This document shows, in pieces, positions 1 to 32,251 of a DNA stretch of 32,251 nt (its first letter is position 1; the number at the start of each line of letters is the position of its first letter). Location of the stretch: positions 1-32,251 of the IMG/VR virus record IMGVR_UViG_3300044819_000115; one strand, given 5' to 3'. Both the position numbers and the translations under genes were made by a program. Source of the DNA: a virus. Below the pieces are notes generated by a model, which saw only the letters and a program-made list of their open reading frames with translations, had not been told where the DNA came from and made no database searches.

Positions 1-2
1 CG

Positions 3-356
3 TTCAAGGCGATCCTGGATGAGAGCGAGCTCGCGCTTGTCCAGGACGGTCGCCTCGAGGCGTTCCGGGATTACCTGATCACCAAGCGACAGGACCTGCG
101 CGACCTCGAGCCGGCCGCGCGTGAGCGGCTGCGCGCGAGCACGCTGGCGACCGAGAACCCGCTGTTGAAGAGCGCGGACTACCGGGCAGCCGTGCTCGCC
201 GGCGAAGTCCCCCACTGCGTCGACTGCAAGTACTTCGTGGTGCCGCCCCACGATGGATCGCCCGACGGGGACAAGGCATGCACGAGCTTTGGAACCAAGG
301 GTGCCGACGTGGCATGCTTTGGATTCACGGCGAAGATCTCGCCCACTCACAGCTAA
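3..356 (+). CDS. C-terminal part of an unknown protein with a four-cysteine tail
   Basis: An open plus-strand frame enters from the left edge and stops with TAA at 354-356, giving the last 117 residues of a larger protein. The first half is charged and probably helical, rich in Glu, Arg and Leu. The end carries four cysteines: a Cys-x2-Cys pair inside HCVDCKYF, then single cysteines in KACTSF and VACFGF. This spacing could bind a metal, but I recognise no family. The gene faces the minus-strand operon that ends at 445, and two hairpins with T-rich tails follow its stop. A TTG at 165 lies within the frame and is unlikely to be the real start, because coding-like sequence continues upstream of it. 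The gene is real with fair confidence; its function is unknown. Confidence 0.6.
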   Translation, partial: FKAILDESELALVQDGRLEAFRDYLITKRQDLRDLEPAARERLRASTLATENPLLKSADYRAAVLAGEVPHCVDCKYFVVPPHDGSPDGDKACTSFGTKGADVACFGFTAKISPTHS

Positions 357-357
357 C

Positions 358-398
358 AAAAGATCGGCTGTACCTGGCTCGGCTCCGGCCGACCTTTT
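358..398. terminator. Bidirectional hairpin between convergent genes
   Basis: AAAAGATCGGCTG at 358-370 can pair with CGGCCGACCTTTT at 386-398, giving an A-tract, a GC-rich stem and a T-tract when read on either strand. One position mismatches on each strand. It lies two bases after the plus-strand stop and about 45 bases past the stop of the minus-strand HExxH gene. It therefore fits an intrinsic terminator for transcripts from both sides. Confidence 0.65.
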
Positions 399-400
399 GT

Positions 401-442
401 AACGACGTCGACCGGGTGGCTCCCATCGGCGTCGTTTTTTTT
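401..442 (+). terminator. Second intrinsic terminator, plus strand
   Basis: AACGACG at 401-407 pairs with CGTCGTT at 430-436, and a run of eight T spans 435-442. The loop of about 22 bases is long but may pair partly within itself. This backs up the preceding hairpin for the plus-strand gene at the left edge. Confidence 0.6.
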
Positions 443-444
443 AG

Positions 445-1521
445 CTACACCGTGGTCGCGAGTCGCGAGCCGCGCTGCGGGCTGTTGAGCGAGTCGAGTT
501 GGTCCTTGAAGTAGCTCGTCTTGCTCGGCGGTTTGGCCGTCGCGCTCCCGCCCGGGTTCGTGCCGATCCTGCTGGTGGGGCCGATCGTCTTGGGCTTGGG
601 CGGGTTCATGCCGATCTGCCAGGCGCTCGACGCGTCGGCACGCAGCGCACCGGGGGCCTTCACCTCGTTGCCCTGCTCGGCCGCCGCGGTCTTGGCCTCG
701 TTCTGCCGCCGGGCCTCGAGGGCGGCCACGATCCGGCGCGCGAGCACGGTGGCGAACACCGGCGCCGCGGCCGCGGCCGCGTAGGTGCCGAAGGCCGGTG
801 CAAGCTCGAGCAGCGTCTTGGCGACGCCTGGCCCATGCGATGCGGCCCCCTGCAACGCCTTGACCGAGGCGCGGCCCTCCTCGAGGAGCTCGGGCACCAT
901 CGTGGCGCCCACGAGCTCGGGCGCGTGGTCGTACACGAACTGCCGGGTCTTCGACGAATCCTCGTTCGGTGGCGCGAGCACGGATCCAGCAAGCGCTGCT
1001 CGCAGGATCGAACCGATAGCCGAGCTCTGGCCGAGCGTCTTGCCGAGCCCCTGAAAGACCCGGCGGAGCTGGTCGCTGCCGGCGATCGACGAGGCGTGAC
1101 CGATCTCATGGAGCGCGTGCGGCACAGAGCTCGTGCTGAGGGCGATGTGCGGAATGACGTCCTCTTCGGCCACGTCACCAGAGATGCGCGCAAGCAACTT
1201 CCGCAGCGGGCCGAGCTTGTCGATCATCTCGCCGCCCTCGCCGCCGGCGGCGCCGGCGACGATCGGCATGGTTACGCCTTGCTGCTTGGCGAAGTCCTGG
1301 ATCGCGTGGACCTCGTGTCGAGTGAACCCGGCGAGATCTCCGAGCGGCGTGCCGTAGCTCTCTCTGATCGGCTCGCCGCTCATTGTCAGCATCGCGAGTC
1401 CATGCGGGATGCTGTTGAACGCCGACCTCATCACAATCGGAACGCCCTGATAGACCGCGGCGCCAACGAGCGCGGGCGGGAGCCCCGTGTCGGTTCGGAT
1501 GCCGTCCTGCTCGTCGCCCAT
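445..1521 (-). CDS. HExxH putative zinc-metallopeptidase-like protein coupled to the RNA polymerase
   Basis: This 358-residue protein has a HEIGH motif at residues 138-142, the HExxH signature of zinc metallopeptidases. About 70 residues later comes LLEEGRAS (E214/E215), which could supply a third zinc ligand. The pattern recalls membrane-linked metallopeptidases of the YugP/Zn_peptidase_2 type (HEVGHA, later an E-x-x-AS motif), but overall similarity is too weak to assign the family. A hydrophobic Ala-rich stretch lies at about 232-268, and the last 90 residues are Pro/Lys/Ser-rich and probably disordered. The start ATG shares one base with the polymerase stop (TGATG), so translation is probably coupled. 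It is the last gene of its operon. It could be a virion-maturation or injected protease, or a structural protein with a degenerate site. The gene is certain; peptidase activity is only suggested. Confidence 0.6.
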   Translation of the reverse strand: MGDEQDGIRTDTGLPPALVGAAVYQGVPIVMRSAFNSIPHGLAMLTMSGEPIRESYGTPLGDLAGFTRHEVHAIQDFAKQQGVTMPIVAGAAGGEGGEMIDKLGPLRKLLARISGDVAEEDVIPHIALSTSSVPHALHEIGHASSIAGSDQLRRVFQGLGKTLGQSSAIGSILRAALAGSVLAPPNEDSSKTRQFVYDHAPELVGATMVPELLEEGRASVKALQGAASHGPGVAKTLLELAPAFGTYAAAAAAPVFATVLARRIVAALEARRQNEAKTAAAEQGNEVKAPGALRADASSAWQIGMNPPKPKTIGPTSRIGTNPGGSATAKPPSKTSYFKDQLDSLNSPQRGSRLATTV

Positions 1522-4500
1522 CAGTAGACTCCCTTCTTCTTGGACGCGTTGTTGGGCGCCTGTCCGAACTCGGCGCCGTAGGCAAAGGCGGGAACTGGCG
1601 AGTAGTCGTGGATGTCGGTGGTCGCACCGACCGCGGCGCCGCCGACCATCGCGTCGGCGATGTGGTTGTAGCCCATCTGCGCCATCCAGTCGTCGCGCAG
1701 CAATGGCACACGCTTGAGGCCGGCGAGGTAGGGCTCGTGATCGATCGCTTTGGGTCCCACGGTGACCTTGCTCTTCCCGAGACGCTGCAGCACTGACTTT
1801 ACATGGTCCGTGATGATCTCGCCGTGGGTAGTTCCGGGGATGTCCTCGAGCAGCTTGTGGCCGACCGCGTCGACCACCGCGAGCTCGCCGATCGGCGTGT
1901 TGTTGTACGCCTCCGCGACCGTCCAGGGCACGACGTCGCCGGGCAGGAAACCACTGTCACCGGGGTCCTTGCCGACCTTGGTCGTGTTGCCGACCGAGCG
2001 AATCACGGTCTCGACCAGCTTGCGCTTGATGGGGACGCCCTGCCCGTGGAAAGCGCTCTGGATCTCCCCCGAGATGTAGTCCTGGGCGTTGAGCATGCCC
2101 TTGAGCTTGACGAGCTCCTGGGGTTGCACGAGACCCCCCGAGAGGATGTCGCCCTTGTCGACGTTCGAGCCGACGCGGATCTTCGTGTTGCCCTCGTCCC
2201 ACAGATCGCGCTCGACGAAGTGCGGCTTGGCGTCGTCTCCGATGTACACGTTCTTGCCGCTGCCGCTGTCGCTGTCCTCGATCTTGGTGACCTTGCCGTC
2301 TCGCCTGGCGAGCGTGGCCTTCCCTTTCTTGATCTGCTGCATCTGCAGCAGCGCATCGATCTTCCGGTAGCCCGAGACCACGCCGCGGGTGCCGGAGATG
2401 CCGCCGGTGTGGAAGGTTCGCATCGTCATCTGGGTGAGCGGCTCGGACATGGCCTGGCCGGCGATCGCGCCGATGTTGTCGCCGATGGTCGGCAGCACCC
2501 CTTTCTCGGTGAGACCGAAGCACTTCGCGCAGGTGCCCTTGGGGGCTTCGCAGGTCAGCGGCGATCGCACGCGGACCGTCGTGATGTTCTTGCGGTCGCG
2601 CAGCGTGTTGAGCAGCGAGCTCGAAACTAGGTCGTTGTGGGCCGCAAGCACTGTGTTGCCGATGCGGATGTCGGACGCCAGGTAGCGACCGTCCAGATCG
2701 GCGTTGCCGCCCTTGAGCGGAAGGTCGATCCCGTGGGTGGTACCGCAGTCGTCCATCGAGATGACGTTGGTGACCGCCGTCGCCATGATGTCCTTGTTGA
2801 AGGCGCCGGGCTCGGAGGTCTGCAGCTGCTTGTCGGTCGCGGCCGCGCGCGCGCCGTAGAGCGTGCTCCAGTAGTCCGAGAGCGGGAGGCCCTCGGCGAA
2901 CGAGCGCATGATCGGCACGGCCTGCTGGTTGCCGTGGTGGTCGTCGACCATGAAGGGGGCTTGGACGATCTGCTTGATCTGGTTGAGATTGCCGCGAGCG
3001 CCCGACATCACCATCAGGTTGATGTTGTTGCCCTGCTCGGCGAGGCGGTTGCCGAGGGTCTGGGTCAGGTCCTTGTCGGCCGCCGCGATCGCGGCGACGG
3101 CCTTGGCCTTGCCCTCGGGCGTGTCCGTCTTGAACCCAGCCAGCAGGTGCTTGACGTCGGCGAAGATCTTCTTCTTCTCTGGCAGGTTGGGCAGCAGATC
3201 CTTCAGACCGAGCGAGAATCCAGACTGGTACGCGTGATCGTCGCCGGTCTGCTTGAGGCCGGAGACGACCTTGCCGTAGTCGCGCGGCATCGTGGTCGCG
3301 AGGTCGGTCATCAGATCCTTGAGGCCGACCCGGCCGAGCTCGACGTTCTCGTACTTCTTCTGGAGATCCGGCGGCAGCTGCGAGAGGAACTGCTGCTTCT
3401 TGGATGGGTCCCTCGACAACAGGTAGAGCCCGAGCGCGGCCTCGTTCTGCGGCTGGATCATCAGCGCGCCGGTGCCTGGGTTGTAGAGGTTGTTCGAGGG
3501 CAGCATGTTCTGCGCCTCCTTCACCGCGTCGGGGAGGAGGGGAACGTGCACGTTCATCTGATCGCCGTCGAAGTCGGCGCCGAAGCCCTTCACGACGAGC
3601 GGCGGGATCTTGATCGCGCGACCCGACACCATCTGCGGCTTGAAGGACATGATCGAGAACTTGTGCAGCGACGGCGCACGATTCAGGATGACCGGCCGCT
3701 CGCCCATCTCCTGGTGGAGCGCCTGTTGCGCCTGCAGCGTCCGGTCTTGAACGGCTTGATCAGCCTCTTGCGGTGTCAGGCCGCGGGTGACGAGGCGCCG
3801 CACGAGGAACGGCTCGAACAGCTTCCACGACATCTCCTCGGGGAGCCCGACCTCGTCGAGCCCGAGCTTTGGCTCGGGAATAATGGTGCCGCGCCCCACG
3901 AGGTCCTGGCGGCGGCGTAGCACCTGGTACTGGAAGAAGCCGGTCTTGGCCTGCTTGCCCTTGAGCTGCTCGACGATGCCCTGTGGGCGCCGGGCCTCGG
4001 GGTAGAAGGCGATCGGATCTCCGCGGCCTGCGAGCGCCTTGATGCCGTTGTAGAGGTTCTGGCGCGGCTCCGCGCTCACCGAGTCAGGGATGAAGTCCTG
4101 CTCGTTCTGCCACTTCAGCTCCTGGTTGATGAGCCCGACGTCGCGGTAGAGCGTGTTGAGACCGGGATTCGACAGCGAGCCGTCCTCCATCTCGTTGATC
4201 GGCCGGAACTGCGGCGGCATGATCGGGATCTTGGTCTGGACGTAGGCGTCCTCGGGCCGCACCTTGAGCTTCTTGAGGGCGGCGAGGTACTTCAGGCGCT
4301 TGTTGGCCTCGTCGAGCTTCGCGGTGGTCTTCGCGGTCTTCGCGGCGTCGGTCCACGTGGCGAGATCGGCGTCGACGTCGATCTTGCTCAGCAATGCCTT
4401 GATGGCCGTGCCGCCGGTGACCGTCGCCGGATCCTTGTCGGTGTCGGGGCTGATCTCGCCGGTGTCGGGGTGGTACCAGAGCTTGCCGTTCACGAGGCCG

Positions 4501-7500
4501 GTGTACTGGGCCGGCTTGAGGCCGGTGAGAGTCTTGATCGGCGTCTCGAAGATCGGGTTGGGAACCGGCTCGGCGAGCTCGATGTGGCCCCAGCGGGTGC
4601 CGGGCTTGGGGCCGAAGATGATCGGATCCATGAGGCCGCCGGCCTCGGGCTCGAGGTTCTTGCCCTTGAGGAAGATCGGTTCCTTGATCGCGCCGCTGCT
4701 GAGCCTCGAGGTCTCGACGTCGGTCATCGGCTGCAGCACCATCTTCGAGCCGTTGCGCTTGACGTTGACGCCTGCGCCCTTGAGGTACGCCTCGAACTTC
4801 TTGTACGCGAACGTCGGCTCGGGCGCCGGCTTGACCATGCCGGTCGCGGCGCCGGCCTTGAGCCAGTCCCAGAACGGCTGGTTCTGCGACGCCTTGTAGG
4901 TCGCCATCTCGGCCAGATTGGCGCGGCTGCCGTGCGAGAGCATCGCGTACATCGACAGCAGATCGAGCGCCTTCGCGCCGTCGTCGCCGCCGGCGATCGG
5001 ATTGCCGTGGACGTCGTACTTGCCGACCGTGCGTGCAGAGAATCCCTTGGCGGCCTGCTTGTCGAGCTTGAGGAAGTACTGCTTGCCGACCAGGACGTTG
5101 CCGAGAGGAGCACGGCTCTGCGCGTCGAACAGCGGCTCGGTGTCGCTGATCCCTGCCTTGGCGAGCTGGTCGGTGACGGCCTGCGCGTAGTTGTCCGAGG
5201 AGTTGATCGAGTTGTCGACGACATATGGCTTGATCAGCTTGTCGCCATCCATCGTCGCGAGCTTGGAGGCGGCGGTCTCCAAGATCTGCGACGGGTTCAT
5301 GCGGGTAGGCAACCCGAACGGGCTGAGCATGATGTCAACGGGCTCGCCGTCCTCGGTGTGAGGGGCCTGGCCGTCCGGGATGATCTTGGTGATGATGCCC
5401 TTGCCGCCGGCGCGACCGGTGAGCTTGTCGCCGATCTGCGCCGGGTCCTTGGTCTTGACGTAGATCTTCACCTTCTTGCCCATGCGGACGACGTCGACGA
5501 CCTCGCCGTCGTTGTCCTCGGACCACGGCTCCATGAAGCCCTTCTTGGTCCAGTTGCCGCCGAGCCGTCGCATCGCGACGGCGTCCGGGTCGTCGAACCG
5601 TGGCTCTTTCACGCCGACCCACAGCGGATCGCCCCCCTTCAGGATCGCCCCCTTCTTGACGACCCCGTCGGTGTCGAGCTTGCCCTGGCGCTCGAGGTCG
5701 ATCTCGCCAGGCTTGGCGGCCATGAACTTCGCGGTCCCCAACGTCGTGCCCTTGCCCGGGGTGATCACGAACTGGTGCATGTGCTCGGAGGTCAGCTTCT
5801 TGGCGGCCGACTCGGTGATCACCACGCCGTCCTCGAAGTTCAGCCCCTTCCACGGGATGTAGGCCGTGCGCAGGTTGACGCCGATCGCGAGCGTGCCGTT
5901 CCTGGTGAAGTTGGAGTCGGCGATCACGTCGTCCTTCTTGACGGCATCGCCGACCTTGACGATCGGCGTGGCGTCGATGAAGGAACGGTTGTTGAGCGGA
6001 AGGTTGCTGTAGATGGGCTGCTCGACCTCGCCGTCCTTCGTGCCGATCACGATCCGGTGCTTGCTGACGCTCTTCACCGTCCCATCGTCGAGCGCTCGAA
6101 TCGAGAAGCCGGAGCCGATCGCGCTCTCGATCGTCTGGTTGCCGACCTTGACCTGAACGTGCGGGGCCTCGCGGTGCAGGAGCGGGAGCGCCTGCTCGAG
6201 CATCTTGGTCGCGGCGGAGGCGCGCACGCCGGCGGTCGCCCCAAGGAATGGGATCATGTTCGACGCGACCGAGAACGCCTGGCGTGACGTGCGGAGAACG
6301 ACGTCGACGTCCTTGGGGTCGACCATCTGGATCTCACCGTTGACGAGCGCCTTGACCTGTTTCTCGCGCGGCTTGTCGCCGTCGTACTGATCGGGAAAGG
6401 CTACCGTCATGCTGGAGGCTTCGCTGGGCGAGATCCGGCGGATCTTCTTCGCGCGAACGTCGTAGACCGCGGTCTGGAGCTCGTCGCCCTTCTTGGTGGC
6501 ACCGATCGGCAGGTCCATCACCAGCCCGATCTTGTCGCTGTCCGGTGTGTGGATCGGATCGATGAAGCCCATCTGCGACGGGTGAACGGACCGCTCGTCG
6601 TCGCGTACGTTCTCGGGGTTGCCTGCGCCACCCTCGCCGAGCAAGGTGATCTTCGACATGCCGTTGAGCATCTCGATGGGGTTGGTCTGGTTGGTCGTGC
6701 TCGAGAGCTCGGTCCTGGTGAAGAACGAGTTGATGGCCGGGGTGAACTGGTTGGGGCCGATGATCTGCGAGACGTCGGTGGGCGGGTTGCGCTGGTTGTC
6801 GAGCTTACGACCGATCTTCCGTCGCAGGTTGGTCATGGGCTCTTGCAACGAGCCATCCGGCTTGATGAAGCGTTCGCGCAGGATGTCCGAGAGCGAGAAC
6901 ACCTTCTTGTAGCCAAGCGACTGACCGTCGTTCGGCGCGCGCTCGCCGGCGATGGTTCGCAGCAGCTCTTTCGAACCCAGCAAGATCGCCTCAGGCGTCA
7001 CCTTGTGGAAGGCCTTTCCCACCGTCTGCTGAGTGACCTCGGGCCGGAGCTCGGTCTCCTCGAGGTAGCCGGCAATCGACTTGGTCGCGTCATCGATCGA
7101 GTCGAACTCCTCGCCGGTCGCGCTGAAGTACGCGGCCGCTTTGGTCACTGCCTGCGCGGCAGCCTTGGGCTTGAGGGCCTTGTTGCTGGAGAAGATCTTC
7201 TCGCCCCACGCCTTCGACAGCATGCCGTCGGAGATGCCGAGCTGCGAGAGCACCGGATAGAGCGGCACCGACTGCTTGGAGTCGCCCTGCTTGAGCGACA
7301 GCTTGAAGACGTTGTTGCTGTCGAGCTCGATGTTGAAGGGGCGTCCGGCGATGTTGATCTCGGTCTTGGGCTCGCCGTTCTCCTTCTCGATGACGAAGAT
7401 GCCGGGCTTGCGACGTAGCTGGTTCTGCACCTGGTAGTGCTTGCCCTCCACGATGAAGCTGCCAAAGTCCGTCGGCTTGGGCAGCGTCGCGAGCTTGACG

Positions 7501-7769
7501 CGCTTGGCCGTCGAGATCACCTTGCCGGTCTTGCGATCTGTCAGGTCGATCGTGGCGTAGACCGGTACCCCCCAGGTCTTGTCCTTGCGCACGGCCTCGC
7601 GCTGCGACTCCCAGTCCCCGGACTGGCCGGTGTCTTCGACCCGCACGTCGCGCGCCTGCAGGCGCAGGCCGGTCTTGTCGGCTTGAACGTCGAGGGTCTT
7701 GGTCAGCGCCTTGGCGATGTCGGCCTTGACCTGCTCGAACTGGCTCTCGTAGTCGAACGTCGATTCCAT
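1521..7769 (-). CDS. Single-chain beta-beta' fused multisubunit-type RNA polymerase
   Basis: A DNA-dependent RNA polymerase of 2082 residues holds both large catalytic subunits. The beta half (about 1-1010) shows FIVEGKHYQVQNQLRRKPGIF-like N-terminal beta sequence (105-125), the rifampicin-loop equivalent (355-381), NFEDGVV (644-650) and GDKLTGRAGGKG (780-791), whose K782 and K790 match the E. coli beta catalytic lysines. The beta-prime half starts near 1014. It has GHIELA (1061-1066), LPEEM (1309-1313), NRAPSLH (1363-1369), FGADFDGDQM (1396-1405; D1399, D1401, D1403 hold the catalytic magnesium), a bridge-helix region (about 1626-1660), a zinc site C1675/C1740/C1747/C1750 and a trigger loop MTMRTFH (1781-1787). 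The N-terminal beta-prime zinc domain is absent. The ATG is preceded by AGGTGA at good spacing. Divergent plus-strand genes suggest its own promoter in the gap upstream. Activity is likely because every key residue is present; sigma and alpha dependence are unknown. Confidence 0.97.
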   Translation of the reverse strand: MESTFDYESQFEQVKADIAKALTKTLDVQADKTGLRLQARDVRVEDTGQSGDWESQREAVRKDKTWGVPVYATIDLTDRKTGKVISTAKRVKLATLPKPTDFGSFIVEGKHYQVQNQLRRKPGIFVIEKENGEPKTEINIAGRPFNIELDSNNVFKLSLKQGDSKQSVPLYPVLSQLGISDGMLSKAWGEKIFSSNKALKPKAAAQAVTKAAAYFSATGEEFDSIDDATKSIAGYLEETELRPEVTQQTVGKAFHKVTPEAILLGSKELLRTIAGERAPNDGQSLGYKKVFSLSDILRERFIKPDGSLQEPMTNLRRKIGRKLDNQRNPPTDVSQIIGPNQFTPAINSFFTRTELSSTTNQTNPIEMLNGMSKITLLGEGGAGNPENVRDDERSVHPSQMGFIDPIHTPDSDKIGLVMDLPIGATKKGDELQTAVYDVRAKKIRRISPSEASSMTVAFPDQYDGDKPREKQVKALVNGEIQMVDPKDVDVVLRTSRQAFSVASNMIPFLGATAGVRASAATKMLEQALPLLHREAPHVQVKVGNQTIESAIGSGFSIRALDDGTVKSVSKHRIVIGTKDGEVEQPIYSNLPLNNRSFIDATPIVKVGDAVKKDDVIADSNFTRNGTLAIGVNLRTAYIPWKGLNFEDGVVITESAAKKLTSEHMHQFVITPGKGTTLGTAKFMAAKPGEIDLERQGKLDTDGVVKKGAILKGGDPLWVGVKEPRFDDPDAVAMRRLGGNWTKKGFMEPWSEDNDGEVVDVVRMGKKVKIYVKTKDPAQIGDKLTGRAGGKGIITKIIPDGQAPHTEDGEPVDIMLSPFGLPTRMNPSQILETAASKLATMDGDKLIKPYVVDNSINSSDNYAQAVTDQLAKAGISDTEPLFDAQSRAPLGNVLVGKQYFLKLDKQAAKGFSARTVGKYDVHGNPIAGGDDGAKALDLLSMYAMLSHGSRANLAEMATYKASQNQPFWDWLKAGAATGMVKPAPEPTFAYKKFEAYLKGAGVNVKRNGSKMVLQPMTDVETSRLSSGAIKEPIFLKGKNLEPEAGGLMDPIIFGPKPGTRWGHIELAEPVPNPIFETPIKTLTGLKPAQYTGLVNGKLWYHPDTGEISPDTDKDPATVTGGTAIKALLSKIDVDADLATWTDAAKTAKTTAKLDEANKRLKYLAALKKLKVRPEDAYVQTKIPIMPPQFRPINEMEDGSLSNPGLNTLYRDVGLINQELKWQNEQDFIPDSVSAEPRQNLYNGIKALAGRGDPIAFYPEARRPQGIVEQLKGKQAKTGFFQYQVLRRRQDLVGRGTIIPEPKLGLDEVGLPEEMSWKLFEPFLVRRLVTRGLTPQEADQAVQDRTLQAQQALHQEMGERPVILNRAPSLHKFSIMSFKPQMVSGRAIKIPPLVVKGFGADFDGDQMNVHVPLLPDAVKEAQNMLPSNNLYNPGTGALMIQPQNEAALGLYLLSRDPSKKQQFLSQLPPDLQKKYENVELGRVGLKDLMTDLATTMPRDYGKVVSGLKQTGDDHAYQSGFSLGLKDLLPNLPEKKKIFADVKHLLAGFKTDTPEGKAKAVAAIAAADKDLTQTLGNRLAEQGNNINLMVMSGARGNLNQIKQIVQAPFMVDDHHGNQQAVPIMRSFAEGLPLSDYWSTLYGARAAATDKQLQTSEPGAFNKDIMATAVTNVISMDDCGTTHGIDLPLKGGNADLDGRYLASDIRIGNTVLAAHNDLVSSSLLNTLRDRKNITTVRVRSPLTCEAPKGTCAKCFGLTEKGVLPTIGDNIGAIAGQAMSEPLTQMTMRTFHTGGISGTRGVVSGYRKIDALLQMQQIKKGKATLARRDGKVTKIEDSDSGSGKNVYIGDDAKPHFVERDLWDEGNTKIRVGSNVDKGDILSGGLVQPQELVKLKGMLNAQDYISGEIQSAFHGQGVPIKRKLVETVIRSVGNTTKVGKDPGDSGFLPGDVVPWTVAEAYNNTPIGELAVVDAVGHKLLEDIPGTTHGEIITDHVKSVLQRLGKSKVTVGPKAIDHEPYLAGLKRVPLLRDDWMAQMGYNHIADAMVGGAAVGATTDIHDYSPVPAFAYGAEFGQAPNNASKKKGVY

Positions 7770-7953
7770 CGATCACCTGGGTGGCTACGGCATAAGCCGA
7801 GTAGAGGAGAACTGTCCTCCCGACGAGCCAAGCATGGGGGCTAAACGTTGACAAATACTACCAAGAAACGGCCCCGAGCCGTCCGGCCGCCGGGACGCGT
7901 GTTCGCGTGCGGATCATTTGACCAGGTAACCCTCGAGTGGAATGGAGAATGTC
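7770..7953. promoter_or_regulatory. Divergent control region between RNA polymerase and plus-strand gene pair
   Basis: This 184-base gap separates the polymerase gene from a plus-strand gene and must hold the signals for both. It contains an AT-rich island at about 7842-7868 within GC-rich DNA. A perfect TTGACA on the plus strand (7848-7853) has no recognisable -10 box at 16-18 bases. On the minus strand, TTCTTG followed at 17 bases by TTAGCC is a poor match. Ribosome-binding sites are seen at both ends: AGGTGA for the polymerase and GGAG at 7944-7947 for the plus-strand gene. A short hairpin, ACGCG-TGTT-CGCGT, lies within it. The promoter may use a phage-specific consensus. Confidence 0.4.
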
Positions 7954-7973
7954 ATGACGATCATCGCCCTGAT
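7953..7973 (+). repeat. Direct repeat, copy 1: identical gene-start leader
   Basis: Twenty-one bases covering the ATG and codons for MTIIAL plus part of the next codon are identical to 8296-8316. The repeat spans the start codons of two adjacent plus-strand genes whose downstream proteins otherwise differ. Confidence 0.85.
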
Positions 7974-8280
7974 CCAGAGTCTGCGCATGCCGCGGTTCGC
8001 GGTAGCGGCACAAGGGGCGATTGACGCCTCGACCCGTGGCTTTGCCAGCACGATCGTGCTCGCACCTCGGCGCCTGTGGTCCTTCTTCGGCACTGCCCTG
8101 AGGCTCGTCGCCGGCGTCGGCGCGGTGCTCATGGACGTCGGCCAGGCGATCGTGAACGCCGGGTTCAAGATCGGCATCTACGGGTTCGCCGCATGGAGCG
8201 GAGCTCGCCTCATCCAGTACATCGCGCGGCCGTTCGCCCAAACCGCCGCCCTCGAGGCCGCCGCCGCGGCCGCGGCATAA
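7954..8280 (+). CDS. Small hydrophobic protein of unknown function, leader shared with next gene
   Basis: This predicted 108-residue protein begins MTIIALIQSLRM. An ATG also exists at 7942, but GGAG at 7944-7947 sits about six bases before 7954, and the next gene starts with the same peptide, so 7954 is preferred. Residues 41-86 are strongly hydrophobic with a few charges and could form one or two membrane helices; the end is an Ala-rich tail. The gene is transcribed away from the polymerase gene and is followed after 16 bases by a second membrane-protein gene. I recognise no family. It may be a small inner-membrane protein of the host-takeover or moron type, but nothing proves this. Confidence 0.6.
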   Translation: MTIIALIQSLRMPRFAVAAQGAIDASTRGFASTIVLAPRRLWSFFGTALRLVAGVGAVLMDVGQAIVNAGFKIGIYGFAAWSGARLIQYIARPFAQTAALEAAAAAAA

Positions 8281-8295
8281 GCCAGGTAGGAGGAC

Positions 8296-8316
8296 CATGA
8301 CGATCATCGCCCTGAT
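8296..8316 (+). repeat. Direct repeat, copy 2: identical gene-start leader
   Basis: This is identical over 21 bases to 7953-7973 and covers the start of the second plus-strand gene. The encoded peptides continue alike for two more residues (IQ), then share only L-R, so the proteins share a common N-terminal tag. Confidence 0.85.
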
Positions 8317-8770
8317 TCAAAGGCTACGGTGGCATCGTGCAGTGCAAGAGAGAGATCGGGGAGCGGATTCGTCCATGCCGCTCAAGGCGATGAAGGCGCT
8401 CGCGGCCGTGATGGTGCCAGCGCATGGGTTCGTCGTCGGGGCAAGCGGGCTGACGGCGCGCAGCGATGCGAATTCGCTGAAGTCGCAGGTCGTGACGTTC
8501 ACGAAATCGCTGATCCGGGGATGTCTGTGGGCCGCGGCGATCGCGGCGGGCATGCTGATCTACACGGCGTTCACCGCGAAGTGGAAGGAGAAGGGGTATC
8601 CGACGATTCCGATATCCGCGCTCATCGCAGCTGATCAGATCTCGAACGGGATGCAGAGCCGGATGATGCCGATGTCCGGTCAAGGAGGCATCCGGCAAGG
8701 GCCGCCGGCGGCAGATCAGACGAGGGTTCGTCAGACGAGCCTGCTCGACATGGACGAGTTCGACGGCTGA
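8297..8770 (+). CDS. Small membrane protein of unknown function, second of a leader-sharing pair
   Basis: This predicted 157-residue protein starts MTIIALIQRLRW. A strong AGGAGG lies three bases before the ATG and overlaps the end of a region resembling the 3' end of the previous gene. One clear membrane helix spans about 72-92 (Trp-Ala-Ala-rich, ending in ...LIYTAF) and is followed by a Lys-rich stretch. The C-terminal half is polar and ends in acidic LDMDEFDG. Apart from the leader it does not resemble the preceding protein. Its stop is one base from the stop of the convergent minus-strand lysis-type gene at 8772, leaving no room for a terminator. Function unknown. Confidence 0.65.
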   Translation: MTIIALIQRLRWHRAVQERDRGADSSMPLKAMKALAAVMVPAHGFVVGASGLTARSDANSLKSQVVTFTKSLIRGCLWAAAIAAGMLIYTAFTAKWKEKGYPTIPISALIAADQISNGMQSRMMPMSGQGGIRQGPPAADQTRVRQTSLLDMDEFDG

Positions 8771-8771
8771 T

Positions 8772-9239
8772 CTAGAGCGCCTTGTCGAGCACGACGCCAA
8801 GAAGGACTGCCGTGGAGACCGCGGCAATCGTCCACGCGATGGGGTTCCCCCACTGCGGCTTGACGCGCTCCTCCTGGTACTTCTTGTCGAGCGCGATGAG
8901 ATCGTCTGTCAGCTTGTTGTGGCGGGCGATCAGGATGCTCTGGCTGTCGGCGTACGCGGCGAGCTGGACGTTCAGCAGGTCCCGCTGCTTGATCAGATCT
9001 GCCTCCACTGCCTGCTCATTTTTTAGCTTCGCTCGTGCATCGGTGAGATCCGCGTCGGCCTTGAGGACGAGCTTCCAGTCATCGATGTTCTCGAAGCCGC
9101 AGACCTGGCCGCCGATGTCGATCTTGTAGACCGTGCAGTTCGGCAGGTTCACCGGGCGGTAGACCGGATCATCCGCCCGCGCGGGGATCGACGTCGCGCC
9201 AAGAACGAATGCGATCGATAGCACGAAGGTTCGCTGCAT
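8772..9239 (-). CDS. Secreted coiled-coil protein with C-terminal membrane helix, spanin-like
   Basis: This predicted 155-residue protein has a signal peptide (1-22, ending A-R-A before DD), cysteines at 35 and 47, a long charged coiled coil (about 55-125) and a C-terminal hydrophobic helix (about 133-151). The ATG at 9239 is chosen because AGGAG precedes it at good spacing and the signal peptide starts there; a longer frame upstream is Arg/Ser-rich and implausible. The first 71 bases lie inside the preceding gene in another frame, an arrangement typical of Rz/Rz1 spanin pairs, which join inner and outer membranes during lysis. No lipobox cysteine is seen, so a classical outer-membrane spanin or unimolecular spanin is not proven. 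The role is inferred from topology and neighbours. Confidence 0.6.
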   Translation of the reverse strand: MQRTFVLSIAFVLGATSIPARADDPVYRPVNLPNCTVYKIDIGGQVCGFENIDDWKLVLKADADLTDARAKLKNEQAVEADLIKQRDLLNVQLAAYADSQSILIARHNKLTDDLIALDKKYQEERVKPQWGNPIAWTIAAVSTAVLLGVVLDKAL

Positions 9240-9615
9240 AGACCTGCTCCTGGGCCTGGGTGTCGGCCGCGATGTGCTTGAGCTGCTCGGCGATCGCTGC
9301 CGATTGCTGCTTGGCCGCCGCGATCGCCGCATCGTTCTTGGAAATCGCAGCCACGGCAGCAGCCTTCTCGGCCAAGATCTTCTGGGTCTCTTGCTCGTGG
9401 CGCAATCGCGCGAGCTCGGCGTTGTTGCGGTTGCTGTACCAGGCCCACGCCGCGGCCGCGGCGAGAGCGACCACGATGATGATGAGCGTGCTGATCCACG
9501 ACTTGCCGCCGCCGGCGGGCGATTTGTTGCCGGTGACGATGTCGGCGAGCTTGCCGAGCAGCGCGGTCGGGTCGAGCGCCGGCTTGGCCGCCGGCGGTGG
9601 CGTCGGATCTGCCAT
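9169..9615 (-). CDS. Inner-membrane coiled-coil protein, i-spanin (Rz)-like
   Basis: This 148-residue protein has a short Pro-rich cytoplasmic-type N-terminus, one membrane helix at about 40-60 (STLIIIVVALAAAAAWAW) and a long Ala/Gln/Glu-rich coiled coil from about 63 to 132. This is the layout of an Rz-type i-spanin, which fuses membranes at the end of lysis. It starts on the stop of the holin-like gene (one shared base) and its 3' end overlaps the following secreted protein. Sequence similarity to known spanins is not obvious, as usual for the family, so the call rests on topology and context. It could instead be a tail- or membrane-associated coiled-coil protein. Confidence 0.6.
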   Translation of the reverse strand: MADPTPPPAAKPALDPTALLGKLADIVTGNKSPAGGGKSWISTLIIIVVALAAAAAWAWYSNRNNAELARLRHEQETQKILAEKAAAVAAISKNDAAIAAAKQQSAAIAEQLKHIAADTQAQEQVYAANLRAIDRIRSWRDVDPRAGG

Positions 9616-10199
9616 CAGATGGTCGGTGGCGGGTTCTTCGGATCGGGTAGTGGTTTAGACGGATCGAACTTCGCTTGATCGCCGATACCGGTCGCCGCAT
9701 CATCTCTGCGGATCTTGAAGAGCTCAGACTCGATGAGCCCGGTCAGCTTGGCGCGCGCCATGTCCGGCAGCTTCTGCTGCTCGGCCATCTGCATGGCCCA
9801 GTTCGCCGCGACATCCATCACAGCGCCGCCCGGAATCTTCTTGTCACCGACGGCCGCGAGCGCTTGCTGGCGCGCCCATTCGGCACCGCGGTGTGCGGCG
9901 TCGTTCGCGAGTTTGGCCCAGGCGTCCTGTGTTGCCTGGCTCACCTCGATGTGGAGCTTCTGCTTGATCTTGAACAAGATCCACGTCGTCACCACGCCGA
10001 GGGCCGAGATGATGACCGGCGCCAGGATCGCGAGGACCTGGTTGACGAAGTTCTGCAGCGCGGTAGGTTCGGTGGCGGGGCCGACCGTCGGCAGCACTGG
10101 ATCTGCGTAGGCCAAGATCGGCCAGCAGATCAGCAGGAGGACGAGGACCGCGCTAGCGATCTTGATCAGGTTGCGGAAGGTACTTGCTCTCGTGGTCAT
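9615..10199 (-). CDS. Holin-like protein resembling the LLH family
   Basis: This 194-residue protein has an N-terminal hydrophobic segment (11-32, possibly a signal anchor), a second membrane helix (about 52-76, VNQVLAILAPVIISALGVV) and then a charged helical domain (82-160) rich in Ala and Trp. One membrane helix followed by a long amphipathic domain with an A-x-x-GA-E-W-A motif resembles phage holins of the LLH superfamily; the extra N-terminal segment is longer than usual. Holins form the inner-membrane holes that time lysis. GGAG lies about 11 bases before the ATG. The 5' end overlaps the preceding gene by 47 bases and the next gene starts on its stop. No endolysin is seen beside it. Holin assignment is moderate. 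Confidence 0.55.
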   Translation of the reverse strand: MTTRASTFRNLIKIASAVLVLLLICWPILAYADPVLPTVGPATEPTALQNFVNQVLAILAPVIISALGVVTTWILFKIKQKLHIEVSQATQDAWAKLANDAAHRGAEWARQQALAAVGDKKIPGGAVMDVAANWAMQMAEQQKLPDMARAKLTGLIESELFKIRRDDAATGIGDQAKFDPSKPLPDPKNPPPTI

Positions 10200-10491
10200 C
10201 GGATGATTCTCCTTTGTGGCGCTTCACCGGCTTCTCCCAGTACTGCACCACCAAAATGATCTCTTCGGTCGTGGTGGATCCGCCCTCGGAATCGCATACC
10301 ACGGTCTTGCGCGAGTACTCGCGCGTGTGCTCGTGCACGATGCCCTTGGTGGCATCGGCCATCTGGTTGCGGAAGTCGGCGTAGCCGTCGATACCGGCCT
10401 CTCCGTCCTCAAACATGTTGAACCGCGCGACCTTGAAGACGCCGCGTGGCTTGGCGTTGTTGTCGAACTTGACGGGGGTGACGGTCGCCAT
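10153..10491 (-). CDS. Conserved-looking small protein of unknown function, portal-adjacent
   Basis: This is a 112-residue soluble protein with no membrane segment. The middle part looks beta-rich (EEIILVVQYWEKP at about 76-88) and the C-terminus is a charged, probably disordered tail. It starts on the portal stop (TAATG, one shared base) and its end overlaps the holin-like gene by 47 bases, so it belongs to the same operon. I do not recognise it. Position between portal and lysis genes suggests a minor head or late protein, but nothing in the sequence decides this. Confidence 0.6.
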   Translation of the reverse strand: MATVTPVKFDNNAKPRGVFKVARFNMFEDGEAGIDGYADFRNQMADATKGIVHEHTREYSRKTVVCDSEGGSTTTEEIILVVQYWEKPVKRHKGESSDDHESKYLPQPDQDR

Positions 10492-12563
10492 TACATCGGC
10501 CCTCCCTTACGCTGCGGAGGGAGCATCTGCGGCATCGGCTTGGCGCGATCCGCCGCGGCCGAGGCGGTGTCGCCTGGACCCATCGTCGACAGGATCTGCT
10601 CGACGATGCGCGCCATGTTCGGCATCTTGGTGCGGAGCTCGTTGAGCACCTGCATCCGCTGACCGGGGTCCATCTTGGAGATCCGGTTCGCCCAGTTCTT
10701 CGCCACACGCGCGGCATCGAGCTGGATCACCTGCCCGCCAGCGCCCTCCGAGCCCGCGGCCGCTTGACCGGACTGCTCGCCGGCGACGCCGGCGACGGCT
10801 GCCGGTTGCTGCGCTGCCATCTGCTGTGCGGCCTGTCCGGCCATCTGCTGATCGGCCGCGGAGTCCTGACCTGGAGCGGCCTGTCCCGGCGCAGGCGCCG
10901 CGCCGGCTTGCTGCGGCGCCTGACCGGGCGGCGCGCCTGGCTGCCCCTGCGCCGGCTGCTGACCTGGCTGAACGCCCTGCGCAGCGACCTCGTTCTGCGC
11001 CTGACCATCCATACCCGGCTGACCCGCGGTAGACGTGCCCTGCGCCTCGGCGAAGGCTTCCTGCGAGCGGACCTGGTACTTGGCCGCGATGATCGTGGCC
11101 TCGCCCTGAGCCTCGGCCTGAGCCTTCATCGTGAGGGCCTGGATGCGGTTGCGCTGGTCCGCTTCCTTCTCGATCATGGAGAGCTCGTCGTCGTAGTCGA
11201 ACCCGAGCTCGGTGAGCATCGTGTGATCGGAGATCTTGTTGGCGGCGTTGAGCTGGATGACGATCTGCTTGCGCTGGATGTCGTCCGCCATCTTGAACTC
11301 GGTGAAGCCGATCTCGACGTCGGGGTACCCGAGGTAGAGACGGATCCGGTTCTTGGCCCAGTTGACGAACCGCAGCAGCAGCCGCCGGTACATGAGGAAG
11401 TGGTTCTCGAGCGTGCGCAGCGAGACGCTCGAGCCGGACCACGACAGGCCGCCCATGACGAGCTCGATGGGCACGCCCATGCCGCCGGTGATCTCCTTGT
11501 TGGTGATCTCGATCTCGGGCCCGAGGAGCAGCGCGCGACCGTCCCCGCCGAGTCGCTCGAAGCCCAGCGGCACCGACACGACCGAGACGTAGTTCGGGTC
11601 GATGCGCCAGTTGCGGATCTCCTGCTGGACGGTCTGCTGCCACGTCCCCAGGTTGATGTGCTGGTACGGATCCGCCGACGAATTCGCCTGTGGGAAGATG
11701 AACTCGAGCGGCAGGATGCGCTGCAGTGCGATCGCCTCCTGCGCGCGCCGCAGCACGTAGAGGTAGAACATCCGCCCCATCGAGTGGAGGATGAGCGGCT
11801 TGCCCCAGCCCATGTCCTGCTCGGCGAGCGTCGGACGCTTGAAGTGGAAGATGTTCTGATCCGAGAGCGCGATGTCGCGGTTCTTCTTGAGCGCCTGGAG
11901 GTAGACCTCGGGGATGTCGACGAGGATCTCGCGCACGCCCTGCGCGATCGCCCGCTTCATCTTGTTCGGGATCTTGTAGCGGTACTTCGACCGGCCGGTC
12001 AGCGGGTTGTAGTGGATGTCGATGTTCCGCGGATCCCAGCGAACGAAGTTGATGCCGGTGCGATCGCGGATCGGACGATCCTTGATCACGCCCATGACCT
12101 CCTGTCCGCACGACGGGCTCTTGCACGTGAAGTAGAAGTCGAAGCCCTTGAACTTGAACTCGAAGGTCGGGTCCCCGAGCTTGTGGAGCTGCTCGCACTT
12201 CGGACAGCCGATCCAGCGCACGAATGGCAGGTTGATCGAGACGAAAGCGTTGCCGAACGTGAAGTGATCGAGGCCGATCTCGATGAGGAACGGCTTGAGA
12301 TTGAGGTTGTCCTCGATCAGCTGCTTCCACGCATCGCGGACGTGCTTGTCGTCGGCGTTGTAGACGAAGTCGGTGACCGGGTACTCGGCGATCTTGGTGA
12401 CCACCGACCCGATCATCGGGTCCTTGTAGAAGAAGTACGCACACCACCGGAACAGCTCCTTGACTGTCGGCGGCATGTAGGTCTGCGCGATGTCGAAGAA
12501 CGGTGATGGGTACACCGTTCCGCGACGTCGATCGCGACCGAGGAATGCTTGATCTTGGGCCAT
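10491..12563 (-). CDS. Portal protein with a zinc-knuckle insertion and long Gln/Ala/Pro tail
   Basis: The portal forms the dodecameric ring at the capsid vertex through which DNA is packaged and ejected. This 690-residue protein shows portal features of large myoviruses: a helical N-terminus, IEIGLDHFTFGNAFVSI (about 94-110), a long central region with GWGKPLILHSMGRMFYLYVLRRAQEA-type helical sequence (252-276), a GGMGVPIELVMGG motif (360-372) and the long helical stretch after it. An insertion at 117-155 carries C120-x2-C123 and C147-x4-C152, which could bind zinc. Residues about 505-612 are low complexity (Gln, Ala, Pro, Gly), followed by a small helical C-terminal domain. There is no clear ribosome-binding site before the ATG; a 14-base gap separates it from the previous gene. 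The portal call is firm; subtype is not. Confidence 0.85.
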   Translation of the reverse strand: MAQDQAFLGRDRRRGTVYPSPFFDIAQTYMPPTVKELFRWCAYFFYKDPMIGSVVTKIAEYPVTDFVYNADDKHVRDAWKQLIEDNLNLKPFLIEIGLDHFTFGNAFVSINLPFVRWIGCPKCEQLHKLGDPTFEFKFKGFDFYFTCKSPSCGQEVMGVIKDRPIRDRTGINFVRWDPRNIDIHYNPLTGRSKYRYKIPNKMKRAIAQGVREILVDIPEVYLQALKKNRDIALSDQNIFHFKRPTLAEQDMGWGKPLILHSMGRMFYLYVLRRAQEAIALQRILPLEFIFPQANSSADPYQHINLGTWQQTVQQEIRNWRIDPNYVSVVSVPLGFERLGGDGRALLLGPEIEITNKEITGGMGVPIELVMGGLSWSGSSVSLRTLENHFLMYRRLLLRFVNWAKNRIRLYLGYPDVEIGFTEFKMADDIQRKQIVIQLNAANKISDHTMLTELGFDYDDELSMIEKEADQRNRIQALTMKAQAEAQGEATIIAAKYQVRSQEAFAEAQGTSTAGQPGMDGQAQNEVAAQGVQPGQQPAQGQPGAPPGQAPQQAGAAPAPGQAAPGQDSAADQQMAGQAAQQMAAQQPAAVAGVAGEQSGQAAAGSEGAGGQVIQLDAARVAKNWANRISKMDPGQRMQVLNELRTKMPNMARIVEQILSTMGPGDTASAAADRAKPMPQMLPPQRKGGPM

Positions 12564-12577
12564 CGTGGATCAGGCGA

Positions 12578-14005
12578 TCAGATGATGCCTTCGCCTCCGG
12601 TGATCGCGCCTTTGCCGGTGACCGCGCGGTAGGTCATCGCAGCGGTCACGCCGCCGGTGATGAGCTTGCTGCGCTCGTCGGGGTTGAGCGACTTCCACCC
12701 CGAGGTGGTCGCCTTCTTCCACGCGTCCATGAACCCCGGCGGCTTCCCGGCGGCGCCGCCCGGCGGCTCGGTTCCGCCCGCGGGCTTGGGGGTTGCCGGC
12801 GAGCTCGGCTCCTTCTCGTCCGCTGGCGTGCCCACGGGCTTGCCGTTCGCCTTGGGGGGCTTGATCGGCTCCGGCTCCTTGGCTGCGGCTGCGGCCGCGG
12901 CGCCGCCGCTGGACGTGCCCGGCGCGGCCTCTGGCTCCGAGCTCGGGGTCTTGCCGATGTCAGGACCCGTCCGCTTGGGCATCCGAGGCGCGGACCCCAG
13001 GTCCTTGCCCTTGATGTCCTTCAGGCCCCCCACGGTGGGGTTGGTTGACGTGCTGGCCTCGCGCGCGGCGACGCCGGTGCGTGCCGCCTGTGCCTTGGGG
13101 ATGGCCTTCTCGAGGCTCGCGGCGCGGCTCTTGGCGAACGGCTCACGCAGCGCCGATCCGCCGCTTGAGATGTGCTGCTTGAGCGAGTCGAGCTTCGACT
13201 GAAGCTTCTCGGGGGCGCCCATGATCTCGGCGCGCCCGGCAGCGCGCGCGGTGTTGCCGAGGTCGGTCGCCTTCTGGCCGACCGCCTTGACGCCGCGGCC
13301 CATCGCCTCGCCGGCTGCCTCGCCGGGGGCGGCAACCGCCTCCGCGACGCCACGGCCGGCGCGGCCGACGTTCTTGGCGGCCGTGCCCATGCCCTCGCCG
13401 ATCGCCTCGCCCACGTGACCGACCGCGTTCGCCGCGCCCGCGCCGACCTCGCCGGCGGCGCTGAGGCCCCGGCGGAGGGCACCGGTCTCGGCGCCGGCGG
13501 CAGCGCGCCCCACGCCCTTGGCGATCCAGCTGCCGAGGCCACTCTGCTTCTCGAGCATCGCGAGTCGGACCATCTCGGCTCCGACCTTGATCAGGACCTC
13601 GTCGACGATGGGGTGTAGGTCCTCGGGCAGGTCGTGGCAAAGCTGCCCATGTGCGGCGCGCAGATCGATGTCGATCGCCGCCCCCTTGACCATGTCGAAT
13701 ACCTCGCCGAACTCGATGGCCGAGAGGCCCGCGTGGGCGCGCAGTACATCGAGATAGGCGTCGGCGCGCTTGACCATGCCGGCGTTCAGGCCGCAGTCGC
13801 CGGCGACCTTGAGGATCTCGAGGTCGCGATCCAGGCGGCCCGCGACCTTGGCGAACGGTGCCGCGCTCGCGGTCTTGGTCATCGCCTGGCCGCGCGGCCG
13901 CAGGGGTCGCTGGTCCGCGCGAACGCCCGACGCGTCGATGGCTGCCTTCTGGAAGAAGTTCGCCTCGTCATCGGCGGTCAGGTACTCGAAGTGGTTCGTG
14001 CGCAT
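12578..14005 (-). CDS. Ala/Gly-rich virion or internal protein candidate of unknown function
   Basis: This 475-residue protein has three zones. Residues 1-160 are an ordered, helical region with two cysteines. From about 165 to 260 there is a strongly Ala/Gly-rich amphipathic stretch with repeated G-x-A-x-G-x-A-like periodicity, resembling membrane-interacting or packing helices. From 290 to 420 it is Pro/Lys/Glu-rich and probably disordered, followed by a short ordered end (FMDAWKKATTSGWKSL). The ATG is preceded by a strong GGGAGG. It lies directly upstream of the portal gene in the operon, so a head or internal-protein role is reasonable. No known family recognised. Confidence 0.6.
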   Translation of the reverse strand: MRTNHFEYLTADDEANFFQKAAIDASGVRADQRPLRPRGQAMTKTASAAPFAKVAGRLDRDLEILKVAGDCGLNAGMVKRADAYLDVLRAHAGLSAIEFGEVFDMVKGAAIDIDLRAAHGQLCHDLPEDLHPIVDEVLIKVGAEMVRLAMLEKQSGLGSWIAKGVGRAAAGAETGALRRGLSAAGEVGAGAANAVGHVGEAIGEGMGTAAKNVGRAGRGVAEAVAAPGEAAGEAMGRGVKAVGQKATDLGNTARAAGRAEIMGAPEKLQSKLDSLKQHISSGGSALREPFAKSRAASLEKAIPKAQAARTGVAAREASTSTNPTVGGLKDIKGKDLGSAPRMPKRTGPDIGKTPSSEPEAAPGTSSGGAAAAAAAKEPEPIKPPKANGKPVGTPADEKEPSSPATPKPAGGTEPPGGAAGKPPGFMDAWKKATTSGWKSLNPDERSKLITGGVTAAMTYRAVTGKGAITGGEGII

Positions 14006-14209
14006 CTAGCCTCCCTCAATCCAGCGAGGACCTCGACCGCGACCCCGTGCAGGATCGAAGCCTTCGGCCTCCATCTGCGCGAGCTCGAGCTCGACGTCGG
14101 TTCGGATCTTGTCGGCGACCTCTGCCCGGAACTCGGAGATCATGGTGGCGATTTCCCGCACCGCTGCCATGTCGACAGGTTCGGCATCAACGGGCTCGGG
14201 CGCCGACAT
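14006..14209 (-). CDS. Very small acidic helical protein of unknown function
   Basis: This is a 67-residue protein, acidic and helical in the middle (VREIATMISEFRAEVADKI), with an Arg/Gly-rich end. It is packed between two genes, nine bases after the upstream stop and directly abutting the next start, which supports that it is a real gene. No strong ribosome-binding site is seen, so translation may depend on its upstream neighbour. Function unknown. Confidence 0.5.
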   Translation of the reverse strand: MSAPEPVDAEPVDMAAVREIATMISEFRAEVADKIRTDVELELAQMEAEGFDPARGRGRGPRWIEGG

Positions 14210-14218
14210 CTGGGCTCA

Positions 14219-15268
14219 TCATGGCACGGGTGGGGCGGTAGTTGAAGCGTTCGCGCTTGCCCCGATGGGGTTGTTCTGCATCGCATCGCGGCCGTCGACG
14301 TAGTGCTTGACCGCCATCAGCTTGAGGATATGGATGTCGAGCGGATGATCTTCGCGCCACGTGATGGTGGTTGGATCCACGTCCTTGAGCGCCTCCCACG
14401 CCTGCATCACCTCTTGGCGAAAGCCGGTCAACCAGACCTTCCGATCCAGGAGCCCCTGGGCGTTCGCGAAGTACTCGGCTGGCGCGTAGACGAAGCCCTC
14501 TTCTTCGATGATGGCTGCGATGTACGCGGTGACCTCGTCATCGAACGGCTCGTCGGGCCGGATCCCCTGCAGCACGTGAACCGCAAAGGCCGTCTGCATC
14601 GGCGTCATCGGCTGGAAGGTTCCGATCAGCGGGATGATGTCGTTCCATGCCAGCCCGGAATCCTCGAAGACGTCCCAGTCGAGCCAAGGGGTGTCCGTGG
14701 TGGCGGCTAGACGCAGGGCCATGATCTTGTTGCGGGCGATCTCGCCGACGGGACCGAAGTCTCGCCGGAGCGCCCACCACAGCGTGTCGGACTCCCAGTC
14801 GGCCCAGGCCGTCCCGTAGCGGGTTGTCAGCACCGTCAGCATCTGCAGCGGGTAAGCCCGCTTGTCCATGAAGAGCCGGCCGTGCGTCGCGCGTGTGGGA
14901 AGAGGAGGTTCGGGGGCGGGATCCTCCTCGACAGGCGGCGCATCGGTCCGATCGTACCCGTCCACCTCGACGGACTCCGGCGACGCCAACGGAGGGCCTT
15001 CCTGTGGCTCCTCCTCTGGCTGCGACTGGTCCGGATCGGTCTCGAGCTCGGCGTGCTCGGGGGCCGGCGCCGACACGCGTGGCACGGGGATCCCGTGTGG
15101 CTGCGCAACCTGGCCCTCGAGCTTGTTGAGCGTCGACGGCGATACCGACGGGATGCCGAGCGCCTCGGCGACGTCCGGGTCCAGATCAACCGCGGTCTTG
15201 TCGAGCGGCGTGTCGCCGTTGAGGATGCTGAGGAAGTTCTGCTCAGCGCTGCTGGCGTCGTGGCGCAT
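14219..15268 (-). CDS. Structural-block protein with acidic proline-rich linker, unknown function
   Basis: This 349-residue protein has a short N-terminal segment (1-45) with an acidic stretch, then a Pro/Glu/Asp-rich linker (about 55-125) that is surely disordered. An ordered, Trp-rich helical domain follows (about 130-320; e.g. WADWESDTLWWALRRDFG). The Gly-Arg-Leu-Phe motif at about 129 begins the ordered part. It starts three bases past the end of the preceding gene and is in the head-side gene block. It resembles unassigned head-cluster proteins of large myoviruses in layout only. It could be a head completion or adaptor protein; no family recognised. Confidence 0.55.
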   Translation of the reverse strand: MRHDASSAEQNFLSILNGDTPLDKTAVDLDPDVAEALGIPSVSPSTLNKLEGQVAQPHGIPVPRVSAPAPEHAELETDPDQSQPEEEPQEGPPLASPESVEVDGYDRTDAPPVEEDPAPEPPLPTRATHGRLFMDKRAYPLQMLTVLTTRYGTAWADWESDTLWWALRRDFGPVGEIARNKIMALRLAATTDTPWLDWDVFEDSGLAWNDIIPLIGTFQPMTPMQTAFAVHVLQGIRPDEPFDDEVTAYIAAIIEEEGFVYAPAEYFANAQGLLDRKVWLTGFRQEVMQAWEALKDVDPTTITWREDHPLDIHILKLMAVKHYVDGRDAMQNNPIGASANASTTAPPVP

Positions 15269-15271
15269 TCA

Positions 15272-16420
15272 TCACGCCTCGCCCGTGCTGATCTGCTTGA
15301 TCAGCACTTTCTCTGGATCGGGGAGGGAGTCGTAGATCTCGATCGGGTTCTCGGCGAACTGCCGCGCGAAGGCCTCGCCTAGGTAGCTCGCGAGCTTCTT
15401 CGACGATCCGACCTTGCGGAGGTCCGATTCGGTCAGGGTGTGATCATCCACCTCGTCAGACCACCCCGACCCGACCTTGGCCATTGTGCTGGCAAAAGGG
15501 TCGGTGAGACCCCTATCGTAGTACTTGGTCAGCCCGGTCGACTGATCCAGGGTCTGGAGCGCGTACGCAGCGTCCTCGGGCGTCGTTTCGCCAAGGGATG
15601 CTGCGAGCTTGTCGAGCACCGCCCGCGCCGGCTCGTTGCGCGGAAGGAGGGATTTGCGCTGCTCGAGGTGCGCAACCACATGCCTGTTCCACTCGGTGGA
15701 GGCCCACTTCTCGAGTAGCTCGTTGTCCGACAGGTCCACGTTCAGCTCCTCGGCGCGACCCTGCACCGCGACCGCGAAGCGGTGGCGATGTTCGGGTGCG
15801 AGCTGCATAGCGTACTTGTCGAAGTAGTTCGCCGCGGTCTTCACGTGGAGTGCGTCGGGCATGGCGTACTTGCGGATGATCGCGCCGTCCTCGTTCTTGA
15901 TCACGAGCGCGAAGTGTTCGTTGGGCATCTCGAGGCGCGCGTCGATCTCAGCGGCCGCTGCCTGCTTGGTGAGCAGCTCGCGCTGCGCGAGCTTGTGCAT
16001 CAGCCACTTGTGTTCGGATCCCTCCACGAAGGTGTTCGTGTCCACCTCTGCATCATCGGCGCGCGTGGCGTAGGCGACGACCTGGGCCGAGCTCGGGACG
16101 CCGTACGCATCGCACGCCGTCTTGATGAACTTCGCCGCGACGTAGCGTGCGGGAAAGGCCAGCTTGGTGTGCGTGTTCTGGAAGTACTGCGCCGACAGCC
16201 AGGCGTTGCCTGGATCGTTGACGGGGTACTTGCGCAGGACGGCAGCGCGCTTCGTCAAGATCACCAACCCGAACTCGGAGTCCGGCAGCCCCTCGTGCTG
16301 CTCGGGAGTCAGCACCGCAAGGTTCACGGCGCCCAGGCGACCCTGGGGAGCGGCAACCTTCGCCATCAGCTCGTGCTTGCTGTCGTCGTAGAAGTCCAGG
16401 ATGACGGCTGCGATGGTCAT
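15272..16420 (-). CDS. Protein with an internal tandem duplication, head block, unknown function
   Basis: This predicted 382-residue protein starts at an ATG at 16420; an in-frame TTG at 16447 would add nine residues but looks poorer, and neither has a clear ribosome-binding site. Residues about 47-108 and 166-228 are two copies of one module: F-x-LVI ... RKYP/A ... D-x3-x-x-A-x-YF ... L-x-P-x-R-x-x-A ... V. Identity between copies is low but the pattern is clear. The region after the second copy is helical and charged and holds a Trp. A perfect dyad, GGGTCAAAGACCC, lies 31 bases upstream of the start. The first gene of the head-portal-lysis operon, so its promoter must lie in the gap before it. 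Function unknown. Confidence 0.65.
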   Translation of the reverse strand: MTIAAVILDFYDDSKHELMAKVAAPQGRLGAVNLAVLTPEQHEGLPDSEFGLVILTKRAAVLRKYPVNDPGNAWLSAQYFQNTHTKLAFPARYVAAKFIKTACDAYGVPSSAQVVAYATRADDAEVDTNTFVEGSEHKWLMHKLAQRELLTKQAAAAEIDARLEMPNEHFALVIKNEDGAIIRKYAMPDALHVKTAANYFDKYAMQLAPEHRHRFAVAVQGRAEELNVDLSDNELLEKWASTEWNRHVVAHLEQRKSLLPRNEPARAVLDKLAASLGETTPEDAAYALQTLDQSTGLTKYYDRGLTDPFASTMAKVGSGWSDEVDDHTLTESDLRKVGSSKKLASYLGEAFARQFAENPIEIYDSLPDPEKVLIKQISTGEA

Positions 16421-16450
16421 GGGCTCGACGGTAACACACGGATCCAAAGG

Positions 16451-16463
16451 GGGTCAAAGACCC
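16451..16463. promoter_or_regulatory. Perfect dyad, possible operator
   Basis: GGGTC-AAA-GACCC is a perfect inverted repeat, 31 bases upstream of the ATG of the minus-strand head operon. Its position suits a repressor or activator site, but short dyads also occur by chance and no second copy was noticed. Confidence 0.3.
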
Positions 16464-16502
16464 TGGAATCACAGGACCACTAAGCAAAAACGGGCATAAG
16501 AA

Positions 16503-16529
16503 GGATGAAGCAGAACTACTGCCTCATCC
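16503..16529. other. Eleven-base-pair hairpin in the divergent gap
   Basis: GGATGAAGCAG (16503-16513) and CTGCCTCATCC (16519-16529) flank a five-base loop. On the plus strand one pair is A-C; on the minus strand it becomes G-U, so the hairpin is fully paired only in minus-strand RNA. There is no U-tract, so it is more likely an RNA leader element or operator than a terminator. Confidence 0.45.
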
Positions 16530-16592
16530 CTGCAGTCTCCAACGCCGCTGCAGAAGATCATTCCAGGCGCTGGACAAAAAGGGAGCCATCTC

Positions 16593-16856
16593 ATGTCGAT
16601 CGAAAACAAGTCCGGTCAGTCTGCTGCCAACCCCACCAATGAATCCGCGCAGGCGCTCGGCTTCGCACCCCCCAAGTCCACCATCAAGGATCTGGCCATC
16701 GCAACCGGTACGGTTGCCGTTGGCGTCACCGTCGCAAGCGGTGTCGTCGCCGGCGTCAAGTACGGTGCGGGCAAGATCTTCGGTAAGAGCTCGGAGAAGG
16801 TCGCGAAGCAGGGCGCTGCCGCGTTCGTCGGCGGGATCGCCAGCAAGCTGTTCTAG
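16593..16856 (+). CDS. Small single-pass membrane protein of unknown function
   Basis: This 87-residue protein has a polar N-terminus, one Val/Ala/Gly-rich membrane helix at about 33-55, and a second hydrophobic Ala/Gly patch at 74-87. AGGGAG lies seven bases before the ATG. It is a lone plus-strand gene between two minus-strand operons, flanked by its own leader region and a strong terminator, which is the layout of a moron-type insert. I see no link to a known family. It may be a membrane protein expressed separately from the late operons. Confidence 0.65.
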   Translation: MSIENKSGQSAANPTNESAQALGFAPPKSTIKDLAIATGTVAVGVTVASGVVAGVKYGAGKIFGKSSEKVAKQGAAAFVGGIASKLF

Positions 16857-16875
16857 GACAACTTCTACGACAAAG

Positions 16876-16906
16876 CCGCGCCTGCTCTAAGGCGCGGTTC
16901 TCTTTT
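16876..16906. terminator. Strong intrinsic terminator between convergent genes
   Basis: CCGCGCC (16876-16882) pairs perfectly with GGCGCGG (16891-16897) across an eight-base loop, followed on the plus strand by TTCTCTTTT. It ends 20-50 bases past the plus-strand stop and starts directly after the minus-strand stop at 16911. On the minus strand the tail is the weaker CTTTG, so it is mainly a plus-strand terminator. Confidence 0.75.
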
Positions 16907-16910
16907 AGCC

Positions 16911-17204
16911 TCAGATGAGCGTGGTGAAGTTCGCGGTCGTCTGCGCCGGGATCTTGATCTTCTTGCGGAGATTGATCGCGGGAATCTCGAACATGAAGAC
17001 CGCGTTCTGTAGGAGATCGATCGCGAAGTTGCCGTTGCAATCGGTGAACGCCTCGAGCTGCTCGGACGAGACCCCGACGCCGCACGCGACCTGACCGCCC
17101 TGGTCGTCCATCGTCGAGCAGATCGTGGCGACCACGTGCTGGTTCGCGATCGGCGTGCCATCGGCGCGCACCAGCTTGCCGCTGATCGTGCAGACAACGA
17201 TCAT
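16911..17204 (-). CDS. Small beta-sandwich protein, paralogue of the C-terminus of a larger neighbour
   Basis: This 97-residue protein looks like a carboxypeptidase-regulatory or Ig-like beta-sandwich: TISGKLVRADGTPIANQHVVA at the start, then FTDCNGNFAIDLLQNA and IPAINLRKKIKIPAQ at the end. The last 45 residues match the C-terminus of the 206-residue protein at 17993-18613 (DVNGDFDLPLIQG ... IPAVGYDRKVLIPAQSS). It contains several cysteines, which the larger paralogue mostly lacks. It starts with a 4-base overlap (ATGA) with the membrane protein before it and ends the operon. Such domains commonly decorate phage particles or fibres; that role is inference. Confidence 0.65.
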   Translation of the reverse strand: MIVVCTISGKLVRADGTPIANQHVVATICSTMDDQGGQVACGVGVSSEQLEAFTDCNGNFAIDLLQNAVFMFEIPAINLRKKIKIPAQTTANFTTLI

Positions 17205-17509
17205 TCAGACGCCGCCGGCGGCTTGGAGCGCGCGTCGGGGAACTTCCGTTTCGACCACGCGAACGCGATGTAGACGTAGCCCGCCACGAACATCGACATC
17301 AGCGCGTTCGACGTCACGATCGTCGGCGCGTTGACATCGTCCATCACCAGCCAGATCAGCGAGATCAGCATCCACATGATCAGCGTGATCGCTGCGCAGA
17401 TGCCCAGGCTAACTGGGTTCTCGCGAGCCCGCCACGATCGGTAGAAGCGGATCAGCAGCGGCATCCAGAAGAGTGCGCTGACCGAGCACAGGATGAATCC
17501 GAGGATCAT
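17201..17509 (-). CDS. Small three-helix membrane protein
   Basis: This 102-residue protein is predicted to have three membrane helices (about 3-22, 34-56 and 66-84), each of good length, with a basic, Pro/Ala-rich C-terminal tail. It overlaps both neighbours by four bases (ATGA), so it is translated within the same operon. Three-helix proteins of this size are often class I holins, but no family signature is evident here. Another membrane gene and a YvrJ-like gene precede it, so a second lysis-related or membrane-modifying cassette is possible. Confidence 0.6.
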   Translation of the reverse strand: MILGFILCSVSALFWMPLLIRFYRSWRARENPVSLGICAAITLIMWMLISLIWLVMDDVNAPTIVTSNALMSMFVAGYVYIAFAWSKRKFPDARSKPPAASE

Positions 17510-17757
17510 GGCTTGTCGCCTGACGACTTGGTGGGCGGGTACCAGCTCGAGCTCTTCGTCCGATCTTCAGTGCCAGTCGGCGGCCGGCCGAAACGGAGGG
17601 TGTGCTGCTTGTCGGCGATCTCTCCGATCTTGGGGAGCGCCACCGATGCCACCCGCTCCGTGGAGGCATCCACATGTCGACTGCGCCGACCTGCGACGAA
17701 GTAGATCGCCACGAACACCACCATCAGGCAGACGTAGACCGCAAATGACCAGGTCAT
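17506..17757 (-). CDS. Small single-pass membrane protein
   Basis: This 83-residue protein has an N-terminal membrane helix (about 4-23, FAVYVCLMVVFVAIYFVA) and a polar, probably disordered tail with a Pro/Lys/Ser-rich end. It overlaps the flanking genes by four bases on both sides. It belongs to a run of three tiny membrane proteins. I recognise no family and no clear role; an anchor or holin partner is possible. Confidence 0.55.
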   Translation of the reverse strand: MTWSFAVYVCLMVVFVAIYFVAGRRSRHVDASTERVASVALPKIGEIADKQHTLRFGRPPTGTEDRTKSSSWYPPTKSSGDKP

Positions 17758-17972
17758 GCTCCACCGCCTTGCTGCACCGAAGGGAAGGTTCCGGTCTCGC
17801 GATGCCTCTGCTGATCGACCGACTTGGCGAGAAGTGTAGTCGCCTGCATCAGCGCGTTCATGAGCTCGAAGAGCCGATCAACCCGCTTCTCGAGCCGCCA
17901 CATGAACCACATCGCCACGAAGACGGGAAATCCGAATTCGCGCAGCAGCGAGATCGTGCTCTCAGCCGTCAT
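17754..17972 (-). CDS. YvrJ-like small membrane protein
   Basis: This 72-residue protein carries FGFPVFVAMWFMWRLEKRVD at residues 13-32, which matches the YvrJ family pattern (a Gly-Phe-Pro, a membrane helix, an Arg-x-Glu with a following basic residue). A short helical segment follows. YvrJ proteins are small and occur in phages near lysis genes; their role is not settled, and they resemble BhlA-type holin-like bacteriocins. GAGG just before the ATG is a close ribosome-binding site. It overlaps the next gene by four bases. Family call moderate. Confidence 0.65.
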   Translation of the reverse strand: MTAESTISLLREFGFPVFVAMWFMWRLEKRVDRLFELMNALMQATTLLAKSVDQQRHRETGTFPSVQQGGGA

Positions 17973-17992
17973 GCCCTCAGCCTACCAGGGAC

Positions 17993-18613
17993 CTACAGGG
18001 CCGTAAACAGCACCGAGGATTGGGCCGGGATCAGGACCTTGCGGTCGTAGCCCACCGCGGGGATCTCGAGACGGAAGGTGCCGCCTTGGATGAGCGGGAG
18101 ATCGAAGTCGCCATTCACGTCGGTGTGCGTCGCGAGAACTCGATCTGCGACCGCGACGCGTCCGAGCGCATCCTTGAAGATCGGGATGAGCGTGGCGCGC
18201 ACGAGCGAGTCGGCCACCGCGTAGCCGTTGCCGCTCACCACCGTGCCCTGCACCGAGCAGAGCTCGAGATTGGCGGCGCCGGCGAGCGTGCCGAAGACGA
18301 GGTCCTCGTACTCGAGCACGGCCGGCGAGGTCACGTTCCACTTCATCGCGATGTACGTGCTCGACGCGTTGATCGGGTCGAGCGACTGGTTGAAGTCGTA
18401 GTGGTACCGGCCGGGCAGGTTGGTGCTGTCGGTCTCGGTCATCGTGTTGGCGACGCGAGTCGACTGCCAGGTGTCGTCGGAGTCCTGAAACCACCAGCCG
18501 TCGACCAGCCGTCGGATGGCCACCAAGGGGACCTCGCCGATCTGCCCGGCGCCGCTGACGATGATGTCGAGGTAGAGCCGGGCGGTGTCGCCCCGGCTGA
18601 AGCGGCTACGCAT
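17993..18613 (-). CDS. Beta-rich fibre-associated or decoration protein with C-terminal sandwich domain
   Basis: This is a 206-residue protein. The first part (about 1-110) looks beta-rich (TARLYLDIIV, GRYHYDFNQSLD). The last 85 residues form a sandwich domain that matches the separate 97-residue protein at 16911-17204 (DVNGDFDLPLIQG, FRLEIPAVGYDRKVLIPAQ). The order, directly after two tail fibre genes, suggests a fibre-associated protein. GGAAAGG lies about 12 bases before the ATG. It overlaps the previous gene by eight bases. Function is inferred from position and fold only. Confidence 0.6.
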   Translation of the reverse strand: MRSRFSRGDTARLYLDIIVSGAGQIGEVPLVAIRRLVDGWWFQDSDDTWQSTRVANTMTETDSTNLPGRYHYDFNQSLDPINASSTYIAMKWNVTSPAVLEYEDLVFGTLAGAANLELCSVQGTVVSGNGYAVADSLVRATLIPIFKDALGRVAVADRVLATHTDVNGDFDLPLIQGGTFRLEIPAVGYDRKVLIPAQSSVLFTAL

Positions 18614-18932
18614 GGGTCAACCCTTTCCTGTCCTGCTTCACGAGCATGCCCTGCGCCGCATCGTACACCCACTCGCCCGCGGGCAACCCGAGGACCTCGC
18701 TGACCATGGCCAGGACGCGCTGGTGCTGCTCGCGCATCTGCCGAGCGTGCTCGGTCTGGGCGGCGAGTCGTCCGCGCGCCTGGTGGAGTTCGATCTCGGC
18801 ATCCGCGACCGCGAGCTGCGCCGTCCCCAGATCGATCAGTGCCTGGCACTCCCATGCGGCCACCTCCTGCAGCGCCCGCGCTTGATCCTCGGACAGAGGA
18901 ACCGCGCTAACGATGATGGCCGGATCGTCCAT
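18606..18932 (-). CDS. Coiled-coil protein, unknown function
   Basis: This 108-residue protein is mostly one amphipathic helix (about 15-80; e.g. ELHQARGRLAAQTEHARQ), ending in a short conserved-looking block GLPAGEWVYDAAQGMLV. It lies two bases after the fibre stop and overlaps the next gene by eight bases. Gene order resembles phages that encode a fibre chaperone or a short attachment protein after the fibre, but the sequence does not identify either. Probably tail-related. Confidence 0.55.
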   Translation of the reverse strand: MDDPAIIVSAVPLSEDQARALQEVAAWECQALIDLGTAQLAVADAEIELHQARGRLAAQTEHARQMREQHQRVLAMVSEVLGLPAGEWVYDAAQGMLVKQDRKGLTHA

Positions 18933-18934
18933 GA

Positions 18935-21900
18935 TCAGTGGCCGGATCGCACACCGACAGCGCTCACTAGAGCATGCGCAAGGCCGGACGCCGCAATAAT
19001 GATCCAGTAGGCTGAACCATCGACAACCGTGTGAGAGAACGTCGTCCCGTGAGCGAATGAATAGGTGTACGGAGGGCCACCGGTGCCGCCCCAGCTGAAG
19101 GTCGCCACCGAGAAGCTCGCTCCGGTGTTGTCATTCCTGACCAATGTACAAACAGCGTACGGAGGACCAATTCCTCCGGTTTCACCGCCATTGAAGGAAA
19201 AATCCACAACCTCATCGCCGACCACAAGATCAACGGGCACTGATATTTGTCCGCCGACGTTTACGTACGCATGAGTGCCGTCTTCGCTGCATGAGTCGGG
19301 CCCCCATGGCAGCGAATCGGTTGTCAGTCTCGGCGTCCAGTATTTCCACAGCCGAACCGCTTGGAAGACCTCTGCTGTTCCGGTGAGCGTCAGGTTCCCA
19401 GTCATCGTGTCACCGGCGGTGCGCACGCGCTGGTTCACGGCACCGGTGATGATGTCGGTGATCGATCCGTTGAAGTCCTTGTCCGTCGTCGAGGTGAGCT
19501 TGATCCCCTTGTCGGAGATTGCCGACGCGCGTGTGTTGTCGTCCTCGAACTCGAGCTGTCCACCTGCTTCGGGCTGGCGGATGCGGCGGCCGACGTTGGT
19601 CATGAGATCGGTGACGTCGCCGTTGAACCGGCCGTGGCAGTTCGAGAAGAACACCGGTGTGGTACGCGTGCCGATTACATCGTAGATCACCTGCGTCGCG
19701 TCCGCTCCGTCGCTGTGGCAACCGCTGAGCACGATGTTCTGGCAGCTCACGTCCAGCGTCAGTCGCCCCTTGCCGTCTGCCATCCGCGCGTTGCGGACGA
19801 TCACGTCATCGCCGCCCGTCAGGTGGATCGACTTATCCGTGCCCGCGTTGGCCATCCCGGTCACGTCGATGTTGTCGACCATCGACGCGAGACAGTTGTC
19901 CATCTGGAAATAGTTCGTGCCCTCGAGACGCAGATCGCGCACGCGAGCCTGGTACCCGTACCGGACCGCCAGCGACGAGACGACGCTGGGCGAGGCGAGG
20001 TTGATGATCGCCGTGAGGTTCTCGAGCTCGAGCCCCGCCGTGTAGATCGACACCGGGCTGCCAACCGGCACGCCGGCGGTGTTGTTGTCGAGCAAGATCC
20101 GGTAGAGGTTCGTTGCCGGATCGAAGCCGAGGTTGCGCGCGACCATGTGCAGGCCGCTCGTCGCGCACACCACCGCGCTGCCCGCGCGCACCGTCGACAG
20201 CGATGAGTCGGCGCTGGTCAGCAAGTTCCCGCTGATCGTCACCGCCACGCCGGTCATGTCGCGGCCGAGCTCGATGCGGTTGGTCACGATCAGCACCGCA
20301 CGGCCCTCGCCGCGGACGGCGCCCATGAACCGCAGCTTGCTGTCGACCTGGTGACGGCCGCCGCGCACCACGATGTCGCCGCCGACCAACGCCGCTTCCT
20401 TCGCGGCCTGGTGCAGCGCCTCGTAGCCTTGGTAGCTGCCCTGGTTGCCGACCAGGAACGGGTAGCTCATGCGTTTGGGGCGAGGGGCGTAGATCTGAAA
20501 GCCTGGATCTTGTCCGGCCGGCAGCGGCTGGTCCGCATGCGGCGGCACGACCCAGCTCGCGAGGTACACGTCCTTGGGGTGCCCCGCGAACGCCTTCCCC
20601 GACAGCGCCGGACCCGCCGAGGTCACCACGGTCAGGTTGATCGCGTAGTTGACGACGACGTCGCCTGTCGGGCCCTTGCCGATCCCCAGGTTCGTGAACC
20701 CGGTGGCCGCCGACTGGCTCGCGATGCTCGTGCGACTGACCACGGTCGCCAGGCTGATCCGCCCGAGCTCCATCGGCCGGGGGTTCAGCGCGTACAGATC
20801 GATGCGCGTCGCCGGGCCCGCCGTGATGTCGGCCTTCGTGGCAACGGTGATGTCGCCCTGCTCGCCGGCGACCGCGGCCAACCCGGTCAGGGTCTCGGTC
20901 GAGAACGCGCCTCGAGGTGCCAGGTTGAGGACCTTGAACCCGTGCGCGTCGTCGAACTCCGGCCGGTAGAGCAGCAGATAGTCGACCGCAGATCCGGTCG
21001 ACAGTCCAAGCGTGAACACGCAGACCTCGTCGAACGGTGTGACCACGACGGCCGTGCGCCGCACGTTCACCATCGCGGTTGCGACCGCACCATAGCCACC
21101 GTCGACGTCGACATCGATCGAGGTCGCATCGACCGGGAACAGATCGATCCCGACATCCGACGCCGCCTCGGCCAGATCCATGTCGACAGTCGTGCCAGTC
21201 TGATCAATCGTCGCGACCATGAGGTCGCCGAACTCGTTTGTGCTCGAACCCTGGATGTAGGCCACCGTCACGATGCCGGACCGGTCCACGCCGATGCTGG
21301 GCCACGTGTCGTTGGTGATCGTCACCGAGCCGGCCACGTACCGCGGCGTGATGCCGATCGTGCCGAAGCCCGACGAGGCCACGGGGCAGTTCATGTAGTA
21401 GATCTGCTGTGGCGTCTCGGCGTTCTGAAAGACGATGTGCAGGACCTGGTTGTGGAAGGCGATCCGGGGGTTGGAGATCTGCACGCCCGTGGTCGCGAGC
21501 GTGACCGCCGCGTCGATCAGGGCGCCAGTGCTCTGGTCGAACGTCGCCATCTTGAGCAAGAGGCCCTCGACGAACACGACGATCAACGCACCATCGCCAC
21601 GACGCGAACCGATGAGCTCGACAGCCTTGATGACGCCCGAGGTCAGGAGTGTCGCGGCCGCGAAGCCTTCTCCCGCAGGGCCGCCCTGCACCTTCAGCGA
21701 CGTGTTGTCGCCCCAGGCGTAGTACTGCTGCCCGAGCTGGCCGGACTCGAAGGCCCAGTAGGCCGGACGGTCCGCCGGCGAGATGACGGTGTCGAGCGTG
21801 GTGTTCGTGAAGTTGGTGCTCGCGCCGTGGGTCTTGCCGATCAGGGACTGGATCGATCCGCTGTAGGGTTCGCACTGGCGCAGGACCGCGTGGTCGGTGC

Positions 21901-22513
21901 GGTAGAGTGTTGGGTGCGGCCGCCCGGGACCGACCGCGGCCGCGACGCCGGCGTTGGCGTTGGCCTCGTCGAACCCGAGCTCGCGCCGGTTGCCGACCGG
22001 GTCCACCAGGGTGCCCTTGAACACCGAGATGGTCTCGACCTGGTCCGGGTTGACGAAGGTGATGTAGCTCTCGAGCGTGCCGAAGCCCGCCTCGACGCCC
22101 GCCTCGGAGTTGCGGATCGCCGCGCTCGCGACATCCACCGGCACCGGGCTGTTCCAGCGGCCGTCGACCTTGTAGGCCAAGATCACCGAGGTCGCCGCGA
22201 CGCCCAGATCCGTCGTGACGGCGATCGCCACGCCGCTGTCCGGATCGTCATCCGTGATCCCGCCGATCATGAACCACGGCTCGCCCGTCGTTGGCACCGC
22301 GATGTCGGATGCCACGTCGCTCATGGCGGCGATGATGCCGCGCTGCACGAACGTGGCGGCCTGCATCGTGATCAGCGAGCCATCGTCTGATGTAAAGCCG
22401 CCGGAGAGATAGCCGTCGCGACCGAGCAGCTGATCGGTGAGCTGCTGGAAGGTCTTGCCGGTGTAGGGGGTCTTGAACGAGACCGTCTTGACCGCCGGAA
22501 CGATGGTCGCCAT
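18935..22513 (-). CDS. Large tail fibre/tailspike with propeller-like and beta-helix regions
   Basis: This 1192-residue protein is a likely receptor-binding or glycan-degrading tail protein. Residues about 230-650 contain repeated short blades such as ISNPRIAFHNQVLHIVFQNA and WPSIGVDRSGIVTVAYIQGS, suggesting a beta-propeller. From 693 to about 965 is a pectate-lyase-type right-handed beta-helix, opened by GYEALHQAAKEAALVGGDIV and containing G-x-R motifs and short parallel strands. GDTMTGNLTL (1034-1043) is a common motif in tail fibres before a tip. The final 140 residues are a distinct, aromatic- and Gly-rich tip. It shares one base with the preceding gene (TAATG). No catalytic residues can be assigned. 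The tip is encoded by DNA of lower GC, discussed in the findings. Confidence 0.8.
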   Translation of the reverse strand: MATIVPAVKTVSFKTPYTGKTFQQLTDQLLGRDGYLSGGFTSDDGSLITMQAATFVQRGIIAAMSDVASDIAVPTTGEPWFMIGGITDDDPDSGVAIAVTTDLGVAATSVILAYKVDGRWNSPVPVDVASAAIRNSEAGVEAGFGTLESYITFVNPDQVETISVFKGTLVDPVGNRRELGFDEANANAGVAAAVGPGRPHPTLYRTDHAVLRQCEPYSGSIQSLIGKTHGASTNFTNTTLDTVISPADRPAYWAFESGQLGQQYYAWGDNTSLKVQGGPAGEGFAAATLLTSGVIKAVELIGSRRGDGALIVVFVEGLLLKMATFDQSTGALIDAAVTLATTGVQISNPRIAFHNQVLHIVFQNAETPQQIYYMNCPVASSGFGTIGITPRYVAGSVTITNDTWPSIGVDRSGIVTVAYIQGSSTNEFGDLMVATIDQTGTTVDMDLAEAASDVGIDLFPVDATSIDVDVDGGYGAVATAMVNVRRTAVVVTPFDEVCVFTLGLSTGSAVDYLLLYRPEFDDAHGFKVLNLAPRGAFSTETLTGLAAVAGEQGDITVATKADITAGPATRIDLYALNPRPMELGRISLATVVSRTSIASQSAATGFTNLGIGKGPTGDVVVNYAINLTVVTSAGPALSGKAFAGHPKDVYLASWVVPPHADQPLPAGQDPGFQIYAPRPKRMSYPFLVGNQGSYQGYEALHQAAKEAALVGGDIVVRGGRHQVDSKLRFMGAVRGEGRAVLIVTNRIELGRDMTGVAVTISGNLLTSADSSLSTVRAGSAVVCATSGLHMVARNLGFDPATNLYRILLDNNTAGVPVGSPVSIYTAGLELENLTAIINLASPSVVSSLAVRYGYQARVRDLRLEGTNYFQMDNCLASMVDNIDVTGMANAGTDKSIHLTGGDDVIVRNARMADGKGRLTLDVSCQNIVLSGCHSDGADATQVIYDVIGTRTTPVFFSNCHGRFNGDVTDLMTNVGRRIRQPEAGGQLEFEDDNTRASAISDKGIKLTSTTDKDFNGSITDIITGAVNQRVRTAGDTMTGNLTLTGTAEVFQAVRLWKYWTPRLTTDSLPWGPDSCSEDGTHAYVNVGGQISVPVDLVVGDEVVDFSFNGGETGGIGPPYAVCTLVRNDNTGASFSVATFSWGGTGGPPYTYSFAHGTTFSHTVVDGSAYWIIIAASGLAHALVSAVGVRSGH

Positions 22514-24030
22514 TAGCGCCTCGCGATCACGCGCACCTGGCCCACCGTCTGATCCGTGTTGGACGAGTCGGTGAACAGCGCGTTGGGCTTACTGGGCGTG
22601 GTGCTGGCGTTCAGCACCGACAAGATCACCGCGAGCTCGGACGACCGCACCTGCAGCGACGGCACCAAGAACGTTGCGGTCACCGGGCCGGCGTCGGTCA
22701 GCACCAACCGGTGGACGATCGGCTGGTAGATCTGCGTCGCCGAGCCCGAGGTCCTGCACCAGACCTGCACGTCCGACGGGAACACGCCGAGGTTGTGCGT
22801 CACGGTCAGCGGGAAGTCCGCGCTCGCGTCGACGCTCAACCACCCCGAGTCGAACACGCCGCCGGCGTTGAAGGTGACGACGTTGATCGGGTTGCCGCCC
22901 GACTGGTGCTGGCACCGCCCGATGTAGACGCGACCGGCCACGAACGGCGGCGTCGTGGTCACGGTGGCGCCCGTGTCGACTGCGCCGATGTTCGGGTGCG
23001 CCTTGTCGAGGATCTGCCAGTTGATGCTGGTGCTACCGCCCGAGGTCGGGAACTGGCCACGGATCGTCAGCTTGGTGTCCGGCAGGACGCCGTCGAGCGC
23101 GCTGATCACGTAGTTGCCGGTGTCGGCGCCCGTGATGATGGAGAGGATGTCGCCCTCTTTGATCTTGCCGAACGGGGCGGTGTTGAACAGCGACCCGGTC
23201 GCCACGAAGACGTTGCCCGAGGTCGTGCCCGTGCCCGTGCCCGCCTGCAGGATGCGAAGGTCTTTTGCAACGACTCCGCCGCCGCCCGGCGCGGTGTAGC
23301 GGAAGGCGCTGGAGTTGTAGGCGCCCTCGTTCCTGTCCACGTACAACCAGATCCAGTCGTTGTTCACTGGCGACAACAGGTTGTAGTCGAGGTCGATGAT
23401 CTCCCGGACCCGGAACACGTAGCCGTCGATGTTGAACACCGCCGGCGGCGAGTCGCACGTAAACCGGACCTGGCCGATCCCGAGTCCTGAGATCATCGGG
23501 TTTGCACCACCCATCACCAACCCTGGCGACCATGGAACGTGCGGGGACGACATCCCCTGCCCGCTCTTGGCGCCGAAGTCCGCAGATCGAAACGCGATAC
23601 CCGGATCGATCCCGGCCGCCGGCGGGAATGCCGCCGACGGGCCCGCAGAGGGGACCGGCACAAACCTCGATCCCGCGAATGGCTGCCGCGCATCGAAGAT
23701 ATCGAAGTCGGTGCTGTCGAGGCGCGCCGCCGGCGTCGAGAGGTTGCCCTTGACGGCAGAGACGGCCATCGCGAGGATGCCGGGCGTCCCCGAGATGCTG
23801 ATCGCTCCGTTGGCATCGAGCGACACGTTGAGCCGAGCGGCCAGGCTCGCGAGGTTGCCCTTCAGCGCTGCCCAGGCGGACGTGCTGCCGGTGCCCACCA
23901 GGCCGGCGTACATGTCCGAGAGCCAGTCGTCGATCTCCTCCATGTTACCGTTGACCGGTCCATTCCACGAGTTGGTGAACTCGTGAAGTGCCGGCAGCGT
24001 CAGCTTGAGGAAGTTGGTGAATGTGGCCAT
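22513..24030 (-). CDS. Tail fibre or adhesin protein, beta-rich
   Basis: This 505-residue protein begins with a short helical N-terminus (FTNSWNGPVNGNMEEIDDW, 18-36), similar to attachment ends of many tail fibres. Then it is strongly beta-rich and Gly/Ser/Thr-rich. Residues about 270-342 contain a small module (F-x-K-I-K-E-GDILSIITGADTGNYVISAL) also seen in the two large baseplate proteins. The C-terminal part (about 395-450) resembles a phage fibre end with TVTHNLGVFPSDVQVWC. GGAG is eight bases before the ATG. It is likely part of the fibre complex with the 1192-residue protein, as they are adjacent and coupled. Confidence 0.75.
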   Translation of the reverse strand: MATFTNFLKLTLPALHEFTNSWNGPVNGNMEEIDDWLSDMYAGLVGTGSTSAWAALKGNLASLAARLNVSLDANGAISISGTPGILAMAVSAVKGNLSTPAARLDSTDFDIFDARQPFAGSRFVPVPSAGPSAAFPPAAGIDPGIAFRSADFGAKSGQGMSSPHVPWSPGLVMGGANPMISGLGIGQVRFTCDSPPAVFNIDGYVFRVREIIDLDYNLLSPVNNDWIWLYVDRNEGAYNSSAFRYTAPGGGGVVAKDLRILQAGTGTGTTSGNVFVATGSLFNTAPFGKIKEGDILSIITGADTGNYVISALDGVLPDTKLTIRGQFPTSGGSTSINWQILDKAHPNIGAVDTGATVTTTPPFVAGRVYIGRCQHQSGGNPINVVTFNAGGVFDSGWLSVDASADFPLTVTHNLGVFPSDVQVWCRTSGSATQIYQPIVHRLVLTDAGPVTATFLVPSLQVRSSELAVILSVLNASTTPSKPNALFTDSSNTDQTVGQVRVIARR

Positions 24031-24043
24031 GCAGCTTCTCCGG

Positions 24044-24676
24044 TCACGTTGCGATCGTCAGCGTCCACGTGATGGTGATCGTGACATCTTCCGCCGAATC
24101 GAACGACGCTGACTTGAAGGTCCTCGTCGAGAGCATCACTTCGTCGGCGTCCGCGGTGTCCGGCGGCACCTTGTTGATCTGGATCTTGTCGCCACCGACC
24201 GTCAGGACGCCGTCGCCCAGGATGAGCGATGCCTCGTTGATCACGCGCGCTGCCAGCGAATAGCTGGTCGGGTCGACGTCGACCGAGCGGAGGTTGCCGA
24301 CGAAGGTCATCGACGCCGACGTCGGGCGTGAGAACACCGAGACATCTTGGCGCAGGATCTCGTGATAGAGGGCGGTCCGGCCAGGCCAGGTCGAGTCGGG
24401 GAGCTTGGGGTTGAAGAGCTCGGACGCCGGAGTGCCGCCGTCGCCGACGGCCATACGAAAGATCGAGCCGGCGAAGCCGCCGCCATTGGTGCCAATCAGG
24501 ATGTCGCGCAGCCCGGTGACGCCGACGTCGACGATGAAGTTCTTGCTGTCGTGCACGAGCTCGAGCGGGCCGCGGCCGACTCGCCGTTCGATCCGAACAT
24601 GCCCCTTGAACGTGAGTCTATCGGGTCGAGGCTTTCGACCGACCTCGAGGAACCGAAGGAAGGGGGGCAACTTCAT
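24044..24676 (-). CDS. Small baseplate- or fibre-linked tail protein
   Basis: This 210-residue beta-rich protein holds NFIVDVGVTGLRDILIG (46-62) and FRMAVGDGGTPAS (73-85), a pattern found in tail proteins near fibres of large phages. The rest alternates strands and a Thr/Ser-rich C-terminus. There is no membrane segment. It lies between the large baseplate protein and the fibres, so a connector between baseplate and fibre is plausible. A 50-base gap precedes it, with only a weak GGTGA as ribosome-binding site. No firm family assigned. Confidence 0.6.
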   Translation of the reverse strand: MKLPPFLRFLEVGRKPRPDRLTFKGHVRIERRVGRGPLELVHDSKNFIVDVGVTGLRDILIGTNGGGFAGSIFRMAVGDGGTPASELFNPKLPDSTWPGRTALYHEILRQDVSVFSRPTSASMTFVGNLRSVDVDPTSYSLAARVINEASLILGDGVLTVGGDKIQINKVPPDTADADEVMLSTRTFKSASFDSAEDVTITITWTLTIAT

Positions 24677-24726
24677 GATTCACCGGGAGTTTAGAGGTCA
24701 GCCGTCAGAGTCGTCAATGTCGCGAG

Positions 24727-27123
24727 CTAGATGGCGTAGACGTCGGTCACCGTGGGACCCGTGTTGTCGGTGCGGAGCAGTGTACAGGAGGCGATCTGAT
24801 GGGGCTGTGGAGAAGCGCTCGGTGTGGGCGGAACCGCGACGTTGAACTCGTTGATGGACTTCGTCGAGGCGGTGATCGTCTGAATCGTGAGGGCGGAGGG
24901 GAAGACCAGGTGCAGGCCCACGATCTCGGTGTCCTTGAGGGAGCTGCCCGCCAAGTCGATGTCGGTCTTGGTGTTTCGCGTCGTGGGGGTCGAGAACAGC
25001 GTGCCGTTCAGGATGATGTTTTCGCGACCGATCTTGATCGCATCGTGGTCGAGCTTGCGCTCGCCCGGGATCAGCACGTAGGACAGATCCAGGGTCTCGG
25101 TGATGAGCGCATCGGGGATGTCGAGCGCGATGAGGTGAGAATTGAACCGCTCGAGGACCTCGAAGTAGCCCTGGTAGATCCCACCAATGATGCGCACGAC
25201 ATCGCCGGTCGTGACCCCAAGCGCCGCGAAGTCGACCGATAGATCACGGAAGTTGCCCGCGGCCTGCGTGCCGCCGGTGGGGATCTCGCCGGTCGAGTCG
25301 TTGATGAGGAAGTTGTCGAATGCCATCGACTGATCCCACTCGTTGTTGCTGACCGTGGTGCTCAGGTCGAAGGCGAGTTGGTTAGGTGGCAGGTCCTCGG
25401 TGAACGTGATCGTCTCGTCCTCCGACACCGCGAACGAGAAGATGTACTCGGTCCAAGATGGCTTCATGTTGTCGAGGAACGTCACGAGCTCGGTCACGTT
25501 GACCCGGCTGACGATCGCCTCGGTGAGTACCTGGGGCAGGAACAGGTGGTTCTCGAGCAGCGTCAGTGCTTTCGTCTCGTCAGTGTTGCCGGGCCCGAAC
25601 GTTGCGTTCGAGGTGAGGAAGCGGTCGATGCCTGCGCGGCCGAGCAGGCTTGCGACGAATCCGGGTTGGTTGTTGCGGTCGATGATCGAGACGCCGGTAG
25701 TGAGCGAATCGAACCGAGCAACGGAGTCTCCGCGGACCACAGTGGGAGAGAGGCCGGTCGGGATGCTGTAGGTGATGATCTGTCCGCGTGGATCGGTCAC
25801 GTCGATCACTGCCAGCACGGTGTCGACGCGGGTCACGGTACCGGCCTTCTTGGCGAACGGCAGGCCGAGCAAGATCTGCAGGCCGCGCTGGAGATTGCCC
25901 GGCGTCGAGCCCGTCCAGAACGCGTACCACAGGCCCTGCAGCGCGAGCTTGTAGGCTTCGGAGTTCGATCGATAGAAGTCGATGAGGACGCCGAAGTTCC
26001 GGTACGGGGTCTCGCGGTCAACCCTCGTGGTCTCTGCCCACATCTGGCGGAGGCGCGCATCGGTGGGGCCAAGCGATGCCAGCGGGAACCCGGTGCGCAC
26101 CGAGAGGATGCCGCCCTGCACGACATAGTCGACGTCCTCGACGAGGACAAGCGTTGGATTGTCGACCAGGTCCCTCAGGCTTGGAATCGAGACGATGGCC
26201 TTCGAAACCTTGATGCCATGCGGGAACGCGTTGATCGAGTAGACGACGTCGGTGGCCTGGGTGACCGGGAACTGTTCGACGACCTGAATCTGATCCGTCG
26301 AGGGCACTGCGTTGATGTGGTAGGTGCCGGCGTTCGGACCGTCGGTGATCGTGAGGACTCGGCCCGTTCGCACTGCGCTGAAGTCCACGTTGGGATCGGT
26401 CAACGTCGACGAATCAACAGCTCCTGCCGTGCCCTGGAACGGCAAGGTTGCGGTGCCGTTGTAGGTGTAGGACACGACGACCTGATCGCCGCTATTGATT
26501 GTCGTACCGGCGATGCGACGAATGACCGCGTTGGGCTCGTCGATCTCGTAGTCGAGTCCGAGCGTGTACTGGCTGTGCGAATAGCGGATCGTCACCGGGT
26601 CGCTGACCGGGATCCGGCCGCCATCGAGCGCCTGGATTGTTCCGGTCACGAGATTGACGACGTAGTCGCGGTTGGCGGTGTACTCGAGCGCCCCACTCGA
26701 GACCGAGACGGTACCGGTGATCAGCAACCCATAGCGCAGTGCTCTCACCGAGCTGTCGAAGAAGAGCATTGTCTCTTCTTGGAAGATCTGCCCCGACGGC
26801 GAACTCATCGTCAGCGTGTCGTAGAGGGCGGTCTCGTGCGACAAGTCGGCGTCGATGAACATCGTCAGGGTGAGCGTGTCGCTCTGCGGGAACAGGTCGC
26901 AGCTATTGTCATCAACGGCGAACTTGTTCCACCGCTCAGTCAGGAACACCGGCACCGTTGCGACGGTGGTCGAAAGCGCGGCGTCGATGATCTTCTGCTC
27001 GAGGTTCGAGGCGATCTGGATGTTCGCCGACCAGAAGGTCTCGAACATCTGGCGATCCGCGGTGGGCAGCAAGTCCCACACGTCCTCGAGGAACCGCCAC
27101 AGGAAGGACGAGGAGACGCTCAC
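24727..27123 (-). CDS. Large baseplate/tail structural protein
   Basis: This 798-residue protein has a helical N-terminus (1-60; LWRFLEDVWDLLPTADRQM) typical of baseplate proteins of large myoviruses, followed by long beta-rich regions and a helical segment at 385-425 (YKLALQGLWYAFWTGS, NLQRGLQILLGLPFAKK). Two copies of a small beta module lie at about 235-298 and 622-685. The start is GTG, preceded by GGAG at good spacing, and it overlaps the previous gene by four bases (GTGA). The gene order J-like, small protein, this gene suggests a baseplate wedge or tail-tip protein comparable in place to gpI, but the sequence is much longer than gpI. Structural call firm, exact role open. Confidence 0.7.
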   Translation of the reverse strand: MSVSSSFLWRFLEDVWDLLPTADRQMFETFWSANIQIASNLEQKIIDAALSTTVATVPVFLTERWNKFAVDDNSCDLFPQSDTLTLTMFIDADLSHETALYDTLTMSSPSGQIFQEETMLFFDSSVRALRYGLLITGTVSVSSGALEYTANRDYVVNLVTGTIQALDGGRIPVSDPVTIRYSHSQYTLGLDYEIDEPNAVIRRIAGTTINSGDQVVVSYTYNGTATLPFQGTAGAVDSSTLTDPNVDFSAVRTGRVLTITDGPNAGTYHINAVPSTDQIQVVEQFPVTQATDVVYSINAFPHGIKVSKAIVSIPSLRDLVDNPTLVLVEDVDYVVQGGILSVRTGFPLASLGPTDARLRQMWAETTRVDRETPYRNFGVLIDFYRSNSEAYKLALQGLWYAFWTGSTPGNLQRGLQILLGLPFAKKAGTVTRVDTVLAVIDVTDPRGQIITYSIPTGLSPTVVRGDSVARFDSLTTGVSIIDRNNQPGFVASLLGRAGIDRFLTSNATFGPGNTDETKALTLLENHLFLPQVLTEAIVSRVNVTELVTFLDNMKPSWTEYIFSFAVSEDETITFTEDLPPNQLAFDLSTTVSNNEWDQSMAFDNFLINDSTGEIPTGGTQAAGNFRDLSVDFAALGVTTGDVVRIIGGIYQGYFEVLERFNSHLIALDIPDALITETLDLSYVLIPGERKLDHDAIKIGRENIILNGTLFSTPTTRNTKTDIDLAGSSLKDTEIVGLHLVFPSALTIQTITASTKSINEFNVAVPPTPSASPQPHQIASCTLLRTDNTGPTVTDVYAI

Positions 27124-27404
27124 CTCGACCGCTCCGCGTAGAGCCGAGCTCGCGTCTGCTGATCGACCGGATCCTTCGCGCCCGAGGAGGTTCCGAGCGT
27201 GCCAGTCTGCACCTGAGAGGGCAAGCCGGCGTTGGGCAGCCGCGTGGCCGCCTCATCCGGCGCGAGCCGGTGGAACGGCGGCGGGTGGTCGGGGCTCATC
27301 ATGGCCGCGGGGATCTCGGTGTTGGTGATGTCGGCGCCGCGCTTGTACATACACGACACCGCGCCAACCTTCACGAGCTCGTCGACAAAGCTGAGGAGGT
27401 TCAT
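27120..27404 (-). CDS. Small protein between two baseplate genes, unknown function
   Basis: This 94-residue protein has an N-terminal helix (LLSFVDELVKVGAV) and a Pro-rich, probably disordered remainder. It overlaps its neighbours by four bases on each side (ATGA, GTGA), and AGAGGA precedes the ATG at seven bases, so it is translated. Its place between the J-like protein and the large baseplate protein suggests a baseplate or assembly accessory. I recognise no family. Confidence 0.6.
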   Translation of the reverse strand: MNLLSFVDELVKVGAVSCMYKRGADITNTEIPAAMMSPDHPPPFHRLAPDEAATRLPNAGLPSQVQTGTLGTSSGAKDPVDQQTRARLYAERSR

Positions 27405-29464
27405 ACGAGGTTCCTCTGCAGAGTGATGTTGCGCGAGCGGAAACGAGCGATGCGCGGGGAGAGCGGCCGGTCGGTCGGATCCGGAATGGGATCATCGGGA
27501 ATGGCCAGGTCGCCTGCGGTGTTCGGCGAGACGAAGACCACCGTCCCATCCTCGTTGTGGATTTCACCAAGGAGGGCTTGCGCACTACCCAGATCGACGC
27601 GGCGCGCCCCGTTGTTGTAGAGCAGGTCGACGATGTCGGAGATCTCTAGAGCATCACCTTCGTTCGTGGCATCGATCAGCTGCTTTACCAGCGTGGTCAT
27701 GTCATCGACCGAGATCGCGGTGGCCGAGGTGCTGGTTGCAATCGTGTAGACCAATGGCTCGACCGAGTCGACGAACACCGGAATGAACTCGCGCGCAAGA
27801 AGCGACGCCGACTGGCTCTGATTGTCTCGATCGTCCATGAATGCCTGGATGGGGGGCACCTCATTGGCGACCTCGTAGTTCACCCGAACCGCGGTACCCA
27901 CCAGCGAGTCATCGAACTCGATGTAGTTGTCCTCGTTCCACGAGAACCGCAACGTCGACTGGGTGACGACGAAGACATAGTCCGCGCCCTCGCCCACGCC
28001 GAACCCCCCTTCACCGAACCCGCCTGCGCCGAAGCCGCCTGCGCCGTTCAGGACCGCGCCTGTCGGATTCCCTGAGAGCGAGTCGAGGACCTGGATTGAA
28101 TCGATGTCCATGATCGGGGTGTCAGTGATCGTGTAGTCGGTGCGATCCACCGAGCGCACCGTCTTGATGATGTCCACCGAGATCGGGTTGTACTCGTACG
28201 TCACCATCAGGTTGTCATCGACGTGGAAATCCACGCCGGTCTCGTCGGTCACGCTGAAGTTTCCGTAGATCGTGATCGCGTTGTTGCTCAGATGGTCCTT
28301 GACCGTGTACGTGCCGGCGACGTCGGCCGGGTTGTCCACCGTCAAGATCATCCCCGTCCGCACACCAGCGAACGCCCCGGTCTTGGTCAGCGTCTTGCCT
28401 GTGCTCACCACGCCGCCGGTGCCATCGACGTGAAAGATCGCCGACACCGGCAGTCGGGCGATGAGCCCATCGGCGTCATCGATAGCGTAATCAGCGCCCT
28501 CCGTGAATGGGCCGAGCCCGTCCACTGTCATGACCGTGGGGGCAACGTTGGTGCGATCGATGGACCCGTGGCTGAGGCTGTACTCGACGCTCTGAACGAG
28601 CAGCGCGATTGCATCGGACGCGACGCGCTGGCGGGTTGTGTCGACCTCGAGGCCGAAGATGTCCTTGGATCCGGGGGTGAAGGTACCGGTCTTGACGTAG
28701 ACATCGACGTTGCCGCCGATGTGCACGTTGTAGACGATGTCGCGCATCATCTCTGGATCGTGGAATCCGATCGGCTGGATCTCCTCGATGGTCGTGAAGT
28801 TCTCCGTGAGCGTCACGATGATGCCGCGACCGGTCACCAGCGCGCGCACCGTCACCGCGACCTTGATGCGATCGATCAGCTGGGTGTTGGTCTCGCGATC
28901 GCGCCCCTGGCCGACCGCGAACAGGTTGGTGACGTTCGCAACGCCCTGGGGCTCCGCTTCCATCGTGGTGATCGCGCCGGCGTCGACGTTGTAGTCGGCG
29001 CCCTGGTCGAGCGCGATGATCGGGATGTCGACGTAGAATAGCGAGCCGTCTTGGTTCAGTGCCATCTCGGCGCTGGTCACCGACACCGGCTCGGAGTTCG
29101 AGTAGCGCTGGCCTGCGGGGCCGCGCCAGATGAGGACGGACATCGGCGAGCTGAAATCCTGGGGCTCGAAGAACCGGACGCGCTCGACCGTTGACCCGAT
29201 CGCCCCGGGGATGCGTTCGACGAAGGCGTTCGACGCCAGACCGTCGACGATGTCCTCCGGGAATGCGTCCGGATCGGACGCTCCCAAGATCGTCAGGATC
29301 GATTGGCTGGCCTGCACGGCCGTTAGCTCGTCGATGATAGGCTGGAGGATGATCGATTGCGGATCGATCATCAGGCCGGTGGTCGGTACACCATTGCCGG
29401 TATCGAAGTTCGGATCGAACTCGAGCAGGCGCTGAATGATGAAGTCGCGGACTGGAAGCGTCAT
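27401..29464 (-). CDS. Baseplate J-like protein
   Basis: Baseplate J/gp6-like proteins form the wedge ring that joins gp25-like proteins to fibres. This 687-residue protein has the N-terminal helix (1-60), a beta domain with RGPAGQRYSNSEPVSV (114-129), VDIPIIALDQGADYNVDAGAI (145-165) and GRDRETNTQLIDRIKVAV (187-204), all typical of the family, with a T-x-x-RG motif at about 211-214. The C-terminal half is extended by extra beta regions, including one shared with neighbours (352-415), and a Gly-rich repeat (473-493). It starts on the stop of the gp25-like gene (TGATG). The C-terminal extension is longer than in ordinary J proteins. Assignment is good. Confidence 0.8.
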   Translation of the reverse strand: MTLPVRDFIIQRLLEFDPNFDTGNGVPTTGLMIDPQSIILQPIIDELTAVQASQSILTILGASDPDAFPEDIVDGLASNAFVERIPGAIGSTVERVRFFEPQDFSSPMSVLIWRGPAGQRYSNSEPVSVTSAEMALNQDGSLFYVDIPIIALDQGADYNVDAGAITTMEAEPQGVANVTNLFAVGQGRDRETNTQLIDRIKVAVTVRALVTGRGIIVTLTENFTTIEEIQPIGFHDPEMMRDIVYNVHIGGNVDVYVKTGTFTPGSKDIFGLEVDTTRQRVASDAIALLVQSVEYSLSHGSIDRTNVAPTVMTVDGLGPFTEGADYAIDDADGLIARLPVSAIFHVDGTGGVVSTGKTLTKTGAFAGVRTGMILTVDNPADVAGTYTVKDHLSNNAITIYGNFSVTDETGVDFHVDDNLMVTYEYNPISVDIIKTVRSVDRTDYTITDTPIMDIDSIQVLDSLSGNPTGAVLNGAGGFGAGGFGEGGFGVGEGADYVFVVTQSTLRFSWNEDNYIEFDDSLVGTAVRVNYEVANEVPPIQAFMDDRDNQSQSASLLAREFIPVFVDSVEPLVYTIATSTSATAISVDDMTTLVKQLIDATNEGDALEISDIVDLLYNNGARRVDLGSAQALLGEIHNEDGTVVFVSPNTAGDLAIPDDPIPDPTDRPLSPRIARFRSRNITLQRNLV
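28001..28045 (-). repeat. Three tandem 15-base units coding for G-x-GGF
   Basis: Three consecutive 15-base units inside the J-like gene encode GAGGF, GAGGF and GEGGF, followed by a decayed GVGEG. Neighbouring copies differ by one or a few bases, so this is a recent or slippage-prone expansion. The segment forms a flexible glycine loop in a beta-rich protein. Confidence 0.75.
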
Positions 29465-29889
29465 CAGGTCACCACGACGGCTTGGGCTTGTTGTTGCTCT
29501 TGATTCACCACGGCGATGATCACGCGGAGCTCGGTGGAGCTCTCATCGGGGACAATGTCGACCAGGTTCAGGTTCTGCAGCAACTCGGAGGGAGGGCGGC
29601 TGGTCTGCTGCTGTTCCTCCTTGATGGTCTGCTCGACCATGCTGACGATCATCTGGACGTCCGCGAACAGCTCGGACGGATCATCCGGGTTGATGTTCGA
29701 ACCGATCAGGTTGCGCATGCCACCGGAACGACCCGGCACCACGATCGATCGCCCGCCGTTGGTCAGGAACAAGAGAGCGACGATCTGCACGAGCAGATCG
29801 ATCCCGTCGATCTGCACCGGCGGCTTTGGCGCGCCCAATCGCAAGGCCCCAGTGATGGGGTCCTGGATGAGGATCTTCAGGTCGGGCAC
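29464..29889 (-). CDS. gp25-like baseplate wedge protein
   Basis: This 141-residue protein matches the gp25/GPW lysozyme-like wedge family: IDGIDLLVQIVALLFLTNGGRSIV (27-50), PGRSGGMRNLIGSNI (52-66) and then a helix and strand through LLQNLNLVDI (103-112). gp25 binds the sheath and baseplate wedge and begins sheath assembly, so its presence indicates a contractile tail. The start is GTG, twelve bases after the preceding stop, with no clear ribosome-binding site. Its length and its place before the J-like gene fit the family. Confidence 0.8.
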   Translation of the reverse strand: MPDLKILIQDPITGALRLGAPKPPVQIDGIDLLVQIVALLFLTNGGRSIVVPGRSGGMRNLIGSNINPDDPSELFADVQMIVSMVEQTIKEEQQQTSRPPSELLQNLNLVDIVPDESSTELRVIIAVVNQEQQQAQAVVVT

Positions 29890-29901
29890 AGCCGCACGAT
29901 A

Positions 29902-31896
29902 TCACGGCGTGTCGCAGGCCACGACGCCGGCGTTGGGTTGCGCGGAGGTGCTCTCGAGCGTTGATGCAAGCCGGCCGCCGGCGCCGACGGCCAGCTGATC
30001 GATGTTGCCTAGGAGCGCGTTGTACTGCGAGAGCCCGGCAAGGGATGTGTCGAGAGCGCCGCCCGCGGCCGCGAGCGCCCCCTGCAGGTCGGTCACGATG
30101 GATTCGATGGTCTTGGCGTTCTTCTGGATGTTCGCGATTTGATCTTGGGCCTGCGTGATGAACCGCAACCGACCCTGATCCGAGGCGTCGACCGCAGCGA
30201 TGTTGAGGTTGGTCTGCTGGCCGATGAGGTCGTCGCGGATCGCGGCGATCTGCTGCTTGGTTTGGTCGTCGTCCGTGCCGGCGATGCCGTGGGTCAGGCA
30301 AGCGATCGCCGTGCCGAGATAGGATAGGAGGGTGGGGTCGCTGTCGAGGAACGACTGGAAGGAACCTGCGTTCAGCATGTCGACGCCTCGGTCGAGCCCG
30401 AGCTGGCGCATGCCGTCGATCAGCTGGCCGTAGCTTTGCGCAAACTGCATAGGGATCGCCGCGAACCTCGCGCAGGTCACGCGCTGCTGCGCCGCCACCA
30501 TGGCCGATTGATCGATGCGGCTGGTCTGGCTGAGCGCCGTGCTCGAGGCAAGTTGATGGAAGGTCGCAAGGCGACTCGGGTTGATGCGACCTGCACCGAC
30601 GTCGCTCATGAGACGCCGCGCACCGGCGGTCAGCGCGAGGACCTGGTTCTGCAGAGGTAGCGGGTTCTCGACGCCGGCGATCGTGACCTCGTTCGCGATC
30701 GTCGTCAGCGCCCCCAGCAGGGTCGCGAGCTCGGCCGCGAGCTCGGCCGCCTTGGTGGGGCCCTCGATGGAGCCCTCCTGCAGCGTGACCTGCTTGACCT
30801 GGTCCATCAGGGTGACGATGGCCTTGATCCGCGAGGTCCACGCCAGCGTCTGGGTCGAGGCTGCGCTCAGGTCCCCCAGCGTGATGGCGAGCTCGATGCG
30901 CCCGACCAGGTCGTTGAGCTTGCCCTGGATCGACGCCACCGCGCGGGCGCGCGTGTTCTGCGCCTGGGTGCCCTGGCCGGCGGTCCGAAAGTTCGGCACG
31001 ACCGTGTTGAGCTGCTGCACGTAGAAGTTGATCACCTGGACCTGGCTGACGATCGCCGAGGCCTCGGCCTCGATGATGTTCAGTAGGGAGGGGATCGCGA
31101 GCATCGTGAGCTTGATGTCAGAGGCTTGCACGGTCGCCGGGTCCACGCTGCCGAACCCGAGCACGTCGGCCACATCCATGATGGTCGGGCCCGACGTCGG
31201 CGGCGTCAGGATGGCTCCGGCCTGCAGGAGTGCCTGGCGAGCTCGTTCGAACGCGTTCGAGTCGAACGTGACCACGCCGGCCTGCAGGCGCTGGGTGACT
31301 AGCAGCGCGGCCTGCGCCTGCTCGAGCAGCGTGTTGGCGTTCATCAGATCAGCAAACGATCCGCTCGTATAGGTCGGGCTCATCTTGATGACGATGAGCA
31401 TCGCGTTGACGAGCTGCACGATGTGCTTGCGCAGGCACGTGAGGTTTGAGGTCTTCAGATCGATCGCCTGGATCATCGTCGTGCACATCCGCTGTGCCGC
31501 AGCGTAGGGGACGTCGGGGTAGAGCGACATCGCGTTGCCGACTGTCGTAGCAAGCGATGAACCGAGCGCGCTGATCTGCTGGATGCGCTTGGTGACGCCC
31601 GCACTGTCGGACGACATGGCGCTGAGCATGTCGGAGAGATCCCGCTGGGTGTACTGGCTCGCCAATCCAGCCGCCACACTGGTGAGGCTGCCGAAGGTGT
31701 CACTCGCCGAGCTCGCCGCGGCGTTGCCAAGGAGGCTGTCGAGGTGCTGGTCGCCGATCGCCGCCAGGGGGTCGGTGAACCCCTGGATGGCGGAGGCGAT
31801 TTGGTCCGTGAGCGTGGCAAGCTGCTTGGCCACGAACTGCGGGAACACCTGCGAGAGGCATCCCACGGCCTGCTGAATGTCGGCGATCGCGGCCAC
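29902..31896 (-). CDS. Large helical tail or baseplate protein of unknown function
   Basis: This 664-residue protein is nearly all helical, Ala/Gln/Leu/Ser-rich, with many short helices and several coiled-coil stretches, but no clear long hydrophobic segment like that of tape-measure proteins. The GTG start shares one base with the stop of the sigma-like gene (TAGTG). Its neighbours are the sigma-like gene before it and the gp25-like gene after it, and the operon then continues into baseplate genes. It could be a baseplate hub component, a tail-completion or tape-measure-related protein. No family recognised. Confidence 0.6.
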   Translation of the reverse strand: MAAIADIQQAVGCLSQVFPQFVAKQLATLTDQIASAIQGFTDPLAAIGDQHLDSLLGNAAASSASDTFGSLTSVAAGLASQYTQRDLSDMLSAMSSDSAGVTKRIQQISALGSSLATTVGNAMSLYPDVPYAAAQRMCTTMIQAIDLKTSNLTCLRKHIVQLVNAMLIVIKMSPTYTSGSFADLMNANTLLEQAQAALLVTQRLQAGVVTFDSNAFERARQALLQAGAILTPPTSGPTIMDVADVLGFGSVDPATVQASDIKLTMLAIPSLLNIIEAEASAIVSQVQVINFYVQQLNTVVPNFRTAGQGTQAQNTRARAVASIQGKLNDLVGRIELAITLGDLSAASTQTLAWTSRIKAIVTLMDQVKQVTLQEGSIEGPTKAAELAAELATLLGALTTIANEVTIAGVENPLPLQNQVLALTAGARRLMSDVGAGRINPSRLATFHQLASSTALSQTSRIDQSAMVAAQQRVTCARFAAIPMQFAQSYGQLIDGMRQLGLDRGVDMLNAGSFQSFLDSDPTLLSYLGTAIACLTHGIAGTDDDQTKQQIAAIRDDLIGQQTNLNIAAVDASDQGRLRFITQAQDQIANIQKNAKTIESIVTDLQGALAAAGGALDTSLAGLSQYNALLGNIDQLAVGAGGRLASTLESTSAQPNAGVVACDTP

Positions 31897-32251
31897 TACC
31901 AGTACTGCTCGACTTTCTTGCGGATCTGCGCCTTGATGGCACGCACCTTCTGTGGCGACAAGTTGATCGCCTGCGCGAGCTCGGCGTCATCGGTGATGAT
32001 TGGCTTCCCGAATCCCTCGAAGGTGTGCTCGAGCACGAGCTGCTGGTCCGGGTTGAGCGAGCCGTGAAGGAACACGGCCTGACGCCGGATGTTGCTGTCG
32101 CCGCCGACCTCTACGGCGGGCCCGTCGCCCTCGGCCGTGAGGTCCTTGCGGAGCTCCTGGCGCAGGGTGCCGACGTTCTGCACGGTGATGTGCTTGGACT
32201 TCTTCTTGAGGTCGGCGACGTCCTGCGCGGCCAGGAGCATCTCGTCGGCAA
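31896..32251 (-). CDS. Sigma-factor region-4-like protein, cut at the window edge
   Basis: The last 114-117 residues are visible; the frame stays open to the right edge, so the gene is probably truncated. An ATG at 32240 exists but lacks a ribosome-binding site. Residues 59-114, counted from that ATG, follow the sigma region 4 pattern: LNPDQQLVLEHTF, a Gly turn, TDDAELAQAINLSPQKV and then AIKAQIRKKVE as the recognition helix. Region 4 binds the -35 element and the beta flap. A similar C-terminus occurs in phage sigma-like proteins as I recall. The preceding segment is a charged helix-rich linker. Region 2 would lie outside the window. Alternatives are a general helix-turn-helix regulator or a small terminase-type DNA-binding protein. 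Confidence 0.6.
   Translation of the reverse strand, partial: ADEMLLAAQDVADLKKKSKHITVQNVGTLRQELRKDLTAEGDGPAVEVGGDSNIRRQAVFLHGSLNPDQQLVLEHTFEGFGKPIITDDAELAQAINLSPQKVRAIKAQIRKKVEQYW

Follow-up and report, generated by a model that had tools for sequence, protein, structure and literature searches.

Can a phage encode the two large subunits of a bacterial-type RNA polymerase (RNAP) as one polypeptide, and would such a fusion be a peculiarity of a single genome or the habit of a whole lineage? The question is raised by a 32,251-base IMG/VR virus record, referred to here as the window, which was analyzed over its full length, is classed as linear and is possibly a fragment. A first-pass annotation made from the letters alone had described a fusion of beta and beta' with 2082 residues at 1521-7769. 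The frame does exist as one piece, but its strand had been left unstated: it is read on the minus strand, from 7769 to 1521, with zero internal stops, and on the plus strand the same frame is interrupted by stops.

One reading frame for both large subunits

The window contains no ambiguous bases, and an AGGTG stretch is found a short way ahead of the ATG of the RNAP gene. The GC content at third codon positions is 0.92-0.97 before, across and after the beta::beta' junction. Pfam domains of both subunits follow each other in this single frame in the order Rpb2_3, Rpb2_6 (E 1e-44), Rpb1_1, Rpb1_2 (E 8e-28), Rpb1_4 and Rpb1_5, and among the NCBIfam models the best match is to PRK09603, which describes a beta/beta' fusion (E 7e-157, far under the strict cut-off of the model). 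The profile search, proposed in the first-pass annotation as a check on its claim that the hallmarks of both subunits occur in one frame, thus bears this claim out, and the strength of the bacterial profile matches agrees with its further statement that this phage fusion is much closer to bacterial RNAP than the YonO, crAss-like and phiKZ-like enzymes.

The contig carries the tailed-phage hallmark genes for portal, baseplate J and tail protein (Table 1). Between the portal and RNAP genes lies a 194-aa ORF (9615-10199, minus strand) whose N-terminus is hydrophobic and which weakly matches Phage_holin_6_1 (E 0.0036, below the cut-off). A stem of 10 pairs followed by a T-rich tail, which resembles a terminator and is readable on both strands, is located at 16874-16899 in the gap that separates two gene blocks. 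Searching the window for promoters and repeats returned repeats mostly within coding sequence and sigma-70-type sites that were not in excess. A weak Chimallin match of a 186-aa ORF (E 0.014) and a match to BAG6 were dismissed as chance.

Table 1. Position of the single-chain RNAP gene, its parts and its recognizable neighbors in the window.
Feature	Position	Strand	Residues	Remarks
Single-chain RNA polymerase gene, whole	1521..7769	-	2082 aa	ATG at 7769
Beta part	4755..7769	-	about aa 1-1005	Collinear with E. coli RpoB; Pfam Rpb2_3, Rpb2_6
IGDKLTGRAGGKG	5397..5435	-	aa 779-791	Pair of catalytic lysines in the beta barrel, equivalent to E. coli K1065 and K1073
Junction	4686..4904	-	aa 956-1028	Beta C-terminus directly into beta' N-terminus
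Beta' part	1524..4742	-	about aa 1010-2082	From alignment, model and fold match; without N-terminal zinc-binding domain
GADFDGDQMNVH	3546..3581	-	aa 1397-1408	Three catalytic aspartates of the beta' barrel
Second zinc site	2520..2753	-	aa 1673-1750	Cysteines corresponding to E. coli beta' C814, C888, C895, C898
TQMTMRTFHTGG	2400..2435	-	aa 1779-1790	Trigger loop
Gene of unassigned function	445..1521	-	358 aa	Directly downstream of RNAP; 12 of 93 loci have a homologue at this position
Portal protein gene	10491..12563	-		Upstream of RNAP; PHROG portal, E 2.6e-7
Tail protein gene	27123..24727	-		Recognizable neighbor on the RNAP strand
Baseplate J gene	29464..27401	-		Recognizable neighbor on the RNAP strand

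Architecture and predicted fold of the chain

In the alignment, the window protein is collinear with E. coli RpoB and RpoC from end to end. The beta part does not contain the large inserts of E. coli RpoB, and the zinc-binding domain at the N-terminus (E. coli C70-C88) is the only part missing from beta'. This domain was present in all ten bacteria compared, and its four cysteines are missing from the window as well as from 83 of 83 relatives in the single-chain set and 9 of 9 in the set with a split beta'. The second zinc site of beta' is retained in 76 of 78 sequences. Landmarks on either side of the junction are 61 residues apart (family median), compared to about 81 across both chain ends in E. 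coli, indicating that no linker was added at the junction.

The core catalytic residues are retained in both halves, namely E813/D814, K1065, K1073 and R1106 of beta and R425, D460, D462, D464, R780 and the trigger-loop histidine H936 of beta' (E. coli numbering). Across the family, the catalytic residues are invariant or nearly so, the trigger-loop histidine being conserved in 76 of 78 sequences. The aspartate motif of beta' reads GADFDGD in the window and has N at the first position (NADFDGD) in 73 of 83 relatives. Conservation is lacking at R275 and E295, the sigma contacts of the clamp helix. Because residues of the rifampicin site are altered in comparison to E. coli (Q513S, D516N, H526G and S531T), the window enzyme is predicted from its sequence to be probably insensitive to this drug.

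Structure prediction, which had also been proposed as a check, gave confident AlphaFold2 models that cover both barrels. Alignments of the window's own relatives served as input, and the models comprise aa 530-1560 with both barrels and the junction (pLDDT 86.9, pTM 0.75) and aa 1016-2082 (pLDDT 83.7, pTM 0.76). With the latter model, Foldseek retrieved solved bacterial beta' chains at TM scores of 0.79-0.85 by query length. The model of aa 530-1560 matched bacterial beta' at about 0.46 by query length over approximately 650 columns, and beta-type chains scored lower; such moderate matches are expected, since this query holds pieces of beta and of beta'.

A clade of fused phage polymerases

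The first-pass annotation had called a fusion of this kind in a virus unusual, a view that was corrected by the comparison with related sequences. A protein scan detected six other loci with at least four distinct sequences, all of them co-linear single ORFs with about 59-62% identity over aa 4-2082, which is far more than chance would produce. Two alignment-based scans of IMG/VR found 531 and 471 encoding stretches, of which the best 80 of each were kept; the matches that were not read need not all be members of the clade. The sample comprised 133 distinct sequences including the window, with the relatives chosen by similarity, and was read with profiles for four parts of the protein. The C-terminus of beta and the N-terminus of beta' were found in one ORF in 129 of these sequences, three further ones are joined likewise, although an in-frame insert interrupts their match to the profile, and the remaining one is cut by a contig end. 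The same junction is therefore shared by 132 of 132 evaluable sequences, which derive from many metagenomes and three cultured phage records. In 77 sequences, the polymerase is one chain throughout (median 2079 aa), in about 40, among them those of Vibrio phage D69 and Salmonella phage Arash, a separate gene encodes the C-terminal part of beta', and the others are truncated or incomplete. Fusion of beta and beta' is thus the standard architecture of a large clade of phage RNAPs and not a rare single case. In pairs of relatives, all three thirds of the gene showed purifying selection wherever dS could be measured, the pairs being other than the window, whose nearest relatives are about 62% identical; the pair L028/L036 may serve as an example (dN 0.094, dS 1.06).

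Several members of the sample show interruptions of their own. In-frame, intein-like inserts of about 340-510 aa were observed in L009 (at aa ~883), L053, L089, L097, L099, L103, L104, L105, L170, L012, L013, L168 and L215. Several of them have Cys as first residue and GN or HN as last ones, followed by Ser, Thr or Cys, and they often interrupt active-site motifs (GRHGNKG, NADFDGD or the trigger loop). In Vibrio phage D181 (L023), compared with D69 (L021), a homing endonuclease gene splits beta, and beta' of L158, L159, L161, L162, L163 and L165 is interrupted close to profile position 85, five of these six contigs having a gap of about 3 kb. These interrupted genes possibly contain introns. 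L024 (CALEMW010000041.1), which belongs to the contigs of a bacterial metagenome-assembled genome, also carries a single-chain RNAP and is probably a phage contig that was binned by mistake. Conversely, L134, L135, L136 and several GenBank "phage" records of the OR84xxxx series contain ordinary separate rpoB and rpoC genes, apparently as host contamination. A 2040-aa open frame antisense to the RNAP gene of L070 (6674-12796, minus strand) is probably a by-product of high GC content.

Separate trees were calculated for beta' (52 rows) and beta (51 rows) with a quick search under LG+C20, in which the cellular sequences were those of ten diverse bacteria only, with no archaea, eukaryotes, Helicobacter, Wolbachia or published mReC rows. 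In both trees, the phages stand apart from the ten bacteria with a support of 100, and the window pairs with L027, followed by L002, L003, L004, L030, L031 and L034. The sequences with a separate C-terminal part of beta' form one clade (support 98 and 99), which is placed beside the single-chain sequences in the beta' tree (support 73) and nested among them in the beta tree. The beta::beta' fusion is common to single-chain and split-beta' members. The polymerases of phages GN1 and Carin-5, whose two subunits are separate, form long branches outside the fused clade. Considering all of these data, we have next to no doubt that the ORF in the window encodes a phage RNAP of the bacterial type with a real beta-beta' fusion.

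Possible role of the fused enzyme in the phage

Of 93 loci, 68 have a portal homologue that precedes the RNAP gene on its own strand, at a median distance of about 1 kb. Downstream of RNAP, a terminase gene of the phrog_675/GpA type is present in L002, and L079 has a DnaJ-domain gene (19686-20534) downstream of its single-chain RNAP. In Arash, whose homologues of the RNAP are gp206 and gp216, one small gene lies between the portal gene and the gene for the fused beta::beta'N. The product of the latter was the most-detected protein in Arash virions, in which the C-terminal beta' product was also abundant and a sigma factor was present (PMC10585845). Given this position after the portal gene and the abundance of the homologues in Arash virions, the polymerase is probably carried by the virion; it would most likely be packed in the head, be ejected together with the DNA and start early transcription.

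Concerning other subunits, the statement in the first-pass annotation that no alpha or omega is visible extends from the window to 29 related records. A single beta gene was found in each of 29 related records, some of which are fragmentary. Alpha was found neither in 25 records with one model nor in 30 records including the window with a second model, and omega was found in none of 30 records. Sigma-70 regions 2 and 4 occur in one ORF in several single-chain members, and no sigma factor was detected in the closest relatives of the window. At 44890 of G012, the closest relative, there is a sigma-region-4-like match (E 4e-4; L222), and the ORFs at this place yield no clear sigma factor. Because contigs may be fragments, a lack of alpha, omega or sigma proves little.

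The reading that we favor, and consider fairly probable, is that of a packaged single-chain core that is free of alpha and omega, obtains promoter recognition from the phage and transcribes phage genes. The sequence shows that the ORF encodes a bacterial-type core as one polypeptide whose active site is intact. The covalent link between the two barrels may replace the role of the alpha dimer in assembly, so that the chain could fold and transcribe without alpha or omega. Promoter choice would then come from a phage-encoded factor, which may be sigma-70-like in some members. Against this reading stand the source of the virion data, a phage whose beta' is in two parts, the lack of a sigma factor among the closest relatives of the window and the unconserved sigma contacts of the clamp helix. 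More tentatively, and with rather more reservation than confidence, we propose that, throughout an ancient phage lineage, the RNAP called "multi-subunit" is such a virion-carried single polypeptide, independent of alpha and omega, in which the fusion is ancestral and beta' was broken later in one subclade.

Alternatively, the same polymerase might not be packaged but be made early by the host RNAP and transcribe middle or late genes. Many phages use such enzymes, as exemplified by the non-virion RNAPs of phiKZ-like phages and gp64 of P23-45 (PMC7598289, PMC10770324), only one RNAP was found per record, which could fill either role, and the authors of the Arash study allow that the virion enzymes might be carry-over (PMC10585845). 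However, the location of the gene next to the portal gene within the head module and the rank of the Arash homologue among the virion proteins argue against an enzyme that is not packaged, and we regard it as unlikely, although it deserves serious attention. We are more doubtful that the chain requires host alpha, perhaps also omega or sigma, to assemble or to start and thus acts as a hybrid enzyme. The overall folds predicted for beta and beta' are bacterial-like and no phage alpha turned up in the records examined, both of which would suit such a dependence, but the RNAPs of jumbo phages have no alpha, and activity in its absence is documented for one such enzyme (PMC7598289), and the covalent junction would lessen the need for an assembly platform.

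If the protein were RNAP-like but inactive and served as a structural component or decoy, this could explain the high abundance of the homologue in Arash particles (PMC10585845), but such a role is very improbable in view of the conservation of all tested catalytic aspartates, lysines and arginines and of the trigger-loop histidine, and of a dN far below dS. The first-pass annotation itself had named two observations that could overturn it, a tree placing the protein within host rpoBC and a missing stop or misjoined contigs between the halves, and neither was made. A recent capture of host rpoBC that fused in the phage, or a fused rpoBC of the Helicobacter/Wolbachia kind, would account for the good match to bacterial models, including the fusion model, but deserves hardly any weight, as both halves fall into one phage clade outside the ten bacteria sampled and the zinc domain is lost in every phage member. 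An assembly artefact, missed stop or frameshift between neighboring genes has nothing but the metagenomic origin of the record in its favor and a negligible probability, since the junction recurs in every evaluable sequence, cultured phages included, the codon bias is continuous and the two half-trees agree.

If the chain works alone, it would represent a one-gene RNA polymerase of the bacterial type onto which cellular structures and mutants can be mapped, and it would allow direct tests of whether alpha and omega serve anything past assembly and whether the zinc domain of beta' is dispensable. The reading of the mReC lineage and of its deep RNAP phylogeny would change as well, because two concatenated "subunit" markers would be one gene. 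The cultured relatives Arash and Vibrio phage D69 put experiments within reach.

Comparison with known systems

We did not find an explicit description of this fusion in the literature searched, which excluded most subscription journals and supplements, so that an earlier description is possible; the nearest mention was a passing remark on derivatives with fused DPBB domains. The fused clade is probably identical with the published mReC lineage, for which Weinheimer and Aylward (2020) reported 97 contigs whose beta and beta' sequences cluster separately from those of cells (PMC7481178). The main text of that study mentions fusion only for crAss-like phages and none for mReC. Similar to mReC, beta and beta' of the window can be aligned to the cellular subunits, fall into a clade apart from bacteria and stem from tailed-phage contigs of IMG/VR, and two of the published examples come from metagenome 3300017989, which is also the source of the single-chain sequence L040. 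The GADFDGD of the window differs from the NADxDGD in the detection filter of the authors, which is a filter and no biological definition. The capsid family PF07068 had no match in 13 records, nor in the control genomes. The terminase family PF03237 matched in 7 of 28 related records, in 5 of them above the cut-off.

Among cultured phages, Arash (gp206/gp216) and the Vibrio phages D69, D148 and D181 share the same junction, the lack of the zinc domain and a portal gene just upstream, but they encode the C-terminal part of beta' in a separate gene and have only about 29-32% identity to the window. The phiKZ/AR9-like enzymes are likewise two-barrel phage RNAPs without alpha or omega, and the Arash group has its beta' break, which follows the barrel, in the same region as these enzymes (PMC7598289). 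They consist, however, of at least four polypeptides, with two enzymes per phage, in contrast to one chain in one copy here. YonO and the RNAPs of crAss-like phages and P23-45 also combine both barrels in one polypeptide but have little or no similarity to cellular RNAP (PMC7481178, PMC10770324), whereas most of the length of the window protein is covered by matches to bacterial profiles of beta and beta'. Repeated fusion of RNAP subunits has precedent (PMC7281927), and yeast linear plasmids encode a fused RNAP as well. In the fused rpoBC of Helicobacter and Wolbachia, beta is followed by beta' end to end and in the same order as in the phage chain. The models of the bacterial fusions comprise 2839-2890 positions, compared to 2082 aa in the window, and the phage chain differs from these bacterial fusions in the loss of the zinc domain and in its position outside the ten sampled bacteria, which included neither genus.
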